Assembly (NCBI RefSeq): GCF_002355635.1 | Contig: NZ_AP017558.1 | Coordinates: forward strand, 248,001-312,000 | Length of the DNA: 64,000 bases | Direction: 5' to 3' | Source of the DNA: Halopenitus persicus | GTDB taxonomy: Archaea; Halobacteriota; Halobacteria; Halobacteriales; Haloferacaceae | Part shown: positions 1 to 64,000 of the stretch, in pieces | Layout of the letters: each line of letters starts with the position of its first letter | Numbering within the stretch: the stretch's first letter is position 1 | Position numbers and translations under genes: made by a program | The notes under the pieces: generated by a model | Seen by the model: only the letters and a program-made list of their open reading frames with translations | Told to the model about the DNA's origin: nothing | Database searches by the model: none

Positions 1-25
1 GATCCGCGAGGAGGGGACGAGCTCG

Positions 26-640
26 ATGCTCAACAACTGGGCGGCCACGCTCGACGCCTGCGTCCAGCGGATCGACTCCGCGATCGATCGGGTCAAACAG
101 AACCAGGAGACGCTCCAGCAACACTTCGAGGACCTCTCGGACACCCAGAACCTCGAACAGGAGTACGCCCGGAAGGCCGACGAGCTGAAACAGGAGATGA
201 AGGGACTGCTGGCCGGGCGGATGCCCTCCGATCTCCCGGACGACGAGAAACGGCGGTTCGAGATGCTCCGGAAGCGGTACCACCGCTACGAGATGTTCGA
301 GGAGAAGGCCGCCTCGCCGGTCGCGGAGACGCAGGGGCCCGAGATCCTCGGCGCGGTCGTCGAGGACATGGAGAACATCAAGCTGCTGTTGATAGACCAG
401 AGCCAGGAGTTCCGCAAGCTGGCGCTCTCGGAGAACTTCACGGAGAGCGGCGCGCTTCAGGACCTCGAGAACCTCGAGAGCTTCGTCGCCGAGTTCGGCG
501 ACGTGACGGAGCCGAGCGAGCAGATGGAGGAGAAGTCCGACGACGAGTTCGTCGAGGACCTGTTCGACATGCGCGAGTCGACGACCTCCGAGGAGGTCCA
601 ACAGCTCGACGAGGACGCGACGCTCGAGACGACACGGTAG
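26..640 (+). CDS. Hypothetical acidic coiled-coil protein, first gene of an AAA+ ATPase operon
   Basis: I do not recognise a family. The 204-residue product is highly charged and mostly helical. Residues about 15-65 have heptad-like spacing (VKQNQETLQQHFEDL, then KADELKQEM), suggesting a coiled coil, and the tail from residue 160 is strongly acidic. The frame is open to the window edge, so a longer N-terminus is possible. I chose the ATG at 26 because a good ribosome-binding sequence (GAGGAGGGG) lies 9 bases before it. It ends 6 bases before the next gene and reads in the same direction as the ATPase, so a scaffold or adaptor role beside that ATPase is plausible but unproven. Confidence 0.6.
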   Translation: MLNNWAATLDACVQRIDSAIDRVKQNQETLQQHFEDLSDTQNLEQEYARKADELKQEMKGLLAGRMPSDLPDDEKRRFEMLRKRYHRYEMFEEKAASPVAETQGPEILGAVVEDMENIKLLLIDQSQEFRKLALSENFTESGALQDLENLESFVAEFGDVTEPSEQMEEKSDDEFVEDLFDMRESTTSEEVQQLDEDATLETTR

Positions 641-646
641 GGCGGG

Positions 647-1321
647 ATGTTCGCTGCATCGTTCCTCGGGACCTTGCGGCACACGCAGGACCGGACCACG
701 GAGGAGCTTCGAAAGCGCCGCTACGACGACGCCGACGACGACGCCTGGCACGTCGTGGCGGACGCGCTGGATTCGGTCTGTGACCTCGTCGATCTGTGTC
801 TGCTCGGCGTCCCGCTTCCGACGACCGACGGGGTCGCCTCCCGGCGTGACGACGAGGCGATCGCGACGATCCTCGACCAGTGGTTCGAGCGTGACCCCTG
901 GAACGACGGGCACGGGTCGATGACGCCCGCGGAGGTCGGATCGGACGTCGACCTCGATCCCGCGGATCCCTCCGTCAAGCGGGTCGAGACGGTCGCGGAG
1001 ACGGTGATCGTCCCGCTGTCGACGGCCGGTCCGCGGGCGGCGAACTGGGACGTCCTCTTCGACCGTCTGGTCACCCACGCCGTCGCGGTGACGTCGGAGT
1101 GCCGGAAGCTCGCCGACCGGCAGCGCATCGACGGCGCCACCGACCTGGCGGCCGCCTGGGAGGGGGTCGCGGACCTGCTTGGCGACCTCGCGGCGTTCAT
1201 CGCGTTCGTCCGCCGGGCGGCCGCCTGGACGAACGAACCCGACCGGGAGACGATCGATCGCTCCGAGGCCGCGTTCACGGCCGCACGGACGTTGACCGAC
1301 GAGACCACCACCACGACATGA
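647..1321 (+). CDS. Hypothetical protein upstream of the AAA+ ATPase
   Basis: This is an unrecognised 224-residue soluble protein, largely alpha-helical and acidic, with no membrane segment or known motif that I can see. Its stop overlaps the start of the ATPase gene (ATGA), so the two are probably translationally coupled. It starts 6 bases after the preceding gene. The Trp-containing helices near residues 165-200 look like a helical-bundle core. Function is unknown; the coupling suggests a partner of the ATPase. Confidence 0.6.
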   Translation: MFAASFLGTLRHTQDRTTEELRKRRYDDADDDAWHVVADALDSVCDLVDLCLLGVPLPTTDGVASRRDDEAIATILDQWFERDPWNDGHGSMTPAEVGSDVDLDPADPSVKRVETVAETVIVPLSTAGPRAANWDVLFDRLVTHAVAVTSECRKLADRQRIDGATDLAAAWEGVADLLGDLAAFIAFVRRAAAWTNEPDRETIDRSEAAFTAARTLTDETTTTT

Positions 1322-3213
1322 CACGGAACAACCTCAACCCGATCAAGACCGACGACCAACCGACCTCACACGTCCGCGTCGGGGCGAGCAAGGTCGGCGC
1401 CGACGCCGACCTCGTCGAGGTCATCCACAACGACCGGAGCGCGTACTTCCGGGTCGAGACCGAGGACGACCAGATCGTGAGCAACATCGGGAACAAAGCC
1501 TACATCAACGCCAACGTCGAGCATCTCTTCGGCGGGATCGACTTCTCGGGGGGCGACAAGTTCGTCGTCGACGGGAGCGCGAGCCTGGCGTCGATCCCCG
1601 CGGCCGACTCGGCGACCGTCCACCCGAAGACGGTCGCGCCGGACGTCCTCGAGGAACACCTCCGGTCGGAGGAGTACCTGCTTCACCGGATCGAGGAGGT
1701 CGCGGAGGTCCGGGGGTCGCTCGTCCGCTTTACCGTCACCGAGGCCGAGCCGGGCGCCTACTCGACGCTCCGCGTGACCGAAGATACCGACCTGGAGTTC
1801 GTCGACGAGCCCGCGGAGCCGCCACGACAGCCGACGGGAGCCGGCCAGCGCGGCGGTCCCGGTGGCGGCTCCGGCCGACGCGGCGGCGCCGGGGGCGGTC
1901 CGGGCGCCGGCGGACCCGGGGGACGAGGCGCTCCCGGCGGCGAGGGACGACCGGACGACGGAGCGACCGTCTCGATCGAGCCGACGGTCCCGAACGTGAG
2001 CTTCGAGGAGGACGTCGCCGGGCTGGAGTCGGTCAAGGAGACGGCGCGGATGCTGCTGGCCCTCTTCGACACCGAGATCCGCGAGCGGATCGTCGAGATG
2101 TACGGCGACGAGTTCGCCGAGCGGGGCGGGAGCATGCTGTTGTACGGCCCGCCGGGCTGCGGCAAGACGCACGTCTCGGAGGCGATCGCCTACGAGGCGA
2201 AACACGAGACCGGGATCGAGGACCAGTACGGCGAGGTGGTCTTCCTGGAGATCCGCGGCAGCGACATCCAGTCGAAGTACGCCGGCGAGGCCGAAAAGAA
2301 CGTGAGCGCCGTCTTCGACCAGGCCCACCGGATCGCCCAGGAGGAGGGGTTCGCCGTCCTCTTCTTCGACGAGATCGAGACGCTCATCCCGGACCGGAGC
2401 GACGACAACCTCCAGCGGCACGAGCGGGCGCTGACGAACGCGTTCCTCCAGGAGATGAACGACGTGGAGGACAACCTGCTCGTGATCGGCGCGACGAACA
2501 TGCCCTTCACGATCGACCCGGCCGCGACCCGGCGGTTCCCGATCCAGCAGTTCATCGAACAGCCCGACGAACGGGTGATGTCGGAGGTCTGGCGCAAGCA
2601 GCTGGGCTCCCTGCCGAACACCGACAGCATCGACTTCGAGCGGCTCGGCGAGGCGTCGGTCGGCTACACGCCGGCGGAGGTTGCCGACCGCATCCTGGGC
2701 AGCGACCTCCAGCGCGAGCTCATCCGGAGCGTGATCGACGGCGAGCCACAGGAAGTGACCACGGAGTACCTGCTCGACCGGCTCGAGGGGACCGAGCCGA
2801 AGACGGTCAGACAGTACGTCTCGAGCGTCCGCGAGCAGCTGGACGACCTCGAGGGCTACCCGGAGATGCGCGATTACGTCCACGAACAGGCCGACGAGCA
2901 CGGGATCGATCTCCAGGGAGGACCCGGCGGTCCCGGGGGCAACGCGCTCTCCTCGCTGCTCGCCGACCAGGAGGACGGAACCGGCGAGGGTGGATCGGAT
3001 GGGGACGCGGGCTCCGATGGAGGCGGATCGGATGGCGGAACGGGTGCCGGCGAGGGCCGACGAGGTGGCGGTTCGGGATCCAACGCCGGGGAAACGAGCG
3101 CAGGCGAGACCCCCATGTCCGGGGATGGATCGGCCGCCAACGATGGACCGGCCGAGCAAGCGAGCGAGGGAGCCATCGGGAACGCGGAACCGGTCGACCG
3201 GGGTGACCGGTGA
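1318..3213 (+). CDS. AAA+ ATPase (CDC48/FtsH-like module) with Gly-rich linkers
   Basis: This 631-residue protein has one AAA+ module. Walker A (GPPGCGKT) is at residues 277-284 and Walker B (FFDEIE) near 349-354. A GATN sensor-1 motif follows, then an ATRRF arginine segment. Residues 1-165 form a beta-rich N-domain that resembles a CDC48-type adaptor domain in position only. A Gly/Arg-rich linker covers about 171-215 and a Gly/Ser/Asp-rich, low-complexity tail runs from about 533. The open frame extends upstream to 1099, but the ATG at 1318 overlaps the previous stop and gives a sensible N-terminus. AAA+ proteins of this kind use ATP to remodel or unfold proteins; the substrate is unknown. 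The propeller gene follows with an overlapping start. Confidence 0.85.
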   Translation: MTRNNLNPIKTDDQPTSHVRVGASKVGADADLVEVIHNDRSAYFRVETEDDQIVSNIGNKAYINANVEHLFGGIDFSGGDKFVVDGSASLASIPAADSATVHPKTVAPDVLEEHLRSEEYLLHRIEEVAEVRGSLVRFTVTEAEPGAYSTLRVTEDTDLEFVDEPAEPPRQPTGAGQRGGPGGGSGRRGGAGGGPGAGGPGGRGAPGGEGRPDDGATVSIEPTVPNVSFEEDVAGLESVKETARMLLALFDTEIRERIVEMYGDEFAERGGSMLLYGPPGCGKTHVSEAIAYEAKHETGIEDQYGEVVFLEIRGSDIQSKYAGEAEKNVSAVFDQAHRIAQEEGFAVLFFDEIETLIPDRSDDNLQRHERALTNAFLQEMNDVEDNLLVIGATNMPFTIDPAATRRFPIQQFIEQPDERVMSEVWRKQLGSLPNTDSIDFERLGEASVGYTPAEVADRILGSDLQRELIRSVIDGEPQEVTTEYLLDRLEGTEPKTVRQYVSSVREQLDDLEGYPEMRDYVHEQADEHGIDLQGGPGGPGGNALSSLLADQEDGTGEGGSDGDAGSDGGGSDGGTGAGEGRRGGGSGSNAGETSAGETPMSGDGSAANDGPAEQASEGAIGNAEPVDRGDR

Positions 3214-5924
3214 TGCCGGCCGGGTCGGCCGAGTACGTTCGGACGTCCTCCTTCGAGGTGGGCGAGCTGGACGCGTGGGCGGTCTCGGCGGATCGCGTCT
3301 GCATCCTGGCCAACGGGACGGAGGTGTACGTCGTCGGCGAGGAACGCGACCAGATAACCCTGCCGTCGGCCGCCGAAAGCGTCGCGTTGAGCGACCACCT
3401 CTACGCGGTCACTGACGACGGGGTCGACGCCTACAGCCTCTCCGGGACGCGGCTCTGGCGCGTGTCGATCCCGGATGCGGTCCGCGTGGCCGCCCCGGGC
3501 GAGAGCGGCTTCGCGGTCGTGTTGACCGCGGACGACGAGCTGGTCGGGCTCGACGCGACCAGCGGCCAGGAGCGGTTCCGCGTCGACCGGCCGCACTCGG
3601 ACGTCTCGGCGACGCCGGCGGTCGTCTGTACCGACGACGCCCTCGTGTTGGCGGCGTGGTCGTTCCTGTCGGTGCTCGGGCCGACCGGCGAGAGCCGGCT
3701 CCAGAAACGCGTCGACGGGGCGATAAGCGATCTCGGCGTGGTCGGGGACACGATCGTCTGCGTGATGAAGGACGCACGCTGCGTCGGGATCGACGTCGAA
3801 ACCGGCGACCGGAAGTGGAGCCACGACTGGCAGGTCGACCGGATCGACCCCTTCGGCCGCGAGGAGATCATCCTTCGGGCGGAGGGGGAGATCCGGTCGA
3901 TCGACGCCGACGGCGAGTGGACGACCCTCGAGCTCGACGACGGCCTGCCGGTCACCGCCGCCGGCGGCGAGCCGGTCTGCGTGATCGTCGACACGGTCGC
4001 GAACGTCTACCGCCGCCTCTCGGAGGAGTGGACGCTGGATGCGACGGTGCTCTCGGAGTCGCTGACCGCCGCCGCCGACGCGATCCACGCGGAGCTGCAC
4101 AACGTCGGCGACACCGCGGCCGCCGCAACGATCGCGATCGACCTGGTCGGGGCACGGTGTTCGGACCCGAGCCACGAGGTGACGCTGCTCGAGGACGAGT
4201 CCGAGCGCCTCCGGTTCCCGCTGGCGTCGATCGACGACGAGGTCGTCGAGGCCACGATCACGGCCGATGGCGAGCCGATCGTCGAGGAGCGGCTCCGGGT
4301 CACGGGTGGGAACGACTCGATCGACGTGACCGTCACGCCGACGCGGCTGACCCCGGAGGGGCTCCGCGTGTCGGTGACGCTCGCGAACACGACCGGCGTC
4401 CCCGTCGAGAACGTCCGGATCAACCCGATGAACGAGCGCGTCGACCGGATCGACCCCAACGACGAGACGACGCTTACCCTCGAGGCGCCGGCCGACGGCA
4501 CGCTGACGATCTCCGACGCCAACAGCATCCGCCGCACGATCGACGTCCCGCGGCCGGAGGATCCCCTCGCCGCCGAGTGCGAGTTCGGCGACGACGTGGC
4601 CGTCGTCCGGGTGCGAAACGACTCAAGGGCGACCGTCGTCGACGAGCTGACGATCGATGGCGAGGCGCTCGCGACGTCGGTTACCCGGACGTTCGAGGGC
4701 GGCCCGGGCAGCGTCCTCGAGCTGGTCTCGCCGCCCCTCGAGGCGGGAGCCACCACGGTCTCGGTGACCGGCCACTTCCTCGACCACGAATCCGAGATCG
4801 AGGTTCCGGAGTCGGCCGTCGTGAGCGCCGGCGGGAAGGCTCACGCTCCGTCCGCGACCGCGTCCAGCGGCGGAGCGGTCGGCAACGGCGGGTCGGTCGG
4901 CGGCGCTCCGAACAGCGACGCCGCGGCGCCCGGCAGCGGCGAGCTCGAATTGGAGCGCCGGATCGATCCCCTGCCGCCGGTCGTGGGCGACCTCTGCCTC
5001 GAGCACGTCGACGTCGAGAACGTCGGCCACGGCCCCGAGGCGGTGACCGTGAGCACGCCCGACGCCGCGCCGGTCACCGAGACGATCCGGCCGGGGGAGT
5101 TCCGCACGTTCACCCGGCTCCACTCCTTCACCGGCGTCGGCGAGGACGTCGTCCCGCCGGTGACCGTCGAGAGCGGCGGCGTCGAACGGACGGCGGGCAA
5201 GCTCGACACCGATCCCGACGTCCCCGAACTGTACTGTCGGGGACTTCTGCTTCCCGACCGCGACGGATACGTCCTCGAGGTGACCGCGGTCAACACGGCC
5301 GAGAGCCGGCTCCGCGTGCGCGACCTCGCGCTCGACGTCTACGAGTTCCGCGACCCCCCCGAAGAGATTCACGTCCCGCCCCACGAGTCGGTGACGTCGA
5401 CATACCCGGTGGAGGGGCCGGATCCAAGCAGCGTCGGCGGCTACGACGGCCTCCGATACGTCGCCGACGGCTCGGTCGCACCCGCCCGCGAGCTGGAGGT
5501 GCTCGTCGAGGCTCCCACGGGGGGTGCGGACGGACTCGACACGCTGGCCGTCACGGTCGACCCGGAGACGGCGATCGACGCCGACGGCGGGACGGTGGCG
5601 ATCGCCCTCGAGAACGGCGGCGGGTCGACGGTGACCGACCTGTCGATCGCCGCCCGCGGGGAGCAGGTTCGGACGATCCTCTACGACGAGGACGTCGTCC
5701 CGGAGCTTGCGCCCGGCGAGACCCACGTTCACTACGTCGACGCCGAGGGCGTCGAGGGCGGCCTCGACGTCGCGGTGGACGTCGACGGAACCGTCGGGGG
5801 TGTCGACCACGAGGAGACGTTTTTCATCGTCGGGTCGCCGGAGTCGGTCTCGATCGACCGCGAGACGGAGCGGAGCGGCCCGGACCACTCCCCGCGCGTC
5901 TCAACCGGCTTCTCGGTCGAGTGA
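3213..5924 (+). CDS. Beta-propeller (PQQ-like) protein with Ig/CARDB-like repeats
   Basis: The 903-residue product begins with a PQQ/WD-like propeller (about 1-270), with repeat signatures such as SGTRLWRVSIP, TSGQERFRV and ETGDRKWSHDW. The rest is a series of beta-sandwich repeats of the CARDB/Ig-like type, each opening with an LxNxG-type strand (LHNVGDT, LANTTGV, VENVGHG, LENGGGS). I see no signal peptide or membrane helix, which is odd for CARDB-type domains and suggests a cytoplasmic scaffold. A GTG at 3210 directly precedes the chosen ATG at 3213. The TGATG overlap with the ATPase stop indicates translational coupling. It is probably a large protein-binding platform working with the ATPase. 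Confidence 0.75.
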   Translation: MPAGSAEYVRTSSFEVGELDAWAVSADRVCILANGTEVYVVGEERDQITLPSAAESVALSDHLYAVTDDGVDAYSLSGTRLWRVSIPDAVRVAAPGESGFAVVLTADDELVGLDATSGQERFRVDRPHSDVSATPAVVCTDDALVLAAWSFLSVLGPTGESRLQKRVDGAISDLGVVGDTIVCVMKDARCVGIDVETGDRKWSHDWQVDRIDPFGREEIILRAEGEIRSIDADGEWTTLELDDGLPVTAAGGEPVCVIVDTVANVYRRLSEEWTLDATVLSESLTAAADAIHAELHNVGDTAAAATIAIDLVGARCSDPSHEVTLLEDESERLRFPLASIDDEVVEATITADGEPIVEERLRVTGGNDSIDVTVTPTRLTPEGLRVSVTLANTTGVPVENVRINPMNERVDRIDPNDETTLTLEAPADGTLTISDANSIRRTIDVPRPEDPLAAECEFGDDVAVVRVRNDSRATVVDELTIDGEALATSVTRTFEGGPGSVLELVSPPLEAGATTVSVTGHFLDHESEIEVPESAVVSAGGKAHAPSATASSGGAVGNGGSVGGAPNSDAAAPGSGELELERRIDPLPPVVGDLCLEHVDVENVGHGPEAVTVSTPDAAPVTETIRPGEFRTFTRLHSFTGVGEDVVPPVTVESGGVERTAGKLDTDPDVPELYCRGLLLPDRDGYVLEVTAVNTAESRLRVRDLALDVYEFRDPPEEIHVPPHESVTSTYPVEGPDPSSVGGYDGLRYVADGSVAPARELEVLVEAPTGGADGLDTLAVTVDPETAIDADGGTVAIALENGGGSTVTDLSIAARGEQVRTILYDEDVVPELAPGETHVHYVDAEGVEGGLDVAVDVDGTVGGVDHEETFFIVGSPESVSIDRETERSGPDHSPRVSTGFSVE

Positions 5925-5945
5925 TCGCTCAGGGAGAGGAACCGC

Positions 5946-6905
5946 TCAGTACTCGATGGCGCCGGCGTACCGGTCCAACAGAAGGACGGCCGCCGCGCCG
6001 CCGACCGCCGCGAGGCCGAACCGCGGCGCGGCGGCACCCCACGAGGACCCCGTGTCCGCGAGGACGCGCCCCACCTCGACCAGCGGCGCGCGCAACGCGC
6101 CGACGATGAGGCTCACGAGGAAGGCGACGGTCGCCGCCCGGTAGGTCGCGAGCGCGCGGCGCACTGCATGCGCGACCGTGAAGAGGCCGACGACCCCGCC
6201 GCCGCAGAAGACGATCACGGGCGGCGCCGCCGCGAGCAGCGCGTCCGGGCTCCCGCCCGAAACCGCGCCGAGGACGGCGTCGATGAACGTCGAGAGGGCG
6301 TCGGTCATTCGCTCGTATTGGCCGAGAATGACGAGCACGAGCGACCCGGAGACGCCGGGCATCACCATCGCGCTCACCGCGAGGGCGCCGGCAAGGAAGA
6401 CGACCGCGAGCCCGTCGCCGAGCGCGCCCGCGGCGTACCCCGAGACGAGGAAGGCCACGACGAAGCCGGCGACCGCGGCGGCCTTCCGGCCCGGCGTCGA
6501 CAGGTCGACCTCGTGTCGGAGGACGACCGCGGAGGCGGCGATCAGCCCGAAGAAGAAGCCGAAGGTGACGACCGGTGCGGCCTCGAGCAGGTGCTCGACG
6601 ACGCGCAGGACGGTCACGATCGCGGTTCCGATGCCCGCCCCGAGCACGAGGAGGAACGGGCCGTCCATCTCGAGGAACGCCGCGCGGGCGTCGGGCAGGT
6701 TTTTGGGGCGGATACCGACGAGGACGCGCCGGACGCGCCGGGGGTCGACAGCGGTCACCGCCGCGATGAGACGCTCGTATATCCCCGTGATCAGCGCGAT
6801 CGTCCCGCCGGAGACGCCGGGGACCGCGTCGGCACATCCCATCGCGACTCCGCGCAGATAGACGCCGAGCCACTCGGGGACGACCGCCTCAGGGGCGTCG
6901 ACCAT
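5946..6905 (-). CDS. DUF368 polyprenyl-phosphate transporter
   Basis: This is a polytopic membrane protein of 319 residues. The DUF368 signature appears twice, as an internal duplication: VPGVSGGT at residues 28-35 and MPGVSGS at 182-188. Bacterial DUF368 proteins (PopT) are known to return undecaprenyl phosphate from the outer to the inner membrane leaflet. The gene lies 6 bases downstream of aglB on the same strand, so the two are almost certainly co-transcribed. Inference: it recycles dolichyl phosphate released by AglB after glycan transfer. Length and duplication are typical of the family. Confidence 0.85.
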   Translation of the reverse strand: MVDAPEAVVPEWLGVYLRGVAMGCADAVPGVSGGTIALITGIYERLIAAVTAVDPRRVRRVLVGIRPKNLPDARAAFLEMDGPFLLVLGAGIGTAIVTVLRVVEHLLEAAPVVTFGFFFGLIAASAVVLRHEVDLSTPGRKAAAVAGFVVAFLVSGYAAGALGDGLAVVFLAGALAVSAMVMPGVSGSLVLVILGQYERMTDALSTFIDAVLGAVSGGSPDALLAAAPPVIVFCGGGVVGLFTVAHAVRRALATYRAATVAFLVSLIVGALRAPLVEVGRVLADTGSSWGAAAPRFGLAAVGGAAAVLLLDRYAGAIEY

Positions 6906-6911
6906 CGGGAG

Positions 6912-9900
6912 TTAGGGAGTAGCTGTGCCGGAAACGGCCGTGGCCGGATCCGCGCCGGTCGCGATGACCGCCGGAGCGATCGCGTTCGTGGTTCCATCGT
7001 CGGTCGTGCCGTCGCCGGTCGAGTTCGTGGAACCGCCGTCGGTCGTGTTCGACCCGTCGGTGGCGGTCGAGTCGTCCGACGCGGTGTCGTTGTCGGTGGC
7101 GTTCCCGTCGTCGCCGCCGAGGAGCGACTCCTCCTCGAGTTCGACCGTCGCGGCCGAGTCGTTCTCGCCGACGACCTGGCCCTCGGTGACGGTCACGGTG
7201 CCGGTGTTGTAGGTGAGGCTGCCGTTGCTCGCGGTCGGCGCGGTGCCGACCTGGTAGGGGCCGGTCGCGCGGACGCTCACGTTGGTGTAGCCGTTCTCGG
7301 GGCCGTACTCGTCGTAGCCGGTGGTCGAGTAGGGGACGTGGAACGAGAACTCGCCGTTCTCGTCGGCGATGGCGAACTGCCGGTAGATGAACGTCTCGTT
7401 GGAGTGCGGATAGGTCATCTCGACGGCCGCCTCGACCTCCTGGCCGGGCTCGGCGCCGGAGCCCTCGATTGTCGCGCCGGGGACCTTCTCGAAGGTCTTC
7501 ACCCAGTTGGCCCGGGTGGTACGCAGCTGCGTGTTGAAGGCCTGGCTGGCGTTCGACTCGGTCGCGTGGACCAGCCGGTAGTGTTCGAGGGCCTCGACGC
7601 GCTCGAGCGGCATCGATCCGATGCCGCCGATCTGCGCGGTGCCGCTCCGGTTCTCGACGAACGACTCCGCCTCCGCCATGGACCCGAATGCCTGGGCAAC
7701 CGGTTCACCCTCGGCCTGCGGGACCGTCCGGATCGTGGTCCGGGAACCGTCGGCGGCCTCGACGGGCGTCTCGTCCCAGTTGAGCACGATCGGCTCGGGC
7801 TCTTTGGCGCTGCCGTGGTACTCGTAGAGCCGGACCATCAGGCTCTCGTAGTAGCGCTGCTCGCGCGTCTGTGTGGCGACGCGGAACCCGCCCTGCTGTG
7901 TCGGCCGGTAGATGGCGCCGAGGAAGTCGCGCTGGGTCGCGTTCCCGTCGTCGTAGAAGGTGACGGGCGCGGTGAACTTCGAGCTCGGGTGAACCATCTG
8001 CCAGTCGACCATCACGTAGCGGGTGTGCTCGCCCTCGGTGCTCTGGTCCGCGAGGACGCTCTGTGCGCGCTCCTCGCTGGGCGCGAGCAGGAAGTTCGCG
8101 GCCCGGCGGGCGTTCTGCTGGAACGGGTTCGCGTTGGGGATCCGATGAGCTCTGGTGGTTATCCAGTGGCCGTAGTCCCACCACGACTGCACGCCGTAGG
8201 CGCCCTCGGGGTACTCGAAGTCGCCGTCCGCGGGGCGCTCGTAGGTGCCCTGGTACTCCAGCGCGTTGTCGTGGCCCTCGAGCTCGCCCGGATGGGGCGT
8301 CTCCTCGTTCATCCACTGGAGGCTCTCGTCCCACTCGACGACGCTGCCGGGGCCGGTGTTCGCGCCGGCGGCCCACACCGGGGTGACCATCGCGACGAGC
8401 GGCGCGAACAGCACGAGCACGACCGCCCCGAGGATCATCACCTGCCAGCCCTGCACGGAGTCGGCGGCCTCGAGCACCGACTTTCCGCGCACGTCGAGCG
8501 CGCCGAGCACGAGCTGGAAGCCGTAGCCGGCGCCGACCGCGACGACGACCGCGAGGTAGTAGTTGAACCGGCCCTGCGTGAACGCCATCGAGAGGATGAA
8601 CAGCCCCCAGACGACGAAGTAGAGCTCCTCGGCGTCGTAGCGCGCGAGGTAGGTCGCGCCCACGAGGAACGCCGTGGCCAGCGCCAGGCCGACGACCTGC
8701 CAGGAGAGCCCGACGAGGCCGCCGATCGCGTCGTAGACGCCCGGAATCACGTAGACGCTGCCGATCACGGCCGCCGCGGCGACGACGTAGCCCGTCTCCC
8801 GGGTGTCGTCGCTGCGGATCAGGGGGCGCGCGAGGACCACGAGGATCGCGATCAGCGCGAAGAAGAACGCGAAGCCGTACTGCGAGAGGACGAAGGGCGC
8901 AAAGTCCGACTGCATCAGGGGCGGCTGCGCCTCGCTGATTGTGCGCGTGGCTGCCGCGGTGGAGAAGGCGATCGTTCGAAGGAGGTTCGTGGCGATGGTG
9001 TTCCACGCCGCGGGAACCGCCACCGCGAGGACGCCGATCGAGGCGGCGATCAGTCCGCCGACGGCGGCGGGATAGGCACGCGGGTCGATGTCGCGGGCGT
9101 TCCACTGCCGTGCGAGGAACGCCAGAAACGCGCTGCCGGCGGCGGCGCCGAGCGGGAGGACGACCTGCAGGAGCGAGTAAGCGGTCGTCTCGAAGGACAG
9201 GCTATCGAGCGGAACCACCATCAGGAGGCCAGCGGCGGCCATCGAGACGGTCCCGACGAACGCGATCGGCTCGGGGCTGTCGCCGTGGACCACGTCGCTC
9301 GTGATCTTGATCACGAGGAAGATCCCGGTGAACCCGACGAGCATCACGCCGGGCTGCCAGGTGGCCATATATAAGGCGATCGCGAGGCCGGCGGCGGCGG
9401 CAACCCCAACCGGGCGTTTGAGTGCCTCCCAGTCCTGATCGACGACGAGCTCCCAGACGGGTTTATCTCGTTCGGCAACCCCGAGCGCGACGAAGAACGC
9501 GAGGACCGCGAGCGTGGAGAAGAAAACCTCGCCCGCATGGTGGTCCGGGAAGCCCACCAGCGTCTGGCTGAAGAAGGTCCCGGGAAGCAGTCCGAGGACG
9601 GCGACGGCCACGACCGCCGAGAGTCGGTCGACGAACCGCCGAGCGATGAAGTACACCGGGATCGCGACCGCGGTCCCGACGATCGGCGCGATCACGAGCA
9701 TCGCCTGCATCAGTCCCTCCTCGCCGCCGCCGGTTATCGGCGAGGAGACGATCGCGAAGATGGCGATGAGATGGTCCCAGAGGGTTCCGAAGTGGCCCGC
9801 GTCGACCCCGTAGGGGAAGCCAGACCAGACTTCGTAGGAAAGCGTGCTCGGCCAGTGCTCGAGGAGATAGGACGTCTCGCGGAAGTGGTACCAGGCGTCG

Positions 9901-10070
9901 TTGCCGCGGAAGTAGGTTTGGCCGTCGACGATGAAGTTGTCGTACGCGCGGAGGCGCGAGTACAACATCACTGCGAGGACGACGACGATCGCGGGGACGT
10001 GATACCACCGCTCGAAGAGATCGAGGACGGAGGAATCCCCGAGACCGTCGGAATCGGTCTGATCGCTCAT
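6912..10070 (-). CDS. aglB: Dolichyl-(phospho)oligosaccharide-protein glycotransferase AglB
   Basis: AglB is the STT3-type catalytic subunit that moves lipid-linked glycans to Asn in N-x-S/T sequons on the outer face of the membrane. The 1052-residue protein shows the first-loop acidic motif (GNDAWYHFRE, D58), the second DHH-type motif (FPDHH, D176) and the hallmark WWDYG at 630-634. About 13 hydrophobic segments precede a soluble C-terminal domain of about 450 residues that ends in a Thr/Asp-rich low-complexity tail (about 970-1040). The ATG at 10070 is followed by an acidic cytosolic N-terminus. The DUF368 gene follows after 6 bases. The GC-poor glycosyltransferase block starts divergently about 290 bases away. 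Confidence 0.97.
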   Translation of the reverse strand: MSDQTDSDGLGDSSVLDLFERWYHVPAIVVVLAVMLYSRLRAYDNFIVDGQTYFRGNDAWYHFRETSYLLEHWPSTLSYEVWSGFPYGVDAGHFGTLWDHLIAIFAIVSSPITGGGEEGLMQAMLVIAPIVGTAVAIPVYFIARRFVDRLSAVVAVAVLGLLPGTFFSQTLVGFPDHHAGEVFFSTLAVLAFFVALGVAERDKPVWELVVDQDWEALKRPVGVAAAAGLAIALYMATWQPGVMLVGFTGIFLVIKITSDVVHGDSPEPIAFVGTVSMAAAGLLMVVPLDSLSFETTAYSLLQVVLPLGAAAGSAFLAFLARQWNARDIDPRAYPAAVGGLIAASIGVLAVAVPAAWNTIATNLLRTIAFSTAAATRTISEAQPPLMQSDFAPFVLSQYGFAFFFALIAILVVLARPLIRSDDTRETGYVVAAAAVIGSVYVIPGVYDAIGGLVGLSWQVVGLALATAFLVGATYLARYDAEELYFVVWGLFILSMAFTQGRFNYYLAVVVAVGAGYGFQLVLGALDVRGKSVLEAADSVQGWQVMILGAVVLVLFAPLVAMVTPVWAAGANTGPGSVVEWDESLQWMNEETPHPGELEGHDNALEYQGTYERPADGDFEYPEGAYGVQSWWDYGHWITTRAHRIPNANPFQQNARRAANFLLAPSEERAQSVLADQSTEGEHTRYVMVDWQMVHPSSKFTAPVTFYDDGNATQRDFLGAIYRPTQQGGFRVATQTREQRYYESLMVRLYEYHGSAKEPEPIVLNWDETPVEAADGSRTTIRTVPQAEGEPVAQAFGSMAEAESFVENRSGTAQIGGIGSMPLERVEALEHYRLVHATESNASQAFNTQLRTTRANWVKTFEKVPGATIEGSGAEPGQEVEAAVEMTYPHSNETFIYRQFAIADENGEFSFHVPYSTTGYDEYGPENGYTNVSVRATGPYQVGTAPTASNGSLTYNTGTVTVTEGQVVGENDSAATVELEEESLLGGDDGNATDNDTASDDSTATDGSNTTDGGSTNSTGDGTTDDGTTNAIAPAVIATGADPATAVSGTATP

Positions 10071-10358
10071 TGTGGGTTTCGACTCGGAAAACGCGCATAA
10101 GGCTTGTCATCTACGCTCTCGAACCTAATTTTCGGCGCATGATTGATCGACCCCCAGATTCCGTATACTCGTCCGGATCAGTACTCATTCCGGCAAAATT
10201 CGTTGTAACGATCGCCTCTGTTAGTCATCTGATGTGTGGGAGTCGAAACTTTGATGTCAAAATCGGATATCATCTTAGCGACATCACTCATTGATTCGAT
10301 GCAGGCACAATATGTTCGAACGATACAAATATGTAGAATCTCCTTGATAGTCCGTTGG

Positions 10359-11495
10359 ATGTCTACAGATCTTTCAAATCTCTCAATCGCTGTCGTCCAC
10401 GAACATTACTACGAGCGGGGCGGTGCCGAGTACGTCGCAGAGACTATCGCTCGTACGTTCGACGCCCCAATCTATACTGGGTTCGTCAACGAGGAAGCTC
10501 TCCCACCCGAAGCGGAGCGCGAAGAGTTGGAATTTGTCGATTTGTTCGGTGAGCGGTATATAGCACCGTTGGTTCGTCGATTCTCTTGGCTTCGCGATTT
10601 TTACTACCAATTCGCGTGGCAACGTCTTCCCGAACTGACAGAGTACGATGTCATCATACAGAGCGGCAATAATCCGGGCTGGTATGTTCCTCCAGAAGAA
10701 CAGACGGTCGTAAAGTACGTCCATACGACGCCACGAACCGCCTATGATCTATTTCATCAGCGTGCAGACAGCTTCGTGACGAAGCTATATGCTTACGCAT
10801 CCCGCGTTTTGTACAACCCGAACATCCCCTATCCCGATATTTATGTCGCAAACAGCGAGTTGGTCGCACGACGGCTCACTCGATACTGGGGCGTCGAGAA
10901 CCCGGAAGTTGTCTATCCGCCGACCGAGATACAGTCGTACACGAGTGGAGAACACAGAGACTTCTATCTGAGTTTCTCGCGACTGACCGCCGACAAGCGT
11001 TTCGATGAGATTATCGGAGCGTTTCGACATCACCCCGATAAACACCTCGTCATCGGGGGTTCCGGGCCGAAGGAGCAGGAACTCAAATCACTCGCTGAAG
11101 ATATGGACAACGTCGAATTCCGTGGATATCTCGAGGAGAGCGAGAAGCGGGAACTCCTCGGTTCGGCGAACGCACTCGTCTACGCGGCCGTCAACGAGGA
11201 CTTCGGGATGGTCCCAATCGAAGCCTACGCGAGTGGCACGCCCGTCATTGGAGTACGCGACGGCTACACAAAGTACCAGATTCGCGACGGCGTGACGGGC
11301 ATCCTCTACGAGCGTGGAGTATCGTCACTAGCCGACGCTATCGAACAGTTCGACTCGGAAGGGGTGGAGGCTTCTGCGGAAGAACTGGTACAAGTTTCCC
11401 GAACGTATGGTCTCGAAAACTTCCGTGAGTCAATTCGAGAAACCGTCGAACGGGCCGTGGAGCAGTCCCGAATCGACGCAGGTCCGAAGATATGA
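10359..11495 (+). CDS. GT4-family glycosyltransferase
   Basis: This is a soluble GT-B enzyme of 378 residues. The N-terminal acceptor domain begins LSIAVVHEHYYERGGAEYV, with the Gly-rich loop typical of GT4. The donor-binding half carries GGSGPKEQEL and the E-x7-E element in EDFGMVPIEAYASG. The open frame extends to a GTG at 10236, but the ATG at 10359 gives the expected start immediately before the first beta strand. The stop overlaps the next gene (ATGA). It probably adds a hexose to the lipid-linked glycan used by AglB, encoded divergently. Sugar specificity cannot be read from the sequence. Confidence 0.88.
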   Translation: MSTDLSNLSIAVVHEHYYERGGAEYVAETIARTFDAPIYTGFVNEEALPPEAEREELEFVDLFGERYIAPLVRRFSWLRDFYYQFAWQRLPELTEYDVIIQSGNNPGWYVPPEEQTVVKYVHTTPRTAYDLFHQRADSFVTKLYAYASRVLYNPNIPYPDIYVANSELVARRLTRYWGVENPEVVYPPTEIQSYTSGEHRDFYLSFSRLTADKRFDEIIGAFRHHPDKHLVIGGSGPKEQELKSLAEDMDNVEFRGYLEESEKRELLGSANALVYAAVNEDFGMVPIEAYASGTPVIGVRDGYTKYQIRDGVTGILYERGVSSLADAIEQFDSEGVEASAEELVQVSRTYGLENFRESIRETVERAVEQSRIDAGPKI

Positions 11496-12604
11496 GTGAT
11501 AATTCGTTGCACGTCGCGCTCGTTACCCCATGGAATACTGGCGGTGGCATCGCGAACTACAGTGAACGCCTCCGAGACGGACTGGAATCCGTAGGCGTCA
11601 AGGTATCTGTCGTTCCGATACGCTACCCGGCGACTATGAACCCAATCAGGTTCGACGAGGCGTTCCAGTCGATTCCTTACGACGCCGACGTGATCCACGT
11701 CCAGTACGAAGCGGGCGTGTTCGGTCACTTCGGCGTGAGCGGTGTTTGCACTCCGTCGTTCTACGCACGGCTCGCGCGGCGCGACGAAGCCGTCGTAACG
11801 ACGCTCCACGAAGTTCATCGCTCGTACCCCTCACAGGGTACCGTTGGCAACACCATCCTCATCAGTCGCGATTGGGGGGTCGAGCGACTCGTGCTCACGG
11901 TGTCGGATACAGTCGTTGTTCACACCGACGACGCAATCGACATTCTTCGGGAACGGCACGGCAACCGTGATTCGATTCGGAAACTTCGACATCCAGTCGA
12001 CGACCCAGTCGCACTACCGCTCAACCGATCGACGGCCAGAGAGAAGATGAGCGTGACAGCAAACACCGTGTTGTCGACACTCGGGTGGGTGGAATCGAAG
12101 AAACGATACGAGGACGTGATCCGCGCACTACCGGAACTCAGGGACACGACGTACCTTATCGCGGGGGAGCCGCGTCACGACGCCGACGAAGAAGTCCTCG
12201 ACGAGACGTTCAAGTTAGCCAAGCTACTCGATGTCCGTGACCGCGTTCAGCACGTGGGCTACGTCGCCGACGAAGACCTCCCCGCGTTGTTCGGAGCAAC
12301 TGACCTCGCAGTCGCTCCTTACGAGCAAGTCACACAGAGTGGTGCGGTGAACACCGCACTTGCCTACCGCTGCCCGGTTCTAGCCACCGCACTACCCGCG
12401 TTCGAAGAGCTCGCTGCCGACTACGACTGCGTCCAAACCTACGACGAAACGGACGATATTACGAACCACATACGGGACGCAGTCGGTGACGAGACCAGAG
12501 ACCGATTGCGCGAGTCTACGAAGCGGTATGTAAACACTGAAACGTGGACCGCCTTCGCTGCCGAAACAGAATCATTGTACGCTATGATGATCAATTCTCA
12601 CTGA
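11492..12604 (+). CDS. GT4-family glycosyltransferase
   Basis: This 370-residue GT-B protein begins HVALVTPWNTGGGIANYSE, a classic GT4 acceptor-site start. In the C-terminal half the donor site is divergent: the usual E-x7-E is replaced by APYEQVTQSGAVNTALAY. That pattern is seen in GT4 members in which only the first Glu is kept. It is coupled to the preceding GT4 gene by a 4-base overlap and followed by another GT4 gene after 74 bases, so the three form one glycan-assembly cluster. Donor and acceptor are unknown. Confidence 0.82.
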   Translation: MSDNSLHVALVTPWNTGGGIANYSERLRDGLESVGVKVSVVPIRYPATMNPIRFDEAFQSIPYDADVIHVQYEAGVFGHFGVSGVCTPSFYARLARRDEAVVTTLHEVHRSYPSQGTVGNTILISRDWGVERLVLTVSDTVVVHTDDAIDILRERHGNRDSIRKLRHPVDDPVALPLNRSTAREKMSVTANTVLSTLGWVESKKRYEDVIRALPELRDTTYLIAGEPRHDADEEVLDETFKLAKLLDVRDRVQHVGYVADEDLPALFGATDLAVAPYEQVTQSGAVNTALAYRCPVLATALPAFEELAADYDCVQTYDETDDITNHIRDAVGDETRDRLRESTKRYVNTETWTAFAAETESLYAMMINSH

Positions 12605-12678
12605 GGATCCGAATTCCTCACAGTGACCAATTTAATGTGTTCGCCATCTTCAACGTAGCCCCACGGTAATCATTTGTT

Positions 12679-13704
12679 ATGTCCTCTGTTTACGTACTAC
12701 GACAGTATCCAGCCGGTAGCCACGACGTGCCTATTCGTCGTGCAGCAGAAAGCATTGGGCTCAATGTGGAGACACACGAGTACGATCTCGACTCGAACTT
12801 CGACGGTATAATCGGAAATCTACAATTCCTCGGAGACGCCCTCCTGTGGTCACGCGACGAGCGAATCGTCCTCGGCGCCGAGCCGTTCGATCCACGTGTT
12901 CCGCTCTTCCAGTGGCTCGCCGATCGTCACGACGTTGTCCTCCACACTAGTTGGCCATACTGGAAAACCGACTTCATACCGCAACCACCACGATTCAACT
13001 GGCAACGACGACGTTGGCGATCTTTCCTCGATGATATCCGCGTCGTCGGTGTGACAGAGGCGGCGACCAAATCAGCTCGGGCGGCTGGAGCGAGCGACGC
13101 CGTCAACATCCCACACGCGGTCGATACCGACATCTATACTCCTGACGCTAGCACTCACAGGCGCGACGACTTGATCGTCCTGTTCGTTGGTCAGCTGGAA
13201 CCACGCAAGGGCGTCAGAGAGCTTATTGACGTGATCCGGACGTGGAATGGACCGCCGGCCAGATTCTGGTTTGTCGGTGACGGTCCGCTCACCGGAAATA
13301 TTCGGACTCTCGCGCATAACAAGGACAACGTAGAGTACTTCGGATACGTCTCTGAGGACGCTCAACTTGCGGATATCTATGCGAGTGCGGACGTTCTCAC
13401 GCTACCTTCCTACCGGATCGACGACTGGGAAGAACTATTCGGTATCGTAGTCATCGAAGCATTCGCGTGCGGTCTTCCGGTGGTCGCGACTGACTGCGTC
13501 GGTCCGGCAGAAATAATTGACGAAGGTGAGACAGGGTACGTCGTCGGTCAACATAACACCGCGGCTCTCGAATCTCGCCTTAGCGAACTTCTCAGTTCAC
13601 CTGACGACCGTGCTCAAATGAGTAAGCGGGCTCGAGAAGTCGCTGTCGAGCGGTACGACGACGATGAGGTATCTCGCCGATGGAAACGAGTACTCGGTCT
13701 GTAG
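12679..13704 (+). CDS. GT4-family glycosyltransferase
   Basis: This GT-B glycosyltransferase of 341 residues has a clear C-terminal Rossmann domain (LIVLFVGQLEPRKGVRELI) and the donor motif EELFGIVVIEAFACGLPVVA with its E-x7-E. The N-terminal domain is shorter than in the two upstream GT4 enzymes. It is the last rightward gene of the cluster and is convergent with the sulfatase gene. GC is lower than in the aglB block, which fits acquisition as part of a variable glycan locus. Confidence 0.85.
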   Translation: MSSVYVLRQYPAGSHDVPIRRAAESIGLNVETHEYDLDSNFDGIIGNLQFLGDALLWSRDERIVLGAEPFDPRVPLFQWLADRHDVVLHTSWPYWKTDFIPQPPRFNWQRRRWRSFLDDIRVVGVTEAATKSARAAGASDAVNIPHAVDTDIYTPDASTHRRDDLIVLFVGQLEPRKGVRELIDVIRTWNGPPARFWFVGDGPLTGNIRTLAHNKDNVEYFGYVSEDAQLADIYASADVLTLPSYRIDDWEELFGIVVIEAFACGLPVVATDCVGPAEIIDEGETGYVVGQHNTAALESRLSELLSSPDDRAQMSKRAREVAVERYDDDEVSRRWKRVLGL

Positions 13705-13746
13705 TCCGTCAATCACAGGCCTAAGGGGTGAGTACTATATCTGTCT

Positions 13747-15225
13747 TCACTCTATGTAACCAAGTTCGCGAAGTCGTTCCTGAACCGCCTCGCTTTGCTC
13801 AGTTCTCTCCTCGCCTGCGCTGCCAGCCCGATACGCGTCGTGGTTCTCTCTCGGAGTCCCCACCATCGTTTCGAGGCGTTTCTTGTATGCTTCGACCACG
13901 TTCTGCTTGTCGGCTGCGAGGTCGGTAATCTCCCAGAAATCTGTCTGCATATCGTAGAGTTCGACCCGATCTGTCGCATCCCAAATGAGTTTGTAGGTAT
14001 CGTCGACGAGCGCGACCTGATAGCTCGCCCACTCAGTCTCGCTGACGCCTTCAAACACCTCCCAAGGCTCATACGACAACTGCGTATCTATCCCGTAGTA
14101 TTCGACGATCGCCTCACCGCTGGGTGAAAGCGTCTTTTCATCTCCCTCCGCTACCGACTGGAGATGAGAGCAGAGCTGGCGGAGCTCCGCGACCTCACCC
14201 TCAACTTCAACGTTTGTCCACGGATAGTCGATAATAAGTGGGACGTGACAGACATCGTTGTATACGCGACCTTGGTGGCCCCAAAGATCCGCATTTCCGA
14301 AGAAGTCGCCGTGGTCAGATAGAATAAGTAGCACCGTATCGTTACGGACTCCCTCGTCCCGGAGGAACACGTCGAACTCTCGAAGTTGGTCATCGAGGTA
14401 CCGTATCTCCGCGTCATACAGCGCCTGCAGGATGATTCGGTCGCGATCCGTTATCTCGTCTAACCCGAAGCACGCACGCACTGACGAGTAGTCCAGAGCG
14501 TTCCGTATCTCGTCGAAGGATACGTCATCCGGCATAAACTCACGAATGTATCCGCGTGGCGGCCGGTACGGATCGTGTGTCTCTACGAAATTGGCGAATA
14601 TGAAGAATGGTTCGTCCGCACTACGAACAATATCCCGTGCACTATCAAGCGCGGTACTCGCGCCGTCGTCCTGCCAGTATCCGTAATCCTTCCGCAGTTT
14701 CCGATACAACTGCGCGGCGCCGTTCACGAGACTCTTCGGCGACGGGTGGTGTGCTACAGTCTTCAAGAAGTACGTGTACTTCTCGCGTTCCGAATCGAAT
14801 CCCTCCTTGTTCGCCTTCTCGGCCATTTGCTCGGCTACTGGATCCTCGTCGAACGGAAGGTCCCGTGAGGAAACGAACGGCACGTCTACGCTGTCGAACG
14901 CATCTGCCACCCCGAAATCACCGGATACAAGATGTGTTGACACCGCGTGTGTCGAGTATCCACGGTCATTCAAACCCTCGACGAGCGTGTTCTCTGTGAT
15001 TCGCTTGTTCCAGTCGACCGCCCCGTGATCGCTGGGATACTGGCCCGTGAATATCGACCCGTACGACGGAAGACTGTAGATAGAGTTCGCGAACGCGCGG
15101 TCGTACCGGACACCGCTATCGGCGAGTGAGTCTATGAAAGGGCTCGTCTCACGGTCGTACCCATAACAAGAAAGATTCGATGCCCTCGCCGTGTCCAAGA
15201 GGATGAAAACGATGTTTGGTTTCAT
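13747..15225 (-). CDS. Sulfatase-family (alkaline phosphatase superfamily) protein with altered active-site motif
   Basis: The N-terminus (KPNIVFILLDTARASNLSCYGY) contains the first metal-ligand Asp (D11). The nucleophile region reads S-L-P-S-Y (51-55) followed by GSIFTGQYP. Type I sulfatases have C/S-x-P-x-R there, so the Arg is replaced by Tyr and no formylglycine Cys is present. A later LSDHGDFFG supplies further metal ligands. The enzyme may be a phosphodiesterase or transferase rather than a sulfatase. Length is 492 residues. The start is the ATG at 15225; an in-frame TTG lies 9 bases upstream. The C-terminus RLRELGYIE matches the ends of several other proteins in this window. It probably modifies surface glycan. 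Confidence 0.85.
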   Translation of the reverse strand: MKPNIVFILLDTARASNLSCYGYDRETSPFIDSLADSGVRYDRAFANSIYSLPSYGSIFTGQYPSDHGAVDWNKRITENTLVEGLNDRGYSTHAVSTHLVSGDFGVADAFDSVDVPFVSSRDLPFDEDPVAEQMAEKANKEGFDSEREKYTYFLKTVAHHPSPKSLVNGAAQLYRKLRKDYGYWQDDGASTALDSARDIVRSADEPFFIFANFVETHDPYRPPRGYIREFMPDDVSFDEIRNALDYSSVRACFGLDEITDRDRIILQALYDAEIRYLDDQLREFDVFLRDEGVRNDTVLLILSDHGDFFGNADLWGHQGRVYNDVCHVPLIIDYPWTNVEVEGEVAELRQLCSHLQSVAEGDEKTLSPSGEAIVEYYGIDTQLSYEPWEVFEGVSETEWASYQVALVDDTYKLIWDATDRVELYDMQTDFWEITDLAADKQNVVEAYKKRLETMVGTPRENHDAYRAGSAGEERTEQSEAVQERLRELGYIE

Positions 15226-15293
15226 TAATTTCAATAGTAAACGTCAAGTTATTCAACGCTTCGACCATCATATTGAGTTACGGGTGGAAAGTG

Positions 15294-15372
15294 AGGCGTG
15301 TGATTTCTGGCATAGGCACCAAGAAATTACTCCGCCTCACCCTTCATTCTTAACTAAACACGACCCGCGTTC
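15294..15372 (-). repeat. Solo terminus of an IS6-type element
   Basis: Read on the minus strand, this stretch begins GTCGTGTTTAGTTAAG, close to the end of the complete IS6-type element at 43087 (CGTCGTGTTAAGTTAAG). An inverted repeat (GTGAGGCG...CGCCTCAC) follows with CCTATG in its loop, matching the 5' end of the decayed IS6 copy at 50.9 kb. No transposase remains. It sits in the promoter region between the sulfatase-like gene and the methyltransferase and could affect their expression. Confidence 0.5.
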
Positions 15373-15413
15373 ACTCTCAGGATTTATGTGACCGTAGCCG
15401 GTCTTTAGTGGCA

Positions 15414-15956
15414 ATGGTAGAGGAGAGGATCTTAGAAATCGGTGCAGGACAATCACCGGATTCTCGCGCGACAGAAACATTAGACATTCGGGATGATCTC
15501 GAACACATCGACTACAGTGGTATCGATATCGGAGCCGACGAGTGGCCTGTCGGTAATGATTCAATCGATATGGTGATTGCGAATCATGTCGTTGAGCACG
15601 TATCACCGGAGTCGATCGGACACATCTTTGAGGAAGTTGATCGTGTCGTGCAAAAAGGTGGACGATTCCACGTTATTGTACCACATACTGGAACTTGGCA
15701 GGCGGCGACGGATCCTACCCATCAAGGTACCGGCGGATGGACACCTGATATTGTCGAGTATTTCACAGGAAATCTCGAGGAATATTTTCCTAAGTTAAAG
15801 TGGAATGTTAGTGCCAAGGCAAATCTGTCGTTTCCGCTGTTCCTGCGGGAACGACTCCGCCTGCACTTCACGATATCGAGCGGATCCATCTCGAGCGAAA
15901 TCGTGAAGATTCCATTTGTTAGCGGCGAAGTGGAATTCTGGGCAACAATCCAGTAG
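15414..15956 (+). CDS. Class I SAM-dependent methyltransferase
   Basis: This is a small Rossmann methyltransferase of 180 residues. Motif I is ILEIGAGQSP, the acidic strand follows (ETLDIRD), and the post-II region DMVIANHVVEHV is typical of the Methyltransf_11 type. The C-terminus (about 120-180) is short and hydrophobic and lacks a second domain. An in-frame GTG at 15408 precedes the chosen ATG at 15414. The gene is isolated between oppositely oriented genes in the glycosylation block, so O-methylation of a sugar is the likely role. Methylated glycans are known in haloarchaea. Confidence 0.8.
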   Translation: MVEERILEIGAGQSPDSRATETLDIRDDLEHIDYSGIDIGADEWPVGNDSIDMVIANHVVEHVSPESIGHIFEEVDRVVQKGGRFHVIVPHTGTWQAATDPTHQGTGGWTPDIVEYFTGNLEEYFPKLKWNVSAKANLSFPLFLRERLRLHFTISSGSISSEIVKIPFVSGEVEFWATIQ

Positions 15957-16040
15957 TTGCGGACGTTGGTCATATCTCTATCGCATATATGTGTAGTTCA
16001 ATACCATCAATATGAGCGTGGGGTACGTACAACAGGAGAG

Positions 16041-17183
16041 TTACTCGAACGCCTCCCGCAGCTCGGAGTCGACCTCCCACGTGCCGTCAGTCTTCCCACG
16101 CAGCAGTTCGACACTTGCCCGCAGCAGTGACACCTGTGTGTCGGAGATTGAGTAAAACGGCTGGAACGGCCCAAGTCTGTCGCTTTGGCCGAGGTACGCG
16201 AACACACACACAGCGGCAGGAAACGCGACCCCCACGACGCCGAACACTGATATGGCAGCTCCAATCCCGATCACGAGCGTCGCGGCGAGCAGCCAGGGTG
16301 AGACGATCATAAACCACCAGTTGAACGGGAGCACGACCTGCCCATATTTCCCGTACTTCCCGAGCGCATCGCGGTGCTGGACTAGTAGCCGAATCAGGCC
16401 CATCCCACGCCGATCCTTCTGCTTACGACGTTTCACGAAGTCCGAGAAGCTGGCTTCCATATACGTCACAGCGGGATCGAAAACCACGCGCCCACCCTGC
16501 CGGCGAATTTTCAGCGCGAGCTCGGTGTCGTCGGCCAGCGAGTTCGGGTCAATAGGAAGTAGAGCATCGTTCTTAAATGCGGAGAACGGGCCGTGGAAGA
16601 TGAGAGTCGAGTCCAAATGAGACTCCAATTGCTGGATATGGCTCTGTACGCCTCGATAGCCAGATTCGACCTCGCTGCCGCCGAGCACTTCGACGTTCCG
16701 TCCAGTCACTGCATTGATATCATCATCGGCGAGATTCGCTGCGGCCTCTCGCAGTACATCCGGCGGAAGCTTCGAGTCGCAATCCGTCTTTACAACCACC
16801 TCCTTCGACGCGGCCGCGTAGGCGTCGTTGAGCGCTGGCGCGAGGCCACGGCGCTTGTCCTCCTCCAGCAACACCAACTCTGGCGCATCTAAGTCCTCGA
16901 AGTACTCCCGAATGATCCCCCGGGTGTCGTCTGTCGAGGAGTCGACGACCACCAGCTCCACTTTCTCCATCGGGTAGTCAAGTTTCAGAAGATCATCGAG
17001 TTTCGTTTCGACGATCTGTGCCTCGTTGTACGTCGGGAGGACAATACTCACGTCTGGCTCCCAGTCCTGCTTGTCCGCGGGTGACCCCGCCGGTTGAACC
17101 CACGCGTACAGCGCGAGGTAGCCCACGTAGGGTGTGGTAGTCACCACGAGGAGCGCGAGCGCAGCTACTACGAGCGCGTTCAT
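16041..17183 (-). CDS. Membrane-bound GT2 glycosyltransferase
   Basis: This 380-residue processive-type GT2 has one N-terminal membrane helix (ALVVAALALLVVTTTPYVG) and C-terminal helices around residues 285-335. The GT-A core has VSIVLPTYNEA, the DxD-like VKTDCDSKLPP, an acidic acceptor site (LADDTELALKIRRQGG) and QKDRRGMG, a variant of QxxRW. That is the layout of cellulose/hyaluronan-synthase-like enzymes, here in a compact form. The frame extends to 17267, but the ATG at 17183 starts exactly at the membrane helix. It probably adds sugars at the cytosolic face of the membrane. Confidence 0.88.
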   Translation of the reverse strand: MNALVVAALALLVVTTTPYVGYLALYAWVQPAGSPADKQDWEPDVSIVLPTYNEAQIVETKLDDLLKLDYPMEKVELVVVDSSTDDTRGIIREYFEDLDAPELVLLEEDKRRGLAPALNDAYAAASKEVVVKTDCDSKLPPDVLREAAANLADDDINAVTGRNVEVLGGSEVESGYRGVQSHIQQLESHLDSTLIFHGPFSAFKNDALLPIDPNSLADDTELALKIRRQGGRVVFDPAVTYMEASFSDFVKRRKQKDRRGMGLIRLLVQHRDALGKYGKYGQVVLPFNWWFMIVSPWLLAATLVIGIGAAISVFGVVGVAFPAAVCVFAYLGQSDRLGPFQPFYSISDTQVSLLRASVELLRGKTDGTWEVDSELREAFE

Positions 17184-17609
17184 ACGGCAGCAATAGACAC
17201 GTCGAGGTAAAAATCCCTCCGGCACCGGTCCGAAGCCAAACCGTTTGTGCTCCTCCATCCACGTCATATTGACCGACTACGAGAGCGTGTCCGCGTTCGT
17301 GCCACACAAACGAGGCCGTCAAGATCACCAACTGAGACAGGTCTCTACGACGCCAGCATCCAATATGTTTTCGCCGTTGACGGAACATCATCGCACGTCC
17401 ACCGCGAACAGCGCCAGCGAATCGATGCCATCCGCGGGATTGACTCACTTGGACTTGCCCGCCGGCCACTCACCACTCGAGTCCAGTTCGACTGAGTCGA
17501 AGCTCGGAATAGCATCGCGATCGTGGTATCGACGAAGTGTGCTCGTGATCGTAGCCAGTAGCCAATTCGAACCGAAGCGATAATCCTCTTCCCTTGATGA
17601 CCAACATCT
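17184..17609 (+). other. Gene-free stretch
   Basis: These 426 bases lie between two divergently transcribed genes (membrane GT2 and epimerase). I see no credible coding frame; the open frames here have poor composition. It presumably holds both promoters. GC changes in this interval from the lower-GC block on the left to the high-GC block on the right. Confidence 0.5.
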
Positions 17610-18530
17610 ATGCAGAACCAGCGCGTCCTCGTCACGGGCGGCGCGGGCTTCATCGGGTCGAACCTCGCCAACCGTCTCGCCGAGAACAACGACGTGATCG
17701 CGGTCGACGACATCTACCTCGGCACCCCCGAGAACCTCGATTCCGACGTCGAGTTCGTCGAGGCTTCGGTCCTCGACGATGACTATCCCGCGGACGTCGA
17801 CGTCCTCTTCCACCTCGCCGCGCTCTCCTCGCGGAATATGCACGAGGAGAATCCCCAGCGCGGCTGCCGGGTCAACGTTGAGGGATTCGTCAACGCCGTC
17901 GAGCGCGCCCGCACGGAAGGGTGTGAGACCGTTGTCTACGCCTCCACCTCCTCGATCTACGGGAGCCGAACCGAGCCCTCGCCCGAGAGTATGGACGTCG
18001 AGGCAGAGACCGCCTATGAGGCCTCGAAACTCGCCCGCGAGCGCTACGCGGAGTACTACGCCAACCACCACGGGATGAATATGGCCGGCCTCCGGTTCTT
18101 CTCGGTCTACCAAGGCTTCGGCGGCAACGAGGCACACAAGGGCGAGTACGCAAACACGGTCGCGCAGTTCGCGGACGCCATCGCGAACGGCGAGACTCCG
18201 AAGCTGTTCGGCGACGGCACCCAGACGCGTGACTTCACGCACGTCTCGGACGTCGCTCGTGCCTGTGAGCTTGCGGCCGACCACGAGCTCACGGGGGTCT
18301 ACAACGTCGGCACAGAGGAGGCCTACTCGTTCAACGAGATGGTCGCGATGATCAACGACGCGCTGGGAACCGACATCGATCCGGAATACATCGAATGTCC
18401 CTTCGACGACTACGTTCACGACACGATGGCGGACTACTCGAAATTCCGCCAGGCCACCGGCTGGGAGCCCGAGATCGACTTCGAGGAGGGCGTCGGGTTG
18501 GTGTGTGAACCGTACCTGACCGAGGAGTGA
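17610..18530 (+). CDS. NAD-dependent sugar-nucleotide epimerase/dehydratase (copy 1)
   Basis: This is an extended short-chain dehydrogenase of 306 residues. The NAD-binding motif is VTGGAGFIGSN near the N-terminus, the catalytic triad comes from STSSIYG and YEASK (YxxxK), and the C-terminal substrate part contains GDGTQTRDFTHVSDV. Proteins of this type act as UDP-glucose/GlcNAc 4-epimerases or dehydratases; the exact reaction cannot be fixed here. A paralogue of identical length, about three quarters identical by eye, lies at 36963-37883 in the same orientation. The ATG at 17610 directly precedes the Rossmann fold. Confidence 0.9.
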   Translation: MQNQRVLVTGGAGFIGSNLANRLAENNDVIAVDDIYLGTPENLDSDVEFVEASVLDDDYPADVDVLFHLAALSSRNMHEENPQRGCRVNVEGFVNAVERARTEGCETVVYASTSSIYGSRTEPSPESMDVEAETAYEASKLARERYAEYYANHHGMNMAGLRFFSVYQGFGGNEAHKGEYANTVAQFADAIANGETPKLFGDGTQTRDFTHVSDVARACELAADHELTGVYNVGTEEAYSFNEMVAMINDALGTDIDPEYIECPFDDYVHDTMADYSKFRQATGWEPEIDFEEGVGLVCEPYLTEE

Positions 18531-18578
18531 GAGAACACGGTCGCGATCGACCGTCCTCGATCGTCGAAGAAACGCCGA

Positions 18579-18713
18579 TCAGTCGAACAGAACGAGCCCC
18601 AACTTCTCACAGGCGGGACAAACCAGGGCGTCCCGTCCCTTGTGCTCGTCGGTCTCGAAGGGACAGTCACAGCGCGGACACTGTACGTTCGGGAGGGCGC
18701 TCACCGTCGTCAT
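18579..18713 (-). CDS. Small zinc-ribbon protein (44 aa)
   Basis: This short gene encodes 44 residues with two CxxC knuckles, VQCPRCDC and LVCPACEK, about 15 residues apart. That is a classic four-Cys zinc ribbon. The start is the ATG at 18713 and the stop is TGA at 18579. Haloarchaeal genomes encode many such CPxCG-type mini-proteins of mostly unknown role; some affect motility, biofilm or gene expression. It lies between convergent and divergent glycosylation genes, antisense to them, and codon use is typical for the genome. Function is unknown. Confidence 0.8.
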   Translation of the reverse strand: MTTVSALPNVQCPRCDCPFETDEHKGRDALVCPACEKLGLVLFD

Positions 18714-18863
18714 CACGCGTCCTTTCGATGGGGATTATGTATGTCTTGTGACTGCAAAGCACTGTGGTATCGGATCGGAAACGCCGGTTGTGGGTACCCA
18801 TACCCGTCCGGCAGTTCTCGAACAACGGCTTAATGTCGTGTCCGGCCATCCACCCCACACGAA

Positions 18864-20318
18864 ATGCGAATCGGCCAAACCTCGTTCGTCTACTTCCTCT
18901 CGAAGATCGTCGTCTCGGCGACGGGGTTCCTGGCGACACTCTATTTCGCGCGTGTCCTCGGTGCGGGGACGCTCGGCGTCTATTTCCTCATCCTTGCGCT
19001 CGTCTCTTGGCTGAAACTGGCCGGAGAGATGGGCGTCGGCGGCGCCCTCTCGAAGCGGATCAGCGAAGGTGACGGCTCGGGTGGATACCTGGTGACCGGT
19101 GCGCTCGTCATCGGGGCGCTTACCGTCATTCTGTTGGCCGGGATCTGGGTGCTTCAGGGACGGATCGAGGCCTACGTCGGCCATCCCGACGCACCACTTA
19201 TCCTGGCCCTTCTCGTCCTCGTCGAACTCCTCAACGGCTACACGTCCGCGATCCTGAAGGGACAACGATTGGTACAGTACATCGCCGGTATCTCGACGGT
19301 TCGAACGGTGGTCCGGGTCATTCTACAGGTTGGGGCCGTCTACCTGGGCTACGAACTGCTCGGCCTCGTCGGCGGGTTGGCGGTCGGGATACTGATCGCG
19401 TCCCTCCTCGGCCTCACGATCGTGTACCGGTCGCTCGAGGAACGACCTTCCCTCAACGACTGGAGCTACCGACACGTCGAGCGCCTCCTCTCGTACGCGA
19501 AATACTCCTGGCTCGGCGGCGTCAGGGGGCGCTCGTTCAACTGGGTCGACGTCGTCGTGCTCGGACTGTTCGTCCCCTCGAACCTGATCGGGATCTACAC
19601 GATCGCGTGGAACATCGCGTCGTTTCTCAACGTCTTCGGGACGTCGATCCGGACGTCGATGTTCCCGGAGATCAGCAAGCTCGCCGCCGAGGACGACACC
19701 GACCAGATCCGGAGTCTGGTCTCGGACATGCTCGCGTTCGGCGGACTCATCCTGATCCCGGGACTCGTCGGTGGCGTCCTGATCGGCGATCGGCTGCTCC
19801 GGATCTACGGGTCGGAGTTCGTGCAGGGCACGGCGGTGTTGGGGCTGCTCATCCTCTCGGTCCACATCTACGACTACCAGATGCAGTTCACCAACGCCCT
19901 CAACGCGATCGACCGCCCCGACCTCTCGTTCCGGGTGAACGCGGTCTTCATCGGCGGGAACGCGGCGCTCAACCTCGTGTTGGTGTCCCAGTACGGCTGG
20001 GTCGGCGCCGCGGTCGCGACCGTCGTCTCGGCGACGGTCGGCCTGGTCGGGGCCGCCCACTACCTCCGGCAGCAGATCGACGTCGCGGTCCCGATCGGGA
20101 CGATCCTCCGCCAGTGGGCGGCGGCCGGGTGTATGGGAGTGGTGGTGTCGGGGATCCTTCGCGCCGATTCGGTATACGGGATTTTCTCGAGAAACGATGT
20201 CTCGGTCATCGTGGTAGCAGGAACGGGCGCTGCCGTCTACTTCGTGGTGTTGTACGCCATCTCGTCCCGGTTCCGAACGGTCATCCGGAACAACTCGCCG
20301 GTCGAGATCCCGATCTGA
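18864..20318 (+). CDS. Wzx/AglR-like lipid-linked oligosaccharide flippase
   Basis: This 484-residue polytopic protein of the MATE/polysaccharide-transport (MOP) superfamily has about 12-14 membrane helices. The start RIGQTSFVYFLSKIVVSATG and the SxxxKxxxxxxG pattern are typical of Wzx-like proteins. Haloferax AglR belongs to this group and is needed for dolichol-phosphate-sugar translocation. The neighbouring GT-C enzyme and epimerase support a role in moving lipid-linked sugars outward. The ATG at 18864 begins right at the first helix. Confidence 0.88.
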   Translation: MRIGQTSFVYFLSKIVVSATGFLATLYFARVLGAGTLGVYFLILALVSWLKLAGEMGVGGALSKRISEGDGSGGYLVTGALVIGALTVILLAGIWVLQGRIEAYVGHPDAPLILALLVLVELLNGYTSAILKGQRLVQYIAGISTVRTVVRVILQVGAVYLGYELLGLVGGLAVGILIASLLGLTIVYRSLEERPSLNDWSYRHVERLLSYAKYSWLGGVRGRSFNWVDVVVLGLFVPSNLIGIYTIAWNIASFLNVFGTSIRTSMFPEISKLAAEDDTDQIRSLVSDMLAFGGLILIPGLVGGVLIGDRLLRIYGSEFVQGTAVLGLLILSVHIYDYQMQFTNALNAIDRPDLSFRVNAVFIGGNAALNLVLVSQYGWVGAAVATVVSATVGLVGAAHYLRQQIDVAVPIGTILRQWAAAGCMGVVVSGILRADSVYGIFSRNDVSVIVVAGTGAAVYFVVLYAISSRFRTVIRNNSPVEIPI

Positions 20319-20475
20319 AACGACACTCCCGAGCGGACGAATCCCGTCGAATGGCCCGTTCCGAACCGACAGTCTCTCCGAGGTGCAATCACGCCGAAGA
20401 TCCGGTCGATACCTCATTCGGCTCCCGTCGCCGCAACGGAACAGACCTTTCCCATCCCGTGTATATCGGCCAAGT

Positions 20476-22329
20476 ATGACGCGGTCTCGCCTTCGTGACC
20501 TCCCCGCTCGGGCGTGGCGCCAAGTCCGATCGGACCTCCGCGAGGACCCCTCCCTCCCGTACGTTCTCCTGCTTGCGGTCGTGCTCTGCGGGTTCTGGAT
20601 CCACCACCGCGTGCCGAACTTCGCGACGCGCGACGAGAAGAGCCGGATCCTCGACGTGCTCGTGGCCTACGGGCGCGTCCTCGATGAGCCGACCGCCGAG
20701 TCGCTGCGGGAGGGCGTCGCGTGGAGCCGCGTTCCCTTCGGCGCGACGTTCCACCTCTACGCCGTGGTGCTGTTGCCGGTCGTGCTCGCGGCGTGGCTGC
20801 TCGGCGACCTCGGGTCGATCGCCGGCCTCGGCTTCCCGAGCGACGAGTTCGGCTTCTATGCTGCCTGGCAGTCGGTGCCGGAGTGGATCTGGACCTGGTC
20901 AATCCTCCTCGTCAGGCTCGCGAACGTCGCGTTCGCGGTCGCGTGCGTCTACCTCACCTACCGGATCGGGACGACTGCACACGGTCGGATCGCCGGAAAC
21001 CTCTCGGCACTCCTGTTGACCCTCACGTTCGGCTTCCTCACGATCGCCCACGAGGGCGGCGAGGACATGCCCGCGCTCTTCTTCGTCCTGCTCGCGCTGT
21101 ATCTGGGGCTGCGCTACGTCCGGACCGACGACCGCACCCTGTTCGTCCTCGCGGGCGCCGCCGGCGGGGTCGCGATCGCGTTCAAGCTCACCGCGGCACC
21201 GGTCGTCCTCGTGGTCGGCGCCGCGTACCTGCTCCGGGCACGATACGTCGCTGACTCCGGTGGCAGCGACGGCGGCGATGACTCCGGTGGCGACGACAGC
21301 GGTGACTCCGGCGGCTCCGACGGCGACTGGCGGGAGGTCCTGTGGCGCCCACGTCTGTTCGTCGGCGGCGCGCTCGCGGGCGCCGGCTGCATCCTCCTCG
21401 GCTTCCCGACCGCCCTCGTCGGGGAGATCGGGCTTGTGGTCGATCGGATCGCCGTCGGATCGACCGCGCGGGCGACTCACACCACCGGCCCCGACGCGCC
21501 CATCTGGTGGTGGTTCCTGCGAGGGTACTTGAGCGGACTCTCGCTCCCGCTGTTCCTTGGGGGCCTCCTCGGGGTTCTCGCAAGCGTCGCCTCGCTCCGA
21601 ACCCGGCGCGAGGGCGTCGACGCGACCGCCCTGGTGCTCGCCGCGCTGGTCGGCTATCTCCTCCTCTTTTCGGGGTGGCACGACTTCCGCGTCCATCACC
21701 TGCTGCCGACGTTCCCGCTGATCGCGCTCCTGCTCGGCGAGCGCCTTCACGCCCTGCGCGAGGCCCGGCCGTCGATCGCTCGTCCCCTGATCGCGGTCCT
21801 GCTGATCACGAGCGGCGCCTACGCGGGCGTCGGCGTCGCGGGATACGCGGACATGCCTCGTGACAACGCCGAGGACTGGCTGGTCGCGGAGGCCGGGGCG
21901 AACGACACCGTCGAGACCTACCGCGTCGACTTCCAGGACACCGCGGTTCCCTACGGGATGCGGGTGAATCACGTCGGGCTCTCCGAGGAGGAGGCGGTGC
22001 ACTGTCCGGCCTACATCCAGCTCGGCTACCGAGATCTGCTGTTCTTAAGCGAGGGAACCTACTACCGCAACGACGGGCACACCGGGGCCTACGTCGAGGA
22101 CCTGCTCGGTGGCGAGACGAACTACGCGATCGCCGCCGAGTTCGGGCCACGTCCGCCGGGCTTCATCCCGGACCGCGCGACGCCCGGGTCAGCCACCGAC
22201 CTGCTCCGGTACGGCGTCGTTCCCCAGACGGACCAGTACGCGGACGAACAGGAGCTGCGGGCGAACCAGTACACCCTGATCCTCGAACGGACCGGCGAGT
22301 GCGAGAGCACCCGGAACCCGCCGCTGTGA
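20476..22329 (+). CDS. GT-C membrane glycosyltransferase (GT39/ArnT-like)
   Basis: This integral membrane protein of 617 residues has about 10-12 helices. The acidic first-loop motif (NFATRDEKSR) is typical of GT-C enzymes that use polyprenyl-phosphate sugars. A cytosolic or loop insert rich in Gly, Ser and Asp (about residues 256-280) is encoded by short direct repeats. The C-terminal 150 residues are soluble and probably extracellular. The frame extends upstream to 20383, but the ATG at 20476 begins the predicted protein just before the first helix. It probably adds a sugar on the outer face; acceptor unknown. Confidence 0.8.
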   Translation: MTRSRLRDLPARAWRQVRSDLREDPSLPYVLLLAVVLCGFWIHHRVPNFATRDEKSRILDVLVAYGRVLDEPTAESLREGVAWSRVPFGATFHLYAVVLLPVVLAAWLLGDLGSIAGLGFPSDEFGFYAAWQSVPEWIWTWSILLVRLANVAFAVACVYLTYRIGTTAHGRIAGNLSALLLTLTFGFLTIAHEGGEDMPALFFVLLALYLGLRYVRTDDRTLFVLAGAAGGVAIAFKLTAAPVVLVVGAAYLLRARYVADSGGSDGGDDSGGDDSGDSGGSDGDWREVLWRPRLFVGGALAGAGCILLGFPTALVGEIGLVVDRIAVGSTARATHTTGPDAPIWWWFLRGYLSGLSLPLFLGGLLGVLASVASLRTRREGVDATALVLAALVGYLLLFSGWHDFRVHHLLPTFPLIALLLGERLHALREARPSIARPLIAVLLITSGAYAGVGVAGYADMPRDNAEDWLVAEAGANDTVETYRVDFQDTAVPYGMRVNHVGLSEEEAVHCPAYIQLGYRDLLFLSEGTYYRNDGHTGAYVEDLLGGETNYAIAAEFGPRPPGFIPDRATPGSATDLLRYGVVPQTDQYADEQELRANQYTLILERTGECESTRNPPL

Positions 22330-22377
22330 GACGCGGGGCGGCTCGCTTGAGGCGACGGGCGCTGCCCGACGGGGCGC

Positions 22378-23406
22378 TCACTCCCCGGTCGTCAGCGCCT
22401 CCCGATCCAGCGACGCCGCGGGATACCACCCGGCCAGCGCGGGGAGGTAGACGCCGAGGAACCGGTCTAAAAGCACCACGGACGCCGCGATCCCCTCAGG
22501 AACGCCCAGCGCGACGAACACCACGGTCGTCGTCGCCTCGGTGACGCCGATCCCGCCGGGCGTCAGGGGGAGCAGCGTCACGCTGTAGGCCGCGACCAGG
22601 TAGAGGGGCAGGAGGAGGGCCGGCTCGAAGGGCGCGCCGAACGCCGCCAGCAGCACCAGCACGCGGCCCCCGGGCGCGACGACGGCGAAGGCGGTCCAGC
22701 CGAGGGCGTACTTCGCCCAGAGACCGGGATCGACCGCGAGCCGGCGGAAGGAGGTGCTGGCGGCGGCGGTGAACTCGCGCAGCCCCCCGACGCGGTCGGC
22801 GGCCGCGGCTCCCACGCGTGGAATCCGACCGACGAGCGCCTCGAGCACATCGACGAGCCGGTCGAGCAGGGGGAGGTTGATCCCGGCGAGCAACACCGCT
22901 CCGCCGGCCGCGAGGTAGAGCCCGGTCGAGAGCGCGAGCAGCAGGAGGATCCCGCCCGGGAGCCGGGGGGCCGCGGCGACCACGCCGACCGCGGCGACGG
23001 CGCCGTACAGCACGGCGTAGATCCCGGTGTGGACGCCCGCGACGGAGGCGCCGTCGGCGTACGCCATCCCGGTCCGGCTCCGGAGGACGAAGGGCGCGGC
23101 CACGCGTCCCGAGAGCCGCGAGGGGAGCAGCTGGTTGAGGAAGTACACCGCGAGGTCGACGCTGGCTGCCGCGCGGAACGACCCCGCGCCGACGCGGGCC
23201 ATCAGCACCTGCCAGGAGTACACGCGGCCGAGGAGGCCGAGGACCGAGACCGCGACGATCGTCGCGAGCGCCCCCGAGCCGAGTCCGCCGAGGTGACCGA
23301 GGACCGTCCCGAACTCGATCTGCGACAGCACCCACGCCAGCGCGACGAGCCCCAGCCCGTACTGCAACGCGGCGATCGCCAGATCCCGGCGGGAGCGATC
23401 GAACAC
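22378..23406 (-). CDS. LPG-synthase-TM/UPF0104 flippase-like membrane protein
   Basis: This 342-residue protein has about 8 membrane helices. It carries the family motifs NQLLPSRLSGRVAAPF and LPLTPGGIGVTEA, seen in the membrane half of lysylphosphatidylglycerol synthase and at the C-terminus of the haloarchaeal glycosyltransferase AglD. I placed the start at the GTG at 23406, 1 base after the upstream stop, because a GAGGTGG ribosome-binding sequence lies just before it. The ATG at 23445 would overlap the upstream gene by 38 bases. It is the last gene of the GT2/DUF2304/deacetylase operon. A role in lipid-sugar translocation is inferred. Confidence 0.82.
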   Translation of the reverse strand: MFDRSRRDLAIAALQYGLGLVALAWVLSQIEFGTVLGHLGGLGSGALATIVAVSVLGLLGRVYSWQVLMARVGAGSFRAAASVDLAVYFLNQLLPSRLSGRVAAPFVLRSRTGMAYADGASVAGVHTGIYAVLYGAVAAVGVVAAAPRLPGGILLLLALSTGLYLAAGGAVLLAGINLPLLDRLVDVLEALVGRIPRVGAAAADRVGGLREFTAAASTSFRRLAVDPGLWAKYALGWTAFAVVAPGGRVLVLLAAFGAPFEPALLLPLYLVAAYSVTLLPLTPGGIGVTEATTTVVFVALGVPEGIAASVVLLDRFLGVYLPALAGWYPAASLDREALTTGE

Positions 23407-23407
23407 G

Positions 23408-24346
23408 TCAGGCCACCTCGTTCGGGTCCCTCTCACGGTCGGCATCGAAACCGGCGTCCGCGAGCACGTCACGGATCGTGACGAACTCGAAGTCGGTCCC
23501 GAGGATCCGGTCGACGGCCCGGCGCATCCAGTCGCCGGTCCGAACCGTGACGCGCGCCGGCACCCCGTCGACGTCCGGCAGGTCGACGAGTTCCCACGGA
23601 TGGACGTACAACACCGGAGCGATCCCGCGCCGGGCAAGAAGGCGCATCCCCCAGATCGTGTACCGGACCCCGAAGAACCGGAGCCACGTGCCGGTCAGCG
23701 GCAGGCCGATCCCCGGGAACACCGCGGTCGGGACCTCCGTGATCCCGCCGGGCGCGTCGGGGTCGACGGCGGTCGCGATCGCGGGGCGATGGAGATCGTA
23801 CTCGCCGCCGTACCAGCCGGGGATCCACCGACAGGAGACCACACTCGCGTCGTAGTCGTACCCGGCCGCCGCGAGCTGGTTGAAATGATCCGGGCCGAAA
23901 TCGAACGCCGGGGCACGAAACCCGGAGACGTCGGTCCCCGTCACGGCCTCGAGACGCTCCTTCGACCGGGCGATCTCTTCGCGCCGCCGATCGGGGGACA
24001 GGTCCGTCAGCAGGCGGTGCGTGTGGGTGTGGGACCCGATTTCGTGACCGGCGTCGGCGAACGCGGCGACCGCGTCGGGGTGCTCGTCGGCGATCTCGGA
24101 GACCACGAACGCGGTCGTCGCGGCGTCGTGGCGCGTGAACGCCTCCTGGAGGAATCGTGCGCCCGCCAGTCCCAGGCTCGGATCGGCAAGCGCTCCGGCG
24201 GCATTTCGGAACGCGGGCGTGTGTCTGAACAGTTCGACGTCGATCGAGAGGACCGCGCGATCGTGGGCGTCCGCGCCATCGTGGAGGTCCGCGCCATCGC
24301 TGCTCGCGTCATCGTCGTCCCGTCCGCCGGTGCGACGATCACTCAT
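23408..24346 (-). CDS. Polysaccharide deacetylase (NodB-like, CE4)
   Basis: The 312-residue protein has CE4 motifs: SIDVE (motif 1, catalytic Asp), the metal-binding HTHTHR within EIGSHTHTHRLL (motif 2) and RAPAFDF (motif 3). A C-terminal extension with YVHPWELVDL follows, as in DUF3473-type deacetylases of exopolysaccharide loci. The first 30 residues are Asp-rich and disordered. The start overlaps the DUF2304 stop by 8 bases. It probably removes N-acetyl groups from a lipid-linked or exported sugar. No signal peptide is seen, so it is probably cytosolic. Confidence 0.9.
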   Translation of the reverse strand: MSDRRTGGRDDDDASSDGADLHDGADAHDRAVLSIDVELFRHTPAFRNAAGALADPSLGLAGARFLQEAFTRHDAATTAFVVSEIADEHPDAVAAFADAGHEIGSHTHTHRLLTDLSPDRRREEIARSKERLEAVTGTDVSGFRAPAFDFGPDHFNQLAAAGYDYDASVVSCRWIPGWYGGEYDLHRPAIATAVDPDAPGGITEVPTAVFPGIGLPLTGTWLRFFGVRYTIWGMRLLARRGIAPVLYVHPWELVDLPDVDGVPARVTVRTGDWMRRAVDRILGTDFEFVTIRDVLADAGFDADRERDPNEVA

Positions 24347-24722
24347 GGTCGCCGTTGTTTCCGTCCCGGTCGTCCATCTCGGCGTCGAGGAGGCTCAGCC
24401 GTTCGTTCAGTCGCGAGACGCGGTCGTAGAGCGTCCCGATCCGGTTCAGGAGATAGATGACGAGCGCGAACAGCGTGAGGTTCGAGACGACGAGGATCGC
24501 CCGCGCTCGCAGCTCGAGTCCCAGCAGTCGCGCGACGGCGTCGAAGGCGGTCGGGAACGCCGCGACGAAGACGAGGCCACTCCCCACGATCACCGAGAGG
24601 ACGAACACCGCGACTGCCTCCCGGCCCGTCCTGACGAGGTAGTAGCCGTTCGCGAGGAACAGCAGGCCGACGACCAGCGCCACGACGTTAACGAGCGAGT
24701 AGTCGAAGGTGAAGCCGATCAT
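24339..24722 (-). CDS. DUF2304 small membrane protein
   Basis: This protein has 127 residues with three hydrophobic helices and a C-terminal coiled coil (RIGTLYDRVSRLNERLSLLD), matching DUF2304. Such proteins are often encoded beside GT2 polyprenyl-phosphate glycosyltransferases and are thought to anchor or regulate them, though the function is not established. Here it lies between a Dpm1-like GT2 and the deacetylase, overlapping the latter by 8 bases. The ATG at 24722 begins the first membrane segment. Confidence 0.8.
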   Translation of the reverse strand: MIGFTFDYSLVNVVALVVGLLFLANGYYLVRTGREAVAVFVLSVIVGSGLVFVAAFPTAFDAVARLLGLELRARAILVVSNLTLFALVIYLLNRIGTLYDRVSRLNERLSLLDAEMDDRDGNNGDHE

Positions 24723-24733
24723 GGGTGGGTATG

Positions 24734-24818
24734 GACGGTGCGGGCGGTCATACGTGAATATAGACGGTGCGGGCGGTCATACGTGAATATTGGCGATGCA
24801 GAGCTGTCATATGTGGAT
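24734..24818. repeat. 29-bp tandem repeat between GT2 and DUF2304 genes
   Basis: A 28-base sequence starting GACGGTGCGGGCGGTCATAC occurs exactly at 24734-24761 and 24763-24790. A degenerate third copy at 24792-24818 runs into the stop codon of the GT2 gene. The period is 29 bases. The repeats are in the only sizeable gap of this operon and could affect downstream expression or mark slippage. Confidence 0.85.
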
Positions 24819-25492
24819 CACCGGAACAGCAGGACGCGCAACACGACATCGATCATCCGGAGCGGATAGAGGACGAACGTGTCGAACGAGAACTGTGAAT
24901 CGCCCTGCTCGCGGATCGGCATCGCGACCGAGACCTCCGTGATCCGCTGGTCCCGTTTGGCCGCGTCGAGCGTCTGTTCGACCGCCCAGTGTCGGTCCGA
25001 GCGGTGGAGGATCTCCCGCAGGGCGCCGACGCGATACACCCGGAACCCGCTGGTCACGTCGGTGATGTCGACGCCGCCGAGGACGTTCACGACCGACGTG
25101 AAGAAGCTGATCCCGAGCCGCCGGACGGCGCCGTACTCCTCGAAGCTTTCGTTGAGGTAGCGGCTCGCGATCACCATATCGTGATCCGCAGCCGCCTCCA
25201 ACAGTCGGGGGATGTGGGTGGGATCGTGTTGCCCGTCCCCGTCGATCTGCAGGACGAACTCGTAGTCGTTGCGGATCGCGTACTGGTAGCCGGTCCTGAC
25301 GGCGCCGCCGACGCCCGTGTTGAACACGTGTTCGATGACGGTCGCACCGTGGTCGCGAGCGATCGCGGCGGTCGCGTCGCTGGAGCCGTCGTCGACGACG
25401 ACGACCTCCTCGACGTGTTCGCGCGTGCCCTCGATGACCGGACCGATGGTCTCGGCTTCGTCGTAGGCGGGGAGAACGGCGACGGTTCGCAC
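24818..25492 (-). CDS. Dpm1-like GT2 (polyprenyl-phosphate glycosyltransferase)
   Basis: This soluble GT-A enzyme of 224 residues has the N-terminal AVLPAYDEAETI, VVDDGSSDAT, the DxD-type LQIDGDGQHDP and the later TSGFRVYR typical of dolichyl-phosphate mannose synthase relatives. It transfers a sugar from a nucleotide donor to a polyprenyl phosphate. The start is GTG at 25492, with no upstream ATG in frame. It heads an operon with DUF2304, the CE4 deacetylase and the LPG-synthase-TM protein. That set looks like a small pathway for making, modifying and flipping a lipid-linked monosaccharide. Confidence 0.9.
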   Translation of the reverse strand: MRTVAVLPAYDEAETIGPVIEGTREHVEEVVVVDDGSSDATAAIARDHGATVIEHVFNTGVGGAVRTGYQYAIRNDYEFVLQIDGDGQHDPTHIPRLLEAAADHDMVIASRYLNESFEEYGAVRRLGISFFTSVVNVLGGVDITDVTSGFRVYRVGALREILHRSDRHWAVEQTLDAAKRDQRITEVSVAMPIREQGDSQFSFDTFVLYPLRMIDVVLRVLLFR

Positions 25493-25570
25493 TGGTGGAG
25501 GGAATCGGCGGGCCCCACTTAGGGATATCGCTCCGGCACGGACCGCAGGCAGGGAACCGACCGGAGCGGG

Positions 25571-25621
25571 ACGCGTGAGGACGTGCGGGGCCCGTGAGGA
25601 CGTGCGGGACGCGTGAGGACG
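25571..25621. repeat. 19-bp tandem repeat in a divergent promoter region
   Basis: The sequence CGTGAGGACGTGCGGG recurs with a 19-base period (CGTGAGG at 25574, 25593 and 25612). It lies between the divergent GT2 and phosphodiesterase-like genes, close to their promoters. It could be a slippage product or an operator-like repeat. Confidence 0.75.
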
Positions 25622-25662
25622 ACGACGAAAGCGACTTGTGAGTCGATCGAGTGGGCGGATCC

Positions 25663-27213
25663 ATGAGCAGAACGGTCGTCGTCGGACTCGACGGGAGCAA
25701 CTGGGACCTGCTGGAGCCGTGGATCGACGGCGGCGATCTCCCGAACCTCGCCGCGCTGCGCGAGGAGAGCGCGTACGCCGAGACGGAGAGTTGCCTCCCG
25801 CCGGTCACCTTTCCGAACTGGAAGTGCTACTCGGCGGGGAAGAACCCCGGCAAGCTCGGCGTCTTCTGGTTCGAGCGAGTCGACCTCGAGGCGGGCACGA
25901 TCGACGTCACGAACGGCGGCGACTTCGAGACCCCCGAGATCTGGGACTACCTCACCGACGAGGGGAAACGCGCCGGCGTGGTCAACATGCCGACGATGTA
26001 TCCGCCCCGCGACATCGACGGTCCCATCGTCGCGGGCGGCCCGGACGCCGTCGAGGGGGAGTACCGGTCGATCGACGGCGGCTACGCCACGCCCGACGGG
26101 CTCGCCGAGGAGCTCGAGGAGCGCTTCGACTACCGGGTTCATCCCGACCCGCTCCTCTCCTCGAACGAGGAGACGGGCGCCGAGGTCGACGCCATCCTCG
26201 AGCTGCTGGACACACGCCTCGAGGTCGCGACCACGCTCCTCGAGGAGGAGGACCTCGAGTTCGTCCACGTCACCCTCTTCTACCTCAACGTCCTCCAGCA
26301 CTTCTTCTGGAACGACGAGCCGACGAAACGCGCCTACGAGGTCGTCGACGAGTGGGTCGGCCGGATCGCCGATATGGAGGACACGAACCTCGTGTTGATG
26401 TCCGACCACGGCTGCGGGCCGACCACGACCGAGTTCTACATCAACGAGTGGCTGGCCGAGAACGGCTACCAGGCCCGGGAACGCACCGTCGACGGCGCCC
26501 TCCAGCGCGTCGGCCTCGACCGGGAGCACGCCCTCGCGGTCGCCAAGCGGCTTGGCGCGGTCGACCTCCTGGCGACCCTCGTCCCCGAGCGGATCCAGAA
26601 GCTCGTCCCGCAGAGCGCCGGGCTCAAACGCGACCGAAAGCTCGACGCCGTCGACCTCGATCGAACGCGGGCAGTCGCCAGCGGGCAGGGACCGATCTAC
26701 CTGAACCCGGCCTTCGACCGCGAGGCGGTTCGTGAGGAACTGATCGCCGATCTCGAAGCCGTCACGGACGAGCACGGCCCGATCTTCGACGGCGTCTACC
26801 GCGCCGAGGAAGTCTACGAGGGACGGTTCCTCGACGAGCCCGGCGCACCCGACGTCGTCGTCGACCAGCGCGACGGCGTCCACGTCAACGACGGCATCGG
26901 CGGCGGCACGGTCCGATCCGGACCGGACCGCTGGCGGGCGGAGAACACCCGCAACGGGCTCTTTCTGGCGTCGGGACCGGACTTCGAGGCGGCCGGGCGA
27001 CTGGACCGGATCAGCATCCTGGATATGGCGCCAACCCTGTTGACGGCCGCCGGCTGTGCGGTTCCCTCGGATATGGACGGGGAGGTGCTACCGATCGTCG
27101 CCGGCGACTCCGAACCGGAGACGCGCGAGCCGATCGCCTGGGACCGCGCCAGCGGCGAGGACGTGACGGCAGGGGTCGAAGACCGGCTCACGCAGCTCGG
27201 GTATATGGAGTGA
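25663..27213 (+). CDS. Alkaline-phosphatase-superfamily phosphodiesterase-like protein
   Basis: This 516-residue protein opens with VVVGLDGSNWDLL (first metal Asp) and has the nucleotide-pyrophosphatase-type nucleophile context PPVTFPNWKCYSAGKNPG, with Thr as likely nucleophile. Later MSDHGCGPT supplies Asp/His ligands. This is the type I phosphodiesterase/nucleotide pyrophosphatase family. A GTG lies 12 bases upstream of the chosen ATG. The C-terminus RLTQLGYME is shared with other superfamily members here. It is flanked by glycan genes, so it may cleave or transfer phosphate-linked groups on lipid-linked or surface glycans. No signal peptide is seen. Confidence 0.85.
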   Translation: MSRTVVVGLDGSNWDLLEPWIDGGDLPNLAALREESAYAETESCLPPVTFPNWKCYSAGKNPGKLGVFWFERVDLEAGTIDVTNGGDFETPEIWDYLTDEGKRAGVVNMPTMYPPRDIDGPIVAGGPDAVEGEYRSIDGGYATPDGLAEELEERFDYRVHPDPLLSSNEETGAEVDAILELLDTRLEVATTLLEEEDLEFVHVTLFYLNVLQHFFWNDEPTKRAYEVVDEWVGRIADMEDTNLVLMSDHGCGPTTTEFYINEWLAENGYQARERTVDGALQRVGLDREHALAVAKRLGAVDLLATLVPERIQKLVPQSAGLKRDRKLDAVDLDRTRAVASGQGPIYLNPAFDREAVREELIADLEAVTDEHGPIFDGVYRAEEVYEGRFLDEPGAPDVVVDQRDGVHVNDGIGGGTVRSGPDRWRAENTRNGLFLASGPDFEAAGRLDRISILDMAPTLLTAAGCAVPSDMDGEVLPIVAGDSEPETREPIAWDRASGEDVTAGVEDRLTQLGYME

Positions 27214-27286
27214 TCCGCTCCGGGCATTCGGAGGCCGAAGTCGATGGATCACCTCGTGTCCACAGGGACGAGTTCGAACGCGACGG

Positions 27287-29116
27287 TTACTCGACCGTGA
27301 CGCTCTTCGCCAGGTTCCGCGGCTTGTCGATCGGGCGTCCGTTGTCGTTCGCGACGTGGTAGGCGAACAGCTGGAGGTGGACGTTCGCGACGAGCGGCTC
27401 GAAGGTTCCGACGTCGGGCACCGGGAGGGAGACGTCCAGGGTGTCGTACTCGTCGGCGGCGGACACACAGCCGATCGCGGGCGCGCCGCGTGTTTGTGCC
27501 TCGGTGACGTTGTTCATCGTCTCCGACGCCCGCCCGCCCGCGGTCAGCACGGCGAGGACGGGCGTGTCGGCGGTCACGAGCGCGAGCGGGCCGTGTTTGA
27601 GCTCGCCGGCGGCGAAGCCCTCGGCGTGGTCGTAGGAGATCTCCTTGAGCTTCAACGCGCCCTCGAGGGCGACGGGAACGCCGAGATCCCGGCCGACGAA
27701 GAAGAACGCCTCGCCGTCGCCGTACTCGCTGGCGGCCGCACGAACCCGGTCCTCGGCGTCGAGCACCTGCTGGACCGCGCCGGGCAGCCCGCGGAGGTCC
27801 TCAAGGACGGACCGCGCGTCGGCCGCGGCGAGGGCGCCGCGCTCCCGGCCGATGGCCACCGCGAGCATCGACAGCGTCGCCACCTGGGAGGCGAACGTCT
27901 TCGTCGCCGCGACGCCGATCTCCGGGCCCGCGCGGATGAAGGCGGTGTCGTCGACCTCGCGGGTGACGGTGCTGCCGAGGGTGTTCGTCACCGCGACCGT
28001 CCTGGCGCCGGCGGCGTTCGCGCGCCGGATCGCGCCGAGCGTGTCCGCGGTCTCCCCGCTCTGGGTGACCGCGACGACGAGCGTTCGGTCGGGGCTCCGC
28101 CCGGCGCCGAAATCGTACTCGCTGGCGATCTCGACGGTCGCGCGCACGCCGGCGAGGTCCTCGAAGAGCCGCGCCGCGTACCGGCCCGCGTAGTTCGAGG
28201 TTCCGCAGGCGACGATCTGGATCTCCTCGAGATCGGCGAGAAAGCCCGGGGGGAACGAGACGTCGAGGTCGACGCGTCCCCGGTCGATGTCGATCCGTCC
28301 CGAGATCGTCTGCCGGAGCGCCGAGGGCTGCTCGTGGATCTCCTTGCGCATGTAGTGCTCGTAGCCGGCCTTCTCGGCCGCGTCGGCCTCCCACTCGACC
28401 GTCTCGACGCCGCGGTCGACCGGTTCGGATCCGGCGGCGTCGCCGGCAGCGAACACCTCGACGTCGCCGTCGGCCGAGAGGTCCGCCACGTCGCCGTCCT
28501 CGAGGTAGGTCACCTCGCGGGTGCGGTCGAGGAAGGCGGTCACGTCGCTGGCGACGAAGGCCGCGTCCTCGCCGTGGCCGATCACGAGCGGGCTGCCGTC
28601 CCTGGCGGCGACGATCCGGTCGGCCTCCCGGTCGACGACGCAGACCGCGTAACTCCCCTCGAGCCGGTCGATCACGCGCTCGAGCGCGGCACGGAGGTCC
28701 GGGACCGCCTCGTCAGCGCGCGCCGCCTCGAGGAGATGCGGAACGACCTCGGTGTCGGTGTCGCTCGTGAACTCGTGGGCGTCGAGCTCCGCGCGCAGCT
28801 CCTCGTGGTTCTCGATGATCCCGTTGTGGACGACCGCGATCGAGTCCGTACAGTCGGTGTGGGGATGCGCGTTCGCGTCGGTCGGCGGGCCGTGGGTGCT
28901 CCAGCGCGTGTGCCCGATCCCGCAGGTGGCATCGGGCGCGTCGGGGACGGTCAGGTTCGAGACCTCCCCCGAACGCTTTGCCACCGTGAGGCCACCGCCG
29001 TCGTTCACGAGCGCGATCCCCGCGGAGTCGTAGCCGCGGTACTCCAGGTTCTCGAGCCCCTGATAAACGATCGGGGCCGCCGCCTCGTCGCCGACGTAGC
29101 CGATGATCCCGCACAT
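27287..29116 (-). CDS. glmS: Glutamine-fructose-6-phosphate aminotransferase GlmS
   Basis: GlmS converts fructose-6-phosphate and glutamine to glucosamine-6-phosphate, the first step to UDP-GlcNAc. The 609-residue protein starts MCGIIGYVG, with the catalytic Cys next to the initiator Met. It has the glutaminase domain (about 1-220, with LENLEYRGYDSAG) and two SIS sugar-isomerase domains (for example ACGTSNYAG and TQSGETADT), ending with the invariant PRNLAKSVTVE. The open frame continues upstream, but the ATG at 29116 is fixed by the Cys requirement. It follows a nucleotidyltransferase gene by 2 bases on the same strand. Confidence 0.97.
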   Translation of the reverse strand: MCGIIGYVGDEAAAPIVYQGLENLEYRGYDSAGIALVNDGGGLTVAKRSGEVSNLTVPDAPDATCGIGHTRWSTHGPPTDANAHPHTDCTDSIAVVHNGIIENHEELRAELDAHEFTSDTDTEVVPHLLEAARADEAVPDLRAALERVIDRLEGSYAVCVVDREADRIVAARDGSPLVIGHGEDAAFVASDVTAFLDRTREVTYLEDGDVADLSADGDVEVFAAGDAAGSEPVDRGVETVEWEADAAEKAGYEHYMRKEIHEQPSALRQTISGRIDIDRGRVDLDVSFPPGFLADLEEIQIVACGTSNYAGRYAARLFEDLAGVRATVEIASEYDFGAGRSPDRTLVVAVTQSGETADTLGAIRRANAAGARTVAVTNTLGSTVTREVDDTAFIRAGPEIGVAATKTFASQVATLSMLAVAIGRERGALAAADARSVLEDLRGLPGAVQQVLDAEDRVRAAASEYGDGEAFFFVGRDLGVPVALEGALKLKEISYDHAEGFAAGELKHGPLALVTADTPVLAVLTAGGRASETMNNVTEAQTRGAPAIGCVSAADEYDTLDVSLPVPDVGTFEPLVANVHLQLFAYHVANDNGRPIDKPRNLAKSVTVE

Positions 29117-29118
29117 CG

Positions 29119-30315
29119 TTACCCCCTCCGAACGACCGCGTCCGGCTCGATCGTCCCGCTCACGACAGCTCCCGGATCGATCCGCGAGGCGTCCCCGAGG
29201 ACCGTGCCGGGGACGAGCGTCGCGCCGCCGCCGACGGTCGCGTTGTCCCCCACGACGCCGCCGAGCGTGACGTCCGCGTGGACCGTCCCGTCGACGACCA
29301 CGGTCGCCCGGCCGCCCGCGATCGTGGCGTTGGCGCCGACGCGTGCGTTTCCGGCGACGACCGCGTCGCGAACCACCGCGCCGGCCTCGATGACCGCGTC
29401 CGGGAACACGACCGACCCCTCCACGACCGCGTTCGGGCCCACGGTGACGTTCTCGCCGAGGGCGGTTCCGCCGCCGACGACCGCGTTCCGGCCGAGGCGG
29501 ACGTCCGCACCCACGACCACGTCGTCGGCGACTCCGGGGGTGGACTCGGCGTCCGCCGCCGCTGTCTGCCCGCTCGCGTCGTCCGCCGGCCGCTCGTCGG
29601 CACCGACGAGGGAGGCGTTGACCCGGCACAGGTCCCAGAGGTACGAGACGTCGAGCCATCGCCCGCGGTAGCCGATCGCCGTGATCGAGTTCTCGTCCGC
29701 GATCCGGTCGAGCGTGTCGGTGAGCGCGAGTTCGCCCGTGGGCGAGGTTTCACGGATCGCGTCGAAGACGTCCGCCGTGAAGCCGTAGACGCCCGCGTTG
29801 ATACGGCTCGTGGTGACGGGAGCCTCGGGCTTCTCTGCGATCCCGGTGACGCGGTCCGCGCCGTCGAGGGTGACGACGCCGTACTCGCGGGGCTGGTCGA
29901 CGTCGGTCACCGTCATCACGGGCGCGTCCCCGTCGCGGGTCGCCTCGCGGACGCGGTTGACGACGTCGGCATCGACGATCCGGTCGCCGTTCAGCACGAC
30001 GAACCGGTCGCCGACGGCGGGCTCGGCCTGGAGGAGGGCGTGGCCGGTGCCGAGCTGGTTGGCCTGTTCGACGTATTCGACGTCCACGCCCCAGTCGTCG
30101 CCGTCGCCGAAGTGGTTCCGGATGCGCTCCTGGCGGTACCCCACCACCAGCACGATCCGGTCGATGCCGGCGCCGCGGATCGCGTCGATCACGTACTCGA
30201 GGATCGGTCGGGTGGCCACGGGCAGCATCGGCTTCGGCCGCCGATTCGTGAGCGGCTCCAGGCGCCGCCCCTCGCCGGCCGCCAACACCACGGCGGTCAC
30301 GGAGTCGTCGGTCAT
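29119..30315 (-). CDS. GlmU-type sugar nucleotidyltransferase with left-handed beta-helix
   Basis: This 398-residue protein has the N-terminal pyrophosphorylase signature AVVLAAGEGRRLEPLTNRRP, then VVLNGDRI and GITEKPE-like GIAEKPEAP. The C-terminal hexapeptide repeats (VVGADVRLGRNAVVGGG and so on) form an acyltransferase-like beta-helix. It is closely related to the adjacent GlmU-like gene. It may activate glucosamine-1-P, GlcNAc-1-P or glucose-1-P. Because glmS starts 2 bases downstream, an amino-sugar role is most likely. The start is the ATG at 30315; the frame runs on to 30351 without support. Confidence 0.88.
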   Translation of the reverse strand: MTDDSVTAVVLAAGEGRRLEPLTNRRPKPMLPVATRPILEYVIDAIRGAGIDRIVLVVGYRQERIRNHFGDGDDWGVDVEYVEQANQLGTGHALLQAEPAVGDRFVVLNGDRIVDADVVNRVREATRDGDAPVMTVTDVDQPREYGVVTLDGADRVTGIAEKPEAPVTTSRINAGVYGFTADVFDAIRETSPTGELALTDTLDRIADENSITAIGYRGRWLDVSYLWDLCRVNASLVGADERPADDASGQTAAADAESTPGVADDVVVGADVRLGRNAVVGGGTALGENVTVGPNAVVEGSVVFPDAVIEAGAVVRDAVVAGNARVGANATIAGGRATVVVDGTVHADVTLGGVVGDNATVGGGATLVPGTVLGDASRIDPGAVVSGTIEPDAVVRRG

Positions 30316-30469
30316 ACCGGAGGGAGGCGACCTCGCGGCATAAATCCTCACGACTCGGACGCCCTCGCCGCGTATGCCGGGACGCCCCCCGTCTCCGGGA
30401 GCGTCCCGTCCGTCACGAACGCGGTCGATCGCGAATCATCGTCGATCGCGAATCATCGCCGAGCGTGGC

Positions 30470-31768
30470 CTACCGCCTATCGCGAGTCACGGTCTCGCCG
30501 GGGGCGGTGGTCTCCTCGACGCCGAACACGACGCCGGCGTTCAGGTTCGTGTCGATCCCGGTCTTGACGCCCTCGCCGAGGACGACGCCGAACTTCCGCC
30601 GGCCGGTGTCGACGCGCTCGCCCTTGACGGTCATCCGAACCGTCGCGTCGTCGTGACGCAGGTTCGCGACGACCGTTCCGGCGCCGAAGTTCACCTGCCG
30701 GTCGATCACGGAGTCGCCGACGTACGAGAGGTGGCCGATCGCGGTGTCGGCCATCACCACCGAGTTCTTCACCTCGACCGCGTGGCCGATACGGGCGTCG
30801 GGTCCGATCACGGTCGACCCGCGGACGTAGGCGTTCGGGCCGACCTCGGCGCCGGACCGGACGATCGCCGGCCCCTCGATCGTCACGCCCGAGCGGACGC
30901 GGGCGCCGGCCTCGACGACGACTGCCCCCTCGAGGGTCGCGTCGGCAGCCACCTCGCCGTCGACGCGACCCTCAAGGTCCTCGAGAACCGCCTCGGTGGC
31001 CTCGAGCAGCTCCCAGGGGCGCCCGACGTCGAGCCACCGGCCGTCGTACTCGACGACCGAGATCGCGGTCCCGCCCGCGAGCAGGCGCTCGAGCGTCTCG
31101 GTCAGCTCGAACTCGCCGCGCTCGCTCTCGCCGGTCGCCTCGAGCGCGTCGAAGGCGTCCGCCTCGAAGGCGTAACAGCCCACGTTCGCCAGGTTCGTCG
31201 GCGGGTCGGCCGGCTTCTCGACGATCGTCTCGAGGGTCGGGTGCTCGGATCCGGCGTTCCCGTCGGTCGCGGCGGTCGCGGCGGCGTCGGTCGCGGCGGC
31301 GTCGGTCGCGGCGGCGTCGGTCGTGGCGTCGGCCGCCGCACCGCCGTCCGCCAGGGAGACCACGCCGTACGATCGCGGGTCCTCGACCTCGGTGACCGCG
31401 ATCGCGGTCCCGTCCGCCTCGGCCAGGGATCGGGGGAGCGACTCCTCGATCACCACGTCGCCGTTGACGACGAGGAAGTCGTCGTCGACGACGTCCTTCG
31501 CCTGCAGGACCGCGTGCGCGGTGCCTGCCGGGTCAGCCTGCTCGACGTAGTTGACGGGCGCGCCCGCGTAGCTGTCGCCGATCGCGTCCTCGATGGCCGC
31601 CCCGCGGTAGCCGGTCACGATCACGAACTCGTCGACGACCGGCCGACAGGCGTCCAACACGCCCGCAAGCAGCGACCGATCGCCGACCGGGAGCAAGGGC
31701 TTTGGACGCCGGTCGGTCAGTGGTCGCATTCGAGTCCCGCGGCCGGCCGCAAGCACGACGCCGTACAT
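30470..31768 (-). CDS. glmU: Bifunctional GlmU-like protein (GlcN-1-P acetyltransferase/GlcNAc-1-P uridylyltransferase)
   Basis: This 432-residue protein has YGVVLAAGRGTRMRPLTDRRP and VVNGDVV in the N-terminal nucleotidyltransferase domain and a C-terminal beta-helix with GPNAYVRGSTVIGPDARIGH. Its end matches the archaeal GlmU acetyltransferase region (VANLRHDDATVRM and GVKTGIDTNLN). A low-complexity Ala/Thr/Asp insert at about residues 145-170 is encoded by a 15-base tandem repeat and is absent from the paralogue at 29119. Together with GlmS it makes UDP-GlcNAc for surface glycans. Confidence 0.9.
   Translation of the reverse strand: MYGVVLAAGRGTRMRPLTDRRPKPLLPVGDRSLLAGVLDACRPVVDEFVIVTGYRGAAIEDAIGDSYAGAPVNYVEQADPAGTAHAVLQAKDVVDDDFLVVNGDVVIEESLPRSLAEADGTAIAVTEVEDPRSYGVVSLADGGAAADATTDAAATDAAATDAAATAATDGNAGSEHPTLETIVEKPADPPTNLANVGCYAFEADAFDALEATGESERGEFELTETLERLLAGGTAISVVEYDGRWLDVGRPWELLEATEAVLEDLEGRVDGEVAADATLEGAVVVEAGARVRSGVTIEGPAIVRSGAEVGPNAYVRGSTVIGPDARIGHAVEVKNSVVMADTAIGHLSYVGDSVIDRQVNFGAGTVVANLRHDDATVRMTVKGERVDTGRRKFGVVLGEGVKTGIDTNLNAGVVFGVEETTAPGETVTRDRR
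31262..31328. repeat. 15-bp tandem repeat within the glmU-like gene
   Basis: A GCGGCGTCGGTCGCG-type unit is repeated about four times in frame and encodes an Ala-Ala-Thr-Asp-Ala-type low-complexity loop between two parts of the nucleotidyltransferase domain. The unit is a multiple of three, so copy-number change would lengthen or shorten the loop without breaking the gene. Confidence 0.8.
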
Positions 31769-31844
31769 ATCCGACTGCGAGAACGGGGGAGGGTTTAGTC
31801 GCTACGGTGGGAGCCGCGACCGGTGTGTGATACGTGCGAACGAC

Positions 31845-32816
31845 CTACATATAGCCGAGGTCGCGCAGGCGCTCCATCAGGTCCTCCTTGTCCTGGGCGC
31901 GGCCCGCGCGCTCGGTCGTGTTCTCCAGGTCCTGCAGCCAGGCGGGCTCGCCGGTCGTCTTCTCGGTGGAGACCTCGCTGCCCAGCGACCGGAAGCCGGC
32001 GAAGTACTTCGGCGAGATGGGCACGTCGTCCTGCTCGATCCCGTCCGGGAGGTCCGCGGCGGACTCGGGCACGTAGCCGTCCTCCGGGAAGCCCTCGACG
32101 GAGTCGGGCACGACGTAGTACCAGAACGCGTCCCAGACGTCGCGCTCGGCGAACTGGAGGATGGGTTGGATCCGGTCGTGGGGCGGGTAGATGTCGGGGT
32201 CGTGGCGCGGCGAGAAGAACGTCTCGTCGGCGCGGGCCTCCTGTTCGTCCCAGCGGACGCCGGAGATGACGCCGTCGATGCCGTGCTCCTCGAGGGCGTT
32301 GTTGAGCGCGACCGTCTTCAGCAGGTGGTTGCCGACGTAGGTGTCGAGCAGGAACGGGAACTCGTCCTCCTCGTACTCGAGGATGTCGCGAACGTGGTGC
32401 TGGTTCTGCTCGTTCAGCGCCGCGATCGGGACGTCGTCGCCGGGCTCGAGGCCGTTCGCGTCGACGTACTCGCCGACGTCCTCGTTGCGCGCGTAGACGA
32501 CGTCGATGTCCCACTCGTCGGCCCAGTACTCGACGAAGTCGGTGATCTCGTCGAAGTGCTGGAAGTGGTCGATGAAGACCGCCGTCGGCTTCTCGTAGCC
32601 GTACTCCTCGGCGACCTCGTTGATGAAATAGAGCGTCAGCGTGGAGTCCTTGCCGCCGGTCCACATCACGGCGGGGTTCTCGTACTGCTCGAGGCCTCGC
32701 TTGGTCACCTCGATCGCCTTCTCGATCTTGTGCTGCAGCGACGGGTAGTCATCGGGCGACTCCCCTTCGCCGTCATCGTACTCGACGTCGACGTCCTCCG
32801 GAAACTCCGACGACAT
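31845..32816 (-). CDS. PP-loop ATPase, PAPS-reductase/CysD-like
   Basis: This 323-residue protein has the PP-loop motif TGGKDS at residues 53-58 within NPAVMWTGGKDSTLTLYF, then the family features VFIDHFQHFDE and SGVRWDEQEARADE. The PAPS-reductase/ATP-sulfurylase-small-subunit superfamily binds adenylyl-sulfate or activates substrates with ATP. A canonical reductase Cys is not evident, so sulfate activation or another adenylation is possible. The start is the ATG at 32816; the longer frame to 33014 overlaps the neighbour's promoter. The C-terminus RLRDLGYM resembles those of the phosphodiesterase-like proteins. It is divergent from such a gene, hinting at sulfate or phosphate transfer to glycans. 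Confidence 0.85.
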   Translation of the reverse strand: MSSEFPEDVDVEYDDGEGESPDDYPSLQHKIEKAIEVTKRGLEQYENPAVMWTGGKDSTLTLYFINEVAEEYGYEKPTAVFIDHFQHFDEITDFVEYWADEWDIDVVYARNEDVGEYVDANGLEPGDDVPIAALNEQNQHHVRDILEYEEDEFPFLLDTYVGNHLLKTVALNNALEEHGIDGVISGVRWDEQEARADETFFSPRHDPDIYPPHDRIQPILQFAERDVWDAFWYYVVPDSVEGFPEDGYVPESAADLPDGIEQDDVPISPKYFAGFRSLGSEVSTEKTTGEPAWLQDLENTTERAGRAQDKEDLMERLRDLGYM

Positions 32817-32997
32817 ACCGGAACGGTACCAGCGGGGACGTATCAGCCTTTCCACCTGGTTTCGTGGGGTCCGGCAGCCCGGGTCGTGTACACGGGAGCG
32901 GGTCGCCGGTCGCTCGACGGCCCCGGCGCGTCCGACCTGCCGGCAGCACGCGTGGCGTATCCGAAGGGCTAACCCCGACGAGCCGCCCCTGTCCGAT

Positions 32998-34356
32998 ATG
33001 GGTCTGTTCGACAAGCTTCGCGGCGGCTCCGACGATCGCGTCGTCTTCCTCGGGATCGACGGGGTCCCCTACGAGTTGATCGACGATCACCCGGACGTCT
33101 TCGAGAACCTCCACGCCATCGCCGAGGAGGGCGCGTCGGGGCAGATCGAGAGCATCGTCCCGCCGGAGTCGAGCGCGTGCTGGCCGAGCCTCACCACCGG
33201 CCAGAACCCCGGGAATACCGGGGTGTACGGTTTCCAGGACCGCGAGCGGGGCTCCTACGACACCTACGTTCCGATGGGGAGCCACGTCGAGGCGACCCGG
33301 CTGTGGGACCTCGCGACCGAGGACGGCCTGGACGCGACCGTCCTGAACGTGCCCGTGACGTTCCCGCCCTCGAGCCGGATCCAGCGGCAGGTCTCGGGCT
33401 TCCTCTCGCCGTCGATCGAGAAGGCCGCGAGCGACGACGAGGTCCGCCGGACGCTCGAGCGGTACGACTACGCGATCGACGCCGACGCGAAGCTCGGCCA
33501 CGACGACGACAAGACCGCCTTCATCGAGAACGCCCACGACACCCTCGAGGGGCGGCGGAGGGTCTTCGAACACTACGTCGACGAGGACGACTGGGACCTC
33601 TTCTTCGGGGTCTTCATGACGCCCGACCGGGTCAACCACTTCCTGTTCGGCGACTACGCGACCGACGGCGAGTACGCCGCGGCGTTCCTGGAGTTCTACC
33701 GCGAGCTCGACGCCGCGATCGGCGCGATCCGCGACCGACTCGACGACGACACCGAGCTCGTGGTCGCCTCCGACCACGGCTTCACCCGCGAGGAGTACGA
33801 GGTGGACATCAACCGATGGCTCGAGGCGGAAGGCTGGCTCTCGTACGCGGCGGACGCCGACGATCCGGACGGGCTCGCGGACATCGCGGACGACGCGCGC
33901 GCCTACTCGCTCATCCCCGGCCGGCTGTTCCTCAACCTCGAGGGGCGCGAGCCCCGCGGCAGCGTCGCCGAGGCCGACTACGAGGACGTCCGCGAGGAGC
34001 TGATCGCCGACCTCGAGTCCCTGGAGGGCCCCGACGGCCGGCCCGTCTGCGACCGGATCGTGACGGGCGAGGACGCCTTCTCGGGCGACCACACCGAGAT
34101 CGCGCCCGACCTCGTGGTCGTCCCCGCGGACGGGTTCGATTTAAAAGCCGGCTTCGGGAGCGACACGGACGTCTTCAGCACGGGCCCCCGAAACGGGATG
34201 CACAAGTTCGGCAACGCCAGCCTGTTCACGACCGACGCGGACGTGACGGTCGGCGACGACGTGAACCTCTTCGACGTCGCCCCGACCATCCTCGACCAGC
34301 TCGACGTCGACGCCGACCGCTCGGCCTTCGACGGCGAGTCGCTGCGCGCGGACTGA
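32998..34356 (+). CDS. Alkaline-phosphatase-superfamily phosphodiesterase-like protein
   Basis: The 452-residue protein shows VVFLGIDGVPYELID (metal Asp), the nucleophile region PPESSACWPSLTTGQNPGNT with Ser as likely nucleophile, and VASDHGFT for the metal ligands. It is a paralogue of the protein at 25663, but it lacks the LGY tail and ends in ESLRAD. The PP-loop gene is divergent and 181 bases away. A truncated sugar phosphotransferase follows directly. It is cytosolic by sequence. The substrate is probably a phosphodiester or nucleotide-linked sugar. Confidence 0.83.
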   Translation: MGLFDKLRGGSDDRVVFLGIDGVPYELIDDHPDVFENLHAIAEEGASGQIESIVPPESSACWPSLTTGQNPGNTGVYGFQDRERGSYDTYVPMGSHVEATRLWDLATEDGLDATVLNVPVTFPPSSRIQRQVSGFLSPSIEKAASDDEVRRTLERYDYAIDADAKLGHDDDKTAFIENAHDTLEGRRRVFEHYVDEDDWDLFFGVFMTPDRVNHFLFGDYATDGEYAAAFLEFYRELDAAIGAIRDRLDDDTELVVASDHGFTREEYEVDINRWLEAEGWLSYAADADDPDGLADIADDARAYSLIPGRLFLNLEGREPRGSVAEADYEDVREELIADLESLEGPDGRPVCDRIVTGEDAFSGDHTEIAPDLVVVPADGFDLKAGFGSDTDVFSTGPRNGMHKFGNASLFTTDADVTVGDDVNLFDVAPTILDQLDVDADRSAFDGESLRAD

Positions 34357-34373
34357 CCGGCGACCGGCAGCGA

Positions 34374-34913
34374 GTGGTGGCGCGGGTGGTGGGGTTGCTG
34401 CCGGTGATTGCGGCCATCGTGGTGGCCATTAAGCTGGATGACGGCGGATCGATTCTTTATAAGCAAGAACGGACTGCCGTGTTCGGGGAGACGTTCGAGG
34501 TGTCTGAGTTTCGAACGATGGTGCCCGAGGGCGAATCCGCGGAGCCCGTCGACGATGAGGAGAACGACCGGATCACGGACGTCGGGCGGTTCCTTCGGCG
34601 GACGCACCTCGACGAGATCCCGCAGCTCTGGTCGATCCTCGTCGGCGATATGAGCGTGGTCGGGCCGCGGGCGGTCTGGACCGAGGAGGAGTCGCTGTTG
34701 GAGGCACAGGCTCGGTCGTGGCAGCAGCGCTGGTTCGTGAAGCCCGGCTTGACGGGACTGGCACAGGTGAACGACGTGATGAGCACCGATCCGCGCGAGA
34801 AGTTGCGGTACGACCTGCAGTACGTGCGGAAGCAGTCGTTCGAGTACGATATGAAGCTGATTATGCGGCAGATCTGGAAGGTCGGTTGGGATGTCGTGGC
34901 GACGGTTCGATGA
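34374..34913 (+). CDS. Sugar phosphotransferase (WcaJ/ExoY family), N-terminally truncated
   Basis: The 179 residues match the catalytic domain of initiating polyprenyl-phosphate sugar-phosphate transferases: AIKLDDGGSILYKQERT, FRTMVPEGES, THLDEIPQLWSILVGDMSV, VGPR and KPGLTGLAQVN. Full haloarchaeal members are usually much longer, with four N-terminal membrane helices; even short bacterial forms start with a basic KRxFD segment before the helix. Here only GTG codons at 34374 and 34377 are available, 17 bases after the upstream stop. The protein lacks the basic start, so it is probably a remnant, though the remaining core could still fold. Confidence 0.7.
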   Translation: MVARVVGLLPVIAAIVVAIKLDDGGSILYKQERTAVFGETFEVSEFRTMVPEGESAEPVDDEENDRITDVGRFLRRTHLDEIPQLWSILVGDMSVVGPRAVWTEEESLLEAQARSWQQRWFVKPGLTGLAQVNDVMSTDPREKLRYDLQYVRKQSFEYDMKLIMRQIWKVGWDVVATVR

Positions 34914-35146
34914 ATCGCCTCGGGGTCACGCTCCAGGGCGTTCTCCTCGGCCGGGAACTCGAGAGCGGCTTTGCGGAGGGCATCGAGTTGGTCCGTGAAC
35001 CGTCTCTCGGGGAGTAGCCAACGACACCCGCAACGCACGCGGCTTCTCAGGATCCATCACCCTCTTCGACGACCCACACTCCACCGTGTCACGTGCTCCT
35101 CGTCGATCGTCACCGCTGGTGGAGCCAGTAATAGGGAACCGTCCTC

Positions 35147-35581
35147 TCAGTCCACGGTTTGTGGCGCGACGCGGTCCACGAGGCCATCAAAATCGTCGTC
35201 GAAGCTCATCACGGCGTCGATATCGTGCCGTCGGCAGAGCGCGATCGTCGTCGCGTCCGTGAAACTCAACGCCCGATCGTCGTACCGCTCGAAGACGTCG
35301 ACCGCGTCCTCGAAGACCGCCCGTGAAACGTGCAGAACGTCGTATACGTCCGGGTACGATTCCGCGCCGCGGAGTTTCGCTCCGAGGTGTTTCGCCGGCG
35401 TGAACGACCCGCCCCGTTTCAGCGTGAGCGTCACCGCCTCGTCATAGATGTAGTCGCTGATGTACGGCTGTCCGAACGCACCGTCAAACACCGCCTCCAG
35501 CGCGGTGGTCGCTGCCCTGTGTCGCGATGCGTCGAGGTCGTGGTCCGCGTACAGCACGTCGGTATCGAGGCAGATCGTCAT
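35147..35581 (-). CDS. vapC: PIN-domain toxin VapC
   Basis: This PIN-domain ribonuclease of 144 residues has the acidic active-site residues CLDTDVLYAD, DEAVTL, FTDATTIA and MSFDDDFDG. VapC toxins cut tRNA or rRNA when freed from their antitoxin. The start overlaps the antitoxin stop (ATGA), as in typical vapBC operons. It is next to the repeat-rich locus at 36 kb and could stabilise this region. Confidence 0.9.
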   Translation of the reverse strand: MTICLDTDVLYADHDLDASRHRAATTALEAVFDGAFGQPYISDYIYDEAVTLTLKRGGSFTPAKHLGAKLRGAESYPDVYDVLHVSRAVFEDAVDVFERYDDRALSFTDATTIALCRRHDIDAVMSFDDDFDGLVDRVAPQTVD

Positions 35582-35853
35582 CCGTAAAGCACGTCGTCGA
35601 CGTCCCGCTCCTCGGTGTCCACGCCGGAGTGAAACCGGTTGCGCTCCATCGCCTCCTTTTCGGCGGCGGTGAGGGGAACCGATGACTCCCGGAAGGAGTC
35701 GATCACGTCCTCACGCGACTCGTACGCCTCATCGATGAGCCGCGTCAACAGCTCCTGCTGTGTGACGTTGTGGCCCGTTTCCAGCCGGATCTCCGCCTGC
35801 AACTCCTCCAGGCGGGATTTGGCGTCGTCGTGTACTTTAACTGCTGTCGTCAT
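35578..35853 (-). CDS. vapB: VapB-type antitoxin
   Basis: This is a 91-residue antitoxin. The N-terminal part (TTAVKVHDDAKSRLEELQAE) fits a ribbon-helix-helix DNA-binding domain and the acidic C-terminal part (EERDVDDVLYG) would cover the toxin active site. It is translationally coupled to the PIN toxin downstream by a 4-base overlap, and such pairs usually repress their own promoter. Confidence 0.85.
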   Translation of the reverse strand: MTTAVKVHDDAKSRLEELQAEIRLETGHNVTQQELLTRLIDEAYESREDVIDSFRESSVPLTAAEKEAMERNRFHSGVDTEERDVDDVLYG

Positions 35854-36009
35854 ATCCGTGAGTTACGTCCGTTACGTGGTAAACGCTTCCACCAGTCGAG
35901 ACCCGCCGCGTGGAACCGACGTCGTGGTCTAGGCGAGGAGGTGGCTCCGGTCCGGAATCGACGTACTAGCGTCTTCCCCGTCGATCGACAGCCTCGCCAT
36001 TTGCACGCG

Positions 36010-36097
36010 GACACACCACCGTTTCACGTGAAGAATCGCGTTTCACGGGCTGGGATGGGCGAATCGCCGCGGAGACACACCACCGGTTCACGTGAAG
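36010..36097 (-). repeat. Left arm of an 88-bp inverted repeat (two A boxes)
   Basis: Two A boxes 64 bases apart, with a matching spacer between them (TTTCACGGGCTGGGATGGGC and onward), are mirrored by the arm at 36655-36742, which has the same 64-base box spacing. The two arms face each other across about 560 bases that contain the B boxes. Confidence 0.8.
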
Positions 36098-36654
36098 CGG
36101 CGTCGATCGCGGTGGGTTTTCGTCGACAACGATCGGAGGGGACACACGCGTTCCGGGCGTGAACGCGATCCAGGACTTCGGGAACCACCCTCACCCCACC
36201 GCTTCCGCTGTTGGCGCACGAACACGGAGAGGGGAGGGGGACGAACCGTCTCGTGACGGTTCCCCGTGGGCAGTGGGCCGTTCGTCTCCGAACGGTTCGT
36301 CCGATACGCACGGTCCCACCCCACCGCTTCCGCTGTTAGCGAGGCGGATTCGTCCATCAGCGGAACCAGTGGGGTGCGTCGAGAAGCGGATGGGTACGAG
36401 ATATGGTACTGCTAACAGCGGAAGCGATGGGGTGGGTGTACCGTCCCTCCACACATAGCCTTCAGCGTGATCCGTTGGCTGAGATCTCTCCGAGTCGGAC
36501 GTCAGTGGATATCCCGTCGAGGCTGACGTCGTTTCCAGCAACCGTTCGTGGGTGCGGGTTCGATGCGGTTGCCACAACCACCGTTTCCAGTGAACACGAT
36601 GGTCCATCGAGCGATCCCGGGACGACGCGCCTTTAGTCCCCGTTCCGTTCGAAG

Positions 36655-36742
36655 CTTCACGTGAAGCGGTGGTGTGTCTCCGCGGCGATTCGCCCATCTC
36701 AGCCCGTGAACCGCGGTTTTTCACGTGAAGTAGTGGTGTGTC
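36655..36742 (+). repeat. Right arm of an 88-bp inverted repeat (two A boxes)
   Basis: This is the mirror image of 36010-36097, with A boxes at 36655 and 36719 and the reverse-complement spacer. A fifth A box follows at 36788-36811 and has no counterpart on the left. Confidence 0.8.
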
Positions 36743-36962
36743 TCCCTAGACGATCATCGTTGATCAGAACCCACGTGATCGACGAGGCTTCACGTGAAGC
36801 GGTGGTGTGTCCGTGTCCGATCGACATCGATGGGAGCGGACGCTGGCAGTGCTGCGGTGACGGGATGGTCGATCCGACACGGAACGCGTAACCGGTGGGA
36901 TGTGTCCCCGGGCAGTGTCCGATTCCGGTAGCCCTTTACTCGCGAATGCTGCTTCATCAGAT

Positions 36963-37883
36963 ATGAATGGGAAACGGGTCCTCGTCACCGGCGGGGCGGG
37001 ATTCATCGGGTCGAACCTCGCGAACCACCTTGCGGGCGAGAACGACGTCGTCGCGATCGACGATCTGTATCTCGGGACGCCGGAGAACCTCGCGGCGGAC
37101 GTCGAGTTCCACGAGACGAGCGTGCTCGATGACGACCTGCCGACCGCGGACGTCGACGTCGTCTACCACCTCGCGGCGTTGTCCTCCTACACGATGCACG
37201 AGGAGGATCCGGCCGAGGGCGCACGCGTCAACGTCGAGGGGTTCGTGAACACGGTCGAGCAGGCTCGCGAGGATGGGTGTGAGACGGTCGTCTACGCGTC
37301 GACGTCCTCGATCTACGGCGACCGGACCGAGCCCTCGCCGGAAACGATGGCCGTGGAGGCCCGGACGGGCTACGAAGCGTCGAAACTCGCCCGGGAGCGG
37401 TACGCCGAGTACTTCCACAACCACTACGGGATGCAGCTGGCCGGGCTGCGGTTCTTCTCGGTGTATCAGGGGTTCGGCGGCAACGAGGAACACAAGGGCG
37501 AGTACGCGAACACGGTCGCGCAGTTCGCGGACGCCATCGCGAACGGCGAGCGCCCGGAGCTGTTCGGCGACGGGTCACAGACGCGGGACTTCACCCACGT
37601 CGACGACGTGGTTCAGGCCTGCGAGCTCGCCGCCGAGCACCGGTTGCAGGGGATCTACAACGTCGGGACCGGCGAGAGCTACTCGTTCAACGAGATGGTC
37701 GCGCTGATCAACGAGGCGTTGGGGACCGACGTCGAGCCGAAATACATCGAGAATCCCCTCGACGTGTACGTCCACGACACGATGGCGGAGACGGAGCGGA
37801 TCGAGGAGGCAACCGGCTGGGAGCCCGAGATCGGGTTCGAGGAGGGGGTTGAGAAGGTGTGTGAGGGGTACAGTCAATATTAG
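36963..37883 (+). CDS. NAD-dependent sugar-nucleotide epimerase/dehydratase (copy 2)
   Basis: This is a paralogue of the enzyme at 17610 with identical length (306 residues). It has the NAD motif VTGGAGFIGSN, STSSIYG, the YEASK catalytic pair and GDGSQTRDFTHVDDV. DNA identity is very high around 37496-37560 (for example GAACACGGTCGCGCAGTTCG). The ATG at 36963 precedes the Rossmann fold; the frame upstream to 36900 is non-coding. It is the last high-GC gene before the low-GC island. Function as for copy 1: interconversion or dehydration of UDP-sugars. Confidence 0.9.
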   Translation: MNGKRVLVTGGAGFIGSNLANHLAGENDVVAIDDLYLGTPENLAADVEFHETSVLDDDLPTADVDVVYHLAALSSYTMHEEDPAEGARVNVEGFVNTVEQAREDGCETVVYASTSSIYGDRTEPSPETMAVEARTGYEASKLARERYAEYFHNHYGMQLAGLRFFSVYQGFGGNEEHKGEYANTVAQFADAIANGERPELFGDGSQTRDFTHVDDVVQACELAAEHRLQGIYNVGTGESYSFNEMVALINEALGTDVEPKYIENPLDVYVHDTMAETERIEEATGWEPEIGFEEGVEKVCEGYSQY

Positions 37884-38658
37884 ATCAACTAGATAGCGTT
37901 ACTCTAGGTCACTAACAAAAATTTGAGATCTTGTGTAGCAATTGTTGATTTCACAGGGTTGCGTTGACCGTGTGTTTGAGTGCTTCTCGTTCCGGTTTGC
38001 GGTAGATTTCTTGCCTGAGCTAAAACACGCGGAAGTATTCGTGAGTTCCGTATAATCGTCCTGATATGTGCAGTATAAAACAAATTGCTTTGTTGAATTA
38101 TAGCCTCTGAGTCGGGGAGAATCCGAGGCCATCTTGAAACCACCATCATCAGTGTTTCACGAGTTGAATAAATACTGATCAGCCGTAGAAACACCGCTAT
38201 TCAACACAGCACAACAAATTGTATGTAATTCGCCAATTCCAACGCCCTATGGAGATTCAATAGAGCCAATCACATCGACCGCACTAGATACGTTCCGATC
38301 CGTCGAGTGCTTCGAGAGTGTCTTGGTCGCAGTTCGGACACATTGGGGCTGCCTAGGTGACATTGAGCCGCCGCTCACCGATGGCGTTAAGCAGATCCAG
38401 CTGGAATCCTATTATGCCTAGTCCTGCAAAATCAGCAAGTCTCTCACCGAGGGGGGCGTTCAGTACATATATCCGTTGTTCTTTCGGCGAGGGACGTTGA
38501 TCCTGTGATCAGTAGCCAGTTCCGCTACGCTACAGCAGAGCGTCACGGCAAAACGTCTCGAAATCTGGAACTGATCCGGCGTCCATCGACGGGCCACTCC
38601 GAATCAATCGCTTCCATTGGTTTTATTACACGGTTTCGACAAGGTATATTGAGAATTT
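37884..38658. other. Gene-poor left edge of the low-GC island
   Basis: These 775 bases hold no intact gene. GC falls sharply just after the epimerase stop. A 131-bp dispersed repeat lies at 38081-38211. The rest has no recognisable protein similarity in any frame and may be decayed mobile DNA. Confidence 0.5.
38081..38211. repeat. 131-bp dispersed repeat, copy A
   Basis: This segment (with CTCTGAGTCGGGGAGAATCC and ending TTCAACACAGCA) is about three quarters identical to 47662-47792, in the same orientation and of the same length. The minus-strand translations also agree (VVSRWPRILPDSE here, VVSRLPRIHPDSE there), which suggests a remnant of a once-coding element. Confidence 0.75.
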
Positions 38659-39480
38659 ATGTCGGATATGACGATCTCCGCTCTAGTTCCCACCTACGCC
38701 GGCGACGATGCTAATGAGCTACAGCAGGCCGTCAAAAGCTTGCTTGATCAAACACGACAACCAGATGAACTCGTCGTCGTTGAGGATGGTCCCCTTTCTG
38801 ATGATTTGATAGAAACCCTCGACCAACTTAAGGACAGGTCTAACGTTCCGTTTGTCCAGGAACAACTGTCTGATAACATCGGACAGGGTGGTGCACGGCG
38901 GGCAGGCGTTGTAAGAGCGTCTGGCGATCTGATTGCGTTTCACGATGCAGACGATCTCGCTGTCCCGCGACGGCTAGAAAAGTCACTCACTGCGCTGCGG
39001 GAGACTGGTGCTGATCTCGTCGGTGGATACATTGAGGAGTTCGAAGACGATCCAAGCGAACCACACGCACTCCGTAAAGTTCCCTGTGATCCCGAGGGAG
39101 TACGCGAGTACGCAAAAACCCGGTCGCCCATTAATCAGACGACTGTCCTCGCCAAGCGCGATGCGGTTCTCGAAGCTGGGAACTACCGTGCAGTCAATCG
39201 TATGGAAGACTACGAGCTATGGATCAGGATGCTCGTCGCCGGCTACGAACTACGGAATATCCCGGAAGTACTGGCGAAGGTCAGAGCCGGCAAGTCGATG
39301 TTCGGCCGGCGTGGTGGCCTGGAATACGCCAGAGAGGAGGTCCGTATACAGCGATATATGCTAGAACTCGACTTCATTTCGCGCCGTCAGGCCGTATTTA
39401 ATGCCCTCACGAGAGGTGGCGTACGCCTGTTGCCAAATTTCGTTCGAGGCTGGATTTACCGGACGCTGTTACGGAAATAG
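38659..39480 (+). CDS. GT2-family glycosyltransferase
   Basis: This soluble GT-A enzyme of 273 residues has ISALVPTYAGDDANEL, VVVEDGPLSDD, the DxD-type AFHDADDLAVPRRLEK and the acceptor-site NRMEDYELWIRML. The C-terminal helices (about 225-273) are amphipathic and may bind the membrane. It is the first gene of the low-GC island and faces a convergent GT2. The family acts on nucleotide-sugar donors; substrate unknown. The ATG at 38659 immediately precedes the first strand. Confidence 0.87.
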   Translation: MSDMTISALVPTYAGDDANELQQAVKSLLDQTRQPDELVVVEDGPLSDDLIETLDQLKDRSNVPFVQEQLSDNIGQGGARRAGVVRASGDLIAFHDADDLAVPRRLEKSLTALRETGADLVGGYIEEFEDDPSEPHALRKVPCDPEGVREYAKTRSPINQTTVLAKRDAVLEAGNYRAVNRMEDYELWIRMLVAGYELRNIPEVLAKVRAGKSMFGRRGGLEYAREEVRIQRYMLELDFISRRQAVFNALTRGGVRLLPNFVRGWIYRTLLRK

Positions 39481-39509
39481 GAGAGTAGAGGGCGGGTACT
39501 AGAATCCAA

Positions 39510-40421
39510 TCAGTACCATAACCGACCATAATTCCGTTTCAGATATTGCTCTGTCCGGGAATTGATCGGCGATCGGTTTGTTGAGCGCGCTATCTTTATG
39601 CCGCGACGGATGCCAAGTACGTATTCGTGAATATTATTATTTTGAATTGATTGAGTGAAAAAATATAACAGCCACACAAAAAGGTAGGTAGGTAAATACT
39701 TTACTGGAAGGTGTTTGTATGCAATGAATATTCGATTTGCAACACGGTAGTACGTTTCTGTATGTCCAGTCGTCTCTGTCGAAATAACGGGTTGCTGTGG
39801 ACGGTGGTGGACAATGACTTCTGGGTTGTATAGAATATTAAATCCCTCGTCGATAGCTCGGTAGGACAAATCCAACTCCTCAGACCCATACATAAATTTG
39901 TCAACATACGCACCACACGTCTCGATCACGTCACGTTTGATCGCGTGACCTGCCCCGATATAGTACGAAACCGGAAACTTAGTATTGAGGTTCGTCCTGT
40001 CCACCGCATTCTTCGGGAGGGGAACGCGAATCTTCTCGTTTTGCTCTCCGGGATTGTCTACGACACGGAATGCCTGTATTCCAATTCGGTCCTCAAAGGC
40101 ATCAAGGATCGAACTGAGTGCACTTTTATCGGGGAAATACGCATCATCGTCGAGGAAAACCAGTACATCACCTCGGGCGTTCTCAATCAACCAGTTCCGG
40201 CTGCCTGCGACACCTCGGAAATCCATCTTATGTGTACAGGTAACCCGATGATTCTCTGTGAGGTCCGCAATTCTATCGCAAGAATCTATTTCTTCAGAGC
40301 TATCCAGAATGAGGAGCTCGAAGTCTGGATGGTTTTGGTCGAGAATGCTTTCAACGCAAGTCCGAAGTCTTTCTGGACGATTACTCGTCGCTACCAACAC
40401 AGAGACAGCTGGCTGATCCAC
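39510..40421 (-). CDS. GT2-family glycosyltransferase
   Basis: The 303-residue GT-A protein has VSVLVATSNRPERLR, LILDSSEE, the DxD-type LVFLDDDAYFPD and the acceptor motif YGSEELDLSYRA. A hydrophobic segment near residues 240-258 (LPTYLFVWLLYFFTQ) suggests membrane association. It is rhamnosyltransferase-like in layout. The start is GTG at 40421; a TATA-like TTTATTATA about 27 bases upstream fits a leaderless transcript. It is divergent from the sulfatase-like gene at 40511. Confidence 0.85.
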   Translation of the reverse strand: MDQPAVSVLVATSNRPERLRTCVESILDQNHPDFELLILDSSEEIDSCDRIADLTENHRVTCTHKMDFRGVAGSRNWLIENARGDVLVFLDDDAYFPDKSALSSILDAFEDRIGIQAFRVVDNPGEQNEKIRVPLPKNAVDRTNLNTKFPVSYYIGAGHAIKRDVIETCGAYVDKFMYGSEELDLSYRAIDEGFNILYNPEVIVHHRPQQPVISTETTGHTETYYRVANRIFIAYKHLPVKYLPTYLFVWLLYFFTQSIQNNNIHEYVLGIRRGIKIARSTNRSPINSRTEQYLKRNYGRLWY

Positions 40422-40442
40422 ACCGAAATCTGGAAGTACATC

Positions 40443-40452
40443 TATAATAAAT
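40443..40452 (-). promoter_or_regulatory. TATA-like element before the GT2 gene
   Basis: On the minus strand AATTTATTATAG lies about 27 bases before the GTG at 40421. That is the distance expected for a haloarchaeal TATA box driving a leaderless mRNA, and it supports the GTG start. Confidence 0.5.
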
Positions 40453-40510
40453 TCGTTGGTATGCTATTCGAAGGGTCTAGAAGTAATATGATGAAACGTC
40501 TGGGGTGATT

Positions 40511-41431
40511 ATGTACTCACTATCTCAGTTAAAAGAAGGACTTCGACATCCAGCACTGTTCTTTCGAGAGTTGAATCGGTACTATCATACACGGATGTAT
40601 ACTCGTCAATACAATACAGCAGGTATCGATCTGTTCTCTGAAGATTGGGACACGTGTGTCATTCTGGATGCTTGCCGGTATGACGTATTTGAGGCACACT
40701 CAAATATTGAGGGACGGTTGGAATATCGCCAATCACAGGCTTCTTCTACCGTCGATTTTCTCAAATCAAATTTCGGAGACCGTGACCTAAAGGATACCGT
40801 ATACGTGACCGCCAACCCACAGTTGTATCGATACCGCGACAAAATTAATACGGATCTACATACAGTGGTCCACATCTGGGAGGACGATGGTTGGGATGAG
40901 AAATCAGGAACGGTACTCCCCGAAACTGTGACAAAATACGCGATCGAGGCTGCTGAGACATATCCAAAGAAACGACTGGTGGTCCATTATATGCAACCAC
41001 ACTATCCGTTCGTTTATGGAGATGCCGAATTCGGAAGAGACCATCTGCAGAAGAGAGATCCCGATGAGGCGAACCCCTGGTATAAGAAGTTGTATGGGGA
41101 GTTGGATATTACAAGAGATCGGCTGTGGACAGCATACGTAGAGAACCTAAAAGGTGCCCTCCCCCACGTAAAAAAGTTTCTTTCGCAGACTAAAGGAAGA
41201 ACGATAGTCACTGCTGATCACGGAAATATGTTCGGTGAGCAGTCTTTCCCTATCCCGATCCGGGAGTGGGGTCACCCCCATACCACGTTCACAGAGGAAC
41301 TTGTGAAAGTCCCGTGGCTCGTAGTTGAGGATGGATCCAGACGCGAGATCGTTCCGGAGGAGAGCAACGCATCCCCCGACGTGGATAGCAATGTGAGCGA
41401 CCGACTACAGCAACTAGGCTATCGGAGTTGA
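40511..41431 (+). CDS. Sulfatase-like protein of the DACRYD type
   Basis: This 306-residue alkaline-phosphatase-superfamily protein has EDWDTCVILDACRYDVFE (metal Asp), the Ser/Thr-rich SQASSTVDFL as the likely nucleophile region, VHYMQPHYPF and VTADHGNMFGE. It ends in RLQQLGYRS. It is shorter than true sulfatases and is found in archaeal surface-glycan loci. An in-frame GTG at 40505 precedes the chosen ATG. The paralogue at 44053-46111 is broken by an insertion sequence. A phospho- or sulfo-group hydrolase/transferase acting on glycan is likely. Confidence 0.8.
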   Translation: MYSLSQLKEGLRHPALFFRELNRYYHTRMYTRQYNTAGIDLFSEDWDTCVILDACRYDVFEAHSNIEGRLEYRQSQASSTVDFLKSNFGDRDLKDTVYVTANPQLYRYRDKINTDLHTVVHIWEDDGWDEKSGTVLPETVTKYAIEAAETYPKKRLVVHYMQPHYPFVYGDAEFGRDHLQKRDPDEANPWYKKLYGELDITRDRLWTAYVENLKGALPHVKKFLSQTKGRTIVTADHGNMFGEQSFPIPIREWGHPHTTFTEELVKVPWLVVEDGSRREIVPEESNASPDVDSNVSDRLQQLGYRS

Positions 41432-41437
41432 TCCAAT

Positions 41438-42547
41438 TCACTGAGAAAGGGTTTTGTGGTACACATCTAGAACTCCCTCGGCAGTTTGCTCCCACGAAAA
41501 CTCATTCGCTCTATCTCGGGCCCGTTTGGCAAGTTCGATTCGTTTAGCGTCGTCGGTGAGGAGTTCGTCAGTCGCTCTCGCCACCGCATTCGGGCGGAGC
41601 GGATCTCCTACGAGTACGGCGCCATCATCAACAATTTCCGGGACAGCGAACCGATCAGATGTGACGACTGGGCATCCACAGGCCATCGCTTCTAGATTGG
41701 TAAGCCCGAATGTTTCATGGAGCGTTGGGTTCACAAGCGCTTTTGCCCCACTGTAGAGCATCGGGAGATGTTTCTCCGGAACGAATCCAAGGTCGGTCAC
41801 GGCTGACCTGATCCCCAAAGTCAGAATGGTTTCATCCATTTCTGACTCGTGCCAGCCGCCACCCGCCAGCACAAGTGTGAGATTCGGGTGCGATCGCCTG
41901 AGTTGTGCGAACGCCCGCAAAAGTGTGTCCCTATTCTTCTTCCGCATATAATTGTTAACGTTCAGAAGATACGGGCCAGTGATCCCGTACGTAGCTTCGA
42001 GTTCCGACAGTGGGTTCGCGACGGGCCGATACAACTCGTCAACGCCAGAGTAGACGGTGGTAAGTTTTTCTGGTGGGATCGAAAGCGCATCTTCGATGTT
42101 TGCTGCGAGCGTCTCAGACACCGTGATGTACGAGTCAATTTGGTCAAGCAAACCTAGGAGTCCGTACATTTTCAGTACTGGTTTACTGATATACCGGAAT
42201 TTCCATGGTGCATACTCCGGTAGCATAAATGCGAGGTCTCCGTGAATTGTTACAACAGTCTTCACTGATAATCCGAAGACGAGTGGTCGTCTGTATGGGA
42301 TGTAGTTATAGTGGAGTAAATCGAGATCGAGACCCGCAATTCCACGCTCAAACGCACACGGCTTTCGTGACAGGATGATCTCCGTTGCCCGGTCGTAAAG
42401 CTCCCTATCTGACTCCTCGTAATGTATGAGTGAGAGGTTTAGATCTGGACTCTCCAGATCAAGGAGAGAGTGGCAGAGGTTCTCAAGGTAGACGTTGGGC
42501 CCGGAGGGGCCGAAGTCAAGTGGTGCAGTGACGATGCCGACATCCAT
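41438..42547 (-). CDS. GT4-family glycosyltransferase
   Basis: This 369-residue GT-B enzyme has an N-terminal DVGIVTAPLDFGPSGPNVYL, VVTIHGD and a C-terminal domain with LLNVNNYMRKKNRDTLLRAF, LVLAGGGW and the E-x7-E motif HETFGLTNLEAMACGCPVV. The open frame runs far upstream to 42883, but the ATG at 42547 sits right at the first strand. It is convergent with the sulfatase-like gene, 6 bases apart. It probably adds a hexose during assembly of the island's glycan. Confidence 0.9.
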   Translation of the reverse strand: MDVGIVTAPLDFGPSGPNVYLENLCHSLLDLESPDLNLSLIHYEESDRELYDRATEIILSRKPCAFERGIAGLDLDLLHYNYIPYRRPLVFGLSVKTVVTIHGDLAFMLPEYAPWKFRYISKPVLKMYGLLGLLDQIDSYITVSETLAANIEDALSIPPEKLTTVYSGVDELYRPVANPLSELEATYGITGPYLLNVNNYMRKKNRDTLLRAFAQLRRSHPNLTLVLAGGGWHESEMDETILTLGIRSAVTDLGFVPEKHLPMLYSGAKALVNPTLHETFGLTNLEAMACGCPVVTSDRFAVPEIVDDGAVLVGDPLRPNAVARATDELLTDDAKRIELAKRARDRANEFSWEQTAEGVLDVYHKTLSQ

Positions 42548-42888
42548 TTGTGTAGCGTAGTCTGCGCTACTGAGTTGAATAAATGTAGCGCTCTTGTGAA
42601 GCAGATTGCAAATGTCGGCTGCTGGATTACGTCGATTTCTCAACTTTATGATTGCTAATGCCATCACGGCTAAAGACGTGGACATCAACGTTATCAACGC
42701 CGCTACAACTTCCAAGCGGGGTTGGAGAGTACGAATTGGATGGTGATCTAGCGGACTCATCATAGCGAAAGGACACAACCGTAACAGTAATCGCCAACTT
42801 AAACAGTTCAACGCTGGTCTCGGTGTGGCCATATAGGGATCTGATGAATCGCTGTAAGACGACGGGATAGGTCGCCAAATCAAAGGAA
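42548..42888. other. Gene-free stretch left of the IS5 remnant
   Basis: There is no gene. It includes a short hairpin (CACGGCTAAAGACGTG, about 42666-42681) that resembles the subterminal hairpins of haloarchaeal IS200/IS605-type elements. No TnpA or TnpB sequence is present, so the link is tentative. Confidence 0.4.
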
Positions 42889-42936
42889 GTGAAGCGGGAA
42901 ATCGGCGATGCCTATGTCGAAGATCTCCCGCTTCAC
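42889..42936 (+). promoter_or_regulatory. Start-codon hairpin of the IS5-family transposase
   Basis: A perfect 11-base inverted repeat (GTGAAGCGGGA...TCCCGCTTCAC) encloses the transposase ATG at 42914, with CCTATG in the loop. Such a hairpin would hide the start in mRNA and limit translation from outside promoters. Confidence 0.6.
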
Positions 42937-43105
42937 GAGCAAGGCGGTCACGTTAGCTAAAAATGCTGTTGGTGGCCGACTACGCCGTCGTTTCTCTCCA
43001 CTGTCTCCGGATTTACCTAGAGAAATCCTACCGCAGGGCGCTTGGTCTCCTGAGCGAGATGCCATATGTATTGGCCGAGATCGGCTCGTCGTGTTAAGTT
43101 AAGGA

Positions 43106-43153
43106 TGAGGCGGTCAGAGTTTCAGATTCCTATGGCCGAAACCGACCGCCTCA
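43106..43153 (+). promoter_or_regulatory. Start-codon hairpin of the IS6-family transposase
   Basis: A perfect 10-base inverted repeat (TGAGGCGGTC...GACCGCCTCA) encloses the ATG at 43132 within TTCCTATGG. The arrangement is the same as in the IS5 remnant, although the transposase families differ. Confidence 0.6.
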
Positions 43154-43764
43154 GAAAGTCTACCGAGTGGATCGACTTGGGTTTTGTGGAGCGAGAGCGG
43201 ACACCCCGCGAGATCATTGAAAAGGGTATTCACCACCATCTTGCAGGACTCTCACTTTCGAATACAGTTGTTCTTCTTGAGGAGTTGGGTGTCGATCGGA
43301 GTAGAACAGCGGTCCATAACTGGGTTCAAAAGGCTGATCTACAGCCAGCTGGCGGTGAAAACTCGGATCGCGTTGCTGTTGATCAGAAGGCGATCCGGAT
43401 CAATTCCGAACAGTACTGGCTGTACGCTGCCGTCGATCCCGAAACTAACAGAATCCTCCATTCTCGGCTGTTTCCAACGTATACGATTCCGATCGGTCGA
43501 AAGTTTCTGATCGAATTAGCCGAGAAACACGACGTTGAAGACGCGCTGTTTCTCGTCGATGACGCCGACGATCTCAAAGGAGCACTTCGACGTGAAAATC
43601 TCAGCTTCCGCGTCGAGATCCACGGCTTCAGAAATGCAGTTGAACGTGTCTTTCGTGAAATATAACGAAGAACATCTTCGTTTTCAAACTGTTTCAGCCA
43701 CGTCGACCCACCGACCGCGGAAACGTGGTTACAAGCCCACGCCGTCTGGTGGAATTATGCTTAA
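43132..43764 (+). pseudogene. IS6-family transposase with a premature stop
   Basis: The DDE transposase reads ETDRLRKSTEWIDLGFVERE, HHHLAGLSLSNTVVLLEELG, VAVDQKAIRINSEQYWLYAA and AVERVFREI. It then meets a TAA at 43663 where related proteins have Lys. The frame continues with RRTSSFSNCFSHVDPP to AVWWNYA and a proper stop at 43762-43764, so a single nonsense change removes the last 33 codons. The DDE Glu (AVERVF) is retained before the stop. It is probably inactive or weakly active. Confidence 0.88.
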
Positions 43765-43879
43765 GTTAACACCACGGATCGGCTTGGAAGAGGGCGATCT
43801 CTCTGATCACTCGACGTTGGTAAAGGCGTTTGATAGGTTCGAGATGAAGGTCTGGCGAGTGCTGCTGCGCCTCTCGGTG

Positions 43880-43935
43880 TTCACAAACGCAGAGTTTTTG
43901 TGCAGCCCACAAAATCGCTGTGCGATTTTGGGACG
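43880..43935. repeat. 56-bp hairpin insert inside the IS5 transposase remnant
   Basis: The insert lies between the codons for LLRLS and QLHDTAD. It contains the stem CAAAATCGC-TGT-GCGATTTTG. A similar 58-base insert is found in the decayed IS6 copy near 50.46 kb; both share AACGCAG and a CACAA.AT...TTGG.AC hairpin. Confidence 0.55.
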
Positions 43936-44455
43936 CAGCTGCACGACACTGCTGATCACGCCGCGATAGACGCGACGTTCTTCGACCGGATCACAAGATA
44001 GCTGCCCATCAACAATGTGTGAGACAAGAGCGAATGCGTTAATGACTGCTAGTCAGAGGTATCCGAGATCGCGTAGTTGTGCTTCAATCACCTTATCGTC
44101 AACGTCTTCTGTTTCAATAGGGCGATCGGACGTGATGGTCCGACGGGTCTGATAGGGGAGGATGAGCCACGGTACTATTCTCACCTTCGGGAGCCAACAG
44201 CCTGCCGGATGGAAATATGTCCTAAAAAAAGGACATATGCTATTTTCACCAAACAATTCTCCATGATCCGCGCTTACTACTGATTTTCCGTCAACTTGAT
44301 CAAGCAACCGCTCAACCGAATCAAGGCAAATACATAAATTCTCCTCATAAGCTGTTTTTACTTTTGAATTGCTTATGAGATTTTGTTGGGCTGCTTTGAG
44401 CAATGTACTATAGTAATCGTTAGAACTTTCCGCTCAAAGATTGTTACTATACTCA

Positions 44456-44980
44456 ATGGATCATCTCGACGAGATCTCCGTCGAAGAACTCCAAGACGCC
44501 CTCAACAATGTTGACGGAAACAAGCCGACTCAACGGTTGTTAGCTGCGATCGCGTACAAGGACGGTGTCACGCAGACCGAACTTGCAGAGTGGCATGACA
44601 CCGGGCGAAGAACGATCTACAGCTGGTTGATGCGACTTGATACGGACGAACCGCTTGAGCAAGCTGTGTCTGATGCTCATCGATCTGGGAGAAAACGAAA
44701 GCTCTCAGAATCACAGCAAAAAGAGTTCGAACGAACTGTTCACGAACCGCCCGAGGAAGTTGGGATCGACGCGCCGGCGTGGACGCCGGCGCTCGTTCAG
44801 GAATTTCTCGAAGAAACCTACGGCGTCGAGTACTCTTCTCCGAGTTGTCGGCGGTTGCTGAAAGAAGCTGGACTCAGCTATCAAAAACCTCGACGTACAG
44901 CCGCTGAATCTGAGGAATCCGACCAAGAGGAGTTCCACGACGAGATCAAAAAAAGCGAGCGGAGATGGACGCCACAGTAG
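44456..44980 (+). CDS. IS630-family transposase, N-terminal (helix-turn-helix) frame
   Basis: This frame encodes about 174 residues with winged helix-turn-helix features: GVTQTELAEWHDTGRRTIYS and PEEVGIDAPAWTPALVQEF, the usual start of IS630 transposases. It ends shortly after a run of seven A at 44950-44956 (ATC AAA AAA AGC). A minus-one shift there would join it to the DDE frame as KKKRAEMDATVV. The start is the ATG at 44456; the frame is open a few codons further upstream. Confidence 0.85.
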   Translation: MDHLDEISVEELQDALNNVDGNKPTQRLLAAIAYKDGVTQTELAEWHDTGRRTIYSWLMRLDTDEPLEQAVSDAHRSGRKRKLSESQQKEFERTVHEPPEEVGIDAPAWTPALVQEFLEETYGVEYSSPSCRRLLKEAGLSYQKPRRTAAESEESDQEEFHDEIKKSERRWTPQ

Positions 44981-45456
44981 TCTGTATCGATCAGACGAAA
45001 AAATCTGTCCAGGTTGAGCCGCGTGCCGCGTGGTTTCCGCGCGGCACGCGGCCGAGCGTCGAACTCTCTGGCCAACGTGACTGGACGTGTCTACTCGGCG
45101 CAGTCACGGAAAACGGTGACTGCTTTTTCTCACGGTTCACCGAGTACGTCACCGCCGAGCACGCAAAACATTTCATTCTCGCGTTATGCAAAGAATTTGA
45201 AGAAGACTTGATCGTTGTGCTAGACGGAGCGCCGTACTTCCAGGCGTCGGCCGTCACGGATCTGGCGGCCCGTGACGACCTTGCCTTCGTCACGTTGCCT
45301 GCGTATTCGCCGGAACTCAATCCTGTCGAAGAGTGCTGGCGACAACTCCAGGATGCTCTGAGCAACCGATTCTTTGACTCGCTCGATGAACTCACGACGG
45401 CGATCGATACTGCTCTTGATCAACTGTCGCTTCCAAACGTGAGCAATTATTTCTAA
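44965..45456 (+). CDS. IS630-family transposase, catalytic (DDE) frame
   Basis: This frame encodes the RNase H-like domain: VVCIDQTKKSVQ (first Asp), LIVVLDGAPYFQ (second Asp) and YSPELNPVEECW (Glu), the IS630 DDE signature. It overlaps the upstream frame by 16 bases and is probably made as a fusion by ribosomal frameshifting at the A7 run. All catalytic residues are intact, so the element may still be active. Confidence 0.9.
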   Translation: MDATVVCIDQTKKSVQVEPRAAWFPRGTRPSVELSGQRDWTCLLGAVTENGDCFFSRFTEYVTAEHAKHFILALCKEFEEDLIVVLDGAPYFQASAVTDLAARDDLAFVTLPAYSPELNPVEECWRQLQDALSNRFFDSLDELTTAIDTALDQLSLPNVSNYF

Positions 45457-46310
45457 TGTTTACTATAATTGTAGTGCTAGTCTCTGATGTTGATTGGTTA
45501 TACATCATTTTAATTGTTCTAAATTTAACACCGTGCTGTTCCCGAACCTCGTTCCTAAGTTTTGCAGCTAAGTCGCCAATATACGGTACGTGAGGCTGCA
45601 TATAATGAACGATTAATCTTTTATTCGGATAATCCTCGTGTGCTTTGAGCGCAACATCAGTCACACGGTTAGGCATACGTCCTTCCATTCTCTTCTCATA
45701 TGTATCATATGTTTTGATTATTTTGTAGAACGTCCCATCATCAATATCATTTGAATATACATTCGATGATACGTAGACTGTATCGTGAAACTCCCTCCCT
45801 GCGAAGTTGGATCTCATCCATTCCTCACTTTGAGACCCTTGAGAGACGACCTGTTGAAGATCTCCCTCAAACTGATTATATTCTGAAAATGTATCATATC
45901 TGCAAGCGTCTAAAATAACAAGTGTGTCCCAGTCTTCTTCCATAACCTCAATAGGATCACCAAATTGTTCGATAAGCGCATTCCGATAACGTTTCTTGAA
46001 ATAATAGTTGCGAAAATTATCAGATATATAATTGACTTCTCTGGCAAATATTGACGGGTCTTTCAATCCTTTCACTAATTTTTTAATTGAATATCGTTCT
46101 GGTATGACCATAGTGGCTAGTTAGGCGGTAGGACAAAAAATATCTTATTTTACGCTTTTATGATACAGGTCGTGGTAACGACCTAGTAGTCTGGACTAAC
46201 TCAATAGATTTCCCCATTCAACAGATCTCAGCCTTAATTTGGAGTATCACATTGCGGAATGCTATTACAGCAAGACGTGCGATAACTTTTCACCAAAATG
46301 GTGCGCCTAG

Positions 46311-47540
46311 CTACCGATCAAGAGCAGGAATTTGGACCAGTGCGAACCCGAAGGTGAGAGCGGGAATAACCGAAAACAAGGACAATCCGAACATCGCTAG
46401 CCCCTCGAATAGCATCTCGATAAGAACCATCGTCAGAATTGCGAACAGTGCTGTGCTGCGAACATCACGCAGGCCAGTGAGACAGTTCTGGTAAACTAGG
46501 GCTAAGAATCCGAAATGAACGATCCCGCCAACGACACCGCGAGTCAGAATGACATATAAGTATGTGCTGTGGATATTATTTGTCGTTTCTCCAGCTGGGA
46601 GGTATGGGGCAACCGTATTCCCGACCGGCTGAAAGCCGATGCCGAAAATTGGGTTTGCCCAAATGGCTTTCAGCGCTGCCGTCCACAATCTGATTCGGGC
46701 TGGAATGAGGTTGGGAATATCAATGTAATCCGGCAAATAGCCAAGTCCTATGGCAATTAGGTAGATGAAACCAAGGAACCCGGCCGTAATAAGTGTGTAC
46801 ACTCCCCAATAGTCAAAATAGTTATATAATAACACCAATCCAGCACCGATGGCGGTGGTTATGAGTGCACCCCGACTTGCACTAAAAATTACACCACCAA
46901 TCAAGATCGTAAGCAAAAGCAAATCAGTTGCCTGACGACGACGGTAGTAGAACGATAAACCAGAGACAAACCCAAGTCCCGAAACAAATCCGAACGGATT
47001 GGGATTTGACAGAACCGATTTCACCGGCATAACCCGCACGTTGAGTAACGGGAGTTGTTTCGACACATCGTGAGGCGCTACGACGACGCCTACGAGGTGG
47101 TACTCACCCAAGAACAACGTCGGTAGTCCGAGAAGTGTTAGGATAACTGGAAACAGATACAGAACATACAGAAACTCGTCTAGGTCTATAGTCTGCGGGG
47201 CGATAAAAAGGAGAATAAATGAAGTCGCCAATAAAATTGGAATGCGACCCAACGTCCAGATGCTGAGTGGTGGGATTAGAGCGTGAAAGAGGTAGATCAT
47301 CCAGAGGACTGCGTAGGCAACGAGCGCGTATCTGGGAATCCCGATAGAATCTGATTCCAGAACAGCGGCAGCACCAAATAGAAAGACAAGAGGAACAACT
47401 GTGATGACGTGGAAGACGGAGTTCGCCCCGGTCATATCTATCGTGCTTGAGATGATAACCAGCACGAACAGTGTAGTTGTCACTGAGAGTCGACGAACAG
47501 TAGTTTCTTTTGTGTGGATGGTTTTTGCCGTTTCGCTCAT
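46311..47540 (-). CDS. O-antigen-ligase/polymerase family membrane protein (Wzy-like)
   Basis: This 409-residue polytopic membrane protein has about 11-12 helices. The periplasmic-side signature NPIFGIGFQPVGN with NNIHSTYLYVILTRGVVGG is typical of Wzy/O-antigen ligase proteins (Wzy_C). These enzymes polymerise or ligate lipid-linked glycans outside the membrane. The first 18 residues are cytosolic. It lies between the disrupted sulfatase-like gene and a GT4 gene. It suggests that the island makes a repeating-unit polysaccharide and not only a short N-glycan. Confidence 0.85.
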   Translation of the reverse strand: MSETAKTIHTKETTVRRLSVTTTLFVLVIISSTIDMTGANSVFHVITVVPLVFLFGAAAVLESDSIGIPRYALVAYAVLWMIYLFHALIPPLSIWTLGRIPILLATSFILLFIAPQTIDLDEFLYVLYLFPVILTLLGLPTLFLGEYHLVGVVVAPHDVSKQLPLLNVRVMPVKSVLSNPNPFGFVSGLGFVSGLSFYYRRRQATDLLLLTILIGGVIFSASRGALITTAIGAGLVLLYNYFDYWGVYTLITAGFLGFIYLIAIGLGYLPDYIDIPNLIPARIRLWTAALKAIWANPIFGIGFQPVGNTVAPYLPAGETTNNIHSTYLYVILTRGVVGGIVHFGFLALVYQNCLTGLRDVRSTALFAILTMVLIEMLFEGLAMFGLSLFSVIPALTFGFALVQIPALDR

Positions 47541-47907
47541 AACTACACTCGGTTGAATAGAATCAGTTAGCTATGACTATCATGGAATCATTTGAATATT
47601 TTTCGATACAGGTCGTGAGATAATTTGGCGGAACAAGATAATGATCGATATTGAGAGCGCTCAAATTCGCTTTGGTGAATAGCAGCTCTGAGTCGGGGTG
47701 GATCCGAGGCAATCTTGAGACCACTTCCATCCGAGTTTCATATGTGTGGTTAAACACTGACCAGCTGTAGAAACACTGTCATTCAACACAGCAGTGCTAT
47801 CCGAAATTATAACTATAGTATATTCATCTGGTGGCATAGATTTCTGTTTTAGCCTTATTACCGTAGAATCACCGTAATTTATCGTTGATACCCTGGTCTG
47901 TGTCAAG
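47541..47907. other. Gene-free stretch with dispersed repeat
   Basis: There is no gene between the polymerase and GT4 genes. It contains copy B of the 131-bp dispersed repeat. The rest is AT-rich, with several in-frame stops on both strands. Confidence 0.5.
47662..47792. repeat. 131-bp dispersed repeat, copy B
   Basis: Same orientation and length as 38081-38211. It runs from CAAATTCGCTTTGGTGAATA to TTCAACACAGCA and includes CTCTGAGTCGGGGTGGATCC. Confidence 0.75.
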
Positions 47908-49053
47908 TTATAGTTTGAAATTCTCTGGTACGAGACCAGCATATACTTCTATGATCTGATCTGCAAGATGTTCCCAGTCGAAGCGCTCGGATCGAGCGAG
48001 ATCAAATCCAGCAGAGGCCAGGCGCTGTCGTTCCGTAGGTTGGTCGACAAGTGTATCCAGACTGTCTGCGAGATCCTGCGGTGTTGGTTGCCGCACGATA
48101 GTAGCTGTCTTACCATCGGTCACATACTCGGTGAAACAAGGCAGATCCGAGACAACAGCTACGTTCTCAAATGCAAGTGCGAGTTGGAGCGCACCGCTTG
48201 TCGTCCCTTCACGATATGGGAGTGCAACGATGTCAGCAAAGTAGAAATACATCCACAACTCGGCGTCTGGAATATATTTGAAATGTGTATTAACGTTCTC
48301 TGTGGTTCGTGCTCTCTGGGCATATGACTCGTCACCGTCATTAATAGGACCGACAATCCAAGGATCAAACCTTGTCTCTGTACATTCTAAAGCGTCTAGA
48401 AACGTTGCAATACCCTTGTGTTCTTTGACACCGAAAAACAGGATTACTGGATTCTCTGTTTCACCGTACGGCGACGGGGCCTTTTCTTCTATGTATCGTC
48501 GAAAACAAAGGTAGTTTCCATGGGGGATCACCGATATCGGCGTCCTGATACCGTCTTCAACCAGCTCTTGTCGTAATGCTTCTGTGTGTGTGACAAGATG
48601 GTTAACTAACTGGAAGTGCCTGTTCGCAATTGTCCTCGCAAGTGGACTGACATTACCTAGGCGACTGTCAGTTCGTTCATGAACCGTACGAACAACTGGT
48701 ATGCGAAGAATCGTAAGAAGGATCGTGATATAGAGAGTGTACCACTGTGTCCGAATATGTGTGTTTATTTGTACGACATCAGGTCGGACACGGAGAAAGT
48801 ACAGCAGTAATTGAATCTGCAACAGCAATGTCCGCACAACCATTACGACTTTGCTGTCGTTACCTGTATATACGAAGTGGGATTCTGTGACGTACTCGGG
48901 GAAATGTGACTCATCGTCCGACCCAGCATAGAATATGTCAATTGTCATTTCTGGGTTCGACTTATAGAGGCCACGAAGTTGGTTCAGTGCGTAGTGGTAA
49001 TGACCAGCGTTCGTTCCGTAGGTGAAATAACACAGCCGCGGACCCTCTGACAT
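47908..49053 (-). CDS. GT4-family glycosyltransferase
   Basis: This 381-residue GT-B protein starts LCYFTYGTNAGHYHYALNQL. A hydrophobic stretch around residues 70-115 (LLLQIQLLLYFLRVRPDVVQ) is typical of membrane-associated GT4 enzymes. The C-terminal half has VILFFGVKEHKGIATFLDAL and ALPYREGTTSGALQLALAF, where the second Glu of E-x7-E is replaced. It is low in GC like its neighbours. Acceptor and donor are unknown. Confidence 0.86.
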   Translation of the reverse strand: MSEGPRLCYFTYGTNAGHYHYALNQLRGLYKSNPEMTIDIFYAGSDDESHFPEYVTESHFVYTGNDSKVVMVVRTLLLQIQLLLYFLRVRPDVVQINTHIRTQWYTLYITILLTILRIPVVRTVHERTDSRLGNVSPLARTIANRHFQLVNHLVTHTEALRQELVEDGIRTPISVIPHGNYLCFRRYIEEKAPSPYGETENPVILFFGVKEHKGIATFLDALECTETRFDPWIVGPINDGDESYAQRARTTENVNTHFKYIPDAELWMYFYFADIVALPYREGTTSGALQLALAFENVAVVSDLPCFTEYVTDGKTATIVRQPTPQDLADSLDTLVDQPTERQRLASAGFDLARSERFDWEHLADQIIEVYAGLVPENFKL

Positions 49054-49221
49054 ATGTGATGTAATTTCTTGTGTGGAAAAGAATAATAACTTTGCTCTGA
49101 TCGTGGCCGTCGCGCTAAGTCAGGAGTGAAGCGGTCGTTGGCTCGGGTGCCCTATACGAATTTGACTACCTCCAAAGTGAGATTGTATAGATATATTTGG
49201 GATTGGTGGAGCGGCAGAATT

Positions 49222-50148
49222 TTAGTTTCTAAGTGCTTTTACCGCTGTACCTTTTAGAATGCCAGCCACTATACCAGTACATGGATAAACAACGCATCGT
49301 ATATCTCTGTAATATATTGATTTCCCTATGCTGTATAATATACGATAAATGAGAGTTGGGAGAGCGAGATGGAAGAAAAACCTAGTATGTATATACATTG
49401 AATTTCTGTGCCGATAGTATTCGAATTTCGTACATCCACTACCATTAATATCTCCCTTTTGTTTTGAAAAACGGCCGCTTGATCCACCATCCGTTGCTGA
49501 TAAATGATAAATAACGGATTGAGGATGAAAATATATACGATGGCCCTCATCTCTTGCTCTAAACGAAAAGCTAAGTGATTCTCCCCAACCATCTCCTAAT
49601 AAATTATTATCATACAGTGGAATATTTTCTAGTATGTCTTTTAATACGAATAATCCTGATTCGCGGACGAATGGAATATATCTCGATTTAGACACTTGTT
49701 CAAGATTATTAATAAAATCGTAATTCCAGAAATATTTTATCGCGATATTTGGTTCGGAACCATCTGAAATTGAAGATTTATTTTTGGAAGTTTCAATGAC
49801 TTTTGACTGAATTATGTATTCACCATTATTTAATGAAGTAACAATTGGATTAATAAAATCATCATCCACTCTCATATCATCCTCCAAGAAACCAACCACT
49901 TTTCCAGATGACTTATCAACGCCAATTCTTTTTGCTTCCATTTGTCCATTACCGCCCCCTTGTATATATTCAGCAAAACTATTGGAAACTACTTCTCTGG
50001 TGTTATCGGTGGATCCATCATCAATAACAAGTACTTCTACCTCAGTAGTGTACGGTTTTATAGAATTTAAAAATTCTTCTAGATGACTATCCCTATTGTA
50101 TGTAGGTATTACTAATGAAATGTCTGATTTCCCGAAAGTCTCAGTCAC
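49222..50148 (-). CDS. GT2-family glycosyltransferase
   Basis: The GT-A protein of 308 residues has ISLVIPTYNRDSHLEEFLNS, VLVIDDGSTDNTREVV, the DxD-type GFLEDDMRVDDDF and an acceptor motif near GWGESLSFSFRARDEG. The C-terminal 60 residues are hydrophobic/aromatic and may touch the membrane. It has very low GC and Lys/Asn-rich codon use, clearly unlike the core genes, so it was probably acquired from a lower-GC haloarchaeon (Haloquadratum-like composition). Confidence 0.87.
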   Translation of the reverse strand: MTETFGKSDISLVIPTYNRDSHLEEFLNSIKPYTTEVEVLVIDDGSTDNTREVVSNSFAEYIQGGGNGQMEAKRIGVDKSSGKVVGFLEDDMRVDDDFINPIVTSLNNGEYIIQSKVIETSKNKSSISDGSEPNIAIKYFWNYDFINNLEQVSKSRYIPFVRESGLFVLKDILENIPLYDNNLLGDGWGESLSFSFRARDEGHRIYFHPQSVIYHLSATDGGSSGRFSKQKGDINGSGCTKFEYYRHRNSMYIHTRFFFHLALPTLIYRILYSIGKSIYYRDIRCVVYPCTGIVAGILKGTAVKALRN

Positions 50149-50199
50149 AATTATAAGTGTTTGACTACTATCTAAAATAACTTCCTATTTAGAAGAACT

Positions 50200-50933
50200 A
50201 TCGCGTTTAGTTTGTAGCGGTGTGCCAGACGGCGGCGGTGTGTTCTAATGTTTCAGCTGCACGTTGGTGGACGGCTAAAACAGTTTGAGATGAAGTGGGT
50301 CGTTTTGTATTACGGAAGATGCGTTCGACGTTAATGTTATTTATATCATATTCGAACAAAAATCGAGGCCGTGTCGCCGGAGCGCGGTTTATAGCCAATT
50401 CGCATCATCAACGAGAAACAGCGCAGTACCAAGACGCGATGCATCTTGTGCGCCCGCCAAAATGCAGCTGCGTTCTGCGGACGTCGTCGACATCGTGTTT
50501 CTCACGAAGCTCTCGAAGGAAGATCTCAGTCAATGCAGTCGTATACGTGGAAAAGAGCCGAATATGAAGGATTGGTTTGTTGCCGGATCGACGGCCGCGT
50601 AAAGCCAAACACTGCTGATCAGTGATCCGAATCACGCTCTCGTCAACCGCAACCTGATCTGGACTGATTCCTCCTTCGAGTCGAAGATCGGCTTTCTGTA
50701 CCCAAATGGACGGCTTTTCGGCTACGTGTGACAACCAGCCTCATCACGAATTAAACTGTATTCGAAAGTGAGAGACCAGCAACGTGGTGCTGCATACCGA
50801 GCTTCATCGCCCATCTAGTCCGCTTGCGCTCCACAACACCCAAATCGATCAGCCGCAACTATCGCTGAGGTGTGTGATTTCGAACATAGGGCACTCAGAA
50901 ATCATCACGCTTCACTTTTCACTTAATTAACAA
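50200..50933 (-). pseudogene. Decayed IS6-family transposase copy
   Basis: Read on the minus strand it begins GTTAATTAAGTGAAAAGTGA, then LIDLGVVERKRTRW, HHVAGLSLSNTV, fragments near DQVAVDESVIRITDQQ, KHDVDD and VHQRAAETLEHTAAVW. Stops and shifts break every frame. A 58-base hairpin insert splits the codons after KHDVDD (about 50446-50503). Its 5' end has the same hairpin with CCTATG in the loop as the other elements. It is not functional. Confidence 0.8.
50446..50503. repeat. 58-bp hairpin insert inside the decayed IS6 copy
   Basis: On the minus strand the insert starts TCCGCAGAACGCAGCTGC and contains CAAGATGC-ATC-GCGTCTTG. It resembles the 56-base insert at 43880-43935 in an unrelated transposase gene. 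Confidence 0.5.
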
Positions 50934-51063
50934 CCAGCTAAACTCAGTCAATTACAAGGCGAAAGAACAATATCGGTCAACAATCTACGCTGTAAGAGCA
51001 ATTAGCACTCAGCTACGTCTGGTAGTTCACACGATCCTTTTCAGTAACCCTTCTACTAATATG

Positions 51064-51993
51064 TTAGATAGATTCTAGTTCGTCTAGATCTACTCTTGGG
51101 TGTACTTCTAAGTTTCCTCCAACGGTAGAATTATATATGTGTTTTCCTTTCTCTTCAAGTATCCTTTTGGCCAAAATATGGGTTATGATCATTTGCTTAT
51201 TTACGTGAGATAGTTCACCTCTTGGCATAATCTGATAACTTGACCCAAAATGATTAGAATCAGTATTTACGAAATATCCGGTATTATTTTCTATTTTTGT
51301 AGCTAACTTGCTATGTAAAACCTTATACAATAATAAGTTGATCACTGATTTCGCTAAGACACGATTAGTTGCACTAGAAGTTACAAATTTCCAACCATTA
51401 AATAGGGTGTGTCGAGGAGTCGCATAATGAGCAGGATCTAAGCCGTCATCAAACATCATATATGGTTTATGATCACTATAACCCAGATCAGTTCCAAGAA
51501 GATACATCTTACTAAAACCTAAATAATTGGCAATTTGAATTGCAGGATACATTGAATGCCAGAGATAGACTTGGTTAGAGATGTCGTCTGACCAAAAATT
51601 CAGCAATTCTTCAACATCGATTTTCTTAACATCTTCAATAGAAAGATCTTCAACAATTTTTCCACTGATGCGTGTTTCCGTTGGCTCAACCCAATCTAAT
51701 CGGAATAATTTATCATTGGATTGTATATTATATGAATTACGTGATAGAGTAAAACAAAGTGTACCAATATCTAGATGCTTGGTTATCAATTCTGTACCCA
51801 GCTCTGGTACATTGAAATTCAGATAAATTGAAGGTCTCCAAGATGTTTGACTATATATTTTAGATATTCTGTTCATAGCTATTGAATGTTCACCTTCAAT
51901 TCGGTGCAGTGGTGTTTTATCCAGACTAGGTCCGTTTCCTATGAGAAAAACCCGTTCACCCTCATACTTTCCATTTAGTGACTCCAAATCCAT
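51064..51993 (-). CDS. GNGPSL-motif protein (DUF115/MptE-like or GT42-like transferase)
   Basis: This 309-residue protein begins near GERVFLIGNGPSLDKTPL. The GNGPS loop is shared by DUF115 (annotated MptE-like) proteins and by GT42 bacterial sialyltransferases such as Cst-II, which use CMP-sugars. A later YLGFSKMYLLGTDLGY is similar to the LGYKEIYLSGIDF part of Cst-II. Neighbouring genes make CMP-Kdo, so a CMP-Kdo transferase is an attractive reading, but homology by eye cannot decide between the two families. It is low in GC and monocistronic, with about 620 bases to the pyruvyl transferase gene. Confidence 0.65.
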   Translation of the reverse strand: MDLESLNGKYEGERVFLIGNGPSLDKTPLHRIEGEHSIAMNRISKIYSQTSWRPSIYLNFNVPELGTELITKHLDIGTLCFTLSRNSYNIQSNDKLFRLDWVEPTETRISGKIVEDLSIEDVKKIDVEELLNFWSDDISNQVYLWHSMYPAIQIANYLGFSKMYLLGTDLGYSDHKPYMMFDDGLDPAHYATPRHTLFNGWKFVTSSATNRVLAKSVINLLLYKVLHSKLATKIENNTGYFVNTDSNHFGSSYQIMPRGELSHVNKQMIITHILAKRILEEKGKHIYNSTVGGNLEVHPRVDLDELESI

Positions 51994-52614
51994 CTCGTAG
52001 GATTACCATATCTTAAGAAATAAAAACATAATGATTCCTTATGTACATACGCTTATCTCGATAGATCGTAATATATATGACAGTAGTTCAAGCGTTAGTC
52101 AAGATCGATGAAATAAGCACGATTTTCTACGGTACAAGTGCTGCTTCAAGCATCTTAGCTTTTCCTATTTTGATGTGTTGAAACACTCTAAACAATCTCT
52201 CGCTGTTTCGCCATATGTACGTCTATGAACCGCCCAGGAACCAATGACCGTTGTGAACGTGACTCGTGTGCGAGTTACTCTGACGCGCTACCGATGCCCC
52301 ATCTTCGTTCGGTGAAATCCAGATCGAACAGCAGTACGGTCGGACTAGAAACGAAAGGCTAGCTGCTAGACATCTGGCATCCTCGATCACTTCGATCGCT
52401 AGAATGGCGCAAGCAAAACTGCTGTTGAATGGTTTGACGAGGAATTTCGAGAGTTCCTGAAGCAAAGATCCGAAAATCCAAGCAGACATAAATCCGCCTA
52501 AGCCGCCGCTGAACTCTCCGGTGGCGCAGATGCTGACTCGAATTTGCTGCCAGGTGGCTTTTCCATATATTTATGAAGATTAAGATAATTCTGTTATGAT
52601 CCTCTGTTCACAAT
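51994..52614. other. Gene-free stretch within the Kdo locus
   Basis: There is no intact gene. The part at about 52220-52530 is higher in GC than its surroundings and its best reading frames are short and interrupted, suggesting decayed mobile DNA. I could not name the source. Confidence 0.5.
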
Positions 52615-53892
52615 CTATACAATATTTGCATTTTTTGATGCCAATGATCTCATATTTTCTATTGGGATTTCATTATAGAATCCCCTCCTAATGCCATTCT
52701 CTACTGAATCGAGAATAGCATTCGTATTGGTACCAATATCATTTTCCGAATAGATTGGGTGGTTTGATCCAATGTGTTCTCTTAAGGCTTCGATTTTGAA
52801 TGTATTTCCACTAAAATTAACAAGTTGTGATTTCCCTAATAATGCGAAGATACTTTCATGCCATCGCCCCCCAATATACACTTCTGAGTGGCCAAGGATG
52901 GATGCAGTTAAGTGGTGATTATTATTCGTTTTCAACAAACACGTCTCTGTATTCTCAGCAACATTTAACAGAAATGTTTCATCAGCACTTGATGCAGCTG
53001 TAAGCAGAATATTCATATCCGGAAATCGAGTTTTCATTTCGTTAACCAGTAATGCAAATTTTTTCGATTTCACATCAATAGATTGTTGAAGACCAGATCC
53101 GCCACCGACGCAGATATACGGTTTGGTGAAGTCAAATTTTGGATTTTTCTTATTGGGGTGCCAAAGTGATATAATATTCATATCGTTAAAATTATTAATA
53201 TTTTTGCTTTGGATATCGTTATCCATTAACCAAGCCGCGTCAGCTGCTTGGGTACCATTTTTATGTTTGGACTGACTCTCATACTCTGTCATTGAGACTG
53301 GATCACGGAAAATAATTGAATTCATTAATGGATAAACTAAATTGACTATTGATCGAAAGCGATCCGTGTTGATTTCTAGTGTGTGGTTTATTATATGGGT
53401 CTTCATTCCTAACTTTTTTTTGGCAACATATGCCAAAAATAGTAATGACCAGGATCCATTACTATATTTGGTGACCCCACTATCATGAATACTTCCTTCC
53501 CCATTAATAATAATATGATCTATGTTTTCTGTGTTACCAAAATAATCATTTACAAGACCACTTTCTACAAATTTTTCAGCTCGATGTTCAAATTGGCTGG
53601 CAGTTTTTGGAAGTAGTTCAAATAGGTGATGGCCATTCCTACTAGAATTATATAGTTTACGAATTATTCCATTTTCTTCAGATATCGAATTGATAGATTC
53701 GCCTACGATATATCTAATATCATATTGACTAGGCAGTATGAACTCCCTATTAGTTATGTTTATTTCGTTTAAGAAAACAGTATTTACTATGTCTACTCTA
53801 TCATTTAATATTGCACGAAGTTCACTACTCGTCGCATAACACCCCCAATTACCACCATCTGACGTGTCTGAAATAAAGAGTGCATTGGTCAT
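52615..53892 (-). CDS. Polysaccharide pyruvyl transferase family protein
   Basis: This 425-residue GT-B-like protein has the family pattern NALFISDTSDGGNWGCYATS, IINGEGSIHD, FRDPVSMTEYESQ and YIGGRWHESIFALL. Such enzymes (WcaK, CsaB, Pvg1) put a pyruvyl ketal from phosphoenolpyruvate onto sugars, giving the glycan negative charge. It overlaps the KdsD stop by 4 bases and so belongs to the Kdo operon. Very low GC. The GRWHE motif near the C-terminus is well preserved. Confidence 0.85.
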   Translation of the reverse strand: MTNALFISDTSDGGNWGCYATSSELRAILNDRVDIVNTVFLNEINITNREFILPSQYDIRYIVGESINSISEENGIIRKLYNSSRNGHHLFELLPKTASQFEHRAEKFVESGLVNDYFGNTENIDHIIINGEGSIHDSGVTKYSNGSWSLLFLAYVAKKKLGMKTHIINHTLEINTDRFRSIVNLVYPLMNSIIFRDPVSMTEYESQSKHKNGTQAADAAWLMDNDIQSKNINNFNDMNIISLWHPNKKNPKFDFTKPYICVGGGSGLQQSIDVKSKKFALLVNEMKTRFPDMNILLTAASSADETFLLNVAENTETCLLKTNNNHHLTASILGHSEVYIGGRWHESIFALLGKSQLVNFSGNTFKIEALREHIGSNHPIYSENDIGTNTNAILDSVENGIRRGFYNEIPIENMRSLASKNANIV

Positions 53893-54881
53893 TGTGTTAA
53901 TCCCTCCTCCATAATGTCGTGTATATGCAAGACACCTACTAATCTATCATCATCATCTGTCACAACAAGTTGCGTGATGCTATACTCTTCAATCGTTTCA
54001 AGTGCGCGTATCGCAAGTGTCTCAGGCGATGTTGTAACTGGACTAGTAGTCATCACATCTTCAGCCGTAATATTATGAAGATCTGTTCCAGACTCAATTA
54101 AGCGACGTATATCTCCATCAGTTATTATACCTTCTACGTGACTTTCATCATCTTGAACGACAGCTATACCTTTCCCACCTTCACTCACTTTGACAGCAAC
54201 TTGGGCTAATGTATCCGAAGGATGTGTTTCTGGCATTTCTTTGTACAGCAGATCTTCTACAGTAAGCAGGAGGCGCTTTCCGATGGGTCCTCCAGGGTGA
54301 AAATGGCCGTAATCTTGTTTCCCGAAATCCCGGCTTGCCATCAACGCGTTAGCGATACCGTCTCCGATAGCCATTGTGGCGGTCGCGCTAGCCATCGGAA
54401 CTAGATCGACGACAGCACCTTCCTCTTCCACTTTCGTATTAATATGATAGTCCGTTTGCTGTCCTAATTTCGAGCTTGGATCAGACGTTATTGCGACTGT
54501 TGTCGCATCAAAGGAACCGAGGAATTGAAGCAACTCAACCATCTCATCAGTGTTACCGCTGTTTGAAATGAGAACGACGATGTCGTTATCCGCTAGCGCA
54601 CCTAAATCCCCGTGGAGAGCCTCGACAGGATGAATAGTATGTGAAGAGATTCCTATGCTATTAAACGTCGATGAAATCTTTTGTCCCACGTCTCCAGATT
54701 TACCAATTCCAGTGAAAATAACTCGACCGTCTTCCTCGTCAATCACATTCGCCACTTGCGCGATCGCATCAACAGTCTGACTATTATGTAGTGCTTCGAG
54801 TGAATCCTTTTGGATCGATAAAGTACGAAGGACTGCATCGCTAACGGCGGGTTGGTCTCTCTTTGTCTGCTCACTAGTCAT
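53889..54881 (-). CDS. kdsD: D-arabinose-5-phosphate isomerase KdsD (KpsF/GutQ family)
   Basis: KdsD turns ribulose-5-phosphate into arabinose-5-phosphate, the precursor of Kdo. The 330-residue protein has an SIS domain (VIFTGIGKSGDVGQKISSTF, PVEALHGDLGAL, VVLISNSGNTDEMVEL) and two C-terminal CBS domains (about 210-325, for example GIITDGDIRRLIESGTDLHN). The linker contains the family HPGGPIGKRLL. Length and domain order match E. coli KdsD. It overlaps kdsA by 8 bases and the pyruvyl transferase gene by 4. Confidence 0.93.
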   Translation of the reverse strand: MTSEQTKRDQPAVSDAVLRTLSIQKDSLEALHNSQTVDAIAQVANVIDEEDGRVIFTGIGKSGDVGQKISSTFNSIGISSHTIHPVEALHGDLGALADNDIVVLISNSGNTDEMVELLQFLGSFDATTVAITSDPSSKLGQQTDYHINTKVEEEGAVVDLVPMASATATMAIGDGIANALMASRDFGKQDYGHFHPGGPIGKRLLLTVEDLLYKEMPETHPSDTLAQVAVKVSEGGKGIAVVQDDESHVEGIITDGDIRRLIESGTDLHNITAEDVMTTSPVTTSPETLAIRALETIEEYSITQLVVTDDDDRLVGVLHIHDIMEEGLTQ

Positions 54882-55689
54882 ACTTCACCGTTTCGTCGAT
54901 AGCCTTCCACTGCTCAAGATGCGACTCAAACTCATCAAGGGGTAGTTGTGTCTTTGCATCGCATTTGGCCGATGGTGGATCTGGATGCACCTCTGCGAAA
55001 ATGCCTGCCACACCAGCCCCAAGTGCGGCCCGAGCCAGTGTTGGCGCAAAACGGCGGTCCCCACCGCTTGAGTCACCACGCGCCCCAGGCCGTTGAACGG
55101 AATGCGTCGTGTCGAACACAACCGGCTTGCCGAGTTCTTTCATAATATCGAGGTTTCGCATATCGACGACGAGGTTGTTGTATCCGAACATCGCGCCGCG
55201 TTCGCAGAGCATAATCTGTTCGTTTCCCATCGATTCGATTTTATCTACAACGTTGTCCATCCCTTCCGCTGAGAGGAACTGACCTTTTTTGACGTTTATT
55301 GGGAGTCCTGTTTCTCCAGCTGCGGTGAGCATATCAGTTTGCCGTGAGAGGAATGCAGGAACTTGCAGAATGTCAACAATTTCTGAAACTGGGTCGGCCT
55401 GTTCAGGTATGTGGAAGTCGGTTATGACTGGAAGGTCGTACTCGTCCTTGACGCGCTGAAGGATTTCAAGACCTTGTTTCATCCCTGGACCACGATATGA
55501 ACTGATCGACGAGCGATTTGCTTTGTCGAACGAACTTTTGAAGATCAAATCGATATCGTAGCGCTCAGTAATAGATGTCAATTCTCGTGCTGTCTTCAGG
55601 ACTTGTTCCTCTGATTCGATCACACACGGTCCTGCGATCAAAAAAAATGGGTCCTCGTTGGAGGCCGAAATTTTGTTACTGAGTTCCAT
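54874..55689 (-). CDS. kdsA: 3-deoxy-D-manno-octulosonate-8-phosphate synthase KdsA
   Basis: KdsA condenses phosphoenolpyruvate with arabinose-5-phosphate to give Kdo-8-phosphate. The 271-residue TIM barrel has FLIAGPCVIESEEQ, FKSSFDKANRSSISSYRGPG, VKKGQFLSAEGM, CERGAMFGYNNLVVDMR and HPDPPSAKCDAKTQLPL. The Cys of AGPCVIE and the Asp after AKC are metal ligands, so this is the metal-dependent class II form (as in Aquifex) and not the E. coli type. It overlaps the fusion gene by 14 bases and kdsD by 8. Confidence 0.95.
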   Translation of the reverse strand: MELSNKISASNEDPFFLIAGPCVIESEEQVLKTARELTSITERYDIDLIFKSSFDKANRSSISSYRGPGMKQGLEILQRVKDEYDLPVITDFHIPEQADPVSEIVDILQVPAFLSRQTDMLTAAGETGLPINVKKGQFLSAEGMDNVVDKIESMGNEQIMLCERGAMFGYNNLVVDMRNLDIMKELGKPVVFDTTHSVQRPGARGDSSGGDRRFAPTLARAALGAGVAGIFAEVHPDPPSAKCDAKTQLPLDEFESHLEQWKAIDETVKYD

Positions 55690-56869
55690 CGTTACGTTCT
55701 TGCTGTATCTTTTTTTCTACGACGGGTATATCACTTTCCACGTTGACCTCTTTGGAATCGTAGTTAGTCTGGACTGTTTGTATTTCGTAGCCGTTTTCGA
55801 GCAGACGGAGTTGTTCTAAGTCTTCAGCTGATTCTAGATCTGACTGCATATCGATGTAATCGAGTAACAGCTTCGTCTCAAACCCATACAATCCAATATG
55901 CTTGTACGTTGTCCCCACTTTTCCTCCAGATGGAATTTTTGACCGCGAGAAATACAACGCTTTGCCGTCGGTATCAGTTACTACTTTGACGGTGTTTTCA
56001 TTATCAAGAAGTGATTTATCCTCGATTGCAGAAATCGGTGTTGCGACTTTTGGAGCGTTTTTTCGAAGCGCTTGTACGATAGCGTCAATGACATTCGGAT
56101 CGATAAGTGGCTCATCGCCCTGAATGTTGATCGTATAGTCCGAACCGACTTTTGCTGCGACTTCTGCGACTCGATCTGTTCCCGTCGGCTGATCAGACTC
56201 CGTCATCATTGCGGCACCACCGATGGATTCGACAGCCTCAACGATTCGCTCATCGTCTGTGGCGACAATGAGATCATCAAGTAACGTTGCGTTGCTTGCA
56301 CGCTCGTATACATGCTGGATCATCGGTTTTCCAGCGATCTCGGCTAATGGTTTACCCGGAAGTCTCGTTGATCCGTATCGAGCCGGAATAACGCCAAGCA
56401 CCGTTTGAGAAGCCGTGTCCAAGTGGGTTAAAATATCTCGAACAGCCCCTTCTCCCCCGTTATACTGGCTAATGTACGTACATTTATTTTTGACATCCTG
56501 AATCGCGTTTGCTGGACAACAAGCTATGCCGACAGTTTCCATCGCTTCTACATCTGTCAGATCGTCCCCGATGTACACTGTGTCCGCCAGATCGAATCCG
56601 AGACGGGATGTAATTTCTTTGGCTTTCCGTTTTTTATCTTGCACACCTTGATGTACTTCTCGCACACCAAGCTCTGAAGCACGTTTCTTAACGGCTTCTG
56701 ACTCCCTAGATGTAACGATTACGAAGTCACAACCGTCCTTTTTTTTCCACTGTACGATCCCATATCCGTCTTTCACATCAAAAGATTTGAATACTTCTCC
56801 ATCTTGGTTGATGTTTATTTTTGAGTCTGTGAGAACTCCATCAACATCTGAAAAAACTAAGTGACCCAT
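55676..56869 (-). CDS. Fusion of Kdo-8-phosphate phosphatase (KdsC) and CMP-Kdo synthetase (KdsB)
   Basis: The first 150 of 397 residues are a HAD phosphatase of KdsC type: LVFSDVDGVLTDSKI (nucleophile Asp in SDVDG), VIVTSRES and YIGDDLTDVEAMETVG. Residues about 157-397 are a CMP-Kdo synthetase: VLGVIPARYGSTRLPGKPLA, NIQGDEPLIDP, YFSRSKIPSGG and HIGLYGFE. One protein would thus dephosphorylate Kdo-8-P and then load it onto CMP. KdsC and KdsB are normally separate proteins. It is the first gene of the operon, with the ATG at 56869. Confidence 0.93.
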   Translation of the reverse strand: MGHLVFSDVDGVLTDSKININQDGEVFKSFDVKDGYGIVQWKKKDGCDFVIVTSRESEAVKKRASELGVREVHQGVQDKKRKAKEITSRLGFDLADTVYIGDDLTDVEAMETVGIACCPANAIQDVKNKCTYISQYNGGEGAVRDILTHLDTASQTVLGVIPARYGSTRLPGKPLAEIAGKPMIQHVYERASNATLLDDLIVATDDERIVEAVESIGGAAMMTESDQPTGTDRVAEVAAKVGSDYTINIQGDEPLIDPNVIDAIVQALRKNAPKVATPISAIEDKSLLDNENTVKVVTDTDGKALYFSRSKIPSGGKVGTTYKHIGLYGFETKLLLDYIDMQSDLESAEDLEQLRLLENGYEIQTVQTNYDSKEVNVESDIPVVEKKIQQERNDGTQ

Positions 56870-57062
56870 TCTACCTTCTAACCTACGTAAACTATAGAAG
56901 ATACCTAAGTTTTAGGATGCCGATTGAAACAGCATACTTTTCACTCAGATATGAGCCGCAATACATCACCGATATATGCGAACTAAAGTATACGATCGGG
57001 ACAGCTTCGTTTCATATGTCGTCATATTGATCATTCACTCAAATACTATGTAGATATTATGC

Positions 57063-58868
57063 CTATCCACTTGACTGGATCCCATACAACTCTGCATATT
57101 TTCCGTCGTTATCAACCAGCTCCCGGTGCTCACCGACTTCCGTAATTCGTCCCCGTTCAACTGTATAGATCCGGTCGGCGTTCTTCACTGTCGACAGTCG
57201 ATGAGCGATCGTGACGATTGCGTAATCACGATCCATCTCCTCGATCGCGCGCTGGACCTTTTTCTCTAAGTTCGAGTCGAGGTCACTGGTCGCTTCGTCG
57301 AGAATTAACACGTCGGCATCCTCCAACAGGGCACGAGCGAGTGCAACGCGCTGCTGTTGTCCGCCGGATAGTCGAACCCCGTCGTCACCCAGTAACGAAT
57401 CATATCCCTTCGGCAGCTCATCGATAAACTCGTCAACTTTCGCGATTTTACACACTTGGTCGAGTTCGCTTTCAGAGACATCTCGATTTTCGAGCGTCAG
57501 GTTGTACCGAAGCGTATCATTGAAGATGAACGGGTCCTGTCTGACCATCGAGAGTCGGTCGCGCCACTCGGCAATGTCCATCTCGTCGATCGGGATCCCG
57601 TTTGCTCTGATCTCACCTCTATCGACTGGATACAACCGAGCCAGAAGCGACACGATGGTCGACTTCCCCGCGCCGGATTGTCCGACGAACCCGACGAACT
57701 CACCTTTCTCGACGGTGAAATCGATCCCGCGGAGGACCTGCTCCTCGTCGTCATATGAGAAGTGGACGTCGTCGAATTCAATTTCGTGAATTTTGTCCGG
57801 AACATCACGAGTCGATTCGGTGGGCTCCTCATACGTCGCGAGTTCGTCAGTGAATTGGATAGTCCGAACGAGGTGTGGGAGGTTGTTTTCTACCTTGTAG
57901 TACAGCGTGTTCACTTGGCTTGCCTTCGGGCCAAGTCGGAACATCGCGAAGAGGAACACGCCGAGTTCGCCGACCGAGAGGTTCGCGAACGTCAACGCGA
58001 GGAAGATCAGCACGAACACCGAGACGGCGACGACGAGATTGTAGAAGTTGTTGATCGCGGCCTCGTTCCGTCGGAGAACAATTCGAGATATGGTGAACTG
58101 TTCAATTGCGTCGGTGAAATCTTCGAACAGTTCTTCGGCGAGCCCGAAAACCCGCACGTCACGAATTCCTTGCGTGCCAGCCTGTGCTGCTTCTTGACGG
58201 AGCTCATTCGCCTCTGCGACCTGTTCGCCGACGTCGTACCCCGAGTCAAGAATGCGACGGAAAAACAGGGAAAATCCACCGAGGACGACTCCAGTAGCAA
58301 TCGTCAGTATCGGAGCGATCATCAACGCGACGATGAAGTATACACCGGTGAGAAAGGATTGTTGAGTGAAGTTAATCCCCTGGCTGATTACTGCTCCCGC
58401 GTAATTCGTCTGGGTGACGATCGCATTCAAAATATCATCGGAACCCTCCTCATCGAAGTACTCTACCCGCGCGTTCAATGCATTCCGGAACGCACGCGTC
58501 TGAAGGTCCCGGATATAGTAGGTTCGTAATGCCTCGCGAAACCATGCAACCGCAAAGCTGGTCGTGTACCGTGCGACCATCACCAGCGACACGCCGAGTA
58601 CGACGTATCCCAGCGTGAATGGAATTCCGAGTGCTTGGTAAGCCGTGACGAACACCGCCAACAGTCCCTCCGCCTCCGCGGCGGGATCCTGAAGCTGTAC
58701 GAGTTCAACGATCGGGAGAATGAAACTCAGACCGACTCCTTCGAGCACCGCTGCGGCAACGCCGAGGACGACGACCATCGTCGTGTACTTCGGATCGTAC
58801 GTCGCGACATCGCGGAGGGCATTGAGTTTCGCTCGTCTGGAGACCGGTTCGGGATCTGACGATGACAT
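57063..58868 (-). CDS. ABC exporter (MsbA/PglK-like half transporter)
   Basis: This 601-residue protein has six membrane helices (about 25-320) followed by an ATPase domain: Walker A GQSGAGKST, Q-loop VRQDPFIFND, signature LSGGQQQR, Walker B VLILDEATSDLD and the H-switch AHRLST. It would work as a homodimer. Relatives flip lipid A (MsbA) or lipid-linked oligosaccharides (PglK). Its position beside the Kdo operon suggests export of a Kdo-containing lipid-linked glycan. GC is higher than in the Kdo genes, and the start region abuts the cut nucleotidyltransferase. Confidence 0.92.
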   Translation of the reverse strand: MSSSDPEPVSRRAKLNALRDVATYDPKYTTMVVVLGVAAAVLEGVGLSFILPIVELVQLQDPAAEAEGLLAVFVTAYQALGIPFTLGYVVLGVSLVMVARYTTSFAVAWFREALRTYYIRDLQTRAFRNALNARVEYFDEEGSDDILNAIVTQTNYAGAVISQGINFTQQSFLTGVYFIVALMIAPILTIATGVVLGGFSLFFRRILDSGYDVGEQVAEANELRQEAAQAGTQGIRDVRVFGLAEELFEDFTDAIEQFTISRIVLRRNEAAINNFYNLVVAVSVFVLIFLALTFANLSVGELGVFLFAMFRLGPKASQVNTLYYKVENNLPHLVRTIQFTDELATYEEPTESTRDVPDKIHEIEFDDVHFSYDDEEQVLRGIDFTVEKGEFVGFVGQSGAGKSTIVSLLARLYPVDRGEIRANGIPIDEMDIAEWRDRLSMVRQDPFIFNDTLRYNLTLENRDVSESELDQVCKIAKVDEFIDELPKGYDSLLGDDGVRLSGGQQQRVALARALLEDADVLILDEATSDLDSNLEKKVQRAIEEMDRDYAIVTIAHRLSTVKNADRIYTVERGRITEVGEHRELVDNDGKYAELYGIQSSG

Positions 58869-58980
58869 ATCGGTCGGTTATCCCGATTTTCCGGTCGGCC
58901 CGAATAATATCGTCGGTCTCGTCCCGTTGTTTTCCTCTGTAGAGATCGTACCGAAGAATCCTCGCGAACATCCTTCTTTA

Positions 58981-59377
58981 ATATCGCTTCCGCGAGGACG
59001 CCGTCGACCCCGGATCGCCCCAGCGCGTCGACGACCGGCCGAAGCGACTCCGCGAAGACGTTGTCCCCGTTCACGACCAGAAACGACCCCGAAACGTGGG
59101 GCGCCGCCTGCAGCACCGCGTGCGCGAGCCCGCGCCGCTCGCGCTGGTGGACGTACGTGATCGGCGTGCCCTCGTATACGTCGCCGAACCGGTCGACGAT
59201 CCGCGTCCCCTCGTACCCGATCACGACGACCAGCTCGTCGGCGCCCGCCCCGATCGCCCGATCGACCACGTGCGCGAGCAGGGGCCGGCCGGCGACCGCG
59301 ACCAGGCCCGTCGGTCGATCCGCGGTCAGCGCCCCGAGACGCGACCCACGCCCGGCCGCGGGAACCACGACCTGCAT
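58981..59377 (-). pseudogene. Sugar nucleotidyltransferase, 3'-truncated at the island edge
   Basis: The first 132 residues are a normal high-GC nucleotidyltransferase (QVVVPAAGRGSRLGALTADR, LVVVIGYEG, FLVVNGDNVFAES). After GVLAEAI the frame changes to ABC-transporter upstream DNA and the rest of the protein is missing. Full relatives have about 240 or more residues. The break at about 58980 coincides with the GC change, so it marks the right boundary of the acquired island. Confidence 0.8.
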
Positions 59378-59477
59378 ACTCCCCGGTCGGGGCGCCAGCC
59401 CCGAGTAGCCATCGGCCGACCGCGACCGCGGTCACCCCCATCTGCTCCCCCTCGATCGGGGTCGAAACCCCATCTCG

Positions 59478-59961
59478 TCACCCACGTTCGTCCGTCTCGA
59501 CCGCGCGCTCGTACAGCGCATCCGAGATCCAAAACCCCGCCTCGCGGAGTGCATCGAGTTCCGATTCGAGATCGACGTCGTCCCGGGCCGACGCGCGGAG
59601 GTGGATTCCCACGACGCCGGTCACCGGGACGTCGTGACGCGTTGCCGTCGCACGGCCCTCACGCTCGTCGATGAGCACGCGCTCCGCATCGACGTCGATG
59701 GCGTATGCGATGGCCGCAGCCTCTCCCCGGTCGAGCTGTCGCTCGAACTCGGTTCGGAGGTCGGTCGGTTCCGGAGAGACGACCCGCATCCCGCCCCGAT
59801 CCCGAAACGCTTCGGTTCGAGTCACGGCCACCGAATCCCGCGGTGAGTTCGTTCCAAACCGCCGTCGGAACGACCACCTCGTCGAACTGGGATTCCACCA
59901 GGTGAAGCCGCTCGATGAGTGCCAGATTCAATAGCGGTGACGTGTTCGAAACGACCGTCAT
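59478..59961 (-). pseudogene. DUF3368 PIN-type toxin, frameshifted
   Basis: The 5' part begins with the ATG at 59961 (TVVSNTSPLLNLALIERLHL, then EVVVPTAVWNELTAG). The 3' part, in another frame, reads AVTRTEAFRDRGGMRVVSPE, RGEAAAIAYAIDVDAERVLI and GVVGIHLRASARDDV, ending at 59478. Together they make a normal DUF3368 protein of about 160 residues. The shift lies between about 59830 and 59860, within GGATTCGGTGGCC. It overlaps the UPF0175 antitoxin stop by 4 bases. It is either a real null mutation or a single-base sequencing error. Confidence 0.8.
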
Positions 59962-60206
59962 TCTCGCGCGTACTCGACGTCGAGCGCGAGATCCGCCTCG
60001 GTGTAGTGTCGCTCCACCCCACGCTCGCCCAGCAGTCGGTGGAACGCCGCCTTCGAGAGCCCGGCCAGATCCCGTGCCTTCCCGAATGACAAATATCCCT
60101 CCCGGTACAGCGACACCGCGAGTTCCCGCCTGACGATCGGCTCGCGGTCCGCCGGCGGCGCGGCGATCGCATCCAGCACGTCGGGCGGGAGATCGATGCT
60201 GCTCAT
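59958..60206 (-). CDS. UPF0175 antitoxin
   Basis: This 82-residue protein (SSIDLPPDVLDAIAAPPADR, VSLYREGYLSFGKARDLAGL, AAFHRLLGERG) fits UPF0175, small helix-turn-helix-like antitoxins paired with DUF3368 PIN toxins. The start is the ATG at 60206; the longer frame to 60350 is not supported. It overlaps the frameshifted toxin start (ATGA). A 60-base copy of this gene junction is repeated at 63449-63508. Confidence 0.85.
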   Translation of the reverse strand: MSSIDLPPDVLDAIAAPPADREPIVRRELAVSLYREGYLSFGKARDLAGLSKAAFHRLLGERGVERHYTEADLALDVEYARE

Positions 60207-60457
60207 ACCGATCGATTCGACGTCGTGCCACTTAGTAACGCCGTTTGGGTTCGTACTGGCCCCTTGATACGGGGAGTGGATACATCGACGTGGGAACGAT
60301 GCCGGAGACTGAACGCGGTCCTCTCGACGGAGTCGCTGTCCCCGCCACACACCGTCTCGTGATGGGGTTTCTTACCGACGAACACGTTCCCCGCGTGTTC
60401 GTCACAAGCCTCCGGGTCGGTCTCGTTCCGGAACGAGATGGCGGGCGGGTGGAGCAG

Positions 60458-60467
60458 CATATTTATG
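60458..60467 (+). promoter_or_regulatory. TATA-like element of the second toxin-antitoxin operon
   Basis: GCATATTTAT lies about 26 bases before the ATG at 60492, the spacing expected for a leaderless haloarchaeal transcript. This favours 60492 over the ATG at 60465, which falls inside the element. Confidence 0.55.
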
Positions 60468-60491
60468 TCCGGTTCCGACGTAGAAACCCGT

Positions 60492-60788
60492 ATGTCCGGG
60501 CTCGAAGCGGATCTCGATGCCATCGCGGCCGTCGGCGACTACGACGATACCGACGCCGTAATCGAGGAGGCCGTCCGTGAGCTGTTGCGTCGGCGTCCGG
60601 AGCTTCGCCTGTCGCTCGCGGTCGAGAAGTACCGAACCGGCACCGTGAGCTGCAACCGGGCGGCCGAACTGGCTGGCGTCTCAACGGCGGCGTTCAGAGA
60701 CGAACTCGCGGATCGCGGGATCGACCGCGATGCCGGCTTTCTGAGTGACACGTCCCGGGAGCGCCAGCTGGAGACGTTCTCCCGATAG
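60492..60788 (+). CDS. UPF0175 antitoxin (second pair)
   Basis: This 98-residue protein (SGLEADLDAIAAVGDYDDTD, LSLAVEKYRTGTVSCNRAAE, AAFRDELADRG) is a UPF0175 family member. It lies 8 bases before a PIN-domain gene on the same strand, forming a toxin-antitoxin pair. The pair is divergent from the first UPF0175 pair, so two related modules stand back to back between the island and the origin. Confidence 0.85.
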   Translation: MSGLEADLDAIAAVGDYDDTDAVIEEAVRELLRRRPELRLSLAVEKYRTGTVSCNRAAELAGVSTAAFRDELADRGIDRDAGFLSDTSRERQLETFSR

Positions 60789-60796
60789 ATCGTCGG

Positions 60797-61318
60797 ATGG
60801 CGCTCGTCGACAACAACGTCTTGAGTTCGCTCGCCAAGATCGACCGGTTGGAACTGCTGCCGTCGGTGTTCGAGACCGTCGAGACGCCGCCGTCGGTTCT
60901 CGGTGAGCTCGACCGTGCTGAGGCCGACGGATACGAGTTCGTTACCCGGATCGACGCGGTGAAATCGTACAACGACGGCTGGCTCAGGATCGCCGTCCCG
61001 ACGGAAGCTGAACTCGCACTGGCGGACGATATCGGCGATCATGCGCTCTCCTCGACTGATGCGCGGTGTCTCGCGATCGCATCCCAACGCGACGATCGAC
61101 TCGTGACTGATGACGCCCACGTCGGAACACGTGGACAGCAGCGTGGCGTTGAGATCTGGGATCTCGTATTGTTGCTTCAAGCGGCGATTCACTGCGACGT
61201 GATCGCCACCACTGAAGAGCTGTCGACGCTCGTTGCGGATCTACGCGAAGAGGATGGCTATCGATTCTCCGAGACGGACCGGAACGCTCTGTTCGAGACC
61301 GTCGAGACGGACGACTGA
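60797..61318 (+). CDS. PIN-domain toxin (second pair)
   Basis: The 173-residue PIN-like ribonuclease has acidic residues in ALVDNNVLSSLAKI, LGELDRAE, LSSTDARCLAIA and LVTDDAHVG. It belongs to the group associated with UPF0175 antitoxins. Unlike the neighbour at 59478, it is intact. The ATG is at 60797. It probably inhibits translation when unpaired and stabilises the flanking DNA. Confidence 0.85.
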   Translation: MALVDNNVLSSLAKIDRLELLPSVFETVETPPSVLGELDRAEADGYEFVTRIDAVKSYNDGWLRIAVPTEAELALADDIGDHALSSTDARCLAIASQRDDRLVTDDAHVGTRGQQRGVEIWDLVLLLQAAIHCDVIATTEELSTLVADLREEDGYRFSETDRNALFETVETDD

Positions 61319-61971
61319 CTCCACGAACGACTGGCGTCGCTTCCGTATGACGACTCTCTCACCACACCGCTCCCGTGAGCGACGTCTCCTGATTCCTCTT
61401 CACGACGACCTGACGGTCACGTGTCTCCGATCGAACGGAGACGAGGTCCGTCGAACGACGCCCTCGGTGAGGGGACGGTAACACCCCTTCAGAATGTGCA
61501 GGGCGGGAGGCGGTGGAAACGGTCGCCGGCCTGCTCGTTACTCCTCGGACACACCTCGTACCGAGTGAACACTGGCCGCAACGACGATCGCACGAACCGA
61601 CGATCGGACGTGAACCCCTCGCTGACGTCGTCCGGCCGATCGACTGTGCGGTCAGTCGACGACGGATGGGTCCGTTGCTGAAACGGAGACGTGCAACGGA
61701 TCGGGACAGCACGGCTGATCCTGCATCGATCGGTGGGCAACACGGACACCCCATACCGACTGAAAACGAGTCGAAACGACGGGCGGACGTCGATACGTGT
61801 TCAGCAGTTACACTCGCCGTGTCGAATCACTCGGTTTCGGGTGTGTCTTTCTCGTATATGGAATGTTTAAAAGGATTTTAACTACGTATATAGTGGATTT
61901 AAAGCCAACATTCACCATCTCACTCGGTACGAGGTCGATACGCTTTTACCACCACCACCCAACTCGGATGT
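61319..61971 (+). other. Origin region upstream of orc1
   Basis: There is no gene. It contains boxes of the type TCACTCGGTACGAGGTGTGT plus CC: reverse at 61547-61568, a degenerate reverse copy at 61744-61763, and a shortened forward copy at 61920-61935. An AT-rich segment (about 61855-61920) just before orc1 is a candidate duplex-unwinding element. The layout of dyad boxes around an AT-rich stretch beside an orc1/cdc6 gene is that of haloarchaeal replication origins. Confidence 0.75.
61531..61676 (+). repeat. 146-bp direct repeat, copy 1 (left of orc1)
   Basis: It runs from CTGCTCGTTACTCCTCGGAC to GGTCCGTT and includes one origin box. Copy 2 at 63603-63748 has the same length and orientation and only about ten differences by eye. 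Confidence 0.9.
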
Positions 61972-63168
61972 ATGCCCACACACGACGACATCTTCGAGAC
62001 GGGGGAGATATTTCGGGACCGGAAACTCGTCCGCGTCGGCCACGTTCCCGAACTCGATCGCGTCGTGGGCCGTGACGACGAGATCGACCTGATGGGGAGT
62101 GCGCTCGCGCCCGCGGTTCGCGGTGGCCCGCCCGAGACGACGATCGTCCACGGGAAGACCGGCACAGGAAAGTCACTCGTTACGCGGTGTGTGACCCGGG
62201 AGGCGAAACGCCACGCGGCCGACAACGGCCACCGCTTCGCGTACGCGTACGTCGACTGTTCCGACTACGGCACCGAGGCCCAGGCGAGCCGGCAGATGGC
62301 CCGCGAACTCCACGACGACCTCGACGGCGTCGTCGAGGAGCGGTCGATCCCACGCCGGGGGATCGGCGCCGCGGACTACCGCGATATCACCTGGGAACTC
62401 CTCGCGGAGGGCGACGTCGACGCCTTCGTGATCGTTCTCGACGAGATCGACAAACTCGACGGCGACGCCCTCCTGCGCAGTCTCTCACGCGCCCGCGAGA
62501 GCGGCAAGGCGGACGCGTTCATCGGCGCGGTCTGCATCAGCAACAAGATCGAGTACCGCGAACGCCTCAGCGAGCGCGTCGACTCCTCGCTGCAGGACAA
62601 CGAGCTCGTCTTCGATCCGTATGACGCCACCCAGCTCGAGGCGATCTTGACCTACCGGCAGGACGCCTTCGCCGAGGGCGTCCTCGCGGACGGCGTGATC
62701 GCGAAGACCGCTGCGCTCGCCGCCCGCGAACACGGCGACGCCCGGAAGGCGATGGATATGCTGTATGAGGCCGGGCGCCTCGCCGAGACCGAACGCGCCG
62801 ACCGCGTCACCGAGGCGCACGTCGACGACGCGCTGACACGCGCCGAGATCAACCGGTTCCAGAAGCTCGTGAGCGGACAGACGCCGCACGTCAAACACAT
62901 CCTCCGGGCGCTCGCGCTCCTCACCGAGAACGCCGATCGCCGGAAGTTCCGCACCGCCGAGGTGTACGACGCCTACCAGCGGATCACCGAGCAGGCCGGC
63001 ACGACCCCGCTCAGCTACGATCGCGTCCAGCGCCTCCTGAAGGAGCAATCCTTCCTCGGCGTCACGGAGAGCGAATACACCGGCGGGGGACACGGCGAGG
63101 GCAGCTTCCGCGTCCACCGACTCCTCCGGTCACCCGACGTCATCGCGCAGGGTCTCGACGCAACGTAG
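61972..63168 (+). CDS. orc1: Orc1/Cdc6 replication initiator
   Basis: This 398-residue initiator combines an AAA+ ATPase domain with a C-terminal winged helix. Walker A is IVHGKTGTGKSLV and Walker B is VIVLDEIDKLDGD. The AAA+ insert and sensor region is ICISNKIEYRERL, and the winged-helix region runs from about residue 300 (FRTAEVYDAYQRITEQAG). Orc1/Cdc6 binds origin recognition boxes and loads the MCM helicase. It lies between two arrays of matching boxes, so it probably serves this origin. A shorter IFRDRKLVRVGHVP start is typical of haloarchaeal paralogues. Confidence 0.95.
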   Translation: MPTHDDIFETGEIFRDRKLVRVGHVPELDRVVGRDDEIDLMGSALAPAVRGGPPETTIVHGKTGTGKSLVTRCVTREAKRHAADNGHRFAYAYVDCSDYGTEAQASRQMARELHDDLDGVVEERSIPRRGIGAADYRDITWELLAEGDVDAFVIVLDEIDKLDGDALLRSLSRARESGKADAFIGAVCISNKIEYRERLSERVDSSLQDNELVFDPYDATQLEAILTYRQDAFAEGVLADGVIAKTAALAAREHGDARKAMDMLYEAGRLAETERADRVTEAHVDDALTRAEINRFQKLVSGQTPHVKHILRALALLTENADRRKFRTAEVYDAYQRITEQAGTTPLSYDRVQRLLKEQSFLGVTESEYTGGGHGEGSFRVHRLLRSPDVIAQGLDAT

Positions 63169-63243
63169 GACTGCACCACGAAGGACTGCACCACGAAGGA
63201 CCGCGTCACGGAGGACCGATCGACCGCCACGCGCCACACGTGT

Positions 63244-63313
63244 ACGTTCTACACACTTTGCACGTTCTATACACTTTGCACGTTCTACACGTTTGCACGT
63301 TCTACACGTTTGC
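63244..63313 (+). repeat. 17-18-bp tandem repeat (four units) beside orc1
   Basis: The units are ACGTTCTACACACTTTGC, ACGTTCTATACACTTTGC and twice ACGTTCTACACGTTTGC, directly joined. They lie between the orc1 stop and the first downstream origin box and could be an iteron-like or unwinding element. Confidence 0.9.
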
Positions 63314-63448
63314 ACGTCCCACCCAGTTGGATCTTCACTCGGTACGAGGTGTGTCCCACCCACGATCGACGACCACGACCTCACCCCGAAAACGCCGCAA
63401 CTCACTCGGTACGAGGTGTGTCCCCCCACCCCGTTTCCACGATCATCG

Positions 63449-63508
63449 ATAGCGGTGACGTGTTCGAAACGACCGTCATTCTCGCGCGTACTCGACGTCG
63501 AGTGCGAG
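63449..63508. repeat. 60-bp copy of the UPF0175/PIN junction
   Basis: This segment (ATAGCGGTGACGTGTTCGAA to the Arg-Glu codons of the antitoxin end) matches 59931-59990 with one difference. It is a scrap of a toxin-antitoxin module inside the origin region, not an intact gene. Confidence 0.9.
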
Positions 63509-63602
63509 GACCGAGCCCCGGCAGGGATGCGGTGCGGGACTGTTCGGGGTGGGAATCAACGGGGCAGCCGCGAGTCCTCGCGGCTGGGGCGTTGGAGACG
63601 GA

Positions 63603-63748
63603 CTGCTCGTCACTCCTCGGACACACCTCGTACCGAGTGAAAACTGGCCGCAACGACGATCGCACGAACCGACGATCGGACGTGAACCACTGGCTGACGT
63701 CGTCCGGCCGATCGACTGTGCGGTCAGTCGACGGCGGACAGGTCCGTT
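63603..63748 (+). repeat. 146-bp direct repeat, copy 2 (right of orc1)
   Basis: Near-identical to 61531-61676, in the same orientation 2072 bases away, with orc1 between. It ends at the stop codon of the following membrane protein gene. Confidence 0.9.
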
Positions 63749-64000
63749 CACACTCCACCCAACACGTCGGGAGCGATCGTCGCGCCGACGCCGAGCCCGA
63801 TGCCGACCGCGATCAGCACGAGGCTGTAGCCGAGGACGGGCCCGACGAGCGACCGGTCGATCGTGGCCGCGAGGGCGACCTTGACGAGGATCGACGCGGC
63901 GGTCCCGACGATGACGCCCCAGACCGCGGTCCCGGCCGCGATCCCGCCGGTGCTGACGAGCGTGACGGCCGAGGTCACCGCCGTTCCCGAGGAGACGAGC
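63748..64000 (-). CDS. DUF4010/MgtC-type membrane protein, C-terminal part only
   Basis: The frame is open to the right edge of the window. The visible 80 or so residues are very hydrophobic (SAVTLVSTGGIAAGTAVWG, then ILVKVALAATIDRSLV) with three helices, resembling the C-terminal end of DUF4010 proteins related to MgtC. The N-terminus lies outside the window. Its stop codon coincides with the end of the 146-bp repeat. Confidence 0.5.
   Translation of the reverse strand, partial: LVSSGTAVTSAVTLVSTGGIAAGTAVWGVIVGTAASILVKVALAATIDRSLVGPVLGYSLVLIAVGIGLGVGATIAPDVLGGV

Follow-up and report, generated by a model that had tools for sequence, protein, structure and literature searches.

The stretch of Halopenitus persicus DNA analysed here (the window, 64,000 nt in full) probably carries a working CMP-Kdo operon, acquired from bacteria and passed among haloarchaea, which would feed a surface glycan through a transferase of the PF01973 family. 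Kdo, an acidic sugar, has been described chiefly in Gram-negative bacteria (LPS and capsules) and in plants (pectin), and counts as a marker of them. The host genome is 3.1 Mb in two contigs and 99.5% complete. Four overlapping genes had been described at 52615-56869 in an earlier, sequence-only reading of this DNA, and the ORFs are exactly as given there, with overlaps of 14, 8, and 4 bases between consecutive ORFs (kdsCB, kdsA, kdsD, and the fourth gene). They are listed here with other genes of the window that may take part; coordinates are positions in the window, and all of the operon ORFs are on the minus strand.

55676..56869, minus strand: KdsC-KdsB fusion, 397 aa, with an N-terminal HAD phosphatase (Kdo-8-P phosphatase) and a C-terminal CMP-Kdo synthetase (TIGR01670, TIGR00466)
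54874..55689, minus strand: KdsA, Kdo-8-phosphate synthase, metal-dependent type, 271 aa (TIGR01362, PRK05198, motifs)
53889..54881, minus strand: KdsD/KpsF arabinose-5-phosphate isomerase, 330 aa, SIS and two CBS domains (TIGR00393, PF01380, PF00571)
52615..53892, minus strand: PF04230 polysaccharide pyruvyl transferase-like protein, 425 aa, putatively glycan-modifying (PF04230)
51064..51993, minus strand: candidate CMP-Kdo-dependent glycosyltransferase, PF01973 / Maf / GT42-like (PF01973, AlphaFold2 model, gene neighbourhood)
57063..58868, minus strand: MsbA/PglK-like ABC transporter, putative lipid-linked glycan flippase (NCBIfam MsbA and PglK matches)
46311..47540, minus strand: Wzy-like polymerase/ligase (PF04932, 44.9 bits, cut-off 31.7)
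49222..50148, minus strand: GT2 glycosyltransferase of the island (PF00535, 76 bits)
6915..10106, minus strand: AglB oligosaccharyltransferase (PF02516, 82 bits, single match genome-wide), ~43 kb from the kds operon

Gene identities and the encoded pathway

Identifications were based on NCBIfam curated cut-offs together with Pfam, PDB matches, and motif inspection. KdsA exceeds the cut-offs of both of its models (TIGR01362, 388 bits against 314; PRK05198, 404 against 242) and has a best PDB E value of 3e-88. Its IAGPC (with the metal-ligand Cys, IAGPC22), KANRSS, THSVQ, FAEVHP, and KCDAKTQ motifs were all found. Metal-dependent KdsA can be separated by its ligands (PMC3052366), and this one is assigned to that type (class II) because the metal-ligand Cys and the other ligand motifs are present (Cys, His, Glu, and Asp, with no Asn in the Cys place). 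The KdsB half of the fusion passes TIGR00466 (187 bits, cut-off 155; best PDB E value 1e-52) and falls short of the PRK05450.1-1 equivalog (206 against 281). KdsC and KdsD likewise pass at the subfamily level (TIGR01670, 135 bits against 107, and TIGR00393, 262 against 204, respectively) and are below their strict equivalogs (PRK09484, 120 against 208; PRK10892, 260 against 505). KdsD has PF01380 and PF00571 domains in Pfam, and its best PDB matches are arabinose-5-phosphate isomerases (1e-27). In KdsCB the HAD motifs DVDGVLTD, TSR, and GDDLTD are intact, as are the KdsB motifs.

The profiles and motifs thus bear out the sequence-only reading for the KdsC-KdsB fusion, class II KdsA, and KdsD with CBS domains, including its statement that the active-site motifs are intact; its pyruvyl transferase label for the fourth gene is weakly supported. 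That protein scores as a distant relative of PF04230 (35.2 bits, cut-off 25.3) and far under the cut-offs of the CsaB and WcaK models. Fourth-gene profiles gave no match in the PDB and no relative among viral contigs, and a profile comparison with another PF04230 protein of the island was not significant. Homologues are found at the equivalent place in one other haloarchaeon (G007, 43% identical) and near neuB/neuA-like genes in a second (G360, 24% identical), in both cases beside PF01973 genes. The gene is outside the conserved kds core, and its product may pyruvylate the glycan.

As had been proposed, the remaining genes appear to cover every step from ribulose-5-phosphate to CMP-Kdo, a conclusion that draws on the curated profile matches, the unbroken motifs, the conservation of the operon's structure, and evidence of purifying selection. 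KdsD would convert ribulose-5-phosphate to arabinose-5-phosphate, from which KdsA, with PEP, would make Kdo-8-phosphate; within the fusion, the KdsC half would then strip the phosphate and the KdsB half join Kdo to CMP. At the level of sequence, it is established what these genes are, that they are intact and organised together, and that they are under purifying selection; the actual product would presumably be CMP-Kdo.

Candidate transferases and a surface glycan

Just downstream of the kds operon, beyond the region described in the sequence-only reading, is the 51064..51993 gene. Its protein matches PF01973 slightly below the cut-off (30.7 bits, E 3e-7; cut-off 34.6); the homologue neighbouring the kds genes in G007 exceeds the cut-off, and homologue L014:14369 scores 37.5 bits. 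It contains a FLIGNGPS motif. An AlphaFold2 model (mean pLDDT 71, with weak stretches at residues 173-206 and 228-253) was compared by Foldseek, with modest scores. First was MptE (8sd5, the M. jannaschii pterin pyrophosphokinase HPPK/MptE; E 3e-4), followed by Maf (5mu5, E 1e-3) and the sialyltransferase CstII (1ro8, E 4e-3), beyond which none was close in score at high probability. Sequence identity in these structural matches is 15–17%, and a PF01973-family profile found nothing significant among PDB sequences, with 5mu5 (Maf) second at E 1.5, via two motifs. Experiments on a bacterial Maf, which is likewise a PF01973 enzyme, have shown transfer of Kdo from CMP-Kdo (PMC11339370), so use of this donor by the haloarchaeal protein is plausible.

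Among 392 sampled Halobacteria genomes (86 genera), PF01973 homologues occur in six, all with a cytidylyltransferase gene within ~6 kb. Two of the six have a kds cluster there, and two others have two CMP-sugar synthetases together with an HpcH/HpaI aldolase; of the remaining genomes, one has a NeuB/NeuA-like pair and the other a solitary KdsB-like gene. Co-occurrence of the PF01973 protein with kds across these genomes gives a Fisher p of 0.003. On gene context and the structural model, the 51064..51993 protein is likely a Kdo transferase, its donor presumably CMP-Kdo.

The KdsB part of KdsCB is the sole PF02348 cytidylyltransferase of the host genome, and NeuB was sought there and not found. 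The search thus turned up no second known route to a CMP-ulosonate; NeuB-dependent sialic or legionaminic acid synthesis is ruled out in the host by the absence of NeuB. Since WaaA (GT30, PF04413) and LpxC gave no match in the host genome either, there is no lipid A acceptor. Retaining beta-Kdo transferases carry a nucleophile and CMP-binding signature, QxxxD plus KxHP (PMC12887879), which is in no other protein of the island, and a search of the host genome for a PF05159 beta-Kdo transferase found none.

Four of the six haloarchaea with kds genes have no PF01973 transferase. PF05159-like proteins are encoded near kds in G145, G026, and G296, with QxxxD 28–38 residues before KxHP (the G026 protein is under the Pfam cut-off), while G253 has a PF05159 protein without QxxxD. 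Membership in this family is by itself no evidence of Kdo, since 27 of the 392 Halobacteria have it, and with 24 of those 27 lacking a KdsA match in the same sample, PF05159 can be ruled out as Kdo-specific in haloarchaea. Its association with kds in the 392 genomes has a Fisher p of 0.005. The motif-bearing proteins of G145, G026, and G296 are other transferase candidates for kds haloarchaea without a PF01973 gene.

The operon is part of a low-GC island (~38 to 58 kb of the window; 38–50% GC, against ~70% outside) that also holds GT2 and GT4 glycosyltransferases, the Wzy-like protein, transposases, the PF01973 protein, and the MsbA/PglK-like ABC transporter, a copy of which (57–69% identical) adjoins kdsCB in G145 and G026. 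Transposases are near the kds genes, and one gene there is interrupted by an insertion. The single STT3/AglB gene found genome-wide is within the same window as the operon, and in G007 aglB and the kds genes are 3 kb apart. In the proposed scheme the PF01973 protein would use CMP-Kdo to add Kdo to a lipid-linked glycan (or to protein). The acceptor glycan would be assembled by island glycosyltransferases and possibly pyruvylated by the PF04230 protein; the adjacent ABC transporter would flip it, and AglB or the Wzy-like protein would place it on the surface. We infer the acceptor and the linkage, as well as incorporation into a surface glycan that is AglB-linked or Wzy-dependent.

Two other readings bear on these steps. 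It is possible, though rather doubtful, that CMP-Kdo is made but used by an unrecognised island glycosyltransferase, the PF01973 protein being, for example, a pterin pyrophosphokinase-like or unrelated enzyme. The position of M. jannaschii HPPK/MptE ahead of Maf and CstII among the folds favors this, as does the presence of PF05159-type proteins in place of a PF01973 gene in other kds haloarchaea. Against it are the nearby cytidylyltransferase in all six PF01973 carriers, four of them with a non-kds one, and the lack in the host genome of PF05159, PF04413, and a second cytidylyltransferase, as well as of any other island protein with QxxxD and KxHP. A second possibility, improbable on present evidence, is that the operon's product is a CMP-activated sugar related to Kdo (for example a 3-deoxy-ulosonate of other configuration or length, or a Kdo that is later modified), so that the glycan is Kdo-like. 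KdsC and KdsD do fall under the strictest equivalog cut-offs, and related haloarchaea show substrate diversity, with KdsB-like genes or CMP-sugar synthetases beside a 2-hydroxyacid dehydrogenase (G217) or an HpcH/HpaI aldolase (G074, G112). However, KdsA is far over two Kdo-8-P synthase equivalog cut-offs and keeps KANRSS and the metal ligands, KdsD within the operon links the sugar to arabinose-5-phosphate, and the operon has no oxidation or transamination gene.

For CMP-Kdo feeding a surface glycan, the wider proposal is evenly poised: Kdo could be a genuine unit of archaeal N-glycans or exopolysaccharides at the cell surface, with stand-alone PF01973 transferases as a new group of CMP-ulosonate glycosyltransferases that PF05159-type beta-Kdo transferases replace in related species. 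The suggestion that archaeal Kdo would be new agrees with a literature search, largely outside subscription journals, that gave no report of it. If archaea do make CMP-Kdo, the sugar is uncoupled from lipid A, and the known archaeal ulosonates would extend past nine-carbon sugars. Kds genes or Kdo in environmental data should then not be taken as purely bacterial or plant, and haloarchaea would be a source of salt-adapted Kdo enzymes and of candidate new Kdo transferases.

Distribution and transfer of the kds genes

The kdsCB-kdsA-kdsD trio was found in 6 of the 392 Halobacteria genomes, in 5 of the 86 genera, so that the operon is present in haloarchaea other than the host. Gene order is the same in all six, and the genes overlap or abut in each (kdsCB in G253 extends past the contig end). 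The other haloarchaeal KdsA proteins are 78–88% identical to that of the window, and full-length KdsCB fusions in four other haloarchaea are 64–81% identical to the window's, the fifth running off its contig. In comparisons with unsaturated dS, dN/dS is 0.04–0.06 for kdsA (three comparisons) and 0.08–0.10 for kdsCB; for kdsD, synonymous sites are saturated in all comparisons. Both kdsA and kdsCB are kept by purifying selection, and recurrence of the trio in six haloarchaea, with dN/dS of 0.04–0.10 where dS is unsaturated, excludes chance. It is accordingly very unlikely that the kds genes were transferred and now sit silent or decaying in the island, as passive cargo without a product, as low GC, rarity (6/392), nearby transposases, and the insertion-broken gene might suggest, when all frames and catalytic motifs are intact, dN/dS (unsaturated) is this low, and gene order is kept in five genera.

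Trees of KdsA and KdsB, a check that the sequence-only reading had proposed, place the haloarchaeal sequences in clades of their own (support 98/92 and 98/99, respectively). Members of three families are mixed within the haloarchaeal kds clade of the KdsA tree, which points to exchange among haloarchaea. The trees have few bacterial rows and weak deep forks, and a bacterial donor is therefore not named; a search of genome contigs with a single KdsA query returned just one bacterial locus, and megablast of window positions 49000-59400 against plasmids gave no match. In three further archaea of the phylum the kds clusters are unfused; their KdsA proteins are 47–57% identical and branch elsewhere in the KdsA tree, so archaeal kds probably has more than one origin.

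Transfer had been suggested from low GC and the position in an island. GC is 45% in kdsCB, 50% in kdsA, 45% in kdsD, and 35% in the fourth gene, against ~70% in the flanks. Two genomes of the host's own genus were in the sample, and neither gave a KdsA match. With the rare and patchy spread over families and the mixing of families in the KdsA tree, these observations support horizontal transfer.

Comparison with known systems

The enzymes themselves are already known; new here are their archaeal host, the order of domains in the fusion, the lack of lipid A, and the candidate transferases. The four enzymes KdsD, KdsA, KdsC, and KdsB are common to this operon and the bacterial Kdo pathway of LPS and capsules, and a bacterial parallel in a single operon is found on a Burkholderia pyrrocinia plasmid (kdsA-kdsC-kdsB-kdsD). 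Unlike the bacterial pathway, this one is in an archaeal host where WaaA/GT30 and LpxC were not found. KdsC is ahead of KdsB in the haloarchaeal fusion, whereas KdsB is ahead of KdsC on a Pseudomonas plasmid; with its domain order reversed, the Pseudomonas TMW plasmid fusion is ruled out as the same KdsC-KdsB fusion.

The 51064..51993 protein has a domain family or fold and the GNGPS motif in common with Maf flagellin glycosyltransferases and GT42 sialyltransferases. In contrast to Maf it is stand-alone, at ~300 aa, without Maf's N- and C-terminal domains, and its proposed acceptor is a lipid-linked glycan or a protein rather than specifically a flagellin. The PF05159-like proteins of G145, G026, and G296 share QxxxD and KxHP with the retaining beta-Kdo transferases GT99, GT107, and GT140, with weak sequence similarity, and belong to related genomes rather than to the host.

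A haloarchaeal parallel is Halorubrum sp. PV6, whose legionaminic acid comes from a NeuB-type pathway with genes near aglB (PMC6137143). That sugar is a nine-carbon one, made with a NeuB-type synthase and a NeuA-type synthetase, while the present host genome has no NeuB. Like it, the kds operon would be a CMP-ulosonate cassette, and that of PV6, gathered near aglB, serves haloarchaeal N-glycans; CMP-ulosonates in haloarchaeal glycans thus have a precedent in its legionaminic acid.

Haloarchaeal loci with a putative PF01973 transferase

Three loci in other haloarchaea carry homologues of the island's PF01973 transferase, a candidate CMP-Kdo-dependent glycosyltransferase:

L030:4166-10788 (genome G074), cassette with PF01973 transferase
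L032:5475-11214 (genome G112), cassette with PF01973 transferase
L031:9625-14126 (genome G217), KdsB-like synthetase locus

Along with the transferase, the first two cassettes share a pair of CMP-sugar synthetases, an HpcH/HpaI aldolase, an Ldh2-type dehydrogenase and an epimerase. No KdsA was found in either genome; the cassettes possibly produce an undescribed CMP-ulosonate by way of a pyruvate aldolase. The KdsB-like synthetase of G217 exceeds the PRK13368 cut-off. Besides the PF01973 transferase, its neighbours include a 2-hydroxyacid dehydrogenase together with an SDR and a protein of the metallo-beta-lactamase fold; KdsA had no match in this genome.

The island and its edge

A phosphatase/sulfatase-like island gene (44053-46111) is apparently broken into two pieces (44053-44403 and 45392-46111) by a transposase:

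44441-45456, IS630-like transposase

In the sugar nucleotidyltransferase at 58727-59377, similarity to intact haloarchaeal copies stops past 117 residues, coinciding with the boundary of the low-GC island; this is likely a recombination edge. Near the island, the protein at 33177-34913 matches PF02397 at 168 bits, an initiating sugar transferase domain of the bacterial type, with its usual N-terminal part apparently absent.

Homologues outside the haloarchaea

Within a non-haloarchaeal kds cluster (genome G470, L019:10341-11387), a KdsC-like phosphatase is apparently fused to CBS-like domains. KdsA and KdsB homologues are also found near each other on plasmids of Streptomyces (L088) and Bacillus velezensis (L090), Gram-positive hosts that provide a further context for these enzymes besides Gram-negative LPS.
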